Positions 1 to 61,031 of a stretch of DNA of 61,031 bases are shown in pieces. The position numbers and the translations under genes are program-made. This DNA comes from an uncultured Arenicella sp. (GTDB lineage: Bacteria > Pseudomonadota > Gammaproteobacteria > Arenicellales > Arenicellaceae): assembly GCA_938045295.1 (NCBI GenBank), contig CALINO010000031.1, positions 1 to 61,031 on the forward strand, given 5' to 3'. The notes beneath the pieces are model-generated. The model saw only the letters and a list, made by a program, of their open reading frames with translations. It was not told the DNA's origin and did no database searches. How positions within the stretch are numbered: the first letter of the stretch is position 1; each line of letters starts with the position of its first letter.

Positions 1-75
1 GCCCATCAAGGCGGACGGCTGACCCCGCACCTGATTAAAAAGGCGATTTATTTTACCTTCTATTTTACCTTTTCA

Positions 76-124
76 GACAAATAAAAAAGCGGAACCAATC
101 TAGATGATTGATTCCGCTTTCTTA
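76..124 (-). terminator. Rho-independent terminator after tRNA-Arg
   Basis: Read on the minus strand, an A-T/G-C stem (AGCGGAATCAATC paired with GATTGGTTCCGCT, about 13 bp with one G-U pair and a five-base loop) is followed directly by a run of six T. It lies just downstream of tRNA-Arg and probably ends the csrA-tRNA transcripts. Confidence 0.85.
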
Positions 125-127
125 AAA

Positions 128-204
128 TGGCGCGCATGGAAGGATTCGAACCTCCGACCGCCTGGTTCGTAGCCAGGTACTCTATCCAGCTGAGCTACAT
201 GCGC
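128..204 (-). tRNA. tRNA-Arg (anticodon ACG)
   Basis: A 77-nt cloverleaf including an encoded CCA. The acceptor stem GCGCATG pairs with CATGCGC. The anticodon arm reads CTGG-CTACGAA-CCAG, giving anticodon ACG, whose first base is normally deaminated to inosine to read CGU/CGC/CGA. The T arm contains GGTTCGAATCC. tRNA-Ser followed by tRNA-Arg downstream of csrA is the usual order in many gammaproteobacteria. Confidence 0.97.
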
Positions 205-415
205 GTAACTCTTTCAAATTCATTCAAACGGCTAAAACTGCTTACCGTTTTGAGGTGCGAGATACTAATCGTTTAACCTACATTTAGCAACGACTTTTTT
301 ACATAACTCACAACTTTTTGAACACGCCGTAATACCGACAATATTCACTTGCTTAGCATTTATAAATTGCTCTGAATTAATAGCAAAAAACTAATAACCA
401 GAGGCAATTTATAAA

Positions 416-508
416 TGGCGGAGAAGGAGGGATTCGAACCCTCGATAGAGCTATAAACCCTATACTCCCTTAGCAGGGGAGCGCCTTCAGCCACTCGGCC
501 ACTTCTCC
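416..508 (-). tRNA. tRNA-Ser (anticodon GCT)
   Basis: A 93-nt class II tRNA with a long variable arm and encoded CCA. The acceptor stem GGAGAAG pairs with CTTCTCC. The anticodon loop CTGCTAA gives anticodon GCT, reading AGC/AGU serine codons. It lies between csrA and tRNA-Arg on the same strand. The 210-nt spacer to tRNA-Arg shows no gene. Confidence 0.97.
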
Positions 509-626
509 GAGCTTTGTTTAATAAAGCAGCCATGTAAACCGGTTAGGGCAACTGCTTTATTTAATAAACTCTTTCAATACTTTTTAGTGCGACGCAATAA
601 TTGCGAGGCGCTATTGTACCTATTTT

Positions 627-893
627 TTACTTATTTCCAACCGTATCTTCATCACTAAAATAATCGGCGCCACGATAATCGTGATCACTGCTGTAATCAT
701 CACCACTTTGAGCATCATCCCCCATGCGCTCTTCGCGTTTTATACGTTGATAAATTTCCTCGCGATGTACAGGAACATCTCGCGGGGCATTGATACCAAT
801 TCGTACTTGATTACCTTTTATGCCGAGTACAGTCACCTGCACGTCGTCACCAATATTTAACGTTTCATTAATACGTCGAGTTAAAATTAACAT
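627..893 (-). CDS. csrA: Carbon storage regulator CsrA with an acidic C-terminal extension
   Basis: Global post-transcriptional regulator that binds GGA motifs in mRNA leaders as a dimer. The first 60 or so residues match CsrA: MLILTRR at the N-terminus, the strand-rich core, and the [10 protein letters not shown] segment that carries the RNA-binding arginine. The start at 893 is chosen because a GGAG ribosome-binding site lies 6 nt upstream. The alternative ATG at 908 would place that site inside the gene. The protein has 88 residues against the usual 60-65. The extra 25 or so form an Asp/Ser/Glu-rich, probably disordered tail. Adjacent lysC and tRNA genes give the conserved alaS-lysC-csrA order. 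Confidence 0.95.
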
Positions 894-1222
894 TACGATC
901 TCCAGCATTTATGTCATTCAACCTAATTAAATTAAGCCGAAGACATGGGCAAAGTTCACATCTACTTACGCAGACTTCTCTTCGCCATAAACCCTTTCGC
1001 AGACAGTGCGCGTATTATATTGAAGTAGATTCTAAAATCTACAACTTCTTCAAAAAAAACACGCTGCGCTAACTACGCCTTGAAAAACAACCCACCCACA
1101 TTATTCCTAATGCTTAGCTCCTCGGCATATGGTAACACATGAAGACAAAGAAGCTGTAAAAGCAACATTAAAAATATTGCGACATCTACATTAAACAGTT
1201 TACTTTTATAAGATAAATAAAC
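894..1222. other. lysC-csrA intergenic region with candidate csrA promoter
   Basis: These 329 bases have no credible gene. On the minus strand a TATAAT hexamer (plus coordinates 1014-1019) could be a -10 element for csrA, but no good -35 is visible 16-18 bases upstream. A small hairpin (GTAGATT/AATCTAC, around 1025-1042) lies just upstream of it. Multiple promoters are usual before csrA. This is a weak, sequence-only inference. Confidence 0.35.
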
Positions 1223-2443
1223 TTATAAATCTAATTCAAATGCTTTATGCAGTTCTTTGACTGCTTGCTCTAATTTAGATTCATCAACAATGACAGAAAT
1301 CTTAATTTCAGACGTGGAAATCATCTGAATGTTAATGTCATTGTCAGCTAAGGTTTTAAACATTGTATTCGCGACCCCTGTATGTGAACGCATACCCACT
1401 CCTACAATAGAAACCTTGGCTATTTTGTCATCGCCCTTAACGTCTTTTGCACCCAGCGTATCGACCATGCCATGAAGCAACTCCATGCATGGCTGATAAT
1501 CCGCTCTTGGTACTGTAAACGTAAGGTCGGTTAAGCCTTTTGCGCTGGCATTTTGAATAATCACATCAACATTGATGTGAGCATCGGATATTGGCCCCAG
1601 CACTTGATGCGCCACTCCAGGATGATCTGGAATGCCACGAATTGTTAGTTTGGCTTCGTCGCGTTGAAACGCGATGCCTGAAATCAATGGTGCTTCCATT
1701 GATGAGCCCTCTTCTTCATAAGTAATTAATGTGCCTACACCGTCTTCAAATGAAGACAAAACACGCAACGGAACTTTGTATTTGCCAGCAAACTCAACCG
1801 AACGCGTTTGCAACACTTTCGCACCCAAGCTCGCCAGTTCTAACATCTCTTCAGCGGTAATGGTGTCTAGTCGCTTGGCTTCGGGCACCACTCGTGGGTC
1901 GGTTGTGTATATACCATCGACATCGGTGTAAATTCGACATTCATCGGCCTTGATAGCCGCCGCCACGGCCACGGCCGTGGTGTCTGAACCACCACGCCCT
2001 AGCGTGGTTATATTTCCAGAATTATCTATACCCTGAAAACCAGCCACAACAACAATTCGGCCTTGGTCTAAATCTGAAATTATTTTGTCGTCATCAATGT
2101 CTAAAATGCGAGCCTTAGAATGCACATTATCAGTGCGAATGGTGACTTGCCCGCCGGTGTATGAACGAGCGTCATTACCGCGTTTTTGCAACGCCATAGA
2201 TAACAGAGCTATGGTCACTTGCTCTCCCGTAGAAACCAGCACATCCATTTCTCGCGCGGGTGGCGCGTCCGATATCTCATTAGCCAGCGTAATTAAGCGG
2301 TTAGTTTCACCGCTCATGGCCGACACAACGACAACCAGCTTTTCACCCGCTTCATGCTTTTTTATCAGCTTATCGGCAACCGCATTAATACGCTCTACCG
2401 TACCAACTGAGGTTCCACCAAATTTTTCTACAATGAGGCTCAT
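1223..2443 (-). CDS. lysC: Aspartate kinase, lysine/threonine branch
   Basis: Phosphorylates L-aspartate, the first step to lysine, threonine, methionine and diaminopimelate. Residues 1-230 are an amino-acid kinase domain with KFGGTSVG near the N-terminus and the GRGGSDTTAVA motif. The C-terminal 150 residues carry two ACT domains for feedback control. At 406 residues it has the length of monofunctional proteobacterial LysC. The start at 2443 (MSLIVEKFGG) is preferred over the upstream in-frame codon at 2491 because homologs begin there and a weak AAAGG lies upstream. It lies between alaS and csrA, as in Pseudomonas. Confidence 0.96.
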   Translation of the reverse strand: MSLIVEKFGGTSVGTVERINAVADKLIKKHEAGEKLVVVVSAMSGETNRLITLANEISDAPPAREMDVLVSTGEQVTIALLSMALQKRGNDARSYTGGQVTIRTDNVHSKARILDIDDDKIISDLDQGRIVVVAGFQGIDNSGNITTLGRGGSDTTAVAVAAAIKADECRIYTDVDGIYTTDPRVVPEAKRLDTITAEEMLELASLGAKVLQTRSVEFAGKYKVPLRVLSSFEDGVGTLITYEEEGSSMEAPLISGIAFQRDEAKLTIRGIPDHPGVAHQVLGPISDAHINVDVIIQNASAKGLTDLTFTVPRADYQPCMELLHGMVDTLGAKDVKGDDKIAKVSIVGVGMRSHTGVANTMFKTLADNDINIQMISTSEIKISVIVDESKLEQAVKELHKAFELDL

Positions 2444-2693
2444 TTTTTGACCTTTGCAATTGCATTTTGAGCGCATTAAAAGCTCATTCAATCACAACAA
2501 ATTTAACTGCATTACGCCCACCAAAACATTCGCCCGCAAACAGGTTGCGTTGCTACGTTTTACCGTGAAATTAAGCGCAATATTTTTTCGAACGGCGATT
2601 AAACATTGTTTACCTTTGTCTGTAAATCTTTTTACGGGATTTAATGACAAAACATACAACTAAGTACCGTCAATTATCGTTATTCTGAAGTTT

Positions 2694-5294
2694 TCAGCTG
2701 TTTTCTTGCAACCACCCTTCTACCGCATCCAAACATTCGCCAAGTTTTTCAGCGTCTGAAATGCCACCTTCAGCCATATCAGGCCGGCCACCGCCGCGCC
2801 CACCGGCAACGGCGGTGATGTGCTGAATAATTTTTCCAGCAGGGTATTGCTTAGAGATTGATTTAGCCACCCCTGCCACTAACTTAACTTTGCCATCCAC
2901 TTCAGCGCCAAGCACAATAACGCCATTCGTATGCTTGTCTTTGTAACTGTCTATGGTGGTTCGCAGCATGTCTTTATCTGCGCCATCTAAAATTGCCGTT
3001 AACAACATAACGTCACCAACCTGGCGAGCCTGAGACGCCATATCTTGCCCGGCCGAGCCGCTGGCAATCAATTGCTGCAATTTTTTCTTATCAGCATCCA
3101 AGGTTTTTACTTGGCTTTGCAACTGCTCAATACGCTTACCCACGCTGTTTACGTCGGTCTTTAATAGCGCTGCCGCACTCAACAAGGTGGCTTGCTGCGC
3201 ATTCGCCCAGTCAACCGCGTTTCTTCGGGTCACCGCTTCAATTCGGCGAACGCCTGCGGCCACTCCTGACTCGGTGGTAATTTTAAACAAACCAATTTCA
3301 GAAGTATTAGCAACGTGAGTACCACCACACAATTCAAATGAAAACTCGCCGATGGAAATAGTTCTTACTTCGGCGCCGTATTTTTCACCAAACAAGGCTT
3401 CTGCCCCAGCGGTTTTGGCCTCGTCCAGCGCCATCACTTTGGAGGTCACATCACGTTGCTCAAACACCTGCTCATTAACCAAGGCCTCTATTTGTAAAAT
3501 CTCCTCAGCCGATACCGGCGCGTCATGAGAAAAGTCAAATCGCAGTCGAGTAGGTGTTACCAATGAGCCTTTTTGATTCACGTGCGCACCCAATGCTTTT
3601 TTAAGTGCGGCATGCAATAAATGCGTCGCCGAGTGGTTTGCGGCAGCCGCGAACCTTGCTTCTTGATCAACCTGAGTGGAAACCACTTCGCCCAATTTGA
3701 GCGCGCCTTTTTCTACTTTCACGATATGCAAAAATGCACCGTTGGGTAATTTACGGCAATCGCTCACAGAGAGCACGCAATTATCGCCCACCAACTGACC
3801 TTCATCGCCACATTGCCCGCCACCTTCCGCGTAAAATGTGGTGCTGTCTAACACCACCACCGCTTCTTGATCAGCACTAATAAAATCAACGGCTTGACCG
3901 CCCACATTCAATGCCAACACTTTACCGCTATCACTCAGTTCTGTGTAACCGACAAATTCAGTTTTTTGCTCGACATCGATGGACACCTCTTCTTGAGCAG
4001 CAAACTGACTGCCCGCTCTGGCGCGTTCGCGTTGCTGTTCCATCAACACTTCAAACCCTTCTTGGTCAATCACCATGCCTTGCTCACGCGCCACATCTGC
4101 GGTTAAGTCGGCTGGAAAACCATAGGTGTCATACAACAAAAACACCAACTCACCCGGCACGGTCTTGCCGCTGAGGTCTTGAGTTTTTTGTGCAAATATT
4201 TTTAAACCTTGATCTAAGGTTTCGGCAAAACGGCGTTCTTCTTTTTCCAACGCGGTTTCGATCAATGCTTGTTTTTCACGCAGTTCTGGGTAGGCATCAC
4301 CCATTTCATCCGCCAAGGCTTTAACCAATTTATGAAAAAATGGGGTTTGCCCGCCAAGCTGGTACCCATGACGCACAGCACGGCGAATAATGCGCCGCAA
4401 TACGTAACCACGCCCTTCATTGGAAGGCATAACGCCATCGGCAATTAAAAATGAACACGAACGTATATGGTCAGCGATCACTCGCACCGAATGGTGCTTG
4501 CTGTCTTTTTCACCAACGATTTGGCAAATTTCACTGATTAAATTGCTAAACAGATCAATTTCATAGTTATTGTTAACATGCTGCATAACGGCGGCAACGC
4601 GCTCTAAGCCCATGCCGGTGTCTACTGACGGCTTGGGTAATGGCGTTAACGTGCCATTAGCGCTGCGGTCGTATTGCATGAAAACCAAATTCCAAATCTC
4701 GATATAACGATCGCCGTCTTCTTCAGGAGTTCCCGGAGGGCCACCCCAATACTGCTCACCGTGATCGTAAAATATTTCACTGCATGGGCCGCATGGGCCA
4801 ACATCGCCCATTGACCAGAAATTGTCTTTTTCACCAATGCGCGAAAACCGTTCTGGGCTGACACCGATTTCGTTTAACCAAATATCGGCGGCTTCGTCGT
4901 CTTTTTCGTATACCGTTATCCACAGTTTTTCTGCTGGCAATTTCAACTCTTGGGTTAAAAACGTCCATGCGTACTGAATCGCATCTCGCTTAAAGTAATC
5001 GCCAAAACTAAAGTTACCCAACATTTCAAAAAACGTGTGATGACGAGCCGTGTAACCTACATTTTCAAGGTCATTATGCTTACCGCCAGCTCTAACACAG
5101 CGCTGCGAGCTGGTGGCTCGTGCGTAGTCGGCCGTTTCATTGCCCAAAAACAAGTCCTTAAATTGCACCATGCCCGCATTAGTGAACAATAGGGTTGGGT
5201 CATTGCCGGGCACCAATGAGCTGCTGGCTACATTAGTGTGGCCATTATCAGCAAAAAAGTTTAGAAATCGGGTTCGTAATTCTGCGGTTTTCAT
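2694..5294 (-). CDS. alaS: Alanine--tRNA ligase
   Basis: Charges tRNA-Ala in the cytoplasm. The order is typical: catalytic class II core (MKTAELRTRFLNFF at the start, then RCVRAGGKHNDLENVG), tRNA-recognition region, editing domain with the zinc-type HxxxH motif (NHSATHLLH), a second conserved site CGGTHV, and a C-terminal DHHA1/C-Ala domain with GGRGGGRPDMAEGG. The length of 866 residues is normal. The start at 5294 fits homologs and a TATAAT box 36-41 bases upstream. The recX/recA genes that often precede alaS are absent. Confidence 0.97.
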   Translation of the reverse strand: MKTAELRTRFLNFFADNGHTNVASSSLVPGNDPTLLFTNAGMVQFKDLFLGNETADYARATSSQRCVRAGGKHNDLENVGYTARHHTFFEMLGNFSFGDYFKRDAIQYAWTFLTQELKLPAEKLWITVYEKDDEAADIWLNEIGVSPERFSRIGEKDNFWSMGDVGPCGPCSEIFYDHGEQYWGGPPGTPEEDGDRYIEIWNLVFMQYDRSANGTLTPLPKPSVDTGMGLERVAAVMQHVNNNYEIDLFSNLISEICQIVGEKDSKHHSVRVIADHIRSCSFLIADGVMPSNEGRGYVLRRIIRRAVRHGYQLGGQTPFFHKLVKALADEMGDAYPELREKQALIETALEKEERRFAETLDQGLKIFAQKTQDLSGKTVPGELVFLLYDTYGFPADLTADVAREQGMVIDQEGFEVLMEQQRERARAGSQFAAQEEVSIDVEQKTEFVGYTELSDSGKVLALNVGGQAVDFISADQEAVVVLDSTTFYAEGGGQCGDEGQLVGDNCVLSVSDCRKLPNGAFLHIVKVEKGALKLGEVVSTQVDQEARFAAAANHSATHLLHAALKKALGAHVNQKGSLVTPTRLRFDFSHDAPVSAEEILQIEALVNEQVFEQRDVTSKVMALDEAKTAGAEALFGEKYGAEVRTISIGEFSFELCGGTHVANTSEIGLFKITTESGVAAGVRRIEAVTRRNAVDWANAQQATLLSAAALLKTDVNSVGKRIEQLQSQVKTLDADKKKLQQLIASGSAGQDMASQARQVGDVMLLTAILDGADKDMLRTTIDSYKDKHTNGVIVLGAEVDGKVKLVAGVAKSISKQYPAGKIIQHITAVAGGRGGGRPDMAEGGISDAEKLGECLDAVEGWLQENS

Positions 5295-5329
5295 AATAGG
5301 TTTTATCTGCCACCTGTATCGAACCACGC

Positions 5330-5335
5330 ATTATA
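5330..5335 (-). promoter_or_regulatory. Candidate -10 element of alaS
   Basis: Minus strand TATAAT is a perfect sigma-70 -10 hexamer, placing transcription start about 30 nt upstream of the chosen alaS ATG at 5294. No strong -35 is seen at 16-18 bases, so it may depend on an activator or extended contacts. Confidence 0.4.
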
Positions 5336-5514
5336 GTCGTTAATGAGCGCAGCTCCATAGTTTTCTTATACAGTTTGGCAACTGTCGCTATTATTTCTGT
5401 GCCAGCGTATGAACTGAGAAACAGTGAGGTTATTGACTGGCTGCATTTTGCAGTACTAGCCACGTGATTATTTTCTGCAGGACCATCCTTATCAGGCCGG
5501 TTTGAAGGAGTAAT

Positions 5515-6435
5515 TTAAGAAGAGCGAGTGAGTGTTTTTTTCAGGCCAGCAATGGGAATTTTCAGATAGCTCATGTCATTTTCTTCCGGTTCCGGAAAAC
5601 ACCCTGCCCTCATATTTACTTGCAGCGCAGGGTAAATCAGCCTAGGCATTTTAAGGGTTGCGTCTTTTTTCTCCCTCATGGCGACAAAGTCATTTTCAGA
5701 CACGCCTTCTTTAACATGAATGTTCGTTTGTTTTTGCTCAGCAACGGTTGTTACGTATCTGAGTTCTCGGCCGTTTGGCTGGTAATCATGACACATAAAT
5801 AAACGTGTTTGCTCAGGCAAGCTTAAGACTTTCTTTATTGATTGAAACAGCTCACGCGCATCGCCACCAGGGAAATCCGCTCGGGCCGTGCCGCTGTCTG
5901 GCATAAACAAGGTGTCACCCACAAATGCGGCATCAACTATAACATGAGTCATGCATGCGGGCGTATGGCCAGGGGTGTGAATGGCTTGGCCAGTTAAGTG
6001 ACCAATTGAATAGGTTTGACCATCTTCAAGCAACAGGTCAAATTGCGACCCGTCTCGTTCAAACTCGGTGCCTTCATTAAACTTTTTGCCGAACACCTGC
6101 TGAACCTCAACAATGTGTTTGCTGATGGCAATTTCACCACCCACTATTGACTGAATATAAGGCGCTGCTGATAAATGATCGGCGTGCACATGCGTCTCTA
6201 GCAGATACGTTACTTGAAGTTTGTTTTTGTTAAGGAAATCAACAACTTTGTCAGCGCCAGTGTACGAAATTGAACCTGAGGCGTAATCAAAATCAAGCAC
6301 TGAATCAATAATGGCGCAGGCATTCGAACTTGGATCTTTGACAACATAAGAAAACGTGTTCGAGTCCTCATCAAAGAACTCGAACACGTCTGGTTTTTCT
6401 TGTTCGTCAACTGTACGTTTGTCGCTTATTTTCAT
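5515..6435 (-). CDS. Metallo-beta-lactamase-fold hydrolase, persulfide-dioxygenase-like
   Basis: The metal-binding signature HVHADH is at residues 82-87, followed by H157 in TPGHTPA, D174 in FVGDTLF and H216 in CHDYQPNG. This is the arrangement found in the ETHE1/Blh/glyoxalase II branch of the fold. These enzymes oxidise glutathione persulfide or hydrolyse thioesters; the exact substrate cannot be read from sequence. A C-terminal extension of about 70 residues, including MPRLIYPALQVNMRAG, is shared with Blh-like members. It lies 25 bases downstream of the anti-sigma gene on the same strand, so it may belong to that sigma regulon. Confidence 0.85.
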   Translation of the reverse strand: MKISDKRTVDEQEKPDVFEFFDEDSNTFSYVVKDPSSNACAIIDSVLDFDYASGSISYTGADKVVDFLNKNKLQVTYLLETHVHADHLSAAPYIQSIVGGEIAISKHIVEVQQVFGKKFNEGTEFERDGSQFDLLLEDGQTYSIGHLTGQAIHTPGHTPACMTHVIVDAAFVGDTLFMPDSGTARADFPGGDARELFQSIKKVLSLPEQTRLFMCHDYQPNGRELRYVTTVAEQKQTNIHVKEGVSENDFVAMREKKDATLKMPRLIYPALQVNMRAGCFPEPEENDMSYLKIPIAGLKKTLTRSS

Positions 6436-6460
6436 CGATCATGAACTTATCATTAATCGA

Positions 6461-7213
6461 CTAAATATTCCAATATATGGCTTCATCAAGCTGCTTATCG
6501 GCCTGCTGTAATGCCTTGTTAGTGTTGCTAACAATGATCAAATTGCCATCACGCAATGGCTTAACACGCACCGCATAACCTTCGTACGACGCATCTAACA
6601 GATCATCCACTTTATCGCCTTTGATGTAAGCAAAAGTTACGCTACCGCTGTCGGTTTCTAAACTTGCATGCAAGCCTCGATATTTTCCCATTGGGCATAT
6701 TCGTGTGAACTGCAAATTTTCCAAAAACTTTAACTTCATGGCACCGTCGTAATTAGATAAGTGCATGTTAGCCGCTTCATTGGCTTTTTCCGCACTCCAT
6801 ACCGGCGTCATGGGTTGCTCATCAACGTGCTCTATTACGCCAGAAAGTAGGGCCAAATAGTCTTCCCCTAAGGAGTCATCACGGCTGCCGCCGAGAAAGC
6901 TATTTGCCATAAAGCCGGAAACAAAGAGAGCTAAAGCAAAGCTGGCAGCAATGGCGTAGCGGTTAAAGGAAAAGCCCGAACTGGCCTCTTGGCCCTGCTC
7001 TTCCTCTTCTATAAGCATTTGGTTCAACTCGATTTTAGCCATGATACTGCTAGGAACAGCCACGTCTAAACTGTTGGATAAATCTGTGTCCATTTGGCGA
7101 ATTTCGCCAACGTATTGCAAACAATCAGGGCAATCTTTACTGTGCCTGATAAAGCTGGGCTCGGCTGAGTTGGGCTCAGCCAATGCTAATTTTTTAAATT
7201 CTGAACAAATCAC
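6461..7213 (-). CDS. Membrane-anchored zinc-type anti-sigma factor (DUF3379-like)
   Basis: A 250-residue protein encoded directly behind an ECF sigma factor. The N-terminus has C3 and the HxxxCxxC motif H24-C28-C31, the zinc-binding anti-sigma signature. The following segment (NSLDVAVPSSIMAKIELNQ) resembles DUF3379 proteins that pair with sigma factors. One hydrophobic helix at about residues 86-108 suggests a cytoplasmic anti-sigma domain and a periplasmic C-terminal sensor of about 140 residues. By analogy with the RsrA/ChrR families, the cysteine cluster could respond to oxidants or singlet oxygen. That is an inference. Confidence 0.75.
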   Translation of the reverse strand: MICSEFKKLALAEPNSAEPSFIRHSKDCPDCLQYVGEIRQMDTDLSNSLDVAVPSSIMAKIELNQMLIEEEEQGQEASSGFSFNRYAIAASFALALFVSGFMANSFLGGSRDDSLGEDYLALLSGVIEHVDEQPMTPVWSAEKANEAANMHLSNYDGAMKLKFLENLQFTRICPMGKYRGLHASLETDSGSVTFAYIKGDKVDDLLDASYEGYAVRVKPLRDGNLIIVSNTNKALQQADKQLDEAIYWNI

Positions 7214-7268
7214 TGTTAACTACCTTCTTTTTACCTTACTGCTTTTTAGACCCATGAAATAGCAATTG

Positions 7269-7835
7269 CTATTCACCCACGACACCCAAGTGTGGCATTG
7301 TTTCATGCCCTAAAATATGACGCATTTTTTTACGCGCTCTGAACAACCGAGTCATTACCGAGCTTGAACTGATTCCGAGCATATTGGCAATGTCATCACA
7401 CGAAAAACCACCCAGAACTTGCATTTCAAGCGGCTCGCGATATTTTTCTGGTAACTTAACCAACGCATTGCGCAAAGCAAACGCTTCTGGACGTGAGTCA
7501 TAGCCCATATTGGCATCGGCGATGGTGTCCATGTGTTCAACATCTTTGTAATCAAACTGCTTACGCTCGAATTGACGTGCATGTTCTCGGCGAAAAATAG
7601 TAAACAACCAGCTTTTCGCCGCTTTTGCTTCACGCAAACTGTCTAACGATTTCCAAGCACGCAAAAACGTTTCTTGCATCACGTCTTCGGCCATGTTTTT
7701 ATCTTTACAAAGCCACAGAGCGTACTTATACAAATCTTGCGAATGTGCTTCAATTAACAACGCGTATTTTCGTTTTTTATCGGTCATATCATAGTTGACC
7801 TGATCATTATCAGTTTCATTACTCGAATCTGGCAT
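7269..7835 (-). CDS. ECF-type RNA polymerase sigma factor
   Basis: A 188-residue sigma-70 family member with region 2 (HSQDLYKYALWLCKDKNMAEDVMQ and downstream, including the TFLRAWKSL core-binding helix) and region 4 (PEKYREPLEMQVLGGFSCDDIA, then SSSSVMTRLFRARKKM). No region 1.1 or 3 is present, so it is an extracytoplasmic-function type. The start could also be the internal Met at 7787, since the first 16 residues are low in conservation. It lies between an esterase gene (4 bases upstream) and its probable anti-sigma factor, so all are likely cotranscribed. Confidence 0.9.
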   Translation of the reverse strand: MPDSSNETDNDQVNYDMTDKKRKYALLIEAHSQDLYKYALWLCKDKNMAEDVMQETFLRAWKSLDSLREAKAAKSWLFTIFRREHARQFERKQFDYKDVEHMDTIADANMGYDSRPEAFALRNALVKLPEKYREPLEMQVLGGFSCDDIANMLGISSSSVMTRLFRARKKMRHILGHETMPHLGVVGE

Positions 7836-7839
7836 AAAT

Positions 7840-8637
7840 TCACTCTTTTTTCATAAAGGTTAAAAGCTCAGCTAGAACCGCTTCTGGACTGTCAACATGC
7901 AGCCAATGACCCGCATTATCAACGACGCTTATAGTCGCTTGTGGGAATAAGTGATAAATATCCGAATAATGCTCCTCGGCGACATACTCAGACTTACCAC
8001 CTTTTAAAAATAGACAACTTTCAGGGTAATGTTGACCTTGCAATGACGCAACCGGAAAACCGCCGATTTTTACTAAATTATCATACAAACCCGACGCGTT
8101 TAACTTCCAAAAGTATGCTCCTGGCTTGCCAGACAGACTTAGCATGATAAATAAGCGAGTGCTTTTGTCTGGAATTGCGCTTACAAGTTGCTGCTCAACA
8201 TCCGCACGCGACTTCGCCGAACTTAAGTCAACATTAAGCAAACCTTGTAAAATGGGAGCATGGCTGTGAGTGTAGGTGACCGGCGCAATGTCTAAGACAA
8301 TCAATTTTTCTAAACGTTCGGGGTGTGTAAGCGCGAACATCATGGCTGTTTTGCCTCCCATGCTGTGGCCACACAAGGTCACTTTTTCAAGTTCCAAATC
8401 GTCCAGCAATTCAACAATATCGGCCACCAAGTCTTGATAAGCATTGCTCGGAGAATGCGGTGAGTCTCCATGGTTGCGTTGATCAACAACAATAATGTTG
8501 TAGTGTTGAGATAATTTTTTAGCAAATCCACGCCAATTCCCAGACGACCCGAATAAGCCAGGAATAATTAAAATAGGCGTTGTATTTGCCGCGTGTTGAT
8601 CGGTCTGATCAAAGTAGGTTTGATAGTGTAATTTCAT
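7840..8637 (-). CDS. Alpha/beta hydrolase, YbfF-type esterase
   Basis: A cytoplasmic 265-residue hydrolase. The oxyanion region reads PGLFGSSGNW, the nucleophile elbow GHSMGG has Ser92, and the catalytic histidine is H244 in NAGHWLH. It matches the small acyl esterase YbfF group (hydrolysis of short to medium acyl-CoA or esters). The physiological substrate is unknown. It starts a tightly packed minus-strand run with the ECF sigma and anti-sigma genes. Confidence 0.88.
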   Translation of the reverse strand: MKLHYQTYFDQTDQHAANTTPILIIPGLFGSSGNWRGFAKKLSQHYNIIVVDQRNHGDSPHSPSNAYQDLVADIVELLDDLELEKVTLCGHSMGGKTAMMFALTHPERLEKLIVLDIAPVTYTHSHAPILQGLLNVDLSSAKSRADVEQQLVSAIPDKSTRLFIMLSLSGKPGAYFWKLNASGLYDNLVKIGGFPVASLQGQHYPESCLFLKGGKSEYVAEEHYSDIYHLFPQATISVVDNAGHWLHVDSPEAVLAELLTFMKKE

Positions 8638-8699
8638 AGCGCATTATTCTAACAATTAATGCCTAAAAAAAGGCAATGCCGTGCGTTGAATCCGCTACA

Positions 8700-9449
8700 A
8701 TGCTGCGCATGCTTGAGTTGATACTTTTGACAATTACGGGTGTGGCCACGGGCTTCTTAAATGTCATGGCGGGCGGCGGTTCTATGCTGTCGGTTCCGAT
8801 CATGATTTTCTTAGGCGTGCCTGGAACCATTGCCAACGGCACCAATCGCCTAGCCATACTGCCGCAAAACATTTCGGCGGTGTGGGCGTTTTACCGAAAA
8901 GGCTTTTCCAATTTTAAACTCAGCCTAAGTTTAGGCGCCTGCACTATTCCCGGCACGCTTATTGGTGCCAATTTAGCGGCAAAGGTACCCAGCGACCAAT
9001 TTAATGTTTTATTGGCCGTTATTATGGTGATCGTACTGATCATTATGGCTTTGCCTCAGCCAAAAACCCTACAACAAAACCAAACACCAACGAAAGCTCG
9101 CCTAATTGCTGGCCACCTGCTTATGGTGCTGATTGGTTTTTGGGGTGGTTTTATTCACATCGGCGTGGGCTTTTTGCTTATGCCTGCGTTAAATCGAGTG
9201 ATGCAACTGGATTTAATCACCACCAATGCGCATAAAGTGTTTATTGTGTTGTGTTACACCGTGGTAGCCATTGCTGTGTTCGCCTCTCAACTAGATCTGA
9301 TTTGGGAGTACGGCGTTGCGCTTGGGATTGGCACGTGGACTGGCGCTTGGTTAGCGGCAAACATGCAAGTCAAAAAAGGCGTTGGCCCAATAAAATGGAC
9401 TCTGAATATTGTGATTGTGGCGTTTATCATTAAATTGTTATTTTTCTAG
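8700..9449 (+). CDS. TauE/SafE-family membrane transporter (anion/sulfite exporter type)
   Basis: About eight hydrophobic segments over 249 residues with the family signature GFLNVMAGGGSMLSVP near the N-terminus and a second GFWGGFIHIGVGFLLMP repeat, typical of two-fold TauE/SafE proteins. These export sulfite, sulfoacetate or other organic anions. The substrate here is unassigned. The start is uncertain: Met codons at 8676, 8700 and 8709 are all in frame and none has a good ribosome-binding site. It is divergent from the esterase gene. Confidence 0.85.
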   Translation: MLRMLELILLTITGVATGFLNVMAGGGSMLSVPIMIFLGVPGTIANGTNRLAILPQNISAVWAFYRKGFSNFKLSLSLGACTIPGTLIGANLAAKVPSDQFNVLLAVIMVIVLIIMALPQPKTLQQNQTPTKARLIAGHLLMVLIGFWGGFIHIGVGFLLMPALNRVMQLDLITTNAHKVFIVLCYTVVAIAVFASQLDLIWEYGVALGIGTWTGAWLAANMQVKKGVGPIKWTLNIVIVAFIIKLLFF

Positions 9450-9476
9450 TCAGCTTAATTTGCTATTAAATTGATA

Positions 9477-10796
9477 ATGCCTACTGACAAACCACATTCT
9501 AACCAGTCAATTGACGCACTGCTCACGTTTGATCGAGAGCACATATGGCACCCTTATACATCAGCAACCAACCCATTGCCAACTCAGCTAGTAACGGCAG
9601 CCAATGGGGTGCATTTAGAACTGGCGAATGGCGATAAGATCATCGACGGCATGGCTTCTTGGTGGTCGGCCATTCATGGGTATAATCACCCGGCCTTAAA
9701 TCAAGCGGCAAAAGCACAGATCGACACGATGTCGCACGTCATGTTTGGCGGCTTGACTCACTCGCCGGCCATTGAATTGTGCCAAACCTTGCTTGACATA
9801 ACCCCGGCTAATTTAGAGCACGTTTTTCTGGCTGACTCTGGCTCTATTAGCGTGGAAGTGGCAATTAAAATGGCGGTGCAGTTTTGGCAAGCCAAAGGTG
9901 ACAACTCGAAAAGCAAAATGTTGTCACTCAGAGGCGGTTACCACGGCGACACCTTTGCTGCCATGTCGGTGTGTGACCCTGACACAGGAATGCATCACTT
10001 GTTTAATAAGGCGGTTATTAAGCAAGCGTTTACTCAACGCCCGAACTGCCGTTTTGACCAAGACTTCAACCCAGAGTGCTTGCAAGACCTGGAAGCCACG
10101 ATAAAGGAAAACCACGCCGAGCTTGCGGCCTTAATTCTTGAACCCATTGTGCAAGGCGCTGGCGGCATGTGGTTTTATCACCCAGAATTTTTAAAGAAGG
10201 CTCGGGAACTATGTGATCAATACCAACTTTTATTGATCAGCGATGAAATCGCTACCGGGTTTGGCCGCACGGGCAAGTTATTTGCGTGTGAATGGGCCAA
10301 CATTCAACCCGACATCATGTGCATCGGCAAAGCACTCACTGGCGGTTACATGAGCTTGGCCGCCACATTAGCCAGCCGCGAAGTGGCGCACGGGATATCG
10401 CAAAATGGCGGCGTTTTTATGCACGGTCCTACCTTCATGGGCAACCCATTGGCGTGTGCGGTTGCCGTGCAAAGCCTTCGCACGCTGCTTGAGAGCGATT
10501 GGCAGAAACGAATACACACCATTGAACGTCAACTAAAGCAGCATTTGAATATCGCCAGAACCTTAGAGTCGGTTGCCGATGTTCGAGTATTAGGCGCCAT
10601 TGGCGTGTTGGAAATGAACGAGTTGGTGAATGTGGCGCACGCTCAAGCTTTTTTTGTTAAGCAAGGGGTCTGGGTCAGGCCTTTTGGCAAACTCATCTAC
10701 ATTATGCCGCCCTATATCATTAACGATGTAGAGCTTGAAGCTGTCTGCCGCGCAATGACCAATTATGCCGAACTGCTGAGTACACCAGAGAGCTAA
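9477..10796 (+). CDS. bioA: Adenosylmethionine--8-amino-7-oxononanoate aminotransferase
   Basis: PLP enzyme of biotin synthesis that transfers the amino group of S-adenosylmethionine to KAPA, giving DAPA. BioA hallmarks are HIWHPYTS near the N-terminus, [15 protein letters not shown], the [16 protein letters not shown] segment, [11 protein letters not shown], and the PLP lysine in [13 protein letters not shown]. The length of 439 residues is usual. The ATG at 9477 is taken as start (an upstream TTG at 9471 is less likely). It stands alone here, without bioBFCD, and converges on cinA with only 9 bases between the stops. Confidence 0.95.
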
Positions 10797-10805
10797 GCAC
10801 TAACC

Positions 10806-12104
10806 CTAAAAGGCTTCACTTTTCAGCACCTGTTTTTTCTTAAGCTCACTGAAATAATCCACGTCAGTATCTAAGCCCAAGACTTCTCGGCGAAGTAAGT
10901 CCATGGCAATGGCCGTTGCCGTGCGTTGAAAAATCAGTCGTGACATTGGTAAAAAGAATCGCCTTGCCTTTACGTTTTGCTTTGAGCCCCATGCCATCCA
11001 GACAGTGCCAACCGGCTTTTCTGGCGAGCCCCCAGTAGGCCCCGCTACCCCTGAAATGGCAATCGCAATATCAGAGCCAGTGACATTGATGGCCCCTTGC
11101 GCCATTTCCATAACCACTGCCTCACTGACCGCGCCGTAAGTTTCCAGTGATTGCGGGCTTACGCCTAGCATTGCCTGTTTCATTTCATTGGAATAGACCA
11201 CAAAGCCACCATGAAATACGGCCGATGAACCTGCTTCACTGGTAATGCCAGCGGCAATAGCGCCGCCCGTGCATGATTCTGCGGTTGTTACGGTCATGCT
11301 TTTATCAGCTAAAGCGGTGTTAAGCGCTTGGCTCAGACGAGTATCGTCCTTACCGATCACATAACTGTTAAATAACGATTGGAACTTATTCGCCCACACA
11401 TGGTTTAACTCGTTGTGCGCCTCGCCAATGGTGGTGAACTTAACTTCAATCACCGGCATTTGAACTCTAAACCCCAAATTCACCTCAGCCGGCCAATCGG
11501 GGAACTTTTGATTAACAATGTCTTGCAAGCCAGATTCGGTAACCCCAAACAATCGTAAACGAGTAATCTTAGTGGCCGTATTAATGTTGCCATAGGTTTT
11601 GATTTTGGGAAGAATTTGCTGCTCAACCATGAGTTTAAATTCACTGGGCACCCCCGGCGAGCACAAAATCAAACATTGATCATGCTCACAACTGAAGCCT
11701 ACTGCCGAACCTCGAGGGTTTTCTATAATTTCGCAGTTTTTAGGCAAATCGGTTTGCTTTAAGTTGGATTCGGTTAACACAAAATCGCGCGCTTCGGCCC
11801 ACTGCTCAAGGTGCTTGAGAGCGTCTGAGTGTCGCTGCAATGGTGAGCCCACCGCCTCTGAAAGCGCCAATGCGGTTAAGTCATCCACCGTTGGCCCTAA
11901 ACCGCCATTAATCACCAACACATCAGAAATGCGTGACAGCTCTTGAATGGATTGCACCAATAATGGCAAATCATCACCCACCACCTTTTTAACATACGGG
12001 GTGATGCCTAAGTCTTTTAATGATTGAGCGATGTACGCAGAGTTTGAATCAACCGTGTCGCCACTCATGAGTTCATTGCCAGTGAGCAACAGAGAAATTT
12101 TCAT
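10806..12104 (-). CDS. cinA: CinA-family nicotinamide-nucleotide amidase
   Basis: Two domains: an N-terminal MoCF-like domain (residues 1-170, with NGGLGPTVDDLT at 66-77) and a C-terminal PncC deamidase domain with the TTAESCTGG signature (residues 273-281, nucleophile Ser277). The enzyme recycles nicotinamide mononucleotide to nicotinate mononucleotide in the pyridine nucleotide salvage cycle. The length of 432 is typical of full CinA. The name competence-damage protein is historical, and there is no recA beside it here. Confidence 0.93.
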   Translation of the reverse strand: MKISLLLTGNELMSGDTVDSNSAYIAQSLKDLGITPYVKKVVGDDLPLLVQSIQELSRISDVLVINGGLGPTVDDLTALALSEAVGSPLQRHSDALKHLEQWAEARDFVLTESNLKQTDLPKNCEIIENPRGSAVGFSCEHDQCLILCSPGVPSEFKLMVEQQILPKIKTYGNINTATKITRLRLFGVTESGLQDIVNQKFPDWPAEVNLGFRVQMPVIEVKFTTIGEAHNELNHVWANKFQSLFNSYVIGKDDTRLSQALNTALADKSMTVTTAESCTGGAIAAGITSEAGSSAVFHGGFVVYSNEMKQAMLGVSPQSLETYGAVSEAVVMEMAQGAINVTGSDIAIAISGVAGPTGGSPEKPVGTVWMAWGSKQNVKARRFFLPMSRLIFQRTATAIAMDLLRREVLGLDTDVDYFSELKKKQVLKSEAF

Positions 12105-12166
12105 AAAATGCCTTTTATTTGTTGCCCAAAAACGATTTGTCTAACAATTATTTATTCGTCCAACAA

Positions 12167-13039
12167 CTATTCATCTAACAATAAGGAAATAATAGGAGCA
12201 ATGTTTGTTTGGTTTTCAATCGCCGGTATTATGTTTTTCAAATGCTGATCAAACCACGTTTCAGCAATCACTAAATAACCTTCATTGTTTGGATGGAGCC
12301 GAATCGTTTCTCCGGTTAATGTGCTTATTTCTTGATCAATTAACTGCGTATAACCACCTGAGTGATTAACAAAACGGCTGTGCATATCAACGAACAACAC
12401 ATTTTTACTTCCAACAAGTGACGCAATTTGAGAATTATAGGTGCCCACATTTTGATCACTTCTGGGCGTTAAATTTGACAATATCGGGGTAAAGCCCAAC
12501 GCTCGGGCTCGATCAATCATAATGCCAATATTGTCTCTTGTGGTTGTACTGCTGATGCCTGAGTTTCTATCATTGGTACCGTACATAATTAATGTTATGT
12601 ATGAATTTCCCACAAAATCTATTTTTGCCTGACCTAAATGAGCATTAATACGGGCTTGACCTCGATCCGTGTCCGTGCCGCCTTCACCCCAATTAGTCAC
12701 AATGATATTACGGGCTTCATTGTTGGCATCAAAAACTGGAGAGTTATACAGTGAAGAAGAACATGAAGGATGGTCTCCGTCATTTAACATCAAGTTAGTT
12801 AAATAAATGGTCGGGCAACCTCTGTCGGTAGTGCCATTTCCATTTCTGTCTTGAAAATTCGCATTAAAACCAACAGAGATACTGTCACCAAATAAAGCCA
12901 CCACGGTTCTTTCATTTAACGGCTCAGTAGCAATCGCAGTTCGAGTCAGCACCAACAACACCAGCCCAAGCAATAGTGACTGCAGAGCAAAAAAACGATT
13001 AAGCGGCTTATGATGACACGGATACATAAAGACTTTCAA
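12167..13039 (-). CDS. Secreted SGNH/GDSL-family hydrolase
   Basis: A 290-residue protein with a hydrophobic N-terminal signal region (residues 15-38, ending near TAIA-TEP). Block I GDSIS has Ser53, block III YGTND has Asn156, and the C-terminal RLHP has His249, giving a complete SGNH catalytic set. It probably hydrolyses an ester in the periplasm or outside; candidates are lipids, acetylated sugars or peptidoglycan acetyl groups. It lies 9 bases downstream of another exported protein on the same strand. Confidence 0.82.
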   Translation of the reverse strand: MKVFMYPCHHKPLNRFFALQSLLLGLVLLVLTRTAIATEPLNERTVVALFGDSISVGFNANFQDRNGNGTTDRGCPTIYLTNLMLNDGDHPSCSSSLYNSPVFDANNEARNIIVTNWGEGGTDTDRGQARINAHLGQAKIDFVGNSYITLIMYGTNDRNSGISSTTTRDNIGIMIDRARALGFTPILSNLTPRSDQNVGTYNSQIASLVGSKNVLFVDMHSRFVNHSGGYTQLIDQEISTLTGETIRLHPNNEGYLVIAETWFDQHLKNIIPAIENQTNIAPIISLLLDE

Positions 13040-13048
13040 AGTGCGTTG

Positions 13049-13825
13049 TTAATTTCTAAGTGAAATATTTTGTTGTATGCGCTTGCTTGGCAAATGCACA
13101 AAATTCGCTGTATTGAACAACGCAAACGGATTAGCTGATGGTTGCAATACAAGCTCATTAACTAAGGGGGCAATAATATCATTGCTTAACGGTTCGCCAA
13201 ATGTTTTTGATGACGTTTGATACACCGTTGATAGAACACTGTACGACTGCCATTGCACCTCAACTTGCCCTTGATCATTAAGGTTAGAGATAGGCAAAAT
13301 GTCTGGCACTTGGTTTTTAGCATTCACTTGTTCAACCGAAGCCCATTGGCCATTTGTGTAAATAGAATAAAACACATCATCGTGGCCACTGGCGTTATCT
13401 GTCCAGAATAGCCACAAATTGCCATAAAAATCCAACACCGCCGTCGCAGCCAAACATTCTCTACACTTAAAAGGCAACAACAACGGTTCAGACCAACGGC
13501 TCATATCACCAAGCGACTGTTGCACTGTAAAGTAAAGCTTGGTTTTTTCTTTTTGATCTTCACTCCAAAAAACAATTTTTCGGCCATCTTGTAACGTGGA
13601 TGACACCGCCGAAGAAACAAAGGATTTTGTTTGATAAATCTTTTGTGGTTGCCCCCACTGCCCGTCTCGATACAAACTAATTACAATTGTCCGTAAGTCA
13701 GACTGGCTCTCATGCCACACCATATCTGCATCTAAAGGCATCTCTTGTTTTGCTTCATCTTGCGCAATGCTTGGCTTCAATAAAAGCAGCAATGCAAACA
13801 GACATACGTATTTAAAAAAGTTCAT
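13049..13825 (-). CDS. Exported protein of unknown function, possible beta-propeller
   Basis: I do not recognise a family. The first 21 residues (FFKYVCLFALLLLLKPSIA) form a clear signal peptide. The rest repeats a pattern of short beta segments with W and D, for example WHESQSDLRTIVISLYRDGQW, FWSEDQKEKTKLYF and FWTDNASGHDDVFYSIYTNGQW. This is reminiscent of sialidase or BNR-type propeller blades. Two cysteines (CRECL) could form a disulfide or bind metal. It sits next to the SGNH hydrolase and is probably cotranscribed with it. Confidence 0.6.
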   Translation of the reverse strand: MNFFKYVCLFALLLLLKPSIAQDEAKQEMPLDADMVWHESQSDLRTIVISLYRDGQWGQPQKIYQTKSFVSSAVSSTLQDGRKIVFWSEDQKEKTKLYFTVQQSLGDMSRWSEPLLLPFKCRECLAATAVLDFYGNLWLFWTDNASGHDDVFYSIYTNGQWASVEQVNAKNQVPDILPISNLNDQGQVEVQWQSYSVLSTVYQTSSKTFGEPLSNDIIAPLVNELVLQPSANPFALFNTANFVHLPSKRIQQNISLRN

Positions 13826-13851
13826 TACCCAATTTTAGTTCATCATTCTGT

Positions 13852-14454
13852 TTATTGATTATGCAACAGCGCCCGCGCTGAATTTTGCATGCGAGTTCGC
13901 TCCCAAAGAAGGCGAAAACGACTGCCGCCTTTTTGTTGCCACAATACGGCTGAGCGCAGTGCGGCTAGTAATAACGACCGGATTTGAGGCGGTACACTTG
14001 CATTTTGTAGGTGATTTTCTTCGCCTTGCACAATCACTTGAGGCTGCAAATTAGACACATACTTTTGATACACCGATGAACACGCCTCAGGCAAATCTTC
14101 TATGGTGTGAGAACTTAAGCGTTCAATTTCATTACCGAATTCAGTAAAACGTCGTGGGTCTTTCAATAACTGACTTTGTAACTGAAGTACCGACATTCCA
14201 TAACGTAGAATTTCCACATTATGCGCCGAAGCGGAACTTAAAATACCATCAGCCACCAGTTTTAAGCCACTCCTAACGCCATCGAGCCCGCCATATACGG
14301 CCGGGGTATTAATGGCATCCAACACTAAAATGGATTTCAATGAGCTTTCATAGGCGGTTTGTTCCGCCCGGCCTTGGCGCGCCAGCGACTGAACCTCTTT
14401 ACAGGCTTGCACAACACCCGCCAATGCTATGGTTCTTTCTCTAATTATATCCAT
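13852..14454 (-). CDS. hflD: HflD-like high-frequency lysogenization protein
   Basis: A 200-residue all-helical protein matching HflD (DUF489): N-terminal TIALAGVVQACKEVQSLARQG, central GLKLVADGI and a basic C-terminus ending in RMQNSARALL. In E. coli it interacts with lambda CII and is peripheral to the membrane; its native role is unclear. It usually lies between mnmA and purB. Neither neighbour is present here, so the gene has moved or the block has broken up. Confidence 0.88.
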   Translation of the reverse strand: MDIIRERTIALAGVVQACKEVQSLARQGRAEQTAYESSLKSILVLDAINTPAVYGGLDGVRSGLKLVADGILSSASAHNVEILRYGMSVLQLQSQLLKDPRRFTEFGNEIERLSSHTIEDLPEACSSVYQKYVSNLQPQVIVQGEENHLQNASVPPQIRSLLLAALRSAVLWQQKGGSRFRLLWERTRMQNSARALLHNQ

Positions 14455-14506
14455 CTGTTTAATCTTGGAATTTTAATGTTTGTGTTTCAAATGACAGTTA
14501 GAAATT

Positions 14507-16522
14507 TTAGCCTAAATGAGTGCGATAAAACGTTAATTCTTTCGACCAAGCGTCAATATTGTTTTCAGCTTGACGAAATCCATGACCTTCATCTGGGTAC
14601 TCAATGTACTCATGAGGCACACATTTATCCGCTAACTGTTGTACTACTTCGTGCGCCACTTCCGGTGGCACCACCTTATCTTGACCGCCTTGAAACACTA
14701 TCATTGCACTTTCAATGCGCTCAATATCATTAATAGGAGAACGAGTATAGAATTTGCTTTCGCCAGTCTGCGCAAATGATTTATCGTACTTCTCGCCTAT
14801 TAACCGGTCTGTGTAATGCTTTTCAAATTTATGCGTCACTTCAGCCAATGTGGCCAAATTACCAATGCCATAATAACAAGCACCGGCTTTAAAAACGCTC
14901 GGGTATTGCGTCATGGCTCTAAGAACCGCATAACCGCCGGCACTCTTTCCTCGAATGCAAATACGCTTTTCATCGACTAAGCCTTGATCTATGAGTGATC
15001 GAATGCCGTCAATAATATCGACCGCATCTAATTGCCCCCATTGACTGTAAAGCGAGTCACGAAATCGCCGCCCATACCCGGTGCTGCCGCGGTGATTCAC
15101 ATCTAATATTGCAAACCCATTGGACAACCAAAATTGCTTTTGTATATCAAAATAACCATACGCTCTGGCGGTTGGCCCGCCATGCACCATCACCAATAAT
15201 GGGGGCAACACATCATCGGCGAGTTCGTTAACTTCATTGTTGCTTTGATGACTTATCGGTGGGTAATAAAACCCATGCGCCTGTCTACCATCGCGAGTAT
15301 CAAATGTCATGGCATTGGCGATTGATACCGGCAAGCTGTACGCCGCACCCGCATTGAGTGTTTGCTTATGCACACCACCGTCAACCAAGGAAAAATCAAC
15401 CAATGCGGGGTTTTCTTTATTAGACAGTTCTATGGCTAAGGCATGGCCAGACTGACCACCAGATAAGCTCTGAATGGATGACTGTGCCTGATAAACCGCA
15501 CGAGCAGAATAATCATTTTGGTCAATCAGAAACAACACATCTTGTTCCGCGTGACTGCCAATAGCAAGTAACGAAGTTTCATCAAACTGGGTAATACGAA
15601 CATCGCCATACTGCCAATGCGGATAGCCAAACTCACAGTGTTCGGCCGTTACCGTCAACGATTCTTGAGTACTCGGGTCCCAAGCATACACATTCCAATA
15701 ATCGTCAGCGCCAAGCTGGTTCAGTCCTGAATTGGCAGCCTCAGGAGTAGAAAAATCCACCGAATAAAACAGCACGCCATTATTGGCAAAACACAACTGA
15801 CAATACGACGCACCTAACAAGTCAGGCCGAGCCACAATTTCCTGAATATTGCTAAACGCCCCATCATCAACAGTGGCGGTAAACAATCGGTTTGCATCCC
15901 ACGGCATATTCGGGTGAGACCATTGCACCCACGCCACACGTTGTTGCGTTTTGTCGAACACGAAATTGCTGTAAAAGTCAGCCCCCGTGCGCAGTGCGGT
16001 TACTGGGGCATCAGGCTTACTTGCATCAACTAAGCCAATAAAGCAGCGATTGAGTGACGCATCTTCGCCGTTTTTGTGTTGCTCAACAATGGCTAGATAC
16101 TGGTCACATTCAACCTTGTGCACATCGCTGTACATAAACGTATTGCTATCATCGGGTCGAACTGAAATGCGTGCCGGCTCGCTAAAACCGTTGCCCTCAA
16201 ACTGTTGTCGGTATAAGCACTGGTCATTTTGATTAACAAAAATCAGTTCGTCATCAAGCAACCAAAACGGCTTACCGCCGTATTCATTTATTTTGCTTCG
16301 TAAAGAATATCCTTCTGGAGTAATGCATTTGCTTTGCTCACCGCAGCAATGCATCAAAACTGAACGGTTTTTTTCTTGCGACAGCGAGGTTAAATACAGA
16401 TATTCAAGTGATTCGGAATTTACCAGCGCGGTTGGGTAAGCCATGGGCTCTGCGCTCGCAAACACTTGTTCTAGGCTCAGTTTGGAGCGCCACTGAAGAT
16501 AATCTTTGGGTTGCACAGACAT
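14507..16522 (-). CDS. S9-family prolyl oligopeptidase-type peptidase
   Basis: A 671-residue serine peptidase. The N-terminal 400 or so residues form a predicted seven-bladed propeller. The C-terminal alpha/beta hydrolase domain has GKSAGGY (Ser527), Asp615 in QGGQDKVVPP and His647 in DEGHGF. The HGGP oxyanion motif and NHRGSTGYGR are typical of dipeptidyl/acylaminoacyl peptidases in family S9C. There is no signal peptide, so it is cytoplasmic and probably degrades short peptides. Confidence 0.92.
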   Translation of the reverse strand: MSVQPKDYLQWRSKLSLEQVFASAEPMAYPTALVNSESLEYLYLTSLSQEKNRSVLMHCCGEQSKCITPEGYSLRSKINEYGGKPFWLLDDELIFVNQNDQCLYRQQFEGNGFSEPARISVRPDDSNTFMYSDVHKVECDQYLAIVEQHKNGEDASLNRCFIGLVDASKPDAPVTALRTGADFYSNFVFDKTQQRVAWVQWSHPNMPWDANRLFTATVDDGAFSNIQEIVARPDLLGASYCQLCFANNGVLFYSVDFSTPEAANSGLNQLGADDYWNVYAWDPSTQESLTVTAEHCEFGYPHWQYGDVRITQFDETSLLAIGSHAEQDVLFLIDQNDYSARAVYQAQSSIQSLSGGQSGHALAIELSNKENPALVDFSLVDGGVHKQTLNAGAAYSLPVSIANAMTFDTRDGRQAHGFYYPPISHQSNNEVNELADDVLPPLLVMVHGGPTARAYGYFDIQKQFWLSNGFAILDVNHRGSTGYGRRFRDSLYSQWGQLDAVDIIDGIRSLIDQGLVDEKRICIRGKSAGGYAVLRAMTQYPSVFKAGACYYGIGNLATLAEVTHKFEKHYTDRLIGEKYDKSFAQTGESKFYTRSPINDIERIESAMIVFQGGQDKVVPPEVAHEVVQQLADKCVPHEYIEYPDEGHGFRQAENNIDAWSKELTFYRTHLG

Positions 16523-16542
16523 ACGAAAACTCTTGGCGATGC

Positions 16543-17154
16543 TTAGTCGTCGTTATTTTGGTTTGAGTGTTCACCAGGGTTTGGGTGTTCGCTGGGGTTT
16601 AAGCGTTCACCGGATTGCTGGTCGAGCACCACCCACGAAACTTTACTGTCTAGGTCAATATTATGATCCGAATAAAAACCACGGTAGGTTTCTAAGGCCG
16701 CAATAATGGGTTGGTTCGAGCTGTAAAGAGGCTTTTTAAGGCTGACAACCGAATAAGGTTGCATGCCATGAATGACGTCTATTTTTGAGTCTTTTTTGAT
16801 AAACGCAATATCAATCGGAGCCACCACATTGTTCATGTGAAAACTCGGAACCACTTCGCGTTGAAACACAAACAATATGGGGGTTTTCTTAATTGTTGAT
16901 TCACACACACGCTGAAAACCAGCGGCACGAGTAGCATTATTGTCCGCAAGTTTTGCCTGTAATGAATACGTTGTGCCGTCGCCCCGAGTCAGTGTGACCT
17001 GAACCGGCGGCATTGCCTTTAACGCTGGGTTAGTTATTTCACAAACCGATTGCTTAGCATTCGCGCAAGCCGCCATGAACGACACTGTTATTAACAAAAC
17101 GGCCAATAACAGTGTCAACGACAATGACGATTTTAAGCTCGAGCCTTGCACCAT
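16543..17154 (-). CDS. Exported DUF192-family protein
   Basis: A 203-residue protein with an N-terminal hydrophobic signal segment (residues 9-31, possibly lipoprotein-like at AAC). The DUF192 core follows: R..GFQRV, LFVFQREVVPSFHMNNVVAPIDIAFI and the downstream PIIAALE segment. The family (COG1430) is widespread and of unknown biochemical function. The C-terminal 25 residues are low-complexity, rich in Asn, Pro, Glu and His. It lies between the S9 peptidase and the Gfo/Idh/MocA gene. Confidence 0.82.
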   Translation of the reverse strand: MVQGSSLKSSLSLTLLLAVLLITVSFMAACANAKQSVCEITNPALKAMPPVQVTLTRGDGTTYSLQAKLADNNATRAAGFQRVCESTIKKTPILFVFQREVVPSFHMNNVVAPIDIAFIKKDSKIDVIHGMQPYSVVSLKKPLYSSNQPIIAALETYRGFYSDHNIDLDSKVSWVVLDQQSGERLNPSEHPNPGEHSNQNNDD

Positions 17155-17168
17155 AACCTTAGGCCACC

Positions 17169-18122
17169 TTAAGCCATACCTGGCGTATCACGCATAATCG
17201 ATTGAATCTGCTCCGCCAACTGCAGCGCTCGCAAACCTTGCAAACCGGTCACCATTGGCATGGCTTGACCATTAGTCACATCAATAAAATGAGCCAGCTC
17301 AACCTGCAACGGCTGCTCGGCTTCAAACACCAAATGCTCTGTTTCAAGTTCGGCAAACGATTGACCCTCAGGAGTGTCTCCTTTAGTAACAATGTCCAAC
17401 TCTTGATCCATCAGATTAACGCCATAATACCCTTCTGGGCCGAACACTCTGAATCGACGAAAGCGCTTATTCGATACTCGGCTGGCAGTGATGTTTGCTA
17501 CCGCGCCACTTGGAAACTGCAATCGCACATTAGCCAGGTCTACGTGATCGGTAATCACTTGCGAGCCTATCGCTTGCACATCAATTGGCTCTTCGTCTAC
17601 CAGAGACAATACCAGATCCAAATCGTGGATCATTAAATCGGTCACCACATCAACGTCGGTTGCGCGCTCAACAAAGGTGCCCAAACGGTGCACTTCTATG
17701 TACTTTGGCTCCGCCACTTTACTGGCCACCGCTCTTAAGGCTGGGTTATAACGCTCAAGGTGGCCAATTAAGAACGGCGTTTCGTTTTGCGCGGCAAGGT
17801 CAACCAGTTTACGAGCTTCATCCACGCTGGCGGCAATGGGCTTTTCTAATAAGGTTGCAATGCCGGCCTCTAGAAACGGCTGCGCCACGTCATAATGCGC
17901 TGAAGTGGGCACCACAATGCTCACCGCATCCACTTTATCAATTAAATCTAAAAAGTTGGTTGTATAGCCGCAATCATATTCAGCCGCCAACTTACTCACA
18001 TTGTCTTCGTGAGTATCAGCCAACATCACCAAATCTACGTTTGGCATTGAATGATAAATTTTGGCGTGGATTTGGCCTAAATAGCCAACACCTACCACCC
18101 CTACTCTGGTCTTTTTGCTCAT
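17169..18122 (-). CDS. Gfo/Idh/MocA-family NAD(P)-dependent oxidoreductase
   Basis: A 317-residue dehydrogenase. The Rossmann motif VGVGYLGQIHA is near residue 10, the family EKP motif is in LLEKPIA, and GHLERYNPALR and DLMIHDLDLVLSLV follow. The last two features resemble GnnA, the UDP-GlcNAc 3-dehydrogenase that makes a diamino sugar for lipid A. No gnnB transaminase or lpx genes are near, so that role is only possible. The start at 18122 (MSKKTRVG) is chosen over an upstream in-frame codon at 18152. Confidence 0.82.
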   Translation of the reverse strand: MSKKTRVGVVGVGYLGQIHAKIYHSMPNVDLVMLADTHEDNVSKLAAEYDCGYTTNFLDLIDKVDAVSIVVPTSAHYDVAQPFLEAGIATLLEKPIAASVDEARKLVDLAAQNETPFLIGHLERYNPALRAVASKVAEPKYIEVHRLGTFVERATDVDVVTDLMIHDLDLVLSLVDEEPIDVQAIGSQVITDHVDLANVRLQFPSGAVANITASRVSNKRFRRFRVFGPEGYYGVNLMDQELDIVTKGDTPEGQSFAELETEHLVFEAEQPLQVELAHFIDVTNGQAMPMVTGLQGLRALQLAEQIQSIMRDTPGMA

Positions 18123-18381
18123 AAACTGTTTTGATTTTTTGCAAGTCAACAATTAAGAACTGCGCACAACATCGTGTAACTAGCTGTTTACTCAGTTTTT
18201 TGGCGATTATACGCTAATTCACTTGAAGTCCACATGATAAAATTTGACTTAGAAGTCGGGTTTTACAGAAGGTTTTACCGATAGTCACCGTTGAGTTAAT
18301 TTTCTTGCAAAGCCAACATCAAAAAGCCAGCCAAATAAGGTAAACTCGCGGGCACAAACGCATTTTACCGACCAAACCAAC

Positions 18382-19635
18382 GTGAGCCGCACTACTAGTA
18401 ACAGTAACGTTTCAACTAACGCTTCCATTATTTTGCTGAACATTTTAGGCCAAGACCGTATCGGCCTATCTTCTGAGCTGTATTCCGTCATCGAATCGTT
18501 CGACGTTCGCATATTGGATATTGGCCAATCGGTTATTCACGATCAGGTATCGCAAGGCATTATGCTGCAACTGCCCACCGACAATGACGGCATTCGACAG
18601 CAGCTTGTTGATAAAGCCCAGTCACTCGACTTATCGGTACGGCTGCGCGACATCAGCCTAGACGAATATGAGCAATGGGTGGCTCAGCAAGGCCAAGATC
18701 AATACACATTAAGCTTGCTAACGCGCGAAGTGACGGCCGAAGAAATCGCGCGCGTAACCGCCATCACCTCAGAGCAAGGCCTCAACATTCATGACATCAC
18801 ACGCTTAAGTGGGCGTTTACCTCTGAACGCTCCGGTGAGCAATCAAACCAAATCGTGCATTGAATTTTCGGTACGTGGCAAGCCCATCAATGAAAAAGAC
18901 ATGCGCACCAGCTTTTTAAGCATTGCCTCAGAGTTAGACGTAGACATTGCCATTCAGCAAGACAACGCCTACCGTCGCAGTCGCCGCCTTGTGTGCTTTG
19001 ACATGGACTCCACCTTGATTGAAGCCGAGGTGATTGACGAACTGGCCAAACGTGCCGGCGTTGGTGAACAAGTCTCGCAAATCACCGAACAAGCCATGCA
19101 AGGCAAAATTGATTTCACCGAAAGTTTCACCCAGCGCATGGCCTTACTCGAAGGCTTAAGTGAAGAAGTGTTGCACGATGTGGCCATCAACCTGCCGATT
19201 ATGGAAGGGGCTGAAACACTGATACGCAACCTCAGAGCGTTTGGCTTTAAAACCGCGATTTTATCCGGCGGCTTCAGCTATTTTGGGCATTATTTACAAG
19301 ACAAGTTTGGCATTGATCACGTACATGCCAACACGCTGGAAATTGTCGACGGCAAGCTTACTGGCAAAGTGATTCACCCAGTGGTTGATGGGCAATGCAA
19401 AGCCTTTTTATTAAAGCAAATTGCCGAAAGTGAAAACTTAAACACACAGCAAGTCATTGCAGTTGGCGATGGCGCCAATGATTTGCCCATGCTCAGCGTG
19501 GCTGGTTTGGGCGTTGCTTTCAGAGCCAAACCGTTAGTCAGAGAGTCGGCCAAACAATCCATGTCTACTCACGGCTTGGATGGCATTTTGTACCTACTGG
19601 GCTTTCGAGATCAAGACATTCAACGTTTTGACTAG
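18382..19635 (+). CDS. serB: Phosphoserine phosphatase with tandem ACT domains
   Basis: Last step of L-serine synthesis. Residues 15-190 hold two ACT-like domains. The HAD phosphatase domain follows with DMDSTLIEAEVIDE (nucleophile Asp207), the SGGFSYF motif II region and GDGANDLPML motif IV. The length of 417 matches the long SerB of Pseudomonas and Xanthomonas rather than the 322-residue E. coli form. The start is GTG. It converges on prpF with 36 bases between. Confidence 0.95.
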   Translation: MSRTTSNSNVSTNASIILLNILGQDRIGLSSELYSVIESFDVRILDIGQSVIHDQVSQGIMLQLPTDNDGIRQQLVDKAQSLDLSVRLRDISLDEYEQWVAQQGQDQYTLSLLTREVTAEEIARVTAITSEQGLNIHDITRLSGRLPLNAPVSNQTKSCIEFSVRGKPINEKDMRTSFLSIASELDVDIAIQQDNAYRRSRRLVCFDMDSTLIEAEVIDELAKRAGVGEQVSQITEQAMQGKIDFTESFTQRMALLEGLSEEVLHDVAINLPIMEGAETLIRNLRAFGFKTAILSGGFSYFGHYLQDKFGIDHVHANTLEIVDGKLTGKVIHPVVDGQCKAFLLKQIAESENLNTQQVIAVGDGANDLPMLSVAGLGVAFRAKPLVRESAKQSMSTHGLDGILYLLGFRDQDIQRFD

Positions 19636-19671
19636 TCGCTAAGAAACGTAATACGTTTTAATTGCCTGCGA

Positions 19672-20877
19672 TCAAATATGATCAGCAGGCACTCGCACAA
19701 CACCTTCCATCAGCACTCGCGCACTGCGGCTCATGCCAGCTTTAAGTGCGCGCCATTGGCCATCAACCTGTTCCGCTTTGCCGCTAACACTTAAGGTGCC
19801 TGACGGGTGACCAAAAGTCACCTGCTCTCGCTCTCCACCACCGGCCGCCAAATTAACCAGCGTTCCGGGTATGGCGGCGGCCACTGCAATGGCCACTGCG
19901 GCGGTTCCCATCATGGCGTGATGCAATTGCCCCATCGACAAGGCACGCACCACCAAATCAATGTCATTCGCCGCGACTTCTTTGCCGCTGGACGCTTGAT
20001 AAGACTTTGCGGGTGCCACAAACGCCACTTTAGGCGTGTGTTGGCGTGCCTGCGCTTCAGCCACATCGTTAATTAAGCCCATTGCCACTGCGCCATGAGC
20101 GCGAATGGTTTCAAACATAGCCAATGCTTTTTCATCGCTATTGATGTCAGCCTGCAATTCCGTGCCTTGGTAACCAATGTCTTCGGCGTTCAGAAAAATG
20201 GTAGGAATGCCGGCATTAATCATGGTTGCCTGCAAGGTACCCACATTTGGCACCACTAAGGAGTCCACCAAATTACCAGTGGGGAACATGGCGCCGCCGC
20301 CTGCGGGGTCCATGAATTCAACTTTCACTTCAGCCGCCGGGAACGTGACGCCGTCCAGTTCAAAATCACCGGTCTCCTGCACCTCACCATCAGTAATAGG
20401 CACATGGGCTAAAATGGTTTTTTCAATATTTTGTTGCCAAATCCGCACTTCAGCAATGCCATTTTCCGGAATACGGCTAGGGTCAACCAAACCATTAGAC
20501 ACCGCAAATGAACCCACCGCAGCGGTTAGATTTCCGCAATTGCCACTCCAATCAACAAAAGGCTTATCAATAGAAACCTGCCCAAATAGGTAATTAACGT
20601 CATGCTCGTCTTTGTCGCTTGCGGACAAGATAACGGTTTTACTGGTGCTTGAAGTGGCGCCACCCATGCCGTCGGTTTGCTTGCCATACGGGTCTGGGCT
20701 GCCAATTACTCTTAGTAAGAGTTGATCTCGTGCCGCCCCAGGTTCTTGCGCTGATTTTGGTAAGTCACTTAACTTAAAAAACACGCCTTTACTGGTACCG
20801 CCCCTGATGTAAGTGGCTGGTACTTTTATTTGTGGTCTGTGTGCTTGTTTAGACTTTGAGTGTGCCGCATTCGCCAT
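19672..20877 (-). CDS. prpF: 2-methylaconitate cis-trans isomerase PrpF
   Basis: Works after AcnD in propionate breakdown, converting trans-2-methylaconitate into the cis isomer for the next aconitase. PrpF hallmarks are ATYIRGGTSKGVFF at the N-terminus, then IGSPDPYGKQTDGMGGATSSTSK, and GGGEREQVTFGHPSGTL at the C-terminus. The length of 401 is typical. It is 15 bases downstream of acnD in the same operon. The partner genes prpB and prpC are not in this window. Confidence 0.95.
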   Translation of the reverse strand: MANAAHSKSKQAHRPQIKVPATYIRGGTSKGVFFKLSDLPKSAQEPGAARDQLLLRVIGSPDPYGKQTDGMGGATSSTSKTVILSASDKDEHDVNYLFGQVSIDKPFVDWSGNCGNLTAAVGSFAVSNGLVDPSRIPENGIAEVRIWQQNIEKTILAHVPITDGEVQETGDFELDGVTFPAAEVKVEFMDPAGGGAMFPTGNLVDSLVVPNVGTLQATMINAGIPTIFLNAEDIGYQGTELQADINSDEKALAMFETIRAHGAVAMGLINDVAEAQARQHTPKVAFVAPAKSYQASSGKEVAANDIDLVVRALSMGQLHHAMMGTAAVAIAVAAAIPGTLVNLAAGGGEREQVTFGHPSGTLSVSGKAEQVDGQWRALKAGMSRSARVLMEGVVRVPADHI

Positions 20878-20892
20878 GAAATAAAACCCTCG

Positions 20893-23490
20893 TTACGCCG
20901 CGTTAGACGATTCTAAAAAGTCTTGAGCAAAGCGCTGTAGTACGCCGCCGGCTTCGTAGATGGTAACTTCTTCGGCGGTGTCTAATCGGCACGTAACCGG
21001 CACTTCAATAACCTCACCGTTTTTGCGTGTCACAATCAAGGTCAGAGTGGCACCCGGAGTGGGTGTGCCTGTCACATCGTACACCTCGGTGCCGTCAATA
21101 TTTAACGTTTTACGAGTTGTACCGGCTTCAAATTCCAGTGGCAAAATGCCCATACCAATTAGGTTAGTGCGGTGAATGCGCTCAAAACCTTCGGCCGCAA
21201 TCACTTCAACACCGGCAAGGCGCACGCCTTTGGCCGCCCAGTCACGCGAAGAGCCTTGGCCGTAATCGGCACCAGCCACAATGATTAATGGCTGCTTACG
21301 TTCCATGTAGGTTTCAATGGCTTCCCACATTCGCACTTCTTGGCCTTCAGGTTCGATGCGCGCCAGCGAACCTTGCTTAACCTCACCATTGCCGTCTAAC
21401 ACCATTTCATTTAATAGCTTGGGGTTAGCAAAGGTAGCACGTTGAGCAGTAAGGTGATCGCCACGGTGAGTGGCGTAAGAGTTAAAATCCTCTTCAGGCA
21501 GACCCATTTTAGCCAAATACTCACCCGCCGCACTGGAAGCCATAATCGCATTCGACGGTGATAAATGATCGGTGGTGATGTTGTCACCCAACACCGCGAG
21601 TGGGCGCATACCACTTAAGGTTCGCTCACCGGCTAACGCCCCTTCCCAGTAAGGTGGGCGGCGAATATAGGTGCTCATTTCACGCCAATCGTAGAGAGGG
21701 TTAACCTTTTTGTTATTGGCCACTTCCACATTGAACATCGGCTCGTAAACGCGGCGAAATTGTTCCGGCTTAACCGATTCAGCCACAATGGCATCAATTT
21801 CTTCGTCGTTCGGCCAGATGTCTTTTAGTTTGACCGGGTTACCCTCTTGGTCATGCCCTAACACGCCATTTTCAATATCAAAACGAATGGTGCCGGCAAT
21901 GGCGTAGGCCACCACTAATGGCGGCGACGCCAAAAAGGCTTGCTTGGCGTAAGGGTGAATACGGCCATCAAAATTTCGATTACCCGACAGAACGGCGGTT
22001 GAATAAAGGTCACGCTCAATCAACTCTTGTTGAATATCTGGGTCTAAAGCGCCGCTCATGCCATTACAGGTGGTACAAGCAAACGCCACAACACCAAAGC
22101 CCAAGGCTTCTAACTCAGGCAATAACTCAGACTCTTCTAAGTACAGTTTTACTGCCTTAGAGCCCGGCGCTAACGATGATTTAACCCACGGTTTGCGGGT
22201 TAAGCCTAAACGGTTTGCATTACGTGCAATTAAGCCAGCGGCAATAACGTTACGTGGATTGGAAGTATTAGTACAACTGGTAATGGCAGCAATAATAACG
22301 GCGCCATCGGGCATTTTACCTTCTTCGTTTTCCACCACACCGGTGATGCCGTTTTTGTCTAAATCGGTGGTGGCCACACGACGATGCGGGTTAGATGGGC
22401 CTGCGATATTACGCCCTACCGAAGACAAATCGAAGGTTAGCACGCGCTCGTACTGCGCCTCTGACAAACTGTCGGCCCACAGCCCTGTTTCTTTTGCGTA
22501 GGTTTCTACTAACTTAACCTGCTCGTCTTCACGACCCGTGAGTTGCAGATAGTCAATGGTTTTTTGATCGATGTAGAACATCGCTGCGGTGGCACCAAAT
22601 TCAGGCGTCATGTTAGAGATGGTGGCGCGGTCGCCTAAGGTAAGGTCTGCGGCGCCCTCACCGTAAAATTCAAGATACGACGAGACCACTCGTTGTTCGC
22701 GCAAAAACTCAGTCAATGCCAACACAATGTCTGTCGCGGTTACCCCGGGTTCACGTTTACCGGTTAACTCCACACCAACAATGTCAGGCAACCGCATGTA
22801 CGACGCACGACCCAGCATCACGCTTTCAGCTTCTAGCCCGCCAACACCAATGGCAATAACGCCCAAGGCATCCACGTGTGGCGTGTGACTGTCTGTGCCC
22901 ACCAAGGTATCCGGAAATGCCACACCATCACGCGCGTGCACCACCGGTGACATGCGTTCTAAATTAATCTGGTGCATGATGCCGTTGCCTGGTGGAATCA
23001 CATCTACGTTTTCAAACGCGGTTTTAGTCCAATTAATAAAATGGAATCGGTCTTCGTTGCGGCGCTCTTCAATTGCTCGGTTCTTTTCAAACGCGTCTTC
23101 TTCAAACCCGGCGTGCTCTACCGCCAATGAGTGATCAACAATCAGCTGCGTGGGCACCACTGGGTTTACTTTGGATGGGTCGCCGCCCTTCTCGGCAATG
23201 GCGTCACGCAAGCCTGCCAAATCCACCAATGCGGTTTGCCCTAAAATGTCATGACAAACCACACGAGCCGGAAACCATGGAAAGTCCAGCTCGCGCTTGC
23301 GTTCAATAATTTGTTTTAACGAATCAGTTAAGGTTGCCGGATCACAACGCCGAACCAGATTTTCAGCCAACACTCTTGATGTGTATGGCAGCGTGTCATA
23401 GGCACCGGGTGCAATATCATTAATCGCGGCTTGGGTGTCAAAATAATCAAGATCGGTGCCAGCTAGGCGCTTTCGGTAGGCTGTATTCAT
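20893..23490 (-). CDS. acnD: Fe/S-dependent 2-methylisocitrate dehydratase AcnD
   Basis: Aconitase-family enzyme that dehydrates 2-methylcitrate in the methylcitrate cycle, replacing PrpD together with PrpF. The three [4Fe-4S] ligands are Cys406 in SCTNTSNP and Cys472/Cys475 in CTTCNGMSG. DTLVGTDSHTPHVDALG and GADYGQGSSRDWAAKG are the other aconitase signatures. The length of 865 residues matches AcnD. The pairing with prpF separates it from AcnA. A sigma-70 promoter flanked by two similar palindromes lies about 80-125 bases upstream. Confidence 0.95.
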   Translation of the reverse strand: MNTAYRKRLAGTDLDYFDTQAAINDIAPGAYDTLPYTSRVLAENLVRRCDPATLTDSLKQIIERKRELDFPWFPARVVCHDILGQTALVDLAGLRDAIAEKGGDPSKVNPVVPTQLIVDHSLAVEHAGFEEDAFEKNRAIEERRNEDRFHFINWTKTAFENVDVIPPGNGIMHQINLERMSPVVHARDGVAFPDTLVGTDSHTPHVDALGVIAIGVGGLEAESVMLGRASYMRLPDIVGVELTGKREPGVTATDIVLALTEFLREQRVVSSYLEFYGEGAADLTLGDRATISNMTPEFGATAAMFYIDQKTIDYLQLTGREDEQVKLVETYAKETGLWADSLSEAQYERVLTFDLSSVGRNIAGPSNPHRRVATTDLDKNGITGVVENEEGKMPDGAVIIAAITSCTNTSNPRNVIAAGLIARNANRLGLTRKPWVKSSLAPGSKAVKLYLEESELLPELEALGFGVVAFACTTCNGMSGALDPDIQQELIERDLYSTAVLSGNRNFDGRIHPYAKQAFLASPPLVVAYAIAGTIRFDIENGVLGHDQEGNPVKLKDIWPNDEEIDAIVAESVKPEQFRRVYEPMFNVEVANNKKVNPLYDWREMSTYIRRPPYWEGALAGERTLSGMRPLAVLGDNITTDHLSPSNAIMASSAAGEYLAKMGLPEEDFNSYATHRGDHLTAQRATFANPKLLNEMVLDGNGEVKQGSLARIEPEGQEVRMWEAIETYMERKQPLIIVAGADYGQGSSRDWAAKGVRLAGVEVIAAEGFERIHRTNLIGMGILPLEFEAGTTRKTLNIDGTEVYDVTGTPTPGATLTLIVTRKNGEVIEVPVTCRLDTAEEVTIYEAGGVLQRFAQDFLESSNAA

Positions 23491-23539
23491 TCGGCGAGTC
23501 CACTAATTCAACGAGGCAAAAGTCGGCACTTCACCCCTA

Positions 23540-23551
23540 ATTGTTTACAAT
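23540..23551. promoter_or_regulatory. Operator-like palindrome O1 downstream of acnD start site
   Basis: ATTGTTTACAAT has perfect ATTGT/ACAAT arms around a 2-bp centre. It falls 10-25 bases downstream of the predicted transcription start. TTGTnnACAA resembles the TGT-N-ACA cores bound by FadR-type GntR regulators. A second copy is at 23602-23613. Confidence 0.55.
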
Positions 23552-23569
23552 AACTAGATATTTCATGAG

Positions 23570-23597
23570 ATTTTAGGTTAAAAAGCCTAAAAGTCAA
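23570..23597 (-). promoter_or_regulatory. Sigma-70 promoter of acnD-prpF
   Basis: On the minus strand, -35 TTGACT (23592-23597) and -10 TAAAAT (23570-23575) are separated by 16 bases. The spacer carries the inverted repeat TTTTAGG/CCTAAAA. The leader to the acnD ATG is about 70 nt. Two TTGTnnACAA palindromes flank it. Confidence 0.6.
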
Positions 23598-23601
23598 CAT
23601 A

Positions 23602-23613
23602 ATTGTAAACAAC
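23602..23613. promoter_or_regulatory. Operator-like palindrome O2 upstream of acnD -35
   Basis: ATTGTAAACAAC, with one mismatch between the arms, lies 4 bases upstream of the -35 hexamer. Its centre is 62 bases from O1, close to six helical turns, which would suit a repression loop or cooperative binding by one regulator. Confidence 0.5.
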
Positions 23614-23633
23614 TCACACCGTGAACGCACTCT

Positions 23634-24599
23634 TTAAAACGATGAATAATGCTGGCTGAACACATCAATAAAGCGTTTTACCTCTGTGTCTGGCAACTCA
23701 TTAATGCCCGCGGCAGCGGCTCGGCCACCGCCACTTTCAAATTGTCGACACACTTCATCGGCGCCAGACTTGCGCTCAAGCGGAGCTCTAACACTCACCA
23801 CAAAACCGCCTTGTGGGCGCTCAGTGATGACCGCGTGCGCCTTGGCCGGTGATTGATTTGCCAAGTCATTACCAAACACCCCGCTAACTCGGCGCGCCCA
23901 CGCTTGGTTAGGCAGTTGATAAACGGCCACATGCTCAGTGCCATAATAGGCTTCGACGCTAGCAGCTTTGGCCATATCTGAATGGTAACCCTGCTCTAGT
24001 GTTTCAAAGGTGTTTACGTCTTGCTCAATAAAATCAAACGCGCTTTTGTGCTGCACTGTTTTGCCAAACAAATCAGCCGGGTGAAAATACAAGTCGTCCA
24101 GATCAGAACCGTAACCGTTGTAGTTAAGGTAAACGCCTAAGTTTTCTAAGGCTGATAATTTGCCATCACTAAGCCCCAGTGGTTTGGCTAAGATCTGCGC
24201 GCTGCGTTTTAAATTATCGCCAAAGGTTCCCGCAATCGCCCAATCTAAATACTGGCCATTGAGTTTTTTGTTAATAAGCAACGAGGTGCACACGTCCGAC
24301 GCCGGATTAATCAAGTGCTCAAACGCCGCATGCTGTGGAATGTCACCGGCATAGTGATGATCACAGTAAAACACCTCAGCACCGTCACCAAGAATACGCT
24401 CTAGGTCTGCGCGGTTTTTATCCATAGACACATCTAATACAGTCACAACGTCGCCGTCTTTGGCCGCCACTCGGCTCAGTAATTTGATGTCTCGCTTTAC
24501 GCCAGTAACCAGCTGCGCTTGCACTGGATTGGCTAAGCGCAACTGAGTTAATGCGCAAATGCCGTCGGCGTCACCATTAAAACAATCGAAGTGCGTCAT
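23634..24599 (-). CDS. DHH-family phosphoesterase
   Basis: A 321-residue protein with the DHH fold: NGDADGIC (motif I, residues 8-15), VLDVSMD (motif II), CDHHYAG (motif III, residues 79-85), and a C-terminal DHHA1 motif ESGGGRAAAAGI. The family covers oligoribonuclease NrnA, c-di-AMP phosphodiesterases and RecJ relatives. The form here is compact, without added domains, so a nano-RNase or pAp-phosphatase role is plausible but unproven. It is probably not in the acnD operon, since the prp promoter lies between them. Confidence 0.85.
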   Translation of the reverse strand: MTHFDCFNGDADGICALTQLRLANPVQAQLVTGVKRDIKLLSRVAAKDGDVVTVLDVSMDKNRADLERILGDGAEVFYCDHHYAGDIPQHAAFEHLINPASDVCTSLLINKKLNGQYLDWAIAGTFGDNLKRSAQILAKPLGLSDGKLSALENLGVYLNYNGYGSDLDDLYFHPADLFGKTVQHKSAFDFIEQDVNTFETLEQGYHSDMAKAASVEAYYGTEHVAVYQLPNQAWARRVSGVFGNDLANQSPAKAHAVITERPQGGFVVSVRAPLERKSGADEVCRQFESGGGRAAAAGINELPDTEVKRFIDVFSQHYSSF

Positions 24600-24719
24600 A
24601 GTTCACTCTCTAAATAGTTCATTGTTTAATATTTGATTTTTAATCGTTTTTGTTCATCTGCCGTTACTTTAACTATTTTAAGTATTAGTAACGATTTAAG
24701 TATTAGCAACGATTCATGT

Positions 24720-24764
24720 AAAAAAGGCGCTTTCCAGTGTGACCTAGAAAGCGCCTAAAGTAAG
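24720..24764 (-). terminator. Rho-independent terminator after sat
   Basis: Read on the minus strand, the stem GGCGCTTTC/GAAAGCGCC (9 bp) has a 12-base loop and is followed by CTTTTTT-like T residues. It sits about 50 bases downstream of the sat stop codon and ends the cysC-sat operon. Confidence 0.85.
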
Positions 24765-24812
24765 TATAAGAGCTTACAAACTAAATTGATTTTAGCCCGT
24801 TATCCTACGTAA

Positions 24813-25994
24813 TTATAAACTTTGATAATAATTCATCAAAATTTTAGCCACTTCAGGGCGTGAGAACTCAGGCGGTGGCGCAACGCCATTGCCTAACAAT
24901 TCACGCACTTTGGTGCCAGACAAAATAACAAAGTCTTCAAACTCATGGTCTGGCACATCGCGCATCATCACCACTTTGTTTAATTTCTTCGAGTACGCCG
25001 TGTGGTCAGCGCGAAATATTTCAATCTCAAGCGCGCCTTCAGGCACGTCTGTATCAAAAATAGTTTGCGCATCGAAGGCACCATAGTAATCGCCCACACC
25101 CGCATGGTCACGGCCAATAATAAAGTGCGTGGCACCCATATTTTGACGGAACAATGCGTGCAACACGGCTTCACGTGGCCCTGCGTACAGCATATCAAAG
25201 CCATAACCGGTTACCATAACGCTGTTTTCTGGGAAATAGTGCTTAACCATTTCGCGAATTGACTCGTCACGCACGTCGGCCGGAATGTCGCCCGCTTTTA
25301 GTTTGCCAAGCAACATGTGAATCACGCAGCCGTCAGCGCCCGTTGCGTCCATGGCCATTTTGCACAATTCTTCATGCGCTCGGTGCATTGGGTTACGCGT
25401 TTGAAACGCCACTACTTTTTCCCAGCCAAGTTGCGCAATTTCTTCACGAATTTGCACCGCCGTACGGAATGTATCGGCAAAATCTGTTTCAAAGTAACTG
25501 AAGTTCAACACCTCAATGGCACCCGAAACCACGTAAGGGCCTTGCGCAAAGAACGCCGCCACACCAGGGTGCTCTGGGTCTAGCGTGCCAAACACGGCCG
25601 ACGCAATTTCGTTTAGCTCGTCTTGAGATAACTGGTCAATGCTCGCCACGGTTTGAACTGCAACCACGGGGTTACCGTCAACATTTGGGTCTAGTAACGC
25701 GATTTCATCGCCCACTTTAAAAGACACGTCTTGCAGCAAGTTAAGTACTGGCACAGGGAAGAAAACGCCCGCTTCTGTGCGCATTTCACGCGCCACACCT
25801 AAGGCGTCGGCTTTCGTCATGTAACCATTAAGCGGGGTAAAGTAACCACCGCCCAACATAACAGCATTGGCGGCGGCGGCTGAGCTTACCAATACTTGAG
25901 GTAAGGCCGAGCTATTAGAGATAAGTTCATTGCGACGAGCTTCATCAGCCACAAACAAAGGGGTTAGCGCATCAGCGCCATGCGGTTTAATCAC
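24813..25994 (-). CDS. sat: Sulfate adenylyltransferase (ATP sulfurylase), homo-oligomeric type
   Basis: Makes adenosine 5'-phosphosulfate from ATP and sulfate. The HxxH-type motif in QTRNPMHRAHEE (residues 198-209) and GRDHAGVGDYYGAFDAQ are diagnostic of the Sat/MET3 type, which is unrelated to the CysDN heterodimer. The length of 393 is usual. It is 24 bases downstream of cysC, so the two form an operon that supplies PAPS for assimilation or sulfation. No dissimilatory apr or dsr genes are near. Confidence 0.95.
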   Translation of the reverse strand: MIKPHGADALTPLFVADEARRNELISNSSALPQVLVSSAAAANAVMLGGGYFTPLNGYMTKADALGVAREMRTEAGVFFPVPVLNLLQDVSFKVGDEIALLDPNVDGNPVVAVQTVASIDQLSQDELNEIASAVFGTLDPEHPGVAAFFAQGPYVVSGAIEVLNFSYFETDFADTFRTAVQIREEIAQLGWEKVVAFQTRNPMHRAHEELCKMAMDATGADGCVIHMLLGKLKAGDIPADVRDESIREMVKHYFPENSVMVTGYGFDMLYAGPREAVLHALFRQNMGATHFIIGRDHAGVGDYYGAFDAQTIFDTDVPEGALEIEIFRADHTAYSKKLNKVVMMRDVPDHEFEDFVILSGTKVRELLGNGVAPPPEFSRPEVAKILMNYYQSL

Positions 25995-26018
25995 AATATT
26001 CTCCGAGAATATAATATT

Positions 26019-26642
26019 TTAGCGGTATAAAATTAGGTAGCGTTGTTCTTGCAAGTAATCCAAAATAGTTTCGATTTCTTCTTCCAAGGACATTACATCA
26101 GTGTTGAGTACAATTTCAGGGTTAACTGGCGCCTCATAAGGGTCGTCAATACCGGTGAAATTTTTAATTTCGCCTGCGCGTGCTTTTTTGTACAAACCTT
26201 TAGGGTCACGCGATTCTGCGCACTCTAAAGAACAGTTCACGTGCACCTCAATAAAGTTGTAACCACCCTCTTCGTGAATGCGTCGTACTTGATCGCGATC
26301 TTCACGGTATGGGCTGATAAAGCTGTTTAGCGTGATAATGCCGGTGTCGCAATACAATTTAGAAATCTCGCCAATGCGACGAATGTTTTCAGTTCGATCG
26401 TCCGCTGAAAAACCTAGGTTTTTATTGATACCTAGGCGAATATTATCGCCGTCTAAGCGGTAGCTTAATTTGCCGTGCCCATGCAGTGCTTTTTCTAAGG
26501 CAACCGCTACGGTGCTTTTGCCACTGCCTGACAGGCCAGTAAACCAAATGGTTACGCCTTTTTGGCCTAAACGGTTGAATCGGTCTGAGCGCGTAACTTC
26601 GCCGTTATGCCAAGTTACGTTGGTTGCTTTTTGTTCAGTCAT
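26019..26642 (-). CDS. cysC: Adenylyl-sulfate kinase
   Basis: Phosphorylates APS to PAPS. The P-loop GLSGSGKST is at residues 36-44, and the family motifs RLDGDNIR, GFSADDRTENIRRIGE, FISPYREDRD and KGLYKKARAGEIKNFTGIDDPYE are all present. The length of 207 is typical of a stand-alone CysC. A GAGA-type ribosome-binding site precedes the ATG. It is cotranscribed with sat. Confidence 0.96.
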   Translation of the reverse strand: MTEQKATNVTWHNGEVTRSDRFNRLGQKGVTIWFTGLSGSGKSTVAVALEKALHGHGKLSYRLDGDNIRLGINKNLGFSADDRTENIRRIGEISKLYCDTGIITLNSFISPYREDRDQVRRIHEEGGYNFIEVHVNCSLECAESRDPKGLYKKARAGEIKNFTGIDDPYEAPVNPEIVLNTDVMSLEEEIETILDYLQEQRYLILYR

Positions 26643-26746
26643 AATAATATCTCTTTGATGTATCAGCCGGTGTTCAGCTATTTCTCAATAAAAGTGTGTT
26701 AATTTTTTCTTATGTGCCTAATGGCTAAATCATTTTCGACGTCGTA

Positions 26747-27391
26747 TTACATTTTCGGTGTCGTATTAATAGTTCCGTGCAAAATCAAATCTGAACACTG
26801 CTCAATCGTGTCAAACAGATCCAAGTCATCGTCTCGCACCAAATTACTGCCCCACGAGTTGCAGATACCAATAATCGAATACGCAATAAAATGGGTATCT
26901 AAATTAGCTCGCAACACATTTTTCTCAATACCTTCGGCCAACACTTGCTCCAATAGGTCACGATACTCGCTGCCCAGTTTTTTAATCTTCGCTCGGCGCT
27001 CTGTCGGTAAATACAAGCGCTGATCGTTATGCACTTTCATGGCGCTGTGCTTACTTCGGTAGTTTGTTAAGTGCGATGTCACAATGGCCAACATTTTTGC
27101 TTCAAAAGGCTGATCTTTGTCGCAAATTTTCTTCATGCGGGTCACGTAGTGCTCAAAGCCGTATTCACACACTTCTTGCAAGGCTTGTTCTTTAGACTTG
27201 AAGTAGTAATACAAGCTGCCTTGTTGAATGCCCATTTCAGCCGCAATGTCTTGCGTTGTAGCACCATGAAACCCTTTGTCGGCAAATACCTTGGCCGCCG
27301 CTTCAATAGCAAGTAGCTTTTTTTTCACATACTTGCTGTTATCCGCGCCGTCTTGGTCTTGCTCGGCCTTATTGTGGGTCTCATTTGTCAT
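26747..27391 (-). CDS. TetR/AcrR-family transcriptional regulator
   Basis: A 214-residue regulator. The N-terminal TetR DNA-binding domain covers residues 28-75 (AAAKVFADKGFHGATTQDIA, then GIQQGSLYYYFKSKEQAL). The helical C-terminal domain is of the type seen in fatty-acid or CoA-ester responsive members (KstR2/TetR_C). The ligand is unknown. It is upstream of cysC on the same strand but separated by 100 bases, and divergent from a lipoprotein gene across a 280-bp AT-rich region. Confidence 0.88.
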   Translation of the reverse strand: MTNETHNKAEQDQDGADNSKYVKKKLLAIEAAAKVFADKGFHGATTQDIAAEMGIQQGSLYYYFKSKEQALQEVCEYGFEHYVTRMKKICDKDQPFEAKMLAIVTSHLTNYRSKHSAMKVHNDQRLYLPTERRAKIKKLGSEYRDLLEQVLAEGIEKNVLRANLDTHFIAYSIIGICNSWGSNLVRDDDLDLFDTIEQCSDLILHGTINTTPKM

Positions 27392-27673
27392 GGGCGCATT
27401 CTAACCTTCTAATTCTAACTTTCAATAGATCTATAGAATTTATTAAAACTAAATATTTATTCCCTTATATCATTTAGTTATATGAAAGATTGAAATACGT
27501 GGTTACGCCATTTTTTTATTGACCGAAAGGAGATATCGCTCTATGAAATAGGCGGCAGAAAAAATCAGGAAAAATTCAATAGACTAATACAATAAAGCAA
27601 ATCAAGACCGTTTTTCATATCTATGACATACTTAATACTGCCATTCCCCTAATCACAAATAAGAGGCAAAATC

Positions 27674-28759
27674 ATGACCGTAAGCTTCAATATCAAACCT
27701 TTTGTGACTCTCGGGCTGACTGCCCTGTTGATCGCCACAATAAACGGTTGTGTGAACCTCAGCAATACGGCCCCGAATACCCCCCTCGAAAGCAGCCATA
27801 CCCGTGATACATCAAGCAACCATGAAAAGAGCATTGCAGACTCGGCTAAAACCAATCTTCAGCGCATCAAAATTGCCACAGTAGGCGCTATCAACACCTC
27901 AGCCACCACCAAGCTCTATGAGCAATGGTTAGACTACCAACAAGTTGAAAGCGGCTTGGTATCCAACGCCATGGCTAAGAATTGGGGAACCCCCGCAATG
28001 GTGGGCAAACCGTGGACGCTACTGCAAGGAAAAAGCGGTGATGACGTTTATTTAAGAGTAATTGAAGTCGACTGGGTCGACCGTAACTACAAAGCAATGA
28101 CAACCCACGGCTGGAACGCGATTGAAATGATAGTGGAAAACCCAGATCGCCTATACAACACACTGCTTAACAGCCCGTTTCAACACATTGGCGGCCCCGC
28201 TAATTTAGGCGGCAGCTTTGAAACCATCAGAGCCGTTCAATTTAAAGGCCCTTCTGAAGAAATTTTTTACTTCACCACCGACACCGCCGAAGATAAAAGC
28301 AACTCACCATTAATGTCGGCACGAACCAATATCGACCGCCCTTTTATTATGGTAGTTGCTGGCGCAGATGCGCGCAAAATCATGGATTTTTATACGAACA
28401 ATTTAGACGCTGTAGAATCGTTTTATTCCGCCATACCCATTAATGTGGTGTCGACGGCACAAAACCTACCCGCAAGCCACCCCTTCCCTTTAGGCTTGGT
28501 TCGCCTAGGGCAGTTCAGTAATTCAATTGAAATTGACGGCTACCCAAACACCAGTTCTTCGCGCCCAACCGCTCAAGGCCAGCTACCACCGGGCGTTTCC
28601 ATCACCACCTTTAGCGTACGAAACCTAGATGATATTAACTCCGACTTATTCGTCTCGGCACCAAAGATATTAGAAGGCAAAGCCTATAATGGCAACCGTG
28701 TGGCCACCATCATTGGGCCAGCCGGAGAGTTTATTGAGTTAATCGAGGAGAAAAAATAA
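27674..28759 (+). CDS. Lipoprotein with VOC (glyoxalase-like) domains
   Basis: A 361-residue protein with a lipobox at TINGC (Cys26), so it is a predicted lipoprotein. After a linker of about 40 residues, two VOC-like units are visible. The first spans about 65-190 (KLYEQWLDYQQVESG, then a DVYLRVIEVD strand and FETIRAVQFKGPSEEIFYF). The second spans about 210-358, ending in RVATIIGPAGEFIELIEE. The VOC family includes dioxygenases, isomerases and binding proteins. A membrane-tethered VOC protein is uncommon and its substrate is unknown. Confidence 0.72.
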   Translation: MTVSFNIKPFVTLGLTALLIATINGCVNLSNTAPNTPLESSHTRDTSSNHEKSIADSAKTNLQRIKIATVGAINTSATTKLYEQWLDYQQVESGLVSNAMAKNWGTPAMVGKPWTLLQGKSGDDVYLRVIEVDWVDRNYKAMTTHGWNAIEMIVENPDRLYNTLLNSPFQHIGGPANLGGSFETIRAVQFKGPSEEIFYFTTDTAEDKSNSPLMSARTNIDRPFIMVVAGADARKIMDFYTNNLDAVESFYSAIPINVVSTAQNLPASHPFPLGLVRLGQFSNSIEIDGYPNTSSSRPTAQGQLPPGVSITTFSVRNLDDINSDLFVSAPKILEGKAYNGNRVATIIGPAGEFIELIEEKK

Positions 28760-28811
28760 ATGCAAATACAACGTTTAAAAACAAAATCTTAGAACAACAA
28801 GAAAACGTATT

Positions 28812-29318
28812 TTATTTATTTTTTCTGGCCGCCAATGCTTGTTGGAAGCGCTCAAAAACGCAGTCAGAGGCGGCTTGCAAATCCTTTATCGCACCTTCGG
28901 CTAAATGATCTTGAAATGACAGGTCAATCGGCTCTTTTTCAACTTTAGAAATGCCCGTGAATTCGCTGGTGGACAATACCGCCGTTACCTCTTGGGTAAG
29001 TTTACGACGTATTTCTGCTTTATCGGTTGGGTCAACGCCATATCTGATGCCTAATTCAACCAACTCATGGTCATTAAAAGACACCCCAATTCTGGCTCTT
29101 TTAGGTGGGCTAGAAGGCATTCCTAAAATTTCTCTCACCATAGCACTAGGGGCTTTGTGCTCATGCGCGGCTAGAGTTCTAAGCAAGGTATCCGCCACTT
29201 CAGGAAAATCCAAACTGATTTGGACTTTCCTAAGCTCTGCGGTATTTTGCTCTAAATGCCCAGAGCGGCTTGAGTGCTGTGAGCGATTAGAGAGCGGCTT
29301 TGAAATCTTCTTAGACAT
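28812..29318 (-). CDS. Unknown protein with two ribbon-helix-helix-like units
   Basis: I do not recognise a named family. Residues 30-68 (strand KVQISLDF, helix PEVADTLLRTLAAHEH, helix APSAMVREIL) and residues 74-112 (strand RARIGVSF, helix NDHELVELGIRYG, helix TDKAEIRRKLTQEV) each fit a strand-helix-helix pattern. Together they look like a pseudo-dimeric RHH DNA-binding protein. The basic Ser-rich N-terminus fits a DNA-binding role. A perfect 13-bp palindrome abuts its start codon (29319-29331), suggesting autoregulation. It converges on the VOC lipoprotein gene. Confidence 0.5.
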   Translation of the reverse strand: MSKKISKPLSNRSQHSSRSGHLEQNTAELRKVQISLDFPEVADTLLRTLAAHEHKAPSAMVREILGMPSSPPKRARIGVSFNDHELVELGIRYGVDPTDKAEIRRKLTQEVTAVLSTSEFTGISKVEKEPIDLSFQDHLAEGAIKDLQAASDCVFERFQQALAARKNK

Positions 29319-29331
29319 AATATGACATATT
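29319..29331. promoter_or_regulatory. 13-bp palindrome abutting the RHH-like gene start
   Basis: AATATGACATATT is a perfect inverted repeat with a 1-bp centre, directly next to the ATG of the RHH-like gene and occupying the position of its ribosome-binding site, for which no Shine-Dalgarno sequence is seen. It could be an operator for autorepression. Confidence 0.4.
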
Positions 29332-29501
29332 GCGTGTAAAGCTCATTATGCGTCAATAGTATTTAAACAAAAACAATGTTAACGAGTGTTTCACTTAAGC
29401 TCGTTTTTTAGCCTCGGTCTCGCTTCCACATTCAGTCATAATCATCGCCACACACAAAAAGCATCATTCAATGCTGGCTGCAGTCTAAGCATCAAGGCCG
29501 A

Positions 29502-29786
29502 CTATTCGTAACAACACAAATAAGCCGTCGCCACACTTGCCTTAACTTTAAAGCTGCTGTCACCGGCCACTTCAAAGGTTTGGCCATTGGTATAAGTGTT
29601 CCACTGTTGCTGATCTTTTAACTGCACTTCAAGCTCGCCAGCAATGACCGTCATGTACTCTTTGGTGGCGGTATTGAATTCATATTCACCTTCAGCCATT
29701 ACCCCAGACGTGGCATTTAAATCGCCTGATTTAAAACCGCCTATCGATTTCACATTACCGTCAAAGTACTCATTTACATCCAACAT
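29502..29786 (-). CDS. ppnP: Pyrimidine/purine nucleoside phosphorylase PpnP
   Basis: A 94-residue single cupin domain of the PpnP/YaiE (DUF1255) family. It catalyses phosphorolysis of several nucleosides to the free base and ribose 1-phosphate. The motifs NEYFDGNVKSIGF-like at the N-terminus, GVMAEGEYEFNTATKEYMTVIAGELEV and the C-terminal AYLCCYE match the family over its full length. It is a single gene divergent from ilvC. Confidence 0.93.
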   Translation of the reverse strand: MLDVNEYFDGNVKSIGGFKSGDLNATSGVMAEGEYEFNTATKEYMTVIAGELEVQLKDQQQWNTYTNGQTFEVAGDSSFKVKASVATAYLCCYE

Positions 29787-30019
29787 GGTTTACATTCTCA
29801 AAATATCATTAATTTCGGGGCGCATTATAAGCCAAGGATTAGAGAAAATTCACACCTAAAATGTCGGCTTACCCCCCTGCAACCCCCTCTTTTATTGCAT
29901 AAGCACCAAATCACCGCATTTTTCTCCAACAAATGCCGTATTTTTTGAGGCAAGATTCGACAGATTGTTTTAAAATTGCGCACCTTTTCTAGAAACTAAC
30001 AAAAATTGGAGCCTATAAA

Positions 30020-31498
30020 GTGCGCCTTAATTACTTTAATACGTTGCCCCTTCGTGTGCAGTTAGAAGAACTTGCAAAGTGTCGGTTCATGAACAGCGAT
30101 GAATTCGCTAACGGTGTTGACTTCATTAAAGATCGCAAGATCGTCATCATTGGCTGCGGCGCTCAAGGTTTAAACCAAGGTTTGAATCTTCGTGATTCCG
30201 GTTTAGACGTAAGCTATGCCTTACGCCCTGAAGCCATCGAGCAAAAACGTCAATCATTTTTAAATGCAACGGAAAATGGCTTCACAGTAGGCACGTATGA
30301 GCAATTGATCCCAACGGCGGACATTGTCATGAACCTAACGCCTGATAAGCAACACACCGCGGTTGTGTCAGCGGTCATGCCGTTAATGAAAGAAGGCTCT
30401 TGCTTAGATTATGCTCATGGCTTCAACTTAGTTGAAGAAGGCATGCAAATTAACAAAGACATCACGGTTGTGATGATGTGCCCTAAATGCCCAGGTTCAG
30501 AAGTACGCAACGAATACGTGCGTGGCTTTGGTGTACCAACCTTGATTGCGGTTCACCGTGAAAACGACCCTAAAGGCGAAGGCCTTGAAATTGCAAAAGC
30601 ATTAGCCGCGGGTACTGGTGGTCATCGTGCCGGTGTATTGCAGTCTTCTCCTATTGCCGAAGTAAAGTCTGACCTAATGGGCGAACAAACCATTTTGTGC
30701 GGCATGCTGCAAACTGGTGCCATTTTAGGTTTTGACAAAATGGTTGAAGAAGGCGTTGAGCCTGGCTATGCGGCCAAATTAATTCAATACGGTTGGGAAA
30801 CCGTTACCGAGGCACTTAAGCACGGTGGCGTTACCACCATGATGGACCGCTTAAGCAACCCAGCTAAAATTCGCGCGTTTGAGTTATCAGAAGAGTTAAA
30901 AGACGTATTACGCCCTCTTTTCCAAAAGCACCAAGACGACATTATGTCTGGCGAGTTCTCCAGCACCATGATGGCTGACTGGGACAATAACGACAAAAAC
31001 TTGCTTGCATGGCGCGCTGAAACGCTTGAAACCAACTTTGAAAAGCAAGAATTAACCGACAAAGACATTGCTGAGCAAGAGTACTTCGATCACGGCATCT
31101 TTTTAGTTGCCATGGTTCGCGCTGGGGTTGAACTGGCGTTTGAAACTATGGTTGATGCCGGCATCATTGCTGACTCAGCGTATTACGAGTCGTTACATGA
31201 AACGCCATTAATTGCGAACACCATTGCTCGTAAAAAGCTGTATGAAATGAACGTAGTAATTTCAGACACCGCTGAGTACGGCTGCTACTTGTTTGACCAA
31301 GCAGCACGCCCACTGTTGGCTGAAAAAATCATGCCAAAAATCACTGGTGAACTTTTAGGTAAAGGCCTTGCTGACAACAACGCAAGCGTAGACAACTCTC
31401 GCTTAGTTGAAGTTAACCGAGTACTTCGCCAACACCCTGTTGAGAAAATTGGTGAAGAGCTTCGTGGCCACATGCACGGAATGAAAGCAATCGTCTAA
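30020..31498 (+). CDS. ilvC: Ketol-acid reductoisomerase, class II (long form)
   Basis: NADPH- and Mg-dependent step of isoleucine and valine synthesis. It aligns end to end with the 491-residue E. coli enzyme, including [45 protein letters not shown]-type [27 protein letters not shown] and the duplicated C-terminal knotted domain. The start codon is GTG at 30020 with GGAG 10 bases upstream. It is monocistronic: no ilvBN neighbours are present, and a terminator follows. Confidence 0.96.
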
Positions 31499-31523
31499 CG
31501 ATTGAGCAACATCTTTCAAGTTT

Positions 31524-31557
31524 AAAAGCCGATACGTGCAAGCGTATCGGCTTTTTT
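31524..31557 (+). terminator. Rho-independent terminator of ilvC
   Basis: Stem AAGCCGATACG/CGTATCGGCTT with a short TGCAAG-type loop and a run of six T, starting about 25 bases after the ilvC stop codon. Confidence 0.93.
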
Positions 31558-31633
31558 ATGTGGTGCATATTGCCAACCCAATCTCAGTTTATGCTATAAA
31601 CAGATTAATCCAATAACAAAAAAAGACCGACTC

Positions 31634-32152
31634 ATGAGCAACGTTCAATTAAAACCAGAACTTATTCTTGGCGCCATTAACTCAAACCTAAATCTGCAAT
31701 TTTTTCTGGAGCCCAGAGACATTGCAAAAACACTGTTTAATGACTTAGCTGATGGCAAATCGGCGCCATTCATGAAGTTTGAAATTGGCAAGAAAGCAGA
31801 AATCCACTGCAACCTTGAACTAGATGCCAGTGAATATGTTGGCAAACTTAATTACGGAAAGTTTCGCAAAAGCGTTGCACTAATGATGCTCAGCATTCAA
31901 CGAATGCTCGAAGATAAAAACGACTTAAGCAAAATATCCATGACCAACGAAACAGGCGAGCTGCTGTTTAATATTCCCGGCATACTGCATGCCGATGACC
32001 AAATCAATATATTGGTATGCGGCTTCAGGCAACAAGCCCCCGGGCTGGCCTGCGCAAGTTTAATGTATTTAGAGCCTGAGTTTTATGCGCAAGCGGCGGG
32101 CTTAACGCTCGACGACATAAAAAAAGGCACGCCGGTGCATGACACCGCGTAA
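31634..32152 (+). CDS. Conserved hypothetical protein
   Basis: A 172-residue soluble protein that I do not recognise. It has no signal peptide, membrane segment or catalytic motif that I can name. It is a mixed alpha/beta sequence with a central helix (KFRKSVALMMLSIQRMLEDK) and a hydrophobic strand region (DQINILVCGFRQQAPGLACASLMYLEP). It is single-gene, between the ilvC terminator and a bidirectional terminator, and its ATG at 31634 is the first in frame. Confidence 0.75.
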   Translation: MSNVQLKPELILGAINSNLNLQFFLEPRDIAKTLFNDLADGKSAPFMKFEIGKKAEIHCNLELDASEYVGKLNYGKFRKSVALMMLSIQRMLEDKNDLSKISMTNETGELLFNIPGILHADDQINILVCGFRQQAPGLACASLMYLEPEFYAQAAGLTLDDIKKGTPVHDTA

Positions 32153-32161
32153 ATCACCCAC

Positions 32162-32196
32162 AAAAAAAGCCAGCGTAACGCTGGCTTTTTTTATTT
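32162..32196. terminator. Bidirectional terminator between convergent genes
   Basis: AAAAAAAGCCAGCG TAA CGCTGGCTTTTTTT forms a stem of about 9 G-C-rich pairs extended by A-T pairs, with T runs on both strands. It serves the hypothetical gene on the plus strand and the Lys-rich protein gene on the minus strand. Confidence 0.92.
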
Positions 32197-32217
32197 AACG
32201 CTTCTACGAAACGAGCA

Positions 32218-32613
32218 TTAAGACTTACTGCTTTTGCTTGATTTCTTTTTAGTCGACTTCTGGTTAGTAGACTTCTTTTTAGTAGATTTTTCAGCCTTCT
32301 TTTTTACGCTTTTTTTATCGGCTGTTTTTTTGCTCGCCTTACTTGTGGCTTTGGTCGACGACTTTTTTGTGGCCTTTTGAGCTGATGACTTAGCGCTTGA
32401 TTTCTTTGCTTTCGACTTACCAGGCAAGGCACGGCAATGTGCTTTGGTTTTTTTGCCGTTTTTATCCACTGAAGACTTACGCCACGTGCAGGTATCGTTA
32501 ACCGCGCACACTGATTTACTTAAACCAGAGCATTGGCTTTTCGCCTGAGCTGTAAATGAAAAAGCAGCGGCAAATATTAGGCCAGCGATAATCAAAAGAC
32601 GTTTCTTAAACAT
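32218..32613 (-). CDS. Exported Cys-containing protein with lysine/serine-rich tail
   Basis: A signal peptide covers residues 1-24 (cut near TAQA-KSQ). A small domain with Cys28, Cys36, Cys42 and Cys60 follows, with the pattern CxGLxxxxC-x5-CxW ... AHCR, which probably forms two disulfides in the periplasm. The last 70 residues are almost entirely Lys, Ser, Thr and Ala in histone-H1-like runs. Such a tail could bind envelope polyanions such as LPS or DNA. The function is unknown and the tail could have arisen by repeat expansion. Confidence 0.7.
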   Translation of the reverse strand: MFKKRLLIIAGLIFAAAFSFTAQAKSQCSGLSKSVCAVNDTCTWRKSSVDKNGKKTKAHCRALPGKSKAKKSSAKSSAQKATKKSSTKATSKASKKTADKKSVKKKAEKSTKKKSTNQKSTKKKSSKSSKS

Positions 32614-32713
32614 GTATTTCAGTTCCTAGTTAATTCGGTTTCTAATTCATAATGAAGTAACCGTTTGTCTTAACTGCCCACAAACAAGCAAGAGCAATAA
32701 GGCAACGGTTAAT

Positions 32714-33223
32714 TTACGATGTGATTTCGGTGTAATGCTCTACGGTGGGAAACGGGTCATAAAAATGATGCAGTAACGACTTCCACTGCTCATATTCACG
32801 CGACTGTCTAAAACCTTGCTCGTGATCTTCTATTGTTTGCCAACCGACTAATAATAAATAACGCTGCGGGTCTTCCACACACCGGCTTAAGCTGTGCTTT
32901 ATGTAACCAGCCATCGAGGTAATTATAGGCTCTGCTTGCTCGAATGCGGCTTCAAATGCGTTTTGTTGACCATGTTTTACATTCAGCACCGCCACTTCTC
33001 GCACTTCCGTTTGCGGTTCCACGTATTTAAACCGTGGCTGGCTTTGGCCATTTAATTCCACACTTTCAGCAAACATAGTTAGCGGGCGCACCCACATACT
33101 TTTGTCGCCATACAGGGGTTGATAAACCACCAATGACTCTTCGGTTTCTGAGTGTTTGGCCACGTCCAACACTTTATACATGGGGCCTTTGTAGTGCTGA
33201 TAAAGCCCTTTCTTAATCGCCAC
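32714..33223 (-). CDS. DUF1653 plus ABM-type monooxygenase-like fusion
   Basis: Residues 1-68 are DUF1653 (GLYQHYKGPMYKVLDVAKHSE, then VVYQPLYG and WVRPLTMFAE), a small SH3-like domain often found alone. Residues 75-165 look like an antibiotic-biosynthesis monooxygenase (ABM) dimeric ferredoxin-like domain: VAVLNVKHGQQNAFEAAFEQAEPIITSMAGYIKHSLSRC, then YLLLVGWQTIEDHEQGFRQS. Its activity is unknown. It lies 22 bases downstream of parE and may be cotranscribed with it. Confidence 0.8.
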   Translation of the reverse strand: MAIKKGLYQHYKGPMYKVLDVAKHSETEESLVVYQPLYGDKSMWVRPLTMFAESVELNGQSQPRFKYVEPQTEVREVAVLNVKHGQQNAFEAAFEQAEPIITSMAGYIKHSLSRCVEDPQRYLLLVGWQTIEDHEQGFRQSREYEQWKSLLHHFYDPFPTVEHYTEITS

Positions 33224-33245
33224 TGCGCTCTCCTAAAACAAGCTT

Positions 33246-35138
33246 TTACATTAATTCCGCTTGATCGCCTTTGGTTCTTAACCACGTTTTTCTGGCCGGC
33301 ACTTGCTTTTTACCCAACAACATATCCATGGTTTGAGACGTTCCATCGCCCATGCCAATCGTCATTTGAACCAAACGACGAGTTTCTTCTTGCATGGTGG
33401 TTTCGCGCAACTGCCCCGGGTTCATTTCGCCCAAGCCTTTAAAGCGTTGCACATCAATTTTAGCACGCGGCTTCTCGGCTTTAATCTGCTCGATAATTTG
33501 ATCATGTTCAGCGTCATCCAATGCGTAGTACACCTTTTTCGCCACGTCAATTCGGTACAACGGCGGCATTGCCACATATAAATGCCCGGCTTCCACCAAC
33601 GCTCGAAAGTGCTTAACAAATAAGGCGCACAACAAGGTTGCAATGTGCAACCCGTCTGAGTCGGCGTCCGCCAATATACAAATTTTGCCGTAACGTAAGC
33701 CGTCTAGATTATCCGAACCCGGGTCTACCCCTAACGCCACCGAAATATCGTGCACTTCTTGCGAAGCGAGCACTTGACCCGACTCCACTTCCCACGTGTT
33801 TAAGATCTTACCGCGCAGCGGCATAATGGCTTGAGTTTCTCGGTTGCGCGCTTGCTTGGCTGAACCACCAGCTGAATCCCCTTCCACCAAAAACAACTCG
33901 GTAACATCAATGTCTTCGCTGGAGCAGTCGGCCAGTTTGCCCGGCAATGCGGGGCCAGAGGTGATTTTTTTACGCGTTATCTTTTTGGCTGATTTCAAAC
34001 GACTCTGCGCATTTTCAATCGCCACCATGGCAATACGCTCACCCATTTCTAAGTTGGCATTGAGCCACAAAGCAAACGCATCTTTAACAATGGTAGAAAC
34101 AAACAAAGAAACTTCACGCGACGATAACTTTTCTTTGGTTTGCCCAGAAAACTGAGGGTCTTTCATGCGTAATGACAGCACGTACTGGCATTGCGCCCAC
34201 ACATCTTCAGGCGACAACTTTACGCCTTTGGGTAACAAGTTACGAAAATCGCAAAATTCTCTGATGGCTTCAGTCAAGCCCAAGCGCAAACCATTAACGT
34301 GCGTTCCGCCTTGCACAGTCGGAATCAAGTTCACGTAACTTTCGGTAATCAATTCTGACGACTCAGCAGACCAGGCCACCACCCATTCAGCTTCTTCTTC
34401 GTCAGTGCCACCTTTGCCTTGAAAACCGTCTTCAGGAATGCGCTCATTGTCGCCTAACGCGCCTAGCAAGTAAGCTTTTAAGCCATCTTCGTAATACCAA
34501 CTCTGATTGTTTTCAGGCTTGGCTTCGTCTTCAAAATTAATGGTTAAACCGGGGCAAAGCACCGCTTTGGCTCTTAATAAGCGGCACAACTTACTGGCGT
34601 GCACTCGCGGTGAATCAAAAAAGCTTTCATCGGGCCAAAAACGAATGGTGGTGCCGGTATTGCGTTGCCCCACACTGCCTATGTTTTCTAAGTCATTGGT
34701 TTTAACGCCGTTGGCGAATGACATATTGTATTCAACGCCACCACGCTTTACCCAGACTTCCACGTTTTTACTCAGCGCATTAACCACTGAAATACCCACG
34801 CCATGCAAACCGCCTGAAAAGCGATAGTTTTTATTCGAAAATTTACCACCGGCATGAAGGCGGGTCATAATTACCTCAACCCCGGGTACGCCTTCTTCTG
34901 GGTGAACATCAATGGGCATTCCGCGGCCATCATCGGCCACCGCCACAGACCCATCGGCATATAAAGTAACGTCAATTTTTTTACAGTGCCCAGCAATGGC
35001 TTCATCCACGCTGTTATCCACCACTTCTTGCACAAGGTGATTAGGGCGGTCGGTATCGGTATACATGCCAGGGCGCTTACGTACGGGCTCTAACCCGGTA
35101 AGCACCTCAATGGCGGAAGAATCGTAATCTGTAGACAT
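33246..35138 (-). CDS. parE: DNA topoisomerase IV subunit B
   Basis: The ATPase subunit of topoisomerase IV, which decatenates daughter chromosomes. The N-terminal GHKL ATPase has EVVDNSVDEA and DDGRGMP. The transducer domain and the TOPRIM region with LVEGDSAGGSAKQ and RGKILN follow, and the C-terminus has QRFKGLGEMNPGQL. The length of 630 matches ParE and not the 800-residue GyrB of gammaproteobacteria. No parC is nearby. A divergent promoter region separates it from xseB. Confidence 0.95.
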   Translation of the reverse strand: MSTDYDSSAIEVLTGLEPVRKRPGMYTDTDRPNHLVQEVVDNSVDEAIAGHCKKIDVTLYADGSVAVADDGRGMPIDVHPEEGVPGVEVIMTRLHAGGKFSNKNYRFSGGLHGVGISVVNALSKNVEVWVKRGGVEYNMSFANGVKTNDLENIGSVGQRNTGTTIRFWPDESFFDSPRVHASKLCRLLRAKAVLCPGLTINFEDEAKPENNQSWYYEDGLKAYLLGALGDNERIPEDGFQGKGGTDEEEAEWVVAWSAESSELITESYVNLIPTVQGGTHVNGLRLGLTEAIREFCDFRNLLPKGVKLSPEDVWAQCQYVLSLRMKDPQFSGQTKEKLSSREVSLFVSTIVKDAFALWLNANLEMGERIAMVAIENAQSRLKSAKKITRKKITSGPALPGKLADCSSEDIDVTELFLVEGDSAGGSAKQARNRETQAIMPLRGKILNTWEVESGQVLASQEVHDISVALGVDPGSDNLDGLRYGKICILADADSDGLHIATLLCALFVKHFRALVEAGHLYVAMPPLYRIDVAKKVYYALDDAEHDQIIEQIKAEKPRAKIDVQRFKGLGEMNPGQLRETTMQEETRRLVQMTIGMGDGTSQTMDMLLGKKQVPARKTWLRTKGDQAELM

Positions 35139-35341
35139 CTATCACTATTATTGTCGTTATGAACAAGCCAGAGTTTAACGTGATTTTGCGCCACCACAAA
35201 CCCATAAACGTCAGCGCTAAAGATTTTTCACTATTTGACCAAATAGCCAGCGAAAATATTCAATACAAGTTAACGGAATAACCGCTTTGCAGCTGAACAA
35301 TGTTAGAATAGCCGGCCACCGACCATGTTTAATAAAACCTT

Positions 35342-35593
35342 ATGACAAACGACGACCAACACAGCACCGACAGCATTGATTTTGAGCAAGCCTATCAAGA
35401 GCTTGAGTCTATCGTTGAGCGTATGGAGCGTGGCGATCAAAGTCTGGAAAACTCGCTGGCCGATTTTGAGCGCGGTGTGGCACTGATGAAACGTTGCCAC
35501 AGCGTGCTAAAAGACGCTGAACAAAAGGTAGACATTTTAGTCAAAGACAACGAAGGTTTGTTTAATACCGAACCGTTTGACGACAGCCTTTAA
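35342..35593 (+). CDS. xseB: Exodeoxyribonuclease VII small subunit
   Basis: An 83-residue helical protein with the XseB signature FEQAYQELESIVERMERGDQSLENSLADFERGVALMKRCHSVL split over two helices. It binds XseA and completes the single-strand-specific nuclease. It heads the usual xseB-ispA-dxs cluster on the plus strand. Confidence 0.94.
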   Translation: MTNDDQHSTDSIDFEQAYQELESIVERMERGDQSLENSLADFERGVALMKRCHSVLKDAEQKVDILVKDNEGLFNTEPFDDSL

Positions 35594-35667
35594 GCAACCA
35601 AGCACTAACACGACACGTTTAAGTGCCATTAGCCATTAGACGCCCCCCCTTTACTGTGACTCCCGTA

Positions 35668-36573
35668 ATGCAAGAATACCAAGCGCGAATACAAAACGTG
35701 CTGGAAATAACGCTGAGCAATTCAGACGTGCCCTCGCGCCTGCTCGAAGCAATGAAATATTCCACCTTATCGGGTGGCAAGCGCTTTCGCGCCCTGTTGG
35801 TGTATGCGGCGGGGTTGGCCGTGGGCGCGCCATTGCAACGCTTAGACTCAGTGGCGGCGGCACTTGAATGCGTACACGCCTATTCGTTGATTCACGATGA
35901 CTTACCCGCCATGGACGACGACGATTTACGTCGCGGCCAGGCAACCAACCACATTAAATTTGACGAAGCCACCGCCATTCTTGCCGGTGATGCATTACAA
36001 ACATTGGCGTTTGAGCTGATTGCCAGCGCAAAATCGGGTTTAACAGACGCACAGTCACGCAGCATTAGCCTAAAATTAGCCCAAGCAAGCGGCTCAGCGG
36101 GCATGGTGGGTGGCCAAATTTTAGATATTTTGGCTACACAAACAACGTTGACGCGCGAAGCCCTTGAGAATGTACACCGTCGCAAAACCGGTGCACTAAT
36201 TAATGCCGCCGTAACGTGTGGCGCATTGTGTGCCGATAACACCTCAAAAAACCAACACCAAGCCCTGAGCGACTACGCCGACCATATTGGTCTCGCGTTT
36301 CAAGTGGTGGATGACATTTTAGACATCGAAGCCAGCACCGAACAATTAGGCAAGCAAAGCGGTGCCGACCAGGCACTCGGTAAATCAACCTACCCCGCGC
36401 TCATCGGCTTAGACGAGTCTAAACAACTTGCGCAAAGTCTTTACCATCAAGCCATAGATTGCATTAACACAATCAGCGATAATAAAGAGCTTTCGATTGA
36501 CGACGAATTAAACAACAACCCATTGAGTCTTTTAAAAGAGTTAGCGGAACTGGTTGTTAAACGCAGCTATTAG
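35668..36573 (+). CDS. ispA: Farnesyl diphosphate synthase (geranyltranstransferase)
   Basis: Condenses IPP with DMAPP and GPP to make farnesyl diphosphate. The first aspartate-rich motif DDLPAMDDDDLRRG and the second DDILD are present, with GGKRFRALLVYAAG before the first. From the ATG at 35668 the protein is 301 residues, close to the 299 of E. coli IspA. The in-frame GTG at 35623 would add 15 unconserved residues. It lies between xseB and dxs. Confidence 0.94.
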   Translation: MQEYQARIQNVLEITLSNSDVPSRLLEAMKYSTLSGGKRFRALLVYAAGLAVGAPLQRLDSVAAALECVHAYSLIHDDLPAMDDDDLRRGQATNHIKFDEATAILAGDALQTLAFELIASAKSGLTDAQSRSISLKLAQASGSAGMVGGQILDILATQTTLTREALENVHRRKTGALINAAVTCGALCADNTSKNQHQALSDYADHIGLAFQVVDDILDIEASTEQLGKQSGADQALGKSTYPALIGLDESKQLAQSLYHQAIDCINTISDNKELSIDDELNNNPLSLLKELAELVVKRSY

Positions 36574-36705
36574 TTAACCATTGATAATTAGCACTGACTG
36601 ATATTAGCCATGATTCAGCCATATCTGAAAAACAGTGGCTAATTAAAGTAATAAACGCCAATTCATAAAGCCCCCTGTAGAGTTTTACATACGAGCATTT
36701 CAATA

Positions 36706-38601
36706 GTGAGTAATCAAACAGACAAATACCCTTTGCTAATGACGCTGAACGCTCCAAGCGATTTGCGCCAATGCTCAGAAGATCAGTTACAACAAGTGTG
36801 TGATGAAACCCGTGGTTTTTTGATAGACACGGTTTCAAAGATAGGCGGTCACTTATCTGCAGGCTTGGGCACGGTAGAGTTAACCACCGCGCTGCATTAT
36901 GTGTTTAACACCCCGGATGACCGCATAGTATGGGACATTGGGCATCAAGCTTACCCGCATAAAATTCTAACCGGCCGCCGCGATGAGTTGCACACCATTC
37001 GCCAACCCGGCGGCTTGTCTGGCTTTTTAAAACGCAGTGAGAGCGAGTACGACACCTTTGGTGCTGGCCACTCAAGCACCTCAATCAGCGCCGCATTAGG
37101 CATGGCCGTGGCCGCCGCACAACAAGAACTAGACCGCGACGTGGTGGCCATTATTGGTGACGGCGCCATCACGGCAGGCATGGCGTTTGAAGCGCTGAAT
37201 AATGCCGGCGACATGGACGCCAATGTGTTGGTTATTTTGAACGACAACGACATGTCGATATCACCCAACGTGGGCGCGTTTAAAAACTACCTAACGCGTT
37301 TAATGACCGGCCCTACCGTCAGTTCAGTGCGCCAAGGTGCAAAAAAGGCGTTGAACATCGTGCCAGAAGTGCGCGACTACGCGCGTCGCTGGGAAGAACA
37401 CGTAAAGGGCATGATTTTGCCCAGTACTTTTTTTGAAGAAATGGGCTTTTACTACGCAGGCCCTATCGATGGTCATGACATTGATACCTTAGTGACCACG
37501 CTGCGTAACCTAAAAGGCATTAAAGGCCCTCGATTCCTTCATATTGTCACCAAAAAAGGCAAAGGCTTTGAGCCGGCTGAAGATGCACCCATCAAATATC
37601 ACGGGGTGTCGCCATTTAACCCCACCACCGGCGAATTTGGCAGCAAAGCAAAAAGTCGCACCTACACCGACGTGTTCAGCGATTGGCTATGCGACATGGC
37701 CGCCGCAGACGACAAATTAATCGGCATTACTCCAGCCATGCGAGAAGGCTCTGGTTTAGTGCGTTTTTCTGAAGAATACCCTGAGCGTTATTTTGACGTT
37801 GCCATTGCCGAACAGCACGCACTCACCTTTGCCGCCGGCATGGCTTGCGACGGCCAAAAACCCGTGGTGGCGATTTATTCTACCTTTTTACAACGCGCGT
37901 ACGACCAGCTGATTCACGATGTTAGCGTGCAAGACCTAGACGTCACACTGGCGATTGATCGCGCTGGCTTAGTCGGCGCTGATGGCGCAACTCACGCCGG
38001 CATGTTTGACTTAAGTTTTTTACGCTGCGTGCCGAACTGCGTTATTTACACCCCAAGTGATGAAGCCGAATGCCGCGACATGCTTTACAGCGCTTACCAG
38101 CACAAAGGCTTAAGCGCCGTGCGTTACCCTCGCGGTTCCGGCATTGGTGCCATTGAGCAAACCGCAATGACCGAAATTGAGCTTGGTAAAGCGCAATTAG
38201 TAGCGCAAGGCTCAAAGGTGGCTATTTTGTGCTTTGGTACCCTGCTGCCCGCGGCCAAAGAAGCCGCAACACGCTTAGGCGCTACCGTTGTCAACATGCG
38301 CTTTGTTAAGCCATTAGACGGCGCACTCATTAGCGAGCTAGCGGCCAATCACAGCCTGTTAGTGACCGTAGAAGAAAATGTGGTGGCTGGCGGTGCCGGT
38401 TCTGGCGTTAATGAGTTTCTTGCTTCGGCAGGAATAAACGTGGCAACCTTGAATTTAGGGCTTCCGGACCAATACATAGATCATGGCAATCAAACTGACT
38501 TACTGACGCAGTGCGGACTTGATGCCAACGGCATTGAAGCGGCGGTGTTATCGTCGCCATTTTACGACAACACCGTGGCACAAAAATTTGTTGCCACCTA
38601 A
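36706..38601 (+). CDS. dxs: 1-deoxy-D-xylulose-5-phosphate synthase
   Basis: Thiamine-diphosphate enzyme that opens the MEP isoprenoid pathway from pyruvate and glyceraldehyde 3-phosphate. The TPP motif [18 protein letters not shown] starts at residue 151 and ends in NDNDMSIS. The transketolase-like central domain has [13 protein letters not shown], and the C-terminal domain follows. The GTG start at 36706 gives an N-terminus ([15 protein letters not shown]) that aligns with E. coli Dxs. The length of 631 is normal. It sits directly after ispA. Confidence 0.96.
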
Positions 38602-38736
38602 ATAGCACACAAGCACATAAATTAAGTCGCACACATAACAGAACCAATAGAACGCAGGCAGTCATTAACCACTTGCCCGCAATCAAAAAACATTAAGTAA
38701 TACATCGCTCACGTTACATCACGTCACAGTATAGAA

Positions 38737-39531
38737 ATGACCACATCAGCACATATGGAAGACGTTCAAGGCAGCTTGGACACTCGCCAAATCCCGATCA
38801 ATAGAGTCGGTATTAAAGACATTCAGCACCCAATTACCGTGCTAAACCGAGACGGCAGCAAGTCGGCCAGCATTGCCACGTTCTCAATGTCGGTAAGTTT
38901 GCCGCACGATCAAAAAGGCACGCACATGTCGCGCTTTTTGCAGATGTTAAACGAAACAGAAACGGTTATTTCAGCTAAAAGCTTTCATAAAATGCTGGGC
39001 GCCATGGTAGAGCGCCTTGAGGCCGACTCAGGCTACATTGAGCTTCAGTTCACCTACTTTATGGAAAAAACCGCCCCCATCTCAGGCGTAAAAAGCCTGA
39101 TGGACTATCAAGTAAACTTGGTTGGCCAAATTGAACACGGGCACTTAGCATCGACACTGGAAATCACCATACCGGTGAAAAGCCTGTGCCCTTGCTCGAA
39201 AAAGATTTCAGAATACGGCGCGCACAACCAACGTTCGCACCTCACCGTTGGTGTGAACTGTTCTAGCAAGCTTTGGTTAGACGACATTATTAAGTCAGTA
39301 GAAGCGCAAGCCAGTGCTGAACTGTTTGCTATTTTGAAGCGCCCTGACGAAAAATTCATCACCGAACGCGCCTACAACAACCCCAAGTTTGTGGAAGACG
39401 TGGTACGTGATGTGGCTAATGAGTTCGATAATAACGACCACATCAGCCGTTATTATGTGCACGCTGAAAACTTTGAATCGATTCACAATCATTCAGCATT
39501 TGCTGTTATTGAGCACGACAAAACACTCTAA
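38737..39531 (+). CDS. folE2: GTP cyclohydrolase I type 2 (FolE2)
   Basis: Makes 7,8-dihydroneopterin triphosphate for folate and queuosine-type pathways. FolE2 motifs are [10 protein letters not shown] near the start, [38 protein letters not shown] with Cys151/Cys153, and the C-terminal [11 protein letters not shown]. Its metal use differs from the zinc-only FolE. In some bacteria folE2 replaces folE under zinc limitation. No Zur-type site was recognised upstream, and the gene sits after dxs as in other gammaproteobacteria. Confidence 0.94.
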
Positions 39532-39545
39532 ACTCGCTCTGAGTA

Positions 39546-39600
39546 TTTAGGTGGCTTGCTGGTAAATGTGAGCCACCTAAACAAGCCAAGGATATGGCTT
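39546..39600 (+). repeat. Two consecutive hairpins after folE2
   Basis: A perfect 11-bp stem TTTAGGTGGCT/AGCCACCTAAA (39546-39581, loop of 14) is followed by AAGCCA/TGGCTT (39583-39600). Neither is followed by a T run, so they are not classical terminators. They may protect the folE2 mRNA 3' end. Confidence 0.5.
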
Positions 39601-39792
39601 ACCTGTAAATTCACACACCAAACAAATTCACACTAAATAAACCGAAAAAACAATTAATCGACTTTTAACTACTTTTAAATTGCATTTTTAAGCAAATAAA
39701 TACAAAATAACACATCGACAAAAATGACCTTAACAAAACAGCAGGTCAAGTAATGGACGATAACTAATAAATATAAAAATTTGGAGGAAACA

Positions 39793-40515
39793 ATGTCAAT
39801 TAAACTCATTCCAACGGCGGCTGTAAAACTACTGCTGCTTTGCGTTATTTCTGGCTGCGCCACTGGCATCAGCAACACAAACGCAAAAAGCGACGTTGAT
39901 GATAACGTTAAAGCATCGGCTAAATCGGCCGTTGAATCGGCTTCAAGCAGCGGTCTTGCCACGTCATTTCAAGCCGAAGTGTATTTAGAGCAAGCCCAAG
40001 CGTCTTACGACTTTGGCAAATATGAAAAAGCCACAAAGCTGTCTAAAAAAGCCATCATAAATACCGCTGAGAAAGCCATTGAAGCTGCACAAAAAAGTGG
40101 CGGCAACACGTTTCAAGCCGAAGTGTATATAGAACAAGCCGTTGCTTCATTTGACATGGGTAAGTACGAAAAAGCGGTTAAGTTAGCCAAAAAGGCAAAC
40201 GTCAGCGCGCAAGCCTCACCCGCCAAAACCGCCATTTATGAAATAAAGAAAAACGATGCGGCCACCACCTTCCAAGCTGAGGTGTATCTTGAGCAAGCAG
40301 AAGCGTCATTGAAGGCAGGCAAATACGAAAAAGCGTATAAGTTGGCTAAAAAGGCGGTATTAGATCCGGCCGAAGACGCAATTAGTAAATCGAATGAGAA
40401 AAGCACCTTTCAAGCTGAGGTATACCAAGAGCAAGCCGAAGCGGCTTTTTCTTCTGGCAATTTCAGCAAAGCAATCAAACTGGTTAAAAAATCGACCAAG
40501 CGTGCTCAGTCTTAA
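39793..40515 (+). CDS. Lipoprotein with four near-identical TPR-like repeats
   Basis: A 240-residue protein with a lipobox at VISGC (Cys22). After a Ser/Ala-rich linker, four units of about 29 residues (starting near 59, 107, 160 and 206) repeat the pattern FQAEVYxEQAxASxxxGKYEKAxKLxKKA. The pattern fits the two helices of a tetratricopeptide repeat. The repeats are highly conserved with each other but joined by variable linkers of 16-24 residues. The start at 39793 has a perfect GGAGG 6 bases upstream. The function is unknown; TPR arrays usually bind proteins. Confidence 0.7.
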   Translation: MSIKLIPTAAVKLLLLCVISGCATGISNTNAKSDVDDNVKASAKSAVESASSSGLATSFQAEVYLEQAQASYDFGKYEKATKLSKKAIINTAEKAIEAAQKSGGNTFQAEVYIEQAVASFDMGKYEKAVKLAKKANVSAQASPAKTAIYEIKKNDAATTFQAEVYLEQAEASLKAGKYEKAYKLAKKAVLDPAEDAISKSNEKSTFQAEVYQEQAEAAFSSGNFSKAIKLVKKSTKRAQS

Positions 40516-40565
40516 TCATAGCCAGCACGCATAAGTAAAAATTTATTCTTCTCGTTGTTTAACGT

Positions 40566-40610
40566 TTGCCCAACCTAATCATCTTTTTGATTGGTTGGGC
40601 TTTTTTTTTA
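40566..40610 (+). terminator. Rho-independent terminator of the repeat lipoprotein gene
   Basis: Stem GCCCAACCTAATCA/TGATTGGTTGGGC with a short T-rich loop, one mismatched position and eight or more T after it, 50 bases downstream of the stop codon. Confidence 0.92.
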
Positions 40611-40859
40611 TCCCCACCACACTAAAAAGTACACCGCTAAAAGTACGCCACAGTTGCGACTAAAAACAGCGAAGGTTTTATAACGCTAAGATAAGGTTTA
40701 TAAGGAAGTTTGTATGTGCCCCAAGAGGAATGAGGCAAGAGAAATCGAGTGAGAAATGGGTATTAGTGAAAATACCCGGTAATGAGAGATAACAGTAGTA
40801 AAGTACGTAAGAAGGCAATAAAAAGGGCTGATTACGCGGGGAGTTACCCCCGCTCACAT
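40611..40859. other. Noncoding spacer between terminator and tpiA end
   Basis: No gene is seen in these 249 bases. It contains two hairpins: GGGTATT/AAATACCC near 40758-40777 and GCGGGG/CCCCGC at 40836-40853. The latter, read on the minus strand just after tpiA and with a TTTTT about 12 bases on, may act as a weak terminator of gap-pyk-tpiA. Confidence 0.4.
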
Positions 40860-41666
40860 TTATGAAGCCAATGAAACCTCTGTGGCACTTAATGCCAACG
40901 CAATACCAATAAATTGCTCGGCATCCAGAGAAGCGCCGCCCACTAATGCGCCGTCAATATCCGCTTCGCCAAACAAACTGGCCGCATTGCTGGCGTTCAC
41001 ACTACCGCCATATAGAATAGACACTCGCTCAGCAACTGCAGAGTCATACTCCGCAATCACGGCACGAATCTCAGCATGAATGCGCTGCGCGTAATCCGGC
41101 GTTGCCACCTTGCCAGTTCCTATGGCCCACACAGGCTCATAGGCAATGACTATGTTTTCAAACGCATGAATGCCAACCTTGGCCACCACACTGACAATTT
41201 GTTCACGCACCACGCTTTCAGAAGTACCTGCTGTGTACTGCTCAAGTGTTTCACCTACGCACAACACAGCGGTAATATTGTGTTCTAACGCCGCCGCCAC
41301 TTTATCAGCCACTTCAAGATCATCTTCAGCGTTCAAAGTACGCCGTTCAGAGTGCCCGACGAGCACATAGTCACAGCCAGTGTCTTTTAGCATGGTAGCC
41401 GAAAGCTCACCGGTGTAAGCCCCTTGTGAGTAACGTGATACGTTTTGAGCGCCAACACCGGCAGCCAATGATTGTTGATCCAACTCAACTTGCACATCTT
41501 GAATATAGACGCTCGGGGGGCACACCACTAAGCCCACATTGTCGAAATTAAGGTTGCGACTCACAGACTGTTGTTGCAAACCGCTGATAAGCGCCCTATT
41601 GCCCGCCTTATCGCCGTTCATCTTCCAGTTGCCCATAACATATTGCTTTCGTTTCATGCTACTCAT
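40860..41666 (-). CDS. tpiA: Triosephosphate isomerase
   Basis: Interconverts dihydroxyacetone phosphate and glyceraldehyde 3-phosphate. The full set of motifs is present: GNWKMNG, GHSERR with catalytic His105, AYEPVWAIGTG with the catalytic Glu, and YGGSVN. At 268 residues it is slightly longer than usual because of Gln- and Ser-rich inserts near residue 30. The ATG at 41666 has AGAGG 8 bases upstream. It ends the gap-pyk-tpiA operon, next to genes that produce DHAP. Confidence 0.95.
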   Translation of the reverse strand: MSSMKRKQYVMGNWKMNGDKAGNRALISGLQQQSVSRNLNFDNVGLVVCPPSVYIQDVQVELDQQSLAAGVGAQNVSRYSQGAYTGELSATMLKDTGCDYVLVGHSERRTLNAEDDLEVADKVAAALEHNITAVLCVGETLEQYTAGTSESVVREQIVSVVAKVGIHAFENIVIAYEPVWAIGTGKVATPDYAQRIHAEIRAVIAEYDSAVAERVSILYGGSVNASNAASLFGEADIDGALVGGASLDAEQFIGIALALSATEVSLAS

Positions 41667-41684
41667 CACTGCGCCTCTAATAAA

Positions 41685-43121
41685 TTATTGCACTTGCTCT
41701 ACTTTCAGAATATTGGTGCCACCCTGCATATTATTAACGGCACCTTTAGTCAAAATCACCAAATCTCCGCTTTGGATATAACCGGCTTCCTTTAAATGCG
41801 TTATGGCTTGGCTGCTGACTTCTTGGTCTGTTTTACTGCCTGGATCAAATAATGCGGTCTGAACACCGCGATACAATGCCACTCGTGTTTGCGTGCGCTC
41901 ATGACGAGAAAAAGCAAAGATCGGCAAGCGCGAACTAATGCGCGACATTTGCAACGGCGTATTGCCAGACTCACTTAAACAAATTACCGCACGAACTCCG
42001 TCAAGCTGATTAGCTGCGTACATGGCTGACAACGCAATGGTTTCATCGATATTTTCAAACGAGCCGTACATGCCATGATCTGATAAATGAGCCGTTGGGT
42101 GCTCTTCAGCCCCCAAAATAATACGGTCCATTGCTTCAACAGACTCAACCGGAAAATCCCCGGCGGCACTTTCAGCCGACAACATCACAGCGTCGGTTCC
42201 ATCAAGCACGGCGTTGGCCACATCAAACACTTCCGCTCGTGTTGGTAACGGCGAATTAATCATCGATTCCATCATCTGCGTGGCGGTGATTGAACAGCGT
42301 TTTAATTCACGACAACGCTTAATTAAGTGTTTTTGCACGGCAATTAATTTAGCATCACCGATCTCCACGCCTAAGTCTCCGCGTGCCACCATGACCGCTT
42401 CTGAGGCAAGAATAATGCCATCCAAGCGTTGCATGTCAGCCACTGCTTCGGCGCGCTCAACCTTAGCCACAAGGCCAGCATCACTGCCGGCTTCTCTTAA
42501 TAGCGTTCTGGCTTGCTCCATATCCTGCGCATCGCGAGGAAATGACACCGCCAAATAATCCACATTTATGGCGGCCGCCGTAATAATGTCTCTATGGTCT
42601 TTTTCAGTCAGCGCGGGAGCCGATAAACCACCGCCCTCACGATTAAGCCCTTTGTTGTTTGAGAGCTTGCCGCCCACTTCAACCACGCAATGAATCTTAG
42701 CGTTTTCAATGCGGTTAATTTTAAAAACCACGCGGCCGTCATCTAATAATAAACGGTCGCCTTCATCGCAATCTTCTGGCAACGCTTTATAGTCTATGCC
42801 AACGCTGTGCTGATCGCCGGCCAGCTCATCCATTTGCGCATCCAAAATAAATTCATCGCCTACGGCCAAATTAATGGCGCCTTGTTGAAACTTTGCAATG
42901 CGAATTTTAGGCCCTTGCAAGTCCCCCAGAATGGCAATGTGAAGGCCATGTTTAGCCGCCAGCGTGCGAACCTTTTCGGCTCGGTCGATATGATCCTGAG
43001 GAACGCCGTGTGAGAAGTTCAATCGAACCATATTAGCGCCAGCCAACAATAAGCGTTCTAACGTGGCAGGGTCATCGGTGGCTGGCCCTAAGGTACATAC
43101 AATTTTGGTGCGTCTATACAT
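41685..43121 (-). CDS. pyk: Pyruvate kinase
   Basis: Final ATP-forming step of glycolysis. It begins [14 protein letters not shown], has the active-site signature [18 protein letters not shown] with MVARGDLG, and [31 protein letters not shown]. The length of 478 is typical of the bacterial PykA/PykF group. It is 18 bases upstream of tpiA and 27 bases downstream of gap on the same strand. Confidence 0.95.
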
Positions 43122-43148
43122 AATTAAAAAGCGTATTTTATGGCGTTC

Positions 43149-44180
43149 TTAGCCTGTTTGCTGCAATGAAATAGACGCCGCTTGCATGAGTGCAACCGTA
43201 TTATCTAACATGCGGTTTGAGAAGCCCCATTCATTGTCATACCAAGACATAACCTTCACCCAACGACCTTGGGTTTTAGTTTGCGTGGCATCAAAATTAC
43301 TTGAATAGGCATTGTGATTAAAATCAATGGAGACTAACGGCTCTTCGTTGTACGACAAAACATGCCCGATCTCGCCGTCACACGCCGCCTTAACAATGGC
43401 GTTGACTTCTTCTTCGGTTGTTTCTCGTTTAGCCAAAAAGTTCAAATCCACTACGGAAACATTCACCGTGGGCACACGAACAGCCATGCCATCAAGCTTG
43501 CCCACCAGTTCAGGCAACACCAAACCAACCGCACTTGCTGCGCCAGTTTTGGTGGGAATCATAGACATGGTTGCCGAGCGCGCTCTGTACATATCTGAGT
43601 GATACACGTCACTCAAATTTTGGTCATTAGTGTAAGCATGGATCGTGGTCATCGAGCCTTGCTCAATGCCAATCGCGTCGTTTAATACTTTTGCAACAGG
43701 GGCTAAGCAATTGGTTGTGCATGATGCGTTCGACACAACTTGATCTGAGGCATTAAATACGTGTTCATTAACACCGTATACCACGGTGGCGTCCACCCCT
43801 TTTGCTGGCGCTGAAATAATCACTTTCTTTGCACCCGCCTCAATGTGCGCCATGGCGCTATCTTTGCTGGTGAAAATGCCGGTGCATTCGTAAACCACAT
43901 CAACGCCTAATTCACCCCAAGGTAATTTCGCCGGGTCTCGCTCGGAAAACATACGAATTTCATCGGCGTCTACCGTCATCAAGCCGGCGGTCTCGGTCAC
44001 AGAAAATGGAAATCGCCCATGCACCGTGTCATAACGTGTCAAATGAGCATTTAACTTTTCATCACCCAAATCATTGATCGCAACAATTTGAATTTCATGC
44101 TGCCGGTTAGATTCATACAACGCTTTCAGAACATTACGCCCAATGCGTCCATAACCATTAATTGCGACTCGTATTGTCAT
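43149..44180 (-). CDS. gap: Type I glyceraldehyde-3-phosphate dehydrogenase
   Basis: NAD(P)-dependent oxidation of glyceraldehyde 3-phosphate. It has the [13 protein letters not shown] Rossmann motif, the catalytic Cys154 in [10 protein letters not shown] and [12 protein letters not shown]. The sequence is of the GapB/Gap2-like bacterial group. A role as erythrose-4-phosphate dehydrogenase is less likely given the pyk and tpiA neighbours. It is the first gene of gap-pyk-tpiA. A terminator stands between it and otnC upstream. Confidence 0.92.
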
Positions 44181-44226
44181 TTCATTCTCCTATTGGTGTT
44201 GTAATCAGGGTTGTAATCGGGGATTG

Positions 44227-44256
44227 AAAAAAACGGCTTAATATCAAGCCGTTTTA
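44227..44256 (-). terminator. Rho-independent terminator after otnC
   Basis: Minus strand AAAACGGCTT GATATT AAGCCGTTTT followed by seven T. It lies 7 bases downstream of the otnC stop and upstream of gap, so the otn operon and gap-pyk-tpiA are probably separate units. Confidence 0.88.
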
Positions 44257-44262
44257 ATGTGA

Positions 44263-44901
44263 TTAACCTTTAGGGGGGAAGCGCCGTTGCAATTCTGCTA
44301 CCTGCTCATCTGTAAGAGTTTTGTATTTCTCTTTGTGCACCATCAGAAATAATTGTGCGGTTGCTTCCAGTTCTTCGGTGGCATCAACGGCGGCATTTAG
44401 GTCATTGCCCGCCACCACTGGCCCATGATGCGCCAACAACATGGCATGATGCTCGCTAGCACACCGTCTAACGGCTTCAGCTAATTCCGGATCGCCCGGC
44501 GCATAGTATGGTAGTAACGGCAAACGGCCGACGCGCATTGCGTAATACGCGGTCAACATGGGCAACACATTATCAGGGTCAATTTCATCCAAAACTGAAA
44601 CCGCCACTGAGTGTGTTGAATGCAAGTGAACAACGGCGCCACTGTTTTTCCGTTGCTGATACATTGCCAAGTGCAATTTGTCTTCCTTAGTTGGCTTATC
44701 TCCACTGAGATAACGGCCAGCAAAATCCAGCTTGGTTAATTTAGCTGGATCTAAACGCCCGAGGCAAGAACCGGTGGGGGTCATTAAAAAGCCATCATCC
44801 ACTCGAACACTAATATTACCGGTACCACCGTGGGTCAGCCCTCGGTCATACATTGATTGGCCAAGAAGAGATATTTGTTCGCGCTGCTTATTCTCATTCA
44901 T
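44263..44901 (-). CDS. otnC: 3-oxo-tetronate 4-phosphate decarboxylase, class II aldolase family
   Basis: Cleaves 3-oxo-tetronate 4-phosphate to DHAP and CO2. It has the class II aldolase/adducin fold with GGTGNISVRV, the zinc ligands His92 and His94 in VVHLHSTHS, and His158/His159 in LLAHHGPVVAG. The length of 212 matches OtnC. Assignment to OtnC rather than fuculose-phosphate aldolase rests mainly on the neighbouring OtnK-type kinase gene 38 bases upstream. Product DHAP can enter the adjacent glycolytic genes. Confidence 0.88.
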   Translation of the reverse strand: MNENKQREQISLLGQSMYDRGLTHGGTGNISVRVDDGFLMTPTGSCLGRLDPAKLTKLDFAGRYLSGDKPTKEDKLHLAMYQQRKNSGAVVHLHSTHSVAVSVLDEIDPDNVLPMLTAYYAMRVGRLPLLPYYAPGDPELAEAVRRCASEHHAMLLAHHGPVVAGNDLNAAVDATEELEATAQLFLMVHKEKYKTLTDEQVAELQRRFPPKG

Positions 44902-44939
44902 TACAAGTTACCTAATAACTCACCTGTGCACCGCTCATG

Positions 44940-46220
44940 TTACTGAATCAGGGTTAAGGCTTTTTCAAAAAAATCAACGGTACCGAAATTCCCAGACTTA
45001 AGTGCTAAAGCAACTTGCTTGCTGCCCACACTCACTGTCCATGGCACACCTGGGTCAATCACTCGCCCAATGCGCAACGACTCTACCTGCAACGCTTTAA
45101 CAACCGCTCCAGAGGTTTCACCACCAGCGACCACGAACTGATTAACACCTAACTCATGCAGGCCTGTGGCAATTTGTGACAGCGCGTTTTCAATAATTTC
45201 GCCTGCTTGCCCAACACCCAGTACGGTTTGCGCCGCTTTTACTTCATCTGGGCTTGATGTGGCATACACCAGCACCGCTTCTTTACCCATATACGGCTTT
45301 GCCCACTGCAACGCTTCTTGAACTTTATCTTGCCCTTCGTGTATGCGCAGTGGGTCTAATTTAAACGCGGGCTTACCGCTGTCTAACCAACGCTTAACTT
45401 GGCCGTTGGTTGCTTTAGAGCAACTGCCAGAAAGAACCGCCTGATAACCACCAACGTGAGGCAATTCAGCCGCCGATTCGGTATTTTTCAAACGGCCTGT
45501 TTTAACATGATTTTTAGGCAAGCCTAGGGCAGCACTGGAACTTCCTGTTACCAGCACATGGCCATCAATCGCTTCACCTAATTCAACTAACTCATCATCG
45601 CCAGCGGCATCAATCACCGCATATCCAAAGCCTTGCGACTCAAGCTGTTCAATTTGTTGGCGAATAAAGGCTGCGCCTTTAACCATTATTTGCTGAGGAA
45701 CCAAGCCTGACTTTTCAGTACTTTGTGCGTCCATTAATCGCAACAAATTACTATTAGTCATTGGCGTTAACGGGTGGTCACGCATACTCGACTCACTGAG
45801 CAGCTGATCGGCAACAAATAAGTGCCCTTGATAAACGGTGCGCAAATTCTCAGGAAACGCGGGAGAAATTACTGTGATACCGGCTTTTAGCTCTTTCTTT
45901 AACGCGTCAGCCACTGGGCCAATATTGCCTTGTGGTGTCGAATCAAAGGTCGAGCAGTACTTGAAAAAATACTGCTTGCAAGACAAGCCTTGCAACCACT
46001 TCAGCGCGCTGAGCGACTCTGAAACAGAGTCGTCAACGGGCATGGTTCTGGTCTTTAATGCAATTACCACAGCGTCAACATTACTGTCGTTTATTGCAAA
46101 ATCAGAGCTTGGCACGTCGAGTATTAATAACGTACGCATTCCCCCAGCAACAAGCGTGCTGGCAAGGTCTGTAGCCCCAGTGAAATCATCGGCAATAGCA
46201 CCAAGTAATATCTCACTCAC
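44940..46220 (-). CDS. otnK: 3-oxo-tetronate kinase (DUF1537 family)
   Basis: Phosphorylates 3-oxo-tetronate at C4. It begins GAIADDFTGATDLASTLV, the sugar-binding motif of the four-carbon acid sugar kinases, and has the C-terminal nucleotide-binding part with FVVAGGETSGAVV. The pattern, including the QYFFKYCSTFDST segment, fits OtnK better than the D-threonate (DtnK) or D-erythronate kinases, and so does the otnC partner. The length of 426 is usual. Confidence 0.9.
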   Translation of the reverse strand: MSEILLGAIADDFTGATDLASTLVAGGMRTLLILDVPSSDFAINDSNVDAVVIALKTRTMPVDDSVSESLSALKWLQGLSCKQYFFKYCSTFDSTPQGNIGPVADALKKELKAGITVISPAFPENLRTVYQGHLFVADQLLSESSMRDHPLTPMTNSNLLRLMDAQSTEKSGLVPQQIMVKGAAFIRQQIEQLESQGFGYAVIDAAGDDELVELGEAIDGHVLVTGSSSAALGLPKNHVKTGRLKNTESAAELPHVGGYQAVLSGSCSKATNGQVKRWLDSGKPAFKLDPLRIHEGQDKVQEALQWAKPYMGKEAVLVYATSSPDEVKAAQTVLGVGQAGEIIENALSQIATGLHELGVNQFVVAGGETSGAVVKALQVESLRIGRVIDPGVPWTVSVGSKQVALALKSGNFGTVDFFEKALTLIQ

Positions 46221-46259
46221 AATGAATTTCTCACATCTGGTTTGAGTTAATAAAGTTTA

Positions 46260-47351
46260 CTAAATGGCTTTAGCAACCGCTTCACCGTAAACGGCTTGCG
46301 CCACGGCTTCACCAAATGCTTTACATCCGGTTGAACCACCTAAGTCTGAGGTACGCTTGGTTGGATCTTCTAGAACAGCATCAACCGCGCCAATCATGGC
46401 CGCACCCGCTTCCACTAAGGCTGGCTTGTTTTTGTTCTCGCCCATCCACTCTAACAACATGGCTACTGACAAGATCATAGAAACAGGGTTTGCAATGTCT
46501 TTACCGGCAATATCAGGCGCTGAACCGTGTTGAGCTTGAGCACAACAGTTGGTATCGCTGGCCATCATTGAACCGGCCAAGCCTAAGCTACCCGACAATT
46601 CACTTGCCAAGTCACTGATAATGTCGCCATAAAAGTTAGTGGCCACTAGCACGTCAAAACGCTCAGGGCTTCTCACCAAGTGAGCGGCCGCTGCGTCTAC
46701 TAACAAATCGTCAACCTGCACTTCAGGAAACTCTTTTGCAACGTTATACACACACTCCAAAAACAAGCCATCAGTCATGTGAAAGCTGTTTGATTTGTGA
46801 ATGGCGGTTACTTTTTTGTCACGCTTCATCGCCAACTCAAAAGCACGTCGAGCAATACGATCACTGCAATGGCGAGTAATTTTACGCGTAGACAAAGCCA
46901 TGTCTGGGCTAGGCATTACTTCGCCCCAGCCTTTAGTCATATTACGATCAGGGTAAAAGCCTTCCGTTGCTTCACGCATAATAACCAAATCCATGGTCTT
47001 GCCTTCTCTCATGCTTGATGGCAAAAATGGACGAGTACGAGCAGGTCTTACATTGGCGTATAAGTCTAAGCCTATACGAAAACCCGCCGACACATTACGC
47101 CCGCCTTCTTCTGGCGTTGGGTAATCTGCATGAGACTGCGTACCAAGAATAACACCGTCGTATTCTTTCGCATTTTCCAGCACTTCTTGGCGCAATGTGG
47201 TTCCGTGTTTTTTTAAACTTTCAAAGCCAACATCGTCATAGTCAAAGCTCAAATCCAATTTAAACTTTTCATTTGCTGCACGCAGAACAAGCATTGAAGA
47301 CTCAACAATTTCAGGGCCAATTCCATCGCAAGGAAGAACTAGAATTCTCAT
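46260..47351 (-). CDS. Isocitrate/isopropylmalate-family dehydrogenase
   Basis: NAD(P)-dependent beta-hydroxyacid oxidoreductase of 363 residues. It has PCDGIGPEIV (7-16), MREATEGFYPDRNM, a catalytic Lys/Tyr region, and metal-binding NFYGDIISDLASELSG. The sequence resembles tartrate/D-malate dehydrogenases more than LeuB or Icd. Placed first in an otnK-otnC operon, it probably oxidises a four-carbon acid sugar at C3 to give 3-oxo-tetronate. The AGGAG 8 bases before the ATG at 47351 fixes the start; a TTG at 47357 is unlikely. Confidence 0.82.
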   Translation of the reverse strand: MRILVLPCDGIGPEIVESSMLVLRAANEKFKLDLSFDYDDVGFESLKKHGTTLRQEVLENAKEYDGVILGTQSHADYPTPEEGGRNVSAGFRIGLDLYANVRPARTRPFLPSSMREGKTMDLVIMREATEGFYPDRNMTKGWGEVMPSPDMALSTRKITRHCSDRIARRAFELAMKRDKKVTAIHKSNSFHMTDGLFLECVYNVAKEFPEVQVDDLLVDAAAAHLVRSPERFDVLVATNFYGDIISDLASELSGSLGLAGSMMASDTNCCAQAQHGSAPDIAGKDIANPVSMILSVAMLLEWMGENKNKPALVEAGAAMIGAVDAVLEDPTKRTSDLGGSTGCKAFGEAVAQAVYGEAVAKAI

Positions 47352-47401
47352 ATACAAACTCCTAAAAAATAATTATTCAAGTAGTAATTTTCATTGAGGC
47401 A

Positions 47402-47430
47402 ATATTACATTTTTAAATTTGAAAATGCAA
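47402..47430 (-). promoter_or_regulatory. Promoter with overlapping operator, site A
   Basis: Minus strand -35 TTGCAT (47425-47430), 17-base spacer and -10 TAATAT (47402-47407). The palindrome TTACATTTT-N8-AAAATGCAA (47405-47430) covers both hexamers, so a bound regulator would block polymerase. The predicted leader is about 44 nt before the dehydrogenase ATG. Confidence 0.65.
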
Positions 47431-47470
47431 TATTTTTATTATTAAGAGTATTCCACTCTATTTTAGAGAC

Positions 47471-48424
47471 TTACAAAAACCCCATATGGCTCAATACCAG
47501 CAACCCTAGAGTCACGCTAAACATAGAAAAAAACGTACTAAAACCAATGATTCTTGCGGCCAAAGCACTGTTTCCGTGCATGGCCTCAACCATGGTAAAA
47601 CTAGAAACCGCCGTAGGGGTTGCCATCATTAAAAACACAATCACCACCTCTTTTGTGGAAAACCCAAGCCAATAAGCCCCAAGCGTTAACAACAGCGGCA
47701 TAGCCACTAATTTCAACGCCACTGAAGACAACAACACCATTGAAGAGCTTGATAAGCCCTTAAACGTTAACGCCCCGCCAATGCAAATCAACGCCAAGGG
47801 CAATGATATACGGCCAATATAGTCGCCCGAGCGCTCAAAGACATGATGAATAGGCACTTGAAAAAAGTTGCATGCAAACCCTAAGAAAATACCAATAATC
47901 AGAGGGTTTTTAACAAAACCCAGCAACGTTTTACTTAACACTTTGGCATTATTCTGTAAGCTTTTATTCAACGTATACACAGACAAGCAGTTGTATAACA
48001 CGGTCAAACTGGCCATAAGCACGGAAACAACCCCCAACACTGCAGCGCCAAAAACCTCCAACGCAAACGCCAAACCAACAATGCCTAAGTTACCTCTGAA
48101 ACCGGCTTGAATGAATACACCGAAATCACGCTGGTTTTCAACCACCACTGGCGCCAAATAAGACAGAACCACAAAGAACAGCAATGTTCCAAACAAGCAA
48201 TAAGCAACCAAGGCCGGATTAAAGGCCTGTTGAAAATCAGCGTCATAAACCCCTTGAAACAACACAATAGGCAGGCCAAACTTAAACACCAGTTGAGACG
48301 CAGACTTGATAAACGAATCGTCAATCACGCCAAAGCGCTTTAAACAATAACCAAAGAAAACCAACAAGAAAATCGGCCCGGTGATAGACGTTGCAAAGCC
48401 TAAATCAGCAGAAAAAACCGGCAT
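47471..48424 (-). CDS. AEC-family (auxin efflux carrier-like) transporter
   Basis: A membrane protein of 317 residues with about ten hydrophobic helices: PIFLLVFFGYCLKRFGVID, then KFGLPIVLFQGVYD, and the inner GFRGNLGIVGLA and LPLALICIGGAL. AEC members carry dicarboxylates, malonate and other organic anions. The divergent operator site B and the otn context suggest it moves a four-carbon acid sugar or a by-product. Direction is not deducible from sequence. Confidence 0.85.
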   Translation of the reverse strand: MPVFSADLGFATSITGPIFLLVFFGYCLKRFGVIDDSFIKSASQLVFKFGLPIVLFQGVYDADFQQAFNPALVAYCLFGTLLFFVVLSYLAPVVVENQRDFGVFIQAGFRGNLGIVGLAFALEVFGAAVLGVVSVLMASLTVLYNCLSVYTLNKSLQNNAKVLSKTLLGFVKNPLIIGIFLGFACNFFQVPIHHVFERSGDYIGRISLPLALICIGGALTFKGLSSSSMVLLSSVALKLVAMPLLLTLGAYWLGFSTKEVVIVFLMMATPTAVSSFTMVEAMHGNSALAARIIGFSTFFSMFSVTLGLLVLSHMGFL

Positions 48425-48466
48425 TTGCAGACCTCGTGAAGGAGTAAATTAATCGAACGAGGATTA

Positions 48467-48492
48467 TTGCATTTTTTATAATTAAAATGTAA
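48467..48492. promoter_or_regulatory. Operator site B between divergent AEC and racemase genes
   Basis: TTGCATTTT-N8-AAAATGTAA, the same 9-8-9 architecture as site A. The plus-strand spacer contains TATAAT (48477-48482), a possible -10 for the racemase gene. A shorter inverted repeat TAAATGC/GCATTTA-like lies just downstream near 48495-48514. Confidence 0.65.
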
Positions 48493-48601
48493 TGTAAATG
48501 CCGAACCGCATTTTTATGCTGTGTCATTAAGTCTCAGTATAAAAGCCGATACGCAATCACATCTCAACTTTCGATAAGACCATTAAAAATTTGCCAAAAC
48601 C

Positions 48602-49255
48602 ATGACCAAAAGAATCAGTTTAATACACGTTACACCAGTGGCAATAAAACCCATTAACGATGCATTTTCAGCCTTATGGCCTGAAGCCACACTGAATAAT
48701 TTGCTTGATGATTCTATATCAATGGGCTTAAGTCAGGGCGCCAGCAAAGAGAGCTTGAAACGGCAATTTTTAGATTTGGCAAGATACGCGCAAAACAACG
48801 GCGCTGACGCCATTTTATTCACCTGCTCGGCTTTTGGAGAAATTTTAGATGAATGCAAAAATGAACTCGACATACCAATTTTGAAACCCAATGAGGCAAT
48901 GGTAAACCGAGCAGCCCAAAAGGACGGAAAAATTGCACTACTGGCCACCTTTGAGCCCGCTATTGAGTCGATTAAAGCAGAATTAATGGACGCTGCAAAT
49001 GAACACGGAACCAACATTGAAGTGCAAGCATTCGCTGCCCCAAAAGCATTGAGCGTGCTCAAAGAAAACAATGATTTGGAAACGCACGACGCTCTGATCG
49101 CCGACTTAGTGACTCAGGCCACCGATTGCGACATAATTTGCTTTTCTCAATTTTCAATGAGTTCGGCGTTACGTTTGTCGGAAAAAAACACCAGCAAACC
49201 CATACTGACCACACCAGAAAGTGCGGTTTTACAAATTAAAGCCCTACTTTCATAG
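48602..49255 (+). CDS. Aspartate/glutamate/hydantoin racemase-family protein
   Basis: A 217-residue protein of the Asp/Glu racemase superfamily. The first of the two catalytic cysteines is in LFTCSAFGEI (Cys78 region). The second position, in the DIICFSQFSMSS segment, has Cys then Ser-Gln-Phe-Ser and is not a plain CT motif, so it may be an isomerase or decarboxylase rather than a racemase. AMDase-type decarboxylases and maleate isomerases share this fold. It is divergent from the AEC gene, under the shared operator B. Confidence 0.75.
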   Translation: MTKRISLIHVTPVAIKPINDAFSALWPEATLNNLLDDSISMGLSQGASKESLKRQFLDLARYAQNNGADAILFTCSAFGEILDECKNELDIPILKPNEAMVNRAAQKDGKIALLATFEPAIESIKAELMDAANEHGTNIEVQAFAAPKALSVLKENNDLETHDALIADLVTQATDCDIICFSQFSMSSALRLSEKNTSKPILTTPESAVLQIKALLS

Positions 49256-49274
49256 AACGGGTGTACGACACAAT

Positions 49275-49305
49275 CTAAAAATGGCTCTAAAAAGAGCCAT
49301 TTTGC
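49275..49305. terminator. Terminator-like hairpin between racemase and GntR genes
   Basis: AAAATGGCTCT AAAA AGAGCCATTTT, a perfect 11-bp stem with T-rich sides, located between convergent stop codons. The T tracts are short on both strands, so termination is probable but may be partial. Confidence 0.6.
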
Positions 49306-49340
49306 ATTTACATACGGATTTACTAAACGAAACCGGCTAA

Positions 49341-50231
49341 TTAATCATTAAATTTCAGAATTGGCGACTTCATTGCGAAAGAGCCAGATAAGTGTTTTTT
49401 GATCAAGTGAGCGGCTTCTAGGTTATTGCCTTCTTTAACCAAATCTAAGATCTGCAAATGTTCCTTCGCTTGATTGTAAAACCGGGTGCGATCGATCATT
49501 GCCCGGTATTCAACCAAACGGCGCATTTTATTCACTTTCACAAGAATCATGCTGTAAAGTGCGTTGCCGGAAAGCGCCGTTAAATCTTCATGAAACTTAA
49601 CGCCCATTTTAATCAGCACGTCGGCGGGCAACCGCTCTATATCACCGCCTAACAAGGCGTGTTGCTCATAGGTGAGTGCATTAAGAACATCAAAGTCGTG
49701 ATGAAAACTCGGTTCTAGCAATGCCGCGGGCTCAATTAAGGCTCGCACCTTATATATTTGTTCTAATGTTTCTCTGGTTTTAGCCACTTCCAATAGCCGC
49801 CAGCCATAACCGGGTTTGGGCTCAGCCCACCCCACTCGAGCCGCAATATTCAGAATATCAATGACTTGAAACTTAGTTAAATCGTAACGCTTTTGTAAAA
49901 ACTGTTCCGTTACTTCTGACGGTATTTCGCCATTCAACCAGTCTTCAGAAAGGCGATAGTATTCTTCGGGCTCTTCTAATGAAAGAATTTCATCACTGCG
50001 CGCGTCATCTGTTTGAGGTGGCTCATTAACAAAAAAACCACGATTGCGTTCTTGGGTAAGATAACCTTCGCTTGCAAGCAGCACTAAAGCTTCTCTGGAA
50101 GGCGAACGTGAAACTTCATATTGATCTGCGATCTTTTGCACACCAAGGTGACTGCCTTTGGGCAATTCTCCGGTGTGAATTTTTTGCTTTAGCTGATCAG
50201 CAATCCTCTTTACAAGGCGACTCGACCCCAT
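49341..50231 (-). CDS. GntR-family regulator with two winged-helix domains and FCD domain
   Basis: A 296-residue regulator. Residues 1-70 are a canonical GntR wHTH (IADQYEVSRSPSREALVLLASEGYL). Residues 85-150 look like a second, degenerate wHTH (DWLNGEIPSEVTEQFLQKRYDLT and VGWAEPKPGYGWRLL). Residues 155-285 are FCD-like, ending in HLSGSF. The FCD domain usually binds an organic acid with a metal. It is the only regulator in the otn region and the best candidate for the TTGCATTTT palindromes. Confidence 0.85.
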   Translation of the reverse strand: MGSSRLVKRIADQLKQKIHTGELPKGSHLGVQKIADQYEVSRSPSREALVLLASEGYLTQERNRGFFVNEPPQTDDARSDEILSLEEPEEYYRLSEDWLNGEIPSEVTEQFLQKRYDLTKFQVIDILNIAARVGWAEPKPGYGWRLLEVAKTRETLEQIYKVRALIEPAALLEPSFHHDFDVLNALTYEQHALLGGDIERLPADVLIKMGVKFHEDLTALSGNALYSMILVKVNKMRRLVEYRAMIDRTRFYNQAKEHLQILDLVKEGNNLEAAHLIKKHLSGSFAMKSPILKFND

Positions 50232-50374
50232 TTGTGCTCCGCATTTTTTTTATCATAACAACTGGACAACCCGATTAATAATAGCCGTATTGTAACATAA
50301 GCCTCCAAAAAGAAGCTCCAGCCTATTCCTTTAGATTGCCGCTAAACCGCGGCTTTCCTTGACTTATATCTAAG

Positions 50375-50403
50375 AATTACCGCATTTCCCCTATACGGTA
50401 ATT
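50375..50403. repeat. Inverted repeat upstream of the GntR gene
   Basis: AATTACCG-N13-CGGTAATT, a perfect 8-bp inverted repeat located about 145 bases upstream of the GntR gene start. It differs from the TTGCATTTT motif, so it could serve another regulator. A GCCGC/GCGGC mini-hairpin is close by at 50337-50352. Confidence 0.4.
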
Positions 50404-50464
50404 AAAAACGCAAAGAAGTTGGCAATATGCACCGAGGCTTAAGTTGCATAAGCCAACTTCTTTG
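50404..50464 (-). terminator. Rho-independent terminator of the tctCBA operon
   Basis: Minus strand CAAAGAAGTTGGC/GCCAACTTCTTTG (13-bp perfect outer stem) encloses an inner TTATGCA/TGCATATT stem and is followed by CGTTTTTAATT. It starts 10 bases after the tctA stop codon. Confidence 0.85.
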
Positions 50465-50474
50465 ACGTTAAAGC

Positions 50475-52013
50475 TTATGCTGATGCACCAACGGCGGCAT
50501 TCAGCTTTCTATTTTTCAGCATTTTTTTAACGCGTAATAGAATTGTGAAGAAAATAACACTTAACAAAATAATCGTTAGAACCAATGATATTGGGCGCTC
50601 GATGAAAATCTTCATGCTGCCGTCGCCAATAATCAGTGACTGTAAGAATGTATTTTCAGCCATTGCGCCAAGCACGAGTGCCAATACAGTAGCCGCAGGA
50701 GAATAGCCGTAGCTCTTCATACCAAAGCCCAAAACACCGGTCAGAATTAACAACCATGTTTCAATCATGCTCGAGTGCAGTGCATAAGTACCCACCATAC
50801 ATAGCACCACAATCACAGGCACTACTAAACGGTACGGCACATCTAAGAACTTCACAAACAATGGAATGGCAAGAATACTGATCAACACCAACATCATGTT
50901 ACCAAGGTACATACTTGCAATCAGACCCCAAACAAAGTCAGGCTGATTCACAATCAATGTTGGCCCCGGCTGTAAGCCCCACATCATTAGTGCACCTAGC
51001 AATACCGCTGTAGCACCAGAACCAGGAATGCCCAATGAAATTAATGGAACCATGGCCCCTGCTGACGCCGCATTATTAGCGGTTTCAGGTGCAACCAAAC
51101 CTCGCATTTCTCCTTTACCAAATTTTTCTGGTTCTGAAGAAACTTTCTTTTCTACTGAGTACGCCAAAATTGAACCAATGGTTGCGCCTGAGCCCGGAAG
51201 AACACCGGCCACAAAACCAATGATTGAACCACGGAAAAATGTGAATTTTGATTCAACGTAGTCTTTCATGTCAGGCCAAAAGTCTTTGCTTCTGAATGAA
51301 ACCTTCAACTTTTCGCCCTGCTTCTTATGCAAGCCTATGTGAATACAGTGCAACAATTCACCAATACCAAATAAACCAATGGCCACCGGCACAAAGTAAA
51401 TACCACCGATAAGTTCTGGCGAACCAAACGTGAATCGCTGAGCACCACTGATTGCATCAACGCCCACGGTTGCAATTGCAAAACCGATCAACGCAGAAAT
51501 AATGCCTTTTAATAAATTGTCACCCATCATTGTGGTGAGTAACAACAAGCCCAGCATAACAATCAAAAAGTACTCTGACGGGCCAAATGAAGAAGCAAAT
51601 TTAGCCAATGCTGGAGTAAATGCACAAATCAAAATAACGCCAATGGTGCCCCCAACAAACGAAGCCAACGCCTGCATAACAAGAGCCGGGCCCGCTCGGC
51701 CATTTTGCGCCAACGGATACCCGTCCAAGGTTGAAGCAACCGTGGCGGACTCTCCGGGGGTATTAATTAATATGGACGTAATTGTTCCGCCATACATAGC
51801 CCCGTAATAAATTCCCGCCAATAATATGATGGCCGTTGTTGGCTCCAAGCCAAACGTCATGGGAATTAAAATAGCGATACCCGCAGCAGGGCCAAAACCC
51901 GGAAACAGGCCAACCACCATGCCCACAGACACACCAATCACGAGAAATAAAATATTGTAATACGACAAGGCCACTGAAAGCCCTTGCATTAAATTAGTTG
52001 AAATATCACCCAT
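50475..52013 (-). CDS. tctA: Tripartite tricarboxylate transporter, large permease TctA
   Basis: Large membrane component of a TTT uptake system, 512 residues with about 11-12 predicted helices. Family motifs include GLFPGFGPAAGIAILIP (near residue 37), GIYYGAMYGGTITSILINTPGE, and GLVAPETANNAASAGAMVPLISLGIPGS. It works with TctB and the periplasmic TctC, driven by an ion gradient. It is the third gene of tctC-tctB-tctA. The substrate is probably the four-carbon acid sugar or related acid of this cluster. Confidence 0.94.
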   Translation of the reverse strand: MGDISTNLMQGLSVALSYYNILFLVIGVSVGMVVGLFPGFGPAAGIAILIPMTFGLEPTTAIILLAGIYYGAMYGGTITSILINTPGESATVASTLDGYPLAQNGRAGPALVMQALASFVGGTIGVILICAFTPALAKFASSFGPSEYFLIVMLGLLLLTTMMGDNLLKGIISALIGFAIATVGVDAISGAQRFTFGSPELIGGIYFVPVAIGLFGIGELLHCIHIGLHKKQGEKLKVSFRSKDFWPDMKDYVESKFTFFRGSIIGFVAGVLPGSGATIGSILAYSVEKKVSSEPEKFGKGEMRGLVAPETANNAASAGAMVPLISLGIPGSGATAVLLGALMMWGLQPGPTLIVNQPDFVWGLIASMYLGNMMLVLISILAIPLFVKFLDVPYRLVVPVIVVLCMVGTYALHSSMIETWLLILTGVLGFGMKSYGYSPAATVLALVLGAMAENTFLQSLIIGDGSMKIFIERPISLVLTIILLSVIFFTILLRVKKMLKNRKLNAAVGASA

Positions 52014-52049
52014 TTTTTACACCTTTAACTTAAGTTTTCTCGCCACTTG

Positions 52050-52523
52050 CTAAATAATGCCGCTCAATATGCCTTTAGGCAGACCGGCACGAAGCAAAAT
52101 GTCAAACAACACATAAACACCTATAGGCAACATTAAGCTGTAGATAATATTGAACTTAAGTTTTCCTTTATTGAAATAGCTTAAGAACAAACCAACAAAC
52201 AACATCATGGAGATGATGCTTCCAAGAACGTTTAACGTTACAAGAAACAATGTAATCAGTGCTACCACTACTACCGTATCTTTAACATAACGCTCTTCGG
52301 CCTCATCACTTACAGTGTTTTCTTCAGAAAGAAGAGCCGCCCTTTCTTTGAAGCTCTTAACGGCATTTATCGTTGTGCATAGCAATAGCATTAAACCGAT
52401 AATTAATGGGAAATAACCTGGCCCTGGACGCCCAATAGAGTCAAACAAATCTAATGTTTGAACACCGTAAACGGTGTAAGCGAGAGAGCTCACCAGAAGC
52501 GCTAATGAAAAAAACAATTGCAT
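52050..52523 (-). CDS. tctB: Tripartite tricarboxylate transporter, small permease TctB
   Basis: A 157-residue protein with four hydrophobic segments and the TctB features LFDSIGRPGPGYFPLIIGLMLL and a C-terminal FDILLRAGLPKGIL. It lies between tctC and tctA. A strong hairpin is present in the spacer before it. Confidence 0.9.
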   Translation of the reverse strand: MQLFFSLALLVSSLAYTVYGVQTLDLFDSIGRPGPGYFPLIIGLMLLLCTTINAVKSFKERAALLSEENTVSDEAEERYVKDTVVVVALITLFLVTLNVLGSIISMMLFVGLFLSYFNKGKLKFNIIYSLMLPIGVYVLFDILLRAGLPKGILSGII

Positions 52524-52554
52524 TTTCTATACTCTGTTTTAATAATTACTGAAA

Positions 52555-52587
52555 GGCAGGCTTCAGGTTAATAACCCGAAGCCTGCC
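52555..52587 (-). promoter_or_regulatory. Intercistronic hairpin between tctC and tctB
   Basis: GGCAGGCTTC/GAAGCCTGCC (10-bp perfect stem extended by a GGTTA/TAACC inner part) with little T run after it. It likely protects the tctC transcript and lets the binding protein be made in excess over the membrane parts. Confidence 0.6.
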
Positions 52588-52602
52588 CAAGTATTGGTTG
52601 AA

Positions 52603-53571
52603 TTACTTAATTACGCCAATACGCTTCAAAACACCACGGAAATCCTTATCCGTTTTGTCTAAGTAAATAGCAAACTCGTCACCAAAGATGGTATTTCCTG
52701 ACAAGCCTTTAGTTTCTAAGTACTCATTCCACTCAGGTGTTTCAACTACTTTCTTCAGTGTATCAACCCACCAGTCACGAATCTCAGTAGGTACGTCACC
52801 AGGCAACACTACGCCACGAGGAAGTGCAAAATCAAAGTCATAACCTTGCTCTGCAAATGTAGGCACATCTGGGAACACGGTGCTGCGTTTGCGCTCTGAG
52901 TAACCTAGTGGAATGAAGTTACCAGCCGCAACTTGGCCAGACACTTCTGATGGATTCGCCACAATGGCATCCAAACTGCTAGAAGTAAGCGACGTGATTA
53001 AACCACCGTCATCTTGTGAAGGTACGTAAGTAAATTTAATACCCGCTGTTTCAGCAAACAAACCGGCTACTACGCGCTCTGGGCCAGCCGCACCCGTACC
53101 GCCAATTTTCAAATCATTAGTTTTTGCGTATTCCACTAAGTCCTTTAGTGTTTTGAACTTTGAGTCAGAACGCACAACTAAAAACATAGCATCTTGTGCT
53201 AATAGTGCAATTGGAGTGAAGTCTTTGTAAGTCCAGCCAGTATCAGAAACAATCGGCGTGCCTAAAAAGTTACCACTGGTTGAACTTGCGTGGTACGGGT
53301 TACCTTTTTGCTTAGCAACGTGGTTGAAACCAATCGCGCCACTACCACCAGCACGGTTTTCAACACGAATGTTTTGCCCACCGAAAAGGTCGTATTTTTT
53401 TAGAATTTTAACCAGGGTGCGTGACATCAAGTCATTACCGCCACCAGGGCCAAACGCAATGGTGTAATTCAACTGCTTGCTTGGGTAACCGCTTGCAGCC
53501 GTTCCCGTTAATGGCGTCATAGCCAGTGACGCAACAGCGCCAACTAATAGTGCTTTCTTCAATAATTTCAT
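52603..53571 (-). CDS. tctC: Tripartite tricarboxylate transporter substrate-binding protein (Bug family)
   Basis: Periplasmic binding protein of 322 residues with a signal peptide (residues 1-26, ending TGTAA). It has the Bug/TctC hallmarks: YTIAFGPGGGNDLMSRTL, VENRAGGSGAIGF, KIGGTGAAGPERVVAGLFAE and VVLPGDVPTEIRDWW. These proteins bind small carboxylates through two water-bridged loops. It is the first gene of its operon and has a hairpin in the spacer to the upstream porin gene. Confidence 0.92.
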   Translation of the reverse strand: MKLLKKALLVGAVASLAMTPLTGTAASGYPSKQLNYTIAFGPGGGNDLMSRTLVKILKKYDLFGGQNIRVENRAGGSGAIGFNHVAKQKGNPYHASSTSGNFLGTPIVSDTGWTYKDFTPIALLAQDAMFLVVRSDSKFKTLKDLVEYAKTNDLKIGGTGAAGPERVVAGLFAETAGIKFTYVPSQDDGGLITSLTSSSLDAIVANPSEVSGQVAAGNFIPLGYSERKRSTVFPDVPTFAEQGYDFDFALPRGVVLPGDVPTEIRDWWVDTLKKVVETPEWNEYLETKGLSGNTIFGDEFAIYLDKTDKDFRGVLKRIGVIK

Positions 53572-53726
53572 TTTTAAAGACTCCTGAATCCTCGAAATTT
53601 ACATTAATTATATTGTTTTATATTTTGATAAAGAAACTTCAGCCCAACCTTACGAACTCAAAATTTCATTTATATATCAATGTGGTGTACTGCTTTTAAA
53701 TAAAGAAAAAATGTGACGAACAACTA

Positions 53727-53766
53727 AAGCACTGACTTTGACAATAACACGCCAAAGCAGTGCCTT
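53727..53766 (-). promoter_or_regulatory. Hairpin between porin and tctC
   Basis: AAGCACTG-CTTTG paired with CAAAG-CAGTGCTT, one bulged base each side, just after the porin stop codon on the minus strand. It has only a weak T tract, so it could be a partial terminator that makes the porin more abundant than the transporter. Confidence 0.45.
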
Positions 53767-53777
53767 AAAAAGTGCAA

Positions 53778-54707
53778 TTAGAACTTAACTCTCATCCCTA
53801 ACACATAGGCCACGTCAGAGCCGTCTTCATCCGTGTTACTCAATTCGCCTAACAAGGTGATTTTGTCATGAATTTTATGGTTCAAGCTCATGTACCAAGA
53901 ATTAATATCAACACCGTCTTCTTCGGCCACTTCATAAGAAGCCACCAAATTAGTTTTAGGTGCAACACTAAACTCAGTAACTAAAGCCAACACTTCAAGG
54001 CTGTCATTCTCAGAATAATCTAAACCAACCTCAACCGGGCCAAAGCTAGTACCCACTCCAACACCAAACGTATTGATAGAGTCAGAACCAAACTCGGCAT
54101 CTAATTCTTGATAAGCAAAGCCAAAATCGAAACCGGCGTATTCCTTATACAAGAACGCATCGATCAACACTTTAGGTTTAACAAGATCACCCGCATCATC
54201 AAACTCAGCGTCTTCAATGTCGCGAGCAATACTGAATTCCCAGCCTGCGAATTGCGTTCTTAACTGAATTTGATTATCACTTTCTTCTGCGGTTTCTTCA
54301 AAAGTGTCTTCGAAACTTGATCCTTCCCAAGCTTTTTCATGACCAAAGTCTTTACTTGGTAAATCCGTTTGACCAATCAAAAAAGTAAAGTTGCCAAAAT
54401 CCATGCCAACATACACTTCTTCTGTTTCTTCTTTTTTAATGTCGTAATCAACCTGAGCAAACAACTTAGCGCCGTTATCAAGCGAATAAGTAATGCTATT
54501 CTTTATCTCGGCATCATCGTAGTCAACAAAAGAATCTTCATTTTCTCCGGCCTTGCGACGTAACTGAACTTGAAAGTCACCCTTCAATTTCCACTCAACG
54601 TCTCCTTTTTTGTAAAGAGTTGCCGCACTGGCACCCTCAAAAGCAACTAATAATGCAGCACCCAATATGCTTTTTTGTATTTTTGTCATTGTAAGCTTTT
54701 TACGCAT
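53778..54707 (-). CDS. Outer-membrane porin
   Basis: A 309-residue beta-barrel. The signal peptide spans residues 1-29 (cut near GASA-ATLY), and the protein ends in Phe (LGMRVKF), which BamA recognises. Alternating strands such as WKLKGDFQVQLRR, AKLFAQVDYDIKKEE and FTFLIGQTDL are typical of general gram-negative porins. It is rich in Asp and Glu. The start at 54707 has GGAGGTGG 7 bases upstream. The operator-like palindrome C lies about 85 bases further upstream. It probably admits the substrate of TctABC. Confidence 0.85.
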   Translation of the reverse strand: MRKKLTMTKIQKSILGAALLVAFEGASAATLYKKGDVEWKLKGDFQVQLRRKAGENEDSFVDYDDAEIKNSITYSLDNGAKLFAQVDYDIKKEETEEVYVGMDFGNFTFLIGQTDLPSKDFGHEKAWEGSSFEDTFEETAEESDNQIQLRTQFAGWEFSIARDIEDAEFDDAGDLVKPKVLIDAFLYKEYAGFDFGFAYQELDAEFGSDSINTFGVGVGTSFGPVEVGLDYSENDSLEVLALVTEFSVAPKTNLVASYEVAEEDGVDINSWYMSLNHKIHDKITLLGELSNTDEDGSDVAYVLGMRVKF

Positions 54708-54789
54708 ACAAACCACCTCCATAATTTTTATTGATAATAATTTTTATATATCCAGAAATACAATTAAAAATAAAAACTAATGATCTTTT

Positions 54790-54815
54790 TTGCATTTTTT
54801 GAACATAAAATGCAA
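54790..54815. promoter_or_regulatory. Operator site C upstream of the porin
   Basis: TTGCATTTT-N8-AAAATGCAA, a perfect 9-8-9 palindrome, extended by one more A/T pair each side. It is the best copy of the motif also seen at 47405-47430 and 48467-48492. Confidence 0.7.
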
Positions 54816-54920
54816 ATTATTAGATTTACACACTTTCGTCAAGACTAATTGTTCAAAATCATCAAAAATAAAAATAAAAGCGCCAAATAACGCCCACAAA
54901 AAATAAAATCACGAATAAGT

Positions 54921-54949
54921 TTGATTACCCAAAAAGCCCCCCATATAAT
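54921..54949 (+). promoter_or_regulatory. Sigma-70 promoter of ssrA
   Basis: TTGATT, 17 bases, TATAAT: an almost ideal promoter. The start would be near 54956, giving a 5' leader of about 75 nt, with CCGCGG/CCGCGG hairpin at its beginning, to be removed by RNase P. A weaker TTTACT-N17-TAAGCT (54992-55020) would start almost at the mature 5' end. Confidence 0.6.
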
Positions 54950-55030
54950 CCACAGCCGCGGTAAAAACCGCGGAATCGAAGAATTCCCAATTTTACTCAC
55001 CTAGCAAAACACGCTAAGCTGACAGAATAC

Positions 55031-55389
55031 GGGGGCGACATGGCTTCGACATGGGTCGCGAAACCTTCGGTGCATGTAGAGCATTGCAGACTATCTCTTA
55101 AAACTAGCTGCAAAAGTTATAGTTGCAAACGACGATAACTACGCACTAGCAGCTTAAGCCTGCTAGGGTCTCGCCCGAGTTGTTCATGGCTTAGGATTAT
55201 GAGATCTCATCTCACATGAAATCGCGAGTTGCTTGTGTCGATTAAGTAGCCGTTAAAACGCAATTCGACCCGCCCCGAACCGAGTGCGTTTGTCCAGTTG
55301 CAAGGGGTTAAATTAAAGACAAACTAAACATGTAGAACCGTAGAGCGGAGGGCTTGTGGACGCGGGTTCGATCCCCGCCGCCTCCACCA
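55031..55389 (+). ncRNA. ssrA: Transfer-messenger RNA (tmRNA)
   Basis: Rescues stalled ribosomes and tags nascent proteins for proteolysis. The 359-nt RNA begins GGGGGCGACATGGCTTCGAC and ends in the tRNA-like GGTTCGATCC arm plus CCGCCTCCACCA, pairing to the 5' end through GGGGGCG/CGCCTCC. The tag reading frame (55125-55157) encodes ANDDNYALAA and a TAA stop, differing from the E. coli tag at one position (Asp for Glu). Its 3' end is the integration site of a mobile element. Confidence 0.97.
55375..55389 (+). repeat. attL core: 15-bp direct repeat at the tmRNA 3' end
   Basis: CCGCCGCCTCCACCA, the last 15 bases of ssrA, is repeated exactly at 60699-60713. The copies bound a 5.3-kb segment that begins with an integrase gene. 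This is the standard mark of site-specific integration into tmRNA. Confidence 0.85.
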
Positions 55390-55433
55390 CCTTAAGGTTT
55401 AACAGGATTCACTAAAATCCGTTAAGCCTAACA

Positions 55434-55462
55434 ATTAAGCCACCTTAGGGTGGTTTTTTTGT
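55434..55462 (+). terminator. Terminator after the rebuilt ssrA
   Basis: Stem GCCACC/GGGTGG with a four-base loop followed by seven T, inside the element just after attL. It probably replaces the original ssrA terminator, which now lies beyond attR at 60714-60752. A longer bulged hairpin (AGGTTTAAC.../GTTAAGCCT, 55395-55429) precedes it. Confidence 0.75.
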
Positions 55463-55503
55463 GCCTATTAGCTTTATAACGTCCAGTGACATCCAGTCAA
55501 TAA

Positions 55504-55551
55504 GGGGGTATATTTGGGGGTATTTCCGTTCAATCATAGATTTATACCCCC
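55504..55551. repeat. Left arm-type integrase sites
   Basis: GGGGGTAT at 55504-55511 and again at 55516-55523 (12-bp period), plus an inverted ATACCCCC at 55544-55551 that ends just before the integrase ATG. The same pair recurs at the right end. They look like arm sites for the N-terminal integrase domain. Confidence 0.65.
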
Positions 55552-55553
55552 AA

Positions 55554-56738
55554 ATGCTGACCGATACCAAAATTAAAAGCCTTAAAGCAAGGAAGAAGGC
55601 CTACAAGCTCGCGGACGCGAACGGCCTTTATATCTATGTCACCCCAAAGGGTACAAAATACTGGCGGCAAAAATATCGGATTAACGGGCGCGAGAAACTA
55701 CTCTCGCACGGCGAGTACCCCTTTATTACGCTTGGAGAAGCCCGCAAATTACGCGATGAGGCAAGAACACTCATCAAGCAAGGCACTGACCCCGCTTTAG
55801 AAAAGAAGACTCTCAAAGCTGACAAGAGGAATAGCTTCGAGGCCATTGCGAGACAATGGCATGAAAAGCAAACACCTGACTGGTCACAGAACCACACACA
55901 GAAAGTAATTGTCTCGCTCGAAAAGGACATATTTCCACAAATCGGCTCAATCCCAATTAAGGAAGTTTCTACACCGATTCTTCTCGACGCGCTCCGTCAA
56001 ATAGAAAAGCGTGGCGCTTACGAACAAGCAAGGCGTGTTACTCAGCGGTGCGATTCCGTATTCAATTACGCAATAGCAGCAGGACTAATTGACTATAACC
56101 CCGCCCAAGGCATTCAGAACGCGCTCAAGAAACCAAAAAAGCAAAACTACAACACTATCGACCCGAAGGAGTTATCAGCCTTTGTAGATGCCCTGAAAAC
56201 AGTTAATGCTCATCCAATTGTTAAGCTCGCTACGGAAATGCTGATGCTAACTTTTGTTCGCACGGGCGAACTAATCGGCGCACGATGGGGCGAATTTGAT
56301 TTAGAAAATCGACTTTGGGAAATTCCCGCCGAGAGAATGAAAAAAAAGCGAACTCATCTAGTTCCACTCTCTGACCGAGTTATCGAAATTCTGATGGAGC
56401 TTGAGCAATACACTGGTCATCGCGAATGGGTGTTTGCAAGTCCATCCAAACCAAGAATGCCACTAAGCAATAATGCCATCCTTCAGACCCTCAGACGCAT
56501 GGGCTATGCTGGAAAAATGACTGGGCATGGTTTCCGGCATCTTGCCAGCACCATGCTGAATGAAATGGGCTACAACCCAGATGCGATTGAACGCCAACTC
56601 GCTCACAAGGATGACTCTACGCGAGGCGTATACAACAAAGCGGAACTCCTCAGCGAGCGTATAGTTTTGATGGATGACTGGTCAAAAATCGTAAGACAGA
56701 CATGTACTGAAGTTATCCCGATGAGGAGAAAAGCATGA
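55554..56738 (+). CDS. Tyrosine-type site-specific integrase (P4-like)
   Basis: A 394-residue integrase. The N-terminal arm-binding domain (DUF4102-like: MLTDTKIKSLKARKKAYKLAD, then GLYIYVTPKGTKYWRQKYRING) is followed by a core-binding domain and a catalytic domain. The catalytic domain has Arg in TFVRTGELIGARW, HGFRHLASTMLNE, and the C-terminal Tyr in DDSTRGVYNKAE. The ATG at 55554 is the start; an upstream GTG at 55461 would read through the arm sites. Integration into the tmRNA 3' end fits this clade. Confidence 0.93.
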   Translation: MLTDTKIKSLKARKKAYKLADANGLYIYVTPKGTKYWRQKYRINGREKLLSHGEYPFITLGEARKLRDEARTLIKQGTDPALEKKTLKADKRNSFEAIARQWHEKQTPDWSQNHTQKVIVSLEKDIFPQIGSIPIKEVSTPILLDALRQIEKRGAYEQARRVTQRCDSVFNYAIAAGLIDYNPAQGIQNALKKPKKQNYNTIDPKELSAFVDALKTVNAHPIVKLATEMLMLTFVRTGELIGARWGEFDLENRLWEIPAERMKKKRTHLVPLSDRVIEILMELEQYTGHREWVFASPSKPRMPLSNNAILQTLRRMGYAGKMTGHGFRHLASTMLNEMGYNPDAIERQLAHKDDSTRGVYNKAELLSERIVLMDDWSKIVRQTCTEVIPMRRKA

Positions 56739-57280
56739 CCTTTAAAGTAAGTGACCATCGAAAGCAGCCAATCAAGGCTAAGCTGAGCGACCAGCATGTG
56801 GAGACTGACAACGTGAGGCGCGCTATAACTGAGTTGATATACTCATTTAAGGAAACGGACTCAGCCCCGGATGTAGAGCACCTAAGGGTGCTCGCTTTAG
56901 CATTCGAAAAAATCCAACTCGGCATCATGGTGATAGCTGAGGATGATAAGGATATAAAAACCGTCGAAAATATTGCTCAAATCAAACTCAGCAGAATGAA
57001 AACCTTGGTAGCAAAAACTCTTGGCTTTACGGCAAAACGAGGAGCAAAAATAAGTGCCAAAAAGACGGGATATGACACGGCGCGAAAATACCACGGCTGG
57101 GTAAGCCAAAACTCTACGATTCATACAGCTCCGCTTCCGAAAGAGAGGGCGAAAGAAATATTTGAAGAGACACTGGGAGTATCAAAAAGCACACTGGAAA
57201 ACTATTACCGCAAATATGAGCACGATATACGATTGGATTTTTGTTTTGCACTTCTAGAGGCTTCTACTCGCACCAAGTGA
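56735..57280 (+). CDS. Unknown element-encoded protein
   Basis: A 181-residue helical protein that I do not recognise. It overlaps the integrase stop by 4 bases (ATGA), which suggests coupled translation. It is rich in Lys and Glu, with KEIFEETLGVSKSTLENYYRKYEHD near the C-terminus resembling a HTH segment, so DNA binding is possible. The remainder has no recognisable motif. Confidence 0.6.
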   Translation: MTFKVSDHRKQPIKAKLSDQHVETDNVRRAITELIYSFKETDSAPDVEHLRVLALAFEKIQLGIMVIAEDDKDIKTVENIAQIKLSRMKTLVAKTLGFTAKRGAKISAKKTGYDTARKYHGWVSQNSTIHTAPLPKERAKEIFEETLGVSKSTLENYYRKYEHDIRLDFCFALLEASTRTK

Positions 57281-57307
57281 GGCATATTTTTGAAGTAATC
57301 ACCCATA

Positions 57308-57326
57308 AGAAAATAAGTTATTTTCT
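57308..57326. promoter_or_regulatory. Perfect 9-1-9 palindrome upstream of alpA
   Basis: AGAAAATAA-G-TTATTTTCT lies in the only sizeable gap of the element (57281-57391), 66 bases before the AlpA-like start. A second inverted pair CATACC/GGTATG (57361-57387) ends 4 bases before the start. Both are candidate operators for AlpA or a repressor. Confidence 0.5.
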
Positions 57327-57391
57327 GAGGGATACTCTATAGAACGCTATCGGCAAACTTCATACCACAATAAACGAAAACGGTATGAAAA

Positions 57392-57598
57392 ATGAAGAAC
57401 CAAATAATTAGATTGCCCGAAGTAATTGAGCGAACGGCTCTCTCTCGCTCGACTATTTATGCCCTGATAAAATCAGGAAACTTCCCGCAGCAGATACAAC
57501 TCGGGCTACGCTCAGTCGGTTGGGTTGAGCAGGAAATAAACGACTGGATAAAAAGCCGTGTAAAAGTCTCACGAAAAGACTTTGGGGTGACGCAATGA
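57392..57598 (+). CDS. alpA: AlpA-family transcriptional regulator
   Basis: A 68-residue MerR-like HTH protein: IIRLPEVIERTALSRSTIYALIKSGNFPQQIQLGLRSVGWVEQEINDWIKSRV, shown here in short parts only as the family motif order. AlpA-type proteins control excision in P4-like elements (cf. Vis). Its last codon overlaps the next start codon (ATGA). Confidence 0.88.
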   Translation: MKNQIIRLPEVIERTALSRSTIYALIKSGNFPQQIQLGLRSVGWVEQEINDWIKSRVKVSRKDFGVTQ

Positions 57599-57870
57599 AA
57601 CGGCCACCTACCAAACACGAAGCATTTGTAAAGGCACTCATTGAACGTAAGTCAATAAACACCTTTGAAGCCAATAGAATTTATGGTGATACCTGTCTCC
57701 ATTCCACAATTTCAGGCTTCGAGAAGCGACACGCAGTTTCCATCCCAAGAAAAGCTGAGCGAGTAAAAACAAGACATGGGAAGCACGTTACCGTAATGCG
57801 CTACCACCTCTCAGACATTGAGAGCATGAAAGCGGTCTTGGCCAAACTGAGAAAGGCTAGAGGCTTATAA
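57595..57870 (+). CDS. Small HTH-like element protein
   Basis: A 91-residue basic protein with a first part resembling a winged-helix (HEAFVKALIERKSINTFEANRIYG and LHSTISGFEKRH) and a basic second part. It probably binds DNA. It overlaps alpA by 4 bases and the next gene by 1 base, so the genes are translationally coupled. Similar small proteins precede replication genes in other islands. Confidence 0.6.
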   Translation: MKRPPTKHEAFVKALIERKSINTFEANRIYGDTCLHSTISGFEKRHAVSIPRKAERVKTRHGKHVTVMRYHLSDIESMKAVLAKLRKARGL

Positions 57871-58493
57871 TGCCTAAGTCCTACGCACGAGCAAAGGGGC
57901 GAAAGGTTGGCGGTGAGTTTCTTGCGATACCAAAAGCGGTATTAAATCACGAAAACTTCCTCAACCTCTCGCCGCAGGCAAACAAGCTATTGCTTGATCT
58001 TGGCCGTCAATTCAAAGGTTTCAACAATGGCGACCTTTGCGCTACTTGGTCGTTAATGAGGGAACAGGGCTGGAAATCAAAAGAGACTCTCAATGACGCA
58101 TTGCTGGAACTTCAGCACTATGGCCTTATCGTCTGTACACAGCTAGGTGGCTTAAATAAGCCAAGCCTCTACGCGCTCGGGTGGAATGAAATCAATAAGG
58201 CTAATAGCTGCTCCGGCATCAAAGTTGGCGACCGCCCTGACTCATGGAAAAAACAGCATGAGAAGTTTACTAAACCGTCGAAAATAAGAAGGCGCAAAAA
58301 AGAGCAAGAACGGCTAGCGGGGCAATCCGGTACGAAATACGGGGCAGTCACCAAAATCCTAACGAAAACTGAGCCTGAACTGGTACGGTACTCGGGGCAG
58401 TCTCCTTGGTTTTCGGCACCACTTCGCTACGGATTTCGTACACCTCTATATCTTCCATGTGTTAACACACAATTGGGTGCTTTGGAGGCGTAA
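57870..58493 (+). CDS. Winged-helix, replication-initiator-like protein of unknown function
   Basis: A 207-residue protein with an N-terminal helix-rich domain (LAIPKAVLNHENFLNLSPQA, LWDL-like LLLDLGRQFKG, then MREQGWKSKETLNDALLELQHYGLI) that looks like the winged-helix start of phage replication proteins. The basic middle part (KIRRRKKEQER) and a poorly ordered tail follow. The tail has two similar stretches, GQSGTKYGAV and VRYSGQS. No helicase or primase motif is seen. It may initiate element replication. Confidence 0.5.
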   Translation: MPKSYARAKGRKVGGEFLAIPKAVLNHENFLNLSPQANKLLLDLGRQFKGFNNGDLCATWSLMREQGWKSKETLNDALLELQHYGLIVCTQLGGLNKPSLYALGWNEINKANSCSGIKVGDRPDSWKKQHEKFTKPSKIRRRKKEQERLAGQSGTKYGAVTKILTKTEPELVRYSGQSPWFSAPLRYGFRTPLYLPCVNTQLGALEA

Positions 58494-58498
58494 TTTAA

Positions 58499-58738
58499 AT
58501 GAGCAAAACTGATGAAAAGAAAGGGGAATTAGTTGCCCTACCCCCTACCAAAATCGACCTTCACAGCGCGAACGCTATTCGCCGTGAATTGTCGAGCGTT
58601 TACCGCGACATGCGCAACCAAAAAATCGACCCGTCTGATGGCACGAAGCTGGCCTATGTGTTGGAGCTAGTGAGAAAAAGCTATGAAACTTCTGTACTCG
58701 AAGAGCGGTTACGACAAATCGAATCAACCTTAAAGTAG
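58499..58738 (+). CDS. Small element protein, coiled-coil-like
   Basis: A 79-residue protein with a helical C-terminal half (AIRRELSSVYRDMRNQKIDPSDGTKLAYVLELVR split into two helices) and no recognised motif. It is 6 bases after the previous gene and 10 bases before the next, so it is cotranscribed. Function unknown. Confidence 0.55.
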   Translation: MSKTDEKKGELVALPPTKIDLHSANAIRRELSSVYRDMRNQKIDPSDGTKLAYVLELVRKSYETSVLEERLRQIESTLK

Positions 58739-58747
58739 AAACCAACC

Positions 58748-59284
58748 ATGAACTTAAAACAAGTAACCAAACTATACGAAGCTATGGATACTGAAAAACG
58801 CGCCGCGCTAGCTTCCAATGCGCTAGCACGTGGGGACATCGACACATACCTTCAAATCGCTCAAACGGTACCTCGCCTAGAATACAAAAAACAAGATATT
58901 AGGTTTTCACAAGGAGTCAGCGACCGATGCGATTTAATGCTTGCGTGGAGCTGCGAACACTGGAGGACTCTCGCTTTATATTTAACGAATCAAAAGCTGG
59001 CAATCGAAGCGCTGAACAAAGGTAACATGGAAGAGCATGAAGAACTTCAAGAGCTTGTAACCGATTCAATGTCGAAACTTGTTGCTCTAGAGGCTGTCTT
59101 CAAAGTTCTAGCCTCAGATGCTAATTTGGACGTTTCTAAAATGTTTGACTCAGAATTGCTTGTCACATTTGGTGACAAGGCAAGCCTCGACTCCCTCACT
59201 GAAAAGGAGAGTCGATATTTTGAAGAACTATACACAGCTTTTGCGCCAACAAGTTTTGCAGACCTAAGACCAATAGACGACTAG
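58748..59284 (+). CDS. Unknown element-encoded protein
   Basis: A 178-residue acidic, helix-rich cytoplasmic protein with no signal peptide or recognised domain. Features are LARGDIDTYLQIAQTVPRLEYKKQD, a central EHWRTLALYLTNQKLAIEALN helix and a C-terminal FEELYTAFAPTSFADLRPIDD. It is one of the best candidates for accessory cargo, since it is not part of a known integration or replication module. Confidence 0.55.
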   Translation: MNLKQVTKLYEAMDTEKRAALASNALARGDIDTYLQIAQTVPRLEYKKQDIRFSQGVSDRCDLMLAWSCEHWRTLALYLTNQKLAIEALNKGNMEEHEELQELVTDSMSKLVALEAVFKVLASDANLDVSKMFDSELLVTFGDKASLDSLTEKESRYFEELYTAFAPTSFADLRPIDD

Positions 59285-59330
59285 AACCGCAGCTTGTAAT
59301 ATTCAGCAAACAACTAAATAGGGAATATCA

Positions 59331-60143
59331 ATGTCAAAAAGCAGAATAATAATCGCCACAGTGGCAATCTTCATACTGAGTGGGTGCGACCAAATACTAA
59401 GCGACCCGAAAATAAATTCATCTACTGACGAGTCCTTTAAGGAGTCGACCGATAAAGTTAGGGAGAGCTTGGCAGGTGAGCAAAAGAAAGAGTTTGACGA
59501 GGCGCTGAGGACGTTGACTATAGGCAGTATGGACATGTCTTCACTGTTATCGGCAAGCAAGTCTGGAGACTTAAATCAAAAACTTCGGGCACCTCTCAAC
59601 GGCATGAACGCTCAGGAAATAATCGCCCAAGCTAAAATCGTAAGGCTTGAACGTGAAGCTAAGGAAAAGAGGCAAGCTTTAGAGGAAATTAAAGAACTTG
59701 AAGCGGAGAAAGTAGCGGCGAATAATGCGAAAGAAAAACTCAAACTCTTTAAGGTGGTGCGTTCTAGGTTTTATGTTGAGGAAGACCGATTTAGGAAAAG
59801 ACCATTCATTGAACTTACAGTCAAAAATGGCACCGGATTGGCAGTTTCAAGGGCATATTTCGAGGGCACGGTATCAAGCCCCGGCAGGAGTGTTCCTTGG
59901 ATTAAGGAAACTTTCAACTACGAGGTGCCCGGCGGAGTTGAACCTGAAGAAGAGACAAGCTGGACGCTCGCGCCTAATTCATATTCCGATTGGGGCAGAG
60001 TTACAGTTCCTGAGGACGCAATATTTACTGTAACGGTCGAGAAGCTGGATGGTGCGGACGGTGAACCAATTTTGGATGCTGGTAGTTTTACCGAGCGAAA
60101 AGCACGACGACTCGCTGAATTGACCGCTCAGCACAAACCATAA
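59331..60143 (+). CDS. DUF6694-like lipoprotein
   Basis: A 270-residue protein with a lipobox at LSGC (Cys19). Residues 25-90 (SSTDESFKESTDKVRESLAGEQKKEFDEAL, then LTIGSMDMSSLL) fit the DUF6694 family of bacterial lipoproteins. A charged coiled-coil (about 100-145) follows, and then a beta-rich domain with RFYVEEDRFRKRPFIELTVKNGTGLAVSRAYFEGTV. It is anchored to an envelope membrane. Its presence on a mobile element points to an accessory role. Confidence 0.68.
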   Translation: MSKSRIIIATVAIFILSGCDQILSDPKINSSTDESFKESTDKVRESLAGEQKKEFDEALRTLTIGSMDMSSLLSASKSGDLNQKLRAPLNGMNAQEIIAQAKIVRLEREAKEKRQALEEIKELEAEKVAANNAKEKLKLFKVVRSRFYVEEDRFRKRPFIELTVKNGTGLAVSRAYFEGTVSSPGRSVPWIKETFNYEVPGGVEPEEETSWTLAPNSYSDWGRVTVPEDAIFTVTVEKLDGADGEPILDAGSFTERKARRLAELTAQHKP

Positions 60144-60157
60144 AGGGAAAACGGGCT

Positions 60158-60568
60158 ATGAAATCAAAATTTGTAACGCTTATAGGTATCTTATTACTTG
60201 CCGGTTGCTATCAAAAAATAAATCCTTCTCTAGTCGACACTTACTCGGTTGAGCAACTTTGCCTCGGGGCAAACGCTACCGCCGCTAACGGAGATGCTCC
60301 GCTGCTTGAACTGGTAAAACGGAATGTTTTGACTGAGAGTGATGTTGAACTAATCAAGAAAAAGACGATCCGAGCAGGCATGCCAGAGTGTGGACTTTTA
60401 GCGATGCTCGGTTTACCAAAACCACCATCTTATTGTGGAACCATCAACACTTCCGGCGGCGCTTATGGTAGCCGCAAACAATATGTATACAGACCATGTG
60501 GAAGCTACGGAAAAACAATCTACGTTTATGTGGAATCTGGAAAAATTACTAGCTGGCAAAACTGGTAA
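60158..60568 (+). CDS. Small lipoprotein with Cys-rich C-terminal part
   Basis: A 136-residue protein with a lipobox at LLAGC (Cys17). The middle (YSVEQLCLGANATAANGD, LLELVKRN) is helical. The C-terminal part (AGMPECGLLAMLGLP, then SRKQYVYRPCGSYGKTIYVYVESGKITSWQNW) recalls the BamE/SmpA-like fold. Three C-terminal cysteines could form disulfides. It starts 15 bases after the DUF6694-like gene, so the two lipoproteins are probably made together. Confidence 0.6.
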   Translation: MKSKFVTLIGILLLAGCYQKINPSLVDTYSVEQLCLGANATAANGDAPLLELVKRNVLTESDVELIKKKTIRAGMPECGLLAMLGLPKPPSYCGTINTSGGAYGSRKQYVYRPCGSYGKTIYVYVESGKITSWQNW

Positions 60569-60617
60569 TCGCTTCGAAAGTAAATGCTCATTGGCACACA
60601 CGGAGACCAGAGCAATT

Positions 60618-60637
60618 GGGGGTATTTTTGGGGGTAT
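60618..60637. repeat. Right arm-type integrase sites
   Basis: GGGGGTAT at 60618-60625 and at 60630-60637, again 12 bp apart, 60-95 bases inside attR. The orientation and spacing match the left pair. Confidence 0.65.
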
Positions 60638-60698
60638 ATTTATTTTTTAATAATTAAATAATCATTTTTTTCAATACCTTGAAAGCAATATTAAATAG

Positions 60699-60713
60699 CC
60701 GCCGCCTCCACCA
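60699..60713 (+). repeat. attR core: 15-bp direct repeat
   Basis: CCGCCGCCTCCACCA, the second copy of the tmRNA 3' end, with no tRNA-like structure upstream of it. It marks the distal boundary of the element. Confidence 0.85.
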
Positions 60714-60752
60714 AATAAAAAAAGGTCACCGTTAGGTGGCCTTTTTTTATTT
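60714..60752 (+). terminator. Probable original ssrA terminator, beyond attR
   Basis: AAATAAAAAAAGG-CACC-GTTA-GGTG-CCTTTTTTTATTT forms a long, nearly perfect stem with T run. It starts directly after attR, where the 3' flank of ssrA would be in the empty site. Confidence 0.88.
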
Positions 60753-60787
60753 GGTTTAGACGTCGTGAGCGAACGCGCCTGGGTTCA

Positions 60788-60859
60788 CAAAATTGTAAGG
60801 AGCAATTTTGGACGGCCAAAGGCCGGTCGCGCAGCGATAAAACCCACGGATGGGTTTTA
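60788..60859. repeat. Cluster of three short perfect hairpins
   Basis: CAAAATTG/CAATTTTG (60788-60810, loop 7), CGGCC/GGCCG (60813-60825, loop AAA) and TAAAACCCA/TGGGTTTTA (60838-60859, loop CGGA) lie in a row in noncoding DNA. They look like an intergenic repeat unit of the REP type or an RNA. The rest of 60755-61031 shows no gene. Confidence 0.5.
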
Positions 60860-61031
60860 CAATCCCCGCCGGGACTTTGCCAAAAGCTGAAGACATATGA
60901 GTAGCTGGTGTGAATTGCGAACAAGCTAGATCCATTCAAAGCCAAGAGGGATTCGATGTTGACACAATCATTTGAGTGAAGCTGTGCATACTTTTTCGTT
61001 TCATGTTTCGTATTGTTTGTATGTTATGTAT

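What the first reader, a model, noticed from the sequence alone, without database searches (positions are those of the whole stretch)
47402..54815. Shared palindrome TTGCATTTT-N8-AAAATGCAA defines a local regulon
Three copies with identical 9-8-9 geometry stand before the dehydrogenase-otnK-otnC operon (47405-47430), between the divergent AEC and racemase genes (48467-48492) and before the porin (54790-54815). Site A overlaps a sigma-70 promoter, and site B contains a TATAAT. Each copy matches the consensus at 17 or 18 of 18 arm positions. Other genes of the window carry only half sites.
Basis: partly seen in the sequence, partly recalled or inferred. Interest (0 to 1): 0.75.

Follow-up and report, generated by a model that had tools for sequence, protein, structure and literature searches.

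The report
Long operator for a two-headed GntR repressor
The shared palindrome is very probably the DNA address read by the neighbouring regulator, which appears to have two DNA-reading domains in a row instead of one, and it marks genes that seem to import and break down a four-carbon sugar acid in several groups of bacteria.

Summary
The three palindromes are real, at the stated coordinates, and not due to chance. In the 2.99-Mb genome they are the only sites with at most 1 mismatch of 18; none of the 108 other genomes searched in the order has one.

The motif travels with the GntR/FCD regulator at 49341-50231. It occurs with an 8-bp spacer in 24 of 35 loci around its relatives (39 sites; scrambled-arm controls mean 0.20). 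A variant in alphaproteobacteria, TTGGTTTTA-N8-TAAAACCAA, keeps the 9-8-9 frame, giving 32 of 35 loci with a site. Sites sit before Iso_dh-otnK-otnC, tctC, pyk, GntR, TPR and porin genes.

The regulator is unusual: AlphaFold and profile comparison show two GntR-type winged helices in tandem before the FCD domain, which may explain why its 26-bp operator differs from the short FadR-type site. Binding, which domain reads which bases, the ligand, and repression are inferred, not shown. The sigma-70 promoter claims are not supported.

The parts
47405..47430 (.). Site A, 26-bp palindrome (17/18), 53 bp before the likely ATG (47351) of the Iso_dh-otnK-otnC-gap-pyk-tpiA run
   Evidence: a site faces the start of the homologous gene in many loci
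48467..48492 (.). Site B, palindrome (17/18) between the divergent AEC transporter and racemase genes
54790..54815 (.). Site C, palindrome (18/18), 67 bp before the ORF start of the porin gene (porin, then tctCBA on the same strand)
   Evidence: two sites also precede a gene of another porin family in the congener G014
39680..39705 (.).
   Evidence: sites also lie 199 and 294 bp upstream of the homologous gene in G069
49341..50231 (-). GntR/FCD regulator, 296 aa, three-domain; proposed reader of sites A-D
   Evidence: Pfam GntR 63.1 bits, FCD 41.2 bits; AlphaFold mean pLDDT 86.5
50016..50231 (-). First winged helix (residues 1-72)
   Evidence: Pfam GntR 7-68; helices 5-19, 31-37, 42-54, strands 58-61, 65-68
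49776..49979 (-). Second winged helix (residues 85-152), not recognised by Pfam in this protein
   Evidence: hhalign with the first domain over 42-43 columns, probability 95-96.5%; same order of elements; predicted alone pLDDT 92.4, best match the winged helix of VanR/Atu1419, Z 10.7, 2.3 A over 68 residues
49386..49760 (-). FCD ligand-binding domain (residues 158-282)
   Evidence: Z 17.1 to PmiR over 129 residues, 1.8 A
46260..47357 (-). Iso_dh-family dehydrogenase, first gene of the run
   Evidence: PF00180 290.2 bits
44940..46220 (-). otnK, 3-oxo-tetronate kinase
   Evidence: NF043035 584.5 bits, cut-off 350
44263..44901 (-). otnC, 3-oxo-tetronate 4-phosphate decarboxylase
   Evidence: NF043034 310.8 bits, cut-off 250
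43149..44180 (-). GAPDH-family gene, likely in the same operon
   Evidence: TIGR01534 415.5 bits, cut-off 367.2; one of 5 Gp_dh_N matches in the genome
41685..43121 (-). pyruvate kinase, one of 2 in the genome
   Evidence: TIGR01064 525.2 bits, cut-off 306.4
40860..41669 (-). triose-phosphate isomerase, one of 2 in the genome
   Evidence: TIGR00419 207.8 bits, cut-off 130.6
47471..48424 (-). AEC-type transporter
   Evidence: PF03547 71.7 bits
48602..49255 (+). Asp/Glu racemase-family protein
   Evidence: PF01177 49.9 bits
50475..53571 (-). tctA, tctB, tctC tripartite tricarboxylate-type transporter
   Evidence: PF01970, PF07331, PF03401
53778..54722 (-). porin
   Evidence: PF13609 57.3 bits
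39794..40515 (+). TPR lipoprotein of unknown role (lipoprotein by eye)
   Evidence: PF07719/PF13424; sequence; 45% identical homologue beside the GntR gene in G069

Best explanation
The palindrome is the operator of the GntR/FCD protein encoded at 49341-50231. Each subunit carries two GntR-type winged helices in tandem and then an FCD domain; a dimer therefore offers four winged helices to a 26-bp site. I propose that they sit in two pairs on the two 9-bp arms, which would explain why the arms nearly always stand 8 bp apart. The protein most likely represses (as most FCD regulators do; recalled) the Iso_dh-otnK-otnC-gap-pyk-tpiA run, the AEC/racemase pair, the porin-tctCBA genes and a TPR lipoprotein gene, and lets go when a four-carbon sugar acid or an intermediate binds the FCD domain. 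Shown here: the sites, their placement, their co-conservation with this regulator, and the tandem fold (by prediction). Inferred: physical binding, which domain touches which bases, repression rather than activation, the operon limits, and the ligand.
For: Own genome: sites with 0-1 mismatch only in this cluster; none in 108 other genomes of the order, of which 2 carry the GntR at E<=1e-20. Loci L015-L049: 39 sites (31 distinct sequences) with at most 3 mismatches in 24 of 35 loci against a mean of 0.20 (largest 5) for 200 scrambled palindromic arms; spacers 4-7 and 9-12 give at most 2 sites each. Gamma loci 18 of 18; alpha loci carry TTGGTTTTA-N8-TAAAACCAA, 7 sites with at most 1 mismatch in 7 of 17 loci, all with spacer 8, scrambled mean 0.00. 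Of 57 sites of either type in 32 of 35 loci, 45 face the start of a homologue of a window gene within 400 bp (Iso_dh 26, pyk 11, GntR 9, tctC 8, racemase 2, TPR 2; a site can face two) and 0 lie inside one. The congener G014 has sites before tctC, Iso_dh and a Porin_O_P gene. Nine loci with other GntR-like proteins: 0 sites. Second winged helix; D2 plus FCD aligns as a whole canonical regulator (Lar 6ep3: model 87-292, 202 residues, Z 16.4, rmsd 5.3 A). The site does not fit the FadR-subfamily consensus with GT and AC 2-3 nt apart (PMC4494728, passages read), as a changed DNA-binding part would explain.
Against: No binding data. The test loci were chosen by the presence of the GntR, so co-occurrence is shown in one direction only; the order-wide scan and nine other loci are the negative side. 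Three of 35 loci (L032, L045, L049) have no site of either type. The spacer is not absolute: G014 has an arm pair with 1 mismatch and a 9-bp spacer before tctC (L015:6551). Two genomes (G756, G809) with an 82% identical Iso_dh next to a more distant tandem GntR have no match; only a looser TTG...CAA frame with 5 mismatches can be seen there by eye. In 19 more distant loci the signal is weak (2 sites with at most 3 mismatches, 8 with at most 4 against a mean of 0.58, largest 5), and spacer 7 gives 4 sites with at most 3 mismatches there. The window's GntR gene and its tctC have no site with at most 3 mismatches upstream. The alpha consensus was chosen after seeing the loci. Thirteen of the 35 loci are Pseudomonas and not independent.
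Confidence: 0.82

Rival explanations
1. Another regulator encoded elsewhere reads the palindrome, and the GntR gene is a bystander that travels with the catabolic genes.
For: No binding data; the window's GntR gene lacks a site of its own; the operator does not look like a FadR-type site.
Against: In alpha loci L034 and L039-L042 a site stands between GntR and Iso_dh and another directly after GntR; sites precede GntR in L044 and L046. In the 19 more distant loci 7 of 8 weak sites lie within 51-113 bp of an end of the GntR gene. The order-wide background of near matches is flat.
Confidence: 0.1
2. Two ordinary dimers bind the two outer TGCA boxes, about two turns (20 bp) apart, side by side; the second winged helix only serves as a hinge.
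For: TGCA is itself palindromic and its copies lie 20 bp apart in the gamma sites; the spacer is nearly fixed.
Against: The alpha arms TTGGTTTTA are not self-complementary, yet keep the 26-bp frame. The second winged helix keeps a conserved wing (positions 57 and 59 of 68, both glycine, invariant in 23), as a DNA reader would.
Confidence: 0.2
3. The repeats are a chance product of A+T-rich intergenic DNA or promoter elements.
For: The arms are A+T-rich; half sites are common (6 TTGCATTTT in the window).
Against: 0 sites with 0-1 mismatch in 9 Mb of matched random sequence; recurrence in loci of 60-68% G+C; no enrichment of promoter-like sites.
Confidence: 0.01

Closest known systems
FadR/FCD subfamily of GntR regulators (FadR, VanR/Atu1419, PmiR, Lar)
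   Same: GntR winged helix and FCD domain, both above Pfam cut-offs; D2+FCD superposes on whole members
   Different: An extra winged helix; the operator is 26 bp with arms 8 bp apart, not NyGTM-N0-1-KACNy with GT and AC 2-3 nt apart (PMC4494728, passages)
BusR of Streptococcus (GntR with RCK_C)
   Same: A GntR protein needing two boxes at a fixed long distance, a 'molecular ruler' (PMC8517857, passages)
   Different: BusR spans 22 bp between boxes by a tetrameric coiled coil and senses c-di-AMP; here the proposed means is a second winged helix, with FCD as sensor
NanR of E. coli (GntR/FCD)
   Same: FCD regulator with an atypical operator
   Different: NanR binds GGTATA direct repeats with three dimers (PMC8012715, passages); here one inverted repeat
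Bacterial L-threonate/D-erythronate pathway (LtnD or DenD, OtnI, OtnK, OtnC; enzyme names beyond OtnK/OtnC recalled)
   Same: otnK and otnC above the NCBIfam cut-offs
   Different: An Iso_dh-family dehydrogenase takes first place, no hit named as threonate dehydrogenase or OtnI appeared for the cluster, and gap-pyk-tpiA follow; a DeoR-family regulator (VdtR) serves in Brucella (PMC10580937, start of abstract in a search listing)

Membership tests
GntR family, FadR/FCD subfamily | N-terminal GntR winged helix | tested here: met
   PF00392 63.1 bits, cut-off 27; 29 of 29 aligned relatives match at E<=0.01
GntR family, FadR/FCD subfamily | C-terminal FCD domain | tested here: met
   PF07729 41.2 bits, cut-off 24.3; 29 of 29 aligned relatives; Z 17.1 to PmiR
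GntR family, FadR/FCD subfamily | Usual two-domain layout (one winged helix plus FCD) | tested here: not met
   Second winged helix at residues 85-152. This marks a variant; the layout is usual, not defining, and domain content still places it in the family
GntR family, FadR/FCD subfamily | Typical operator NyGTM-N0-1-KACNy (typical, not universal: NanR and BioR are named exceptions in PMC4494728) | tested here: not met
   Sites A-D have no central GT-N2/3-AC; arms lie 8 bp apart
GntR family, FadR/FCD subfamily | Carboxylate ligand bound by the FCD domain | not testable with these tools
   Three histidines (H214, H258, H280) are invariant in 29 sequences, which fits a metal site; that such residues hold the metal in FCD proteins is recalled
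BusR-like GntR regulators | RCK_C domain | tested here: not met
   Pfam finds GntR and FCD in this protein, nothing else at E<=0.001
Tetronate (OtnK/OtnC) catabolic pathway | 3-oxo-tetronate kinase and decarboxylase | tested here: met
Tetronate (OtnK/OtnC) catabolic pathway | LtnD/DenD-type dehydrogenase and OtnI isomerase in the cluster | tested here: inconclusive
   No family so named was listed for the ten cluster proteins and eight neighbours, but tables were cut at 25 rows and it was not checked that the libraries hold such models; the rest of the genome was not searched

The most novel reading that the evidence does not exclude
This GntR and its relatives form a separate subclass of FCD regulators in which the DNA-binding domain stands twice in tandem. 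A dimer reads an operator of about two and a half turns with four winged helices, the nearly fixed 8-bp gap between the arms acts as a ruler, and the second reader frees the family from the short FadR-type site. It controls a compact route from a sugar acid through DHAP to pyruvate with its own glycolytic enzymes.
Probability: 0.5. Interest if true: 0.65.

Novelty: new variant of a known kind. Interest (0 to 1): 0.5.

Why it matters
GntR regulators are a large bacterial family and many of their operators are predicted from a short shared consensus; a subclass with two winged helices and a 26-bp operator would be missed that way. Proteins of this length and layout matched in 24 of 397 sampled genomes of the phylum, the own genome included and at most six candidates per genome scored. 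The conserved operator gives a usable handle on a sugar-acid pathway with an unassigned first enzyme (Iso_dh) and dedicated lower-glycolysis genes, and makes the question of which winged helix reads which part of the arm testable, for example in Pseudomonas putida.

Tried and rejected
Position-weight matrix with per-locus background: drifted, because in G+C-rich loci it rewarded any A+T-rich stretch (321 hits in the last round); its matrix and counts are not used. It did point to the alpha-type site, later tested with fixed patterns and scrambled controls.

Unsupervised count of 9-bp inverted repeats by spacer over whole loci: no peak at 8; coding noise swamps it. It counts neither for nor against the motif.

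Sigma-70 promoter overlap: no enrichment; rejected as evidence.

Own-genome 3-mismatch sites: C63 lies inside a 482-aa frame, C77 just after a gene end; neither was taken as a regulon member. C6 lies over a 134-aa frame but also 113 bp before an Lrp/AsnC-family gene; it is not excluded as a weak target. Of the 22 other genomes with 2-mismatch sites, only G014, G066 and G071 were looked at; near the sites of G066 and G071 no window protein was found by tblastn. The 2-mismatch site of G069 on contig C10 was not looked at.

Class-wide search with the protein alone: 1 of 369 genomes, the own one, at E<=1e-30.

Pfam on the second winged helix alone: 1 of 5 sequences reached GntR at 8.6e-5, below the curated cut-off; Foldseek on it alone gave no match at E<=0.001, though many top rows are GntR proteins, and VIA-align's first rows are GntR proteins. 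In the whole-model alignment other rows pair the first winged helix and FCD with rmsd of 10-15 A. No solved structure covering both winged helices and FCD appeared among the 37 sequences or the rows shown; an unlisted family is not excluded.

Literature: two or tandem winged helices in GntR/FCD proteins, searches found 0 papers and one search listed 8, none by its title and abstract start describing such an FCD protein. Tetronate pathway and regulators; no listed row named a GntR regulator of it in its title or abstract start, but one search matched 777 papers of which 8 were listed. The library holds open-licence papers only. PMC4494728, PMC8012715 and PMC8517857 were read in passages; others were seen as listings with abstract starts only.

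A correlation of K120/R120 in the second winged helix with TTGC/TTGG arms was noticed by eye but rests on one clade and is not claimed. The class of each locus (gamma or alpha) was assigned from its organism name by recall.
Full report
OBSERVATION. The three palindromes are present at the stated coordinates with 1, 1 and 0 mismatches to TTGCATTTT-N8-AAAATGCAA. In the whole 2.99-Mb assembly (92 contigs, 99.4% complete) these are the only sites with 0-1 mismatch; one more has 2 mismatches (39680-39705, in the window) and three have 3. Of 109 genomes of the order, own included, no other has a site with 0-1 mismatch; 22 of the other 108 hold 23 sites with exactly 2. In 9 Mb of order-3 Markov sequence of the window's composition there were 0 sites with 0-1 mismatch, 3 with 2 and 17 with 3. 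So sites A-C cannot be chance; site D taken alone could be, and rests on its place and on the comparison below.

SETTING. Site A stands before a run Iso_dh-otnK-otnC followed at short gaps by GAPDH, pyruvate kinase and triose-phosphate isomerase genes. Site B lies between an AEC transporter and a racemase-family gene; site C precedes a porin followed on the same strand by tctC, tctB, tctA. Site D lies 88 bp before the ATG of a TPR lipoprotein gene. The genome has 2 TIM, 2 pyruvate kinase and 5 Gp_dh_N matches over the cut-offs, so the three glycolytic genes here are not the only copies. OtnC is named a 3-oxo-tetronate 4-phosphate decarboxylase; that its product is DHAP is recalled (an abstract listed says that bacteria turn L-threonate into DHAP), and it makes sense of a tpiA-gap-pyk tail. 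In Pseudomonas fulva (L025) a pyk-eno-tpiA-aldehyde dehydrogenase run lies on one side of an OprD porin gene, a chemotaxis receptor gene and the regulator, and an otnC-otnK-Iso_dh run with an AbrB-type membrane protein on the other; a site stands before pyk and another before Iso_dh.

COMPARISON. Within the order only two other genomes of 108 have the regulator at E<=1e-20: G014 (71% identity) and G069 (47%). G069 has a site in the divergent gap between Iso_dh and tctC and sites 199 and 294 bp before the homologue of the TPR gene, which there lies next to the GntR gene. A scan of genome contigs with the three proteins gave 44 loci, of which 35 (L015-L049) encode relatives of 32-71% identity over most of the protein; the nine others (L050-L058) match only in and near the first winged helix and served as controls. 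In the 35 loci there are 39 sites (31 distinct sequences) with at most 3 mismatches in 24 loci; 200 scrambled palindromic arms gave a mean of 0.20 and at most 5; other spacers from 4 to 12 gave 0-2; the nine controls gave 0. The 18 gamma loci all have a site. Several alpha loci (Bosea and others) use TTGGTTTTA-N8-TAAAACCAA: 7 sites with at most 1 mismatch in 7 of 17, spacer 8 only, scrambled mean 0.00. With both forms at up to 3 mismatches, 32 of 35 loci have a site (none in L032, L045, L049); of 57 sites 45 face the start of a homologue of a window gene within 400 bp and none lies inside one. Thirteen of the 35 loci are Pseudomonas and not independent.

LIMITS OF THE COMPARISON. The spacer is not absolute: before tctC of G014 lies an arm pair with 1 mismatch and 9 bp between. 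In 19 more distant loci found through 397 genomes of the phylum the signal fades: 2 sites with at most 3 mismatches, 8 with at most 4 (scrambled mean 0.58, largest 5); 7 of the 8 lie 51-113 bp from an end of the GntR gene, 2 before it and 5 after it, one of these 58 bp before Iso_dh; spacer 7 gives 4 with at most 3 mismatches. Two genomes (G756, G809) whose Iso_dh is 82% identical lack the motif; a TTG-N20-CAA frame is conserved between them upstream of Iso_dh, seen by eye and not tested. Operators evidently diverge with the regulator.

REGULATOR. The protein is 296 aa. Pfam sees GntR at 7-68 and FCD at 158-282 and nothing between. The stretch 85-152 is well conserved. Profile comparison of the two parts of the 29-sequence alignment gives 95.0 and 96.5% probability over 42-43 columns (E 3.6e-8 and 8.5e-10), and no similarity of either to the FCD part. 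AlphaFold (pLDDT 86.5) gives helix-helix-helix-strand-strand twice, at 5-68 and 89-146, joined by a low-confidence linker at 73-84; predicted alone the second has pLDDT 92.4 and superposes best on the winged helix of VanR/Atu1419 (Z 10.7, 2.3 A, 68 residues; Foldseek alone stays above E 0.001). In the whole model, Lar, VanR and others align over about 87-296, that is, second winged helix plus FCD form a canonical FCD regulator to which a further winged helix is added in front; other rows pair the first winged helix with FCD at rmsd 10-15 A. The profile search of PDB sequences matched 37 sequences, none over both winged helices plus FCD in its best stretch.

MECHANISM. A FadR-type site has its GT and AC 2-3 nt apart (PMC4494728, passages). 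Here the arms are 9 bp with 8 bp between, and the outer TTG/CAA recurs in most variants. Four winged helices on 26 bp is a natural fit: the first winged helix keeps the family's recognition helix (S41, R42, P44, A48 invariant in 29, R46 nearly so), so I place it on the TTG boxes and the second on the T-rich inner part. This assignment is inference. Repression with release by a sugar acid is the default for such proteins (recalled); nothing here excludes activation.

VERDICT. The finding is confirmed and its interpretation supported; the regulon is slightly larger than stated, and the proposed reader of the motif is an unusual form of a well-known family. As a catabolic regulon it is ordinary; the tandem architecture with its long operator is what deserves attention. 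No paper describing it was found in the searches, which cover open-licence papers only.

Noticed in passing
55031-55389 and 55461-56738 (+): A tmRNA gene directly followed by an integrase-family gene, which often marks a mobile island beside the tmRNA gene (recalled). The acid-sugar cluster lies on the other side of the tmRNA.
   Followed up: no
40860-44180 (-): Further copies of triose-phosphate isomerase, pyruvate kinase and GAPDH genes follow otnC in one run; in Pseudomonas fulva (L025) the analogous run is pyk-eno-tpiA-aldehyde dehydrogenase with its own site.
   Followed up: partly
46260-47357 (-): The Iso_dh-family enzyme scores below every NCBIfam cut-off listed, yet its homologues in the relative loci are 66-86% identical apart from L036 (39%, a fragment) and L048 (55%); its substrate is unassigned.
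   Followed up: no
39794-40515 (+): TPR lipoprotein, apparently a regulon member; it scores weakly with the SoxAX-binding protein model. Role unknown.
   Followed up: partly
L020:16215-17042, L022:18060-18902, L027:18415-19257: A second, about 35% identical GntR divergent to the racemase gene in three Pseudomonas loci; its operator was not studied.
   Followed up: no
L086:2649-2674 and the same region of L087: A conserved TTGTACTTT-N8-TAAAAACAA frame upstream of an 82% identical Iso_dh, perhaps a diverged operator.
   Followed up: no
L015:6551-6577: Arm pair with 1 mismatch and a 9-bp spacer before tctC, 92 bp before a spacer-8 site with 3 mismatches.
   Followed up: partly
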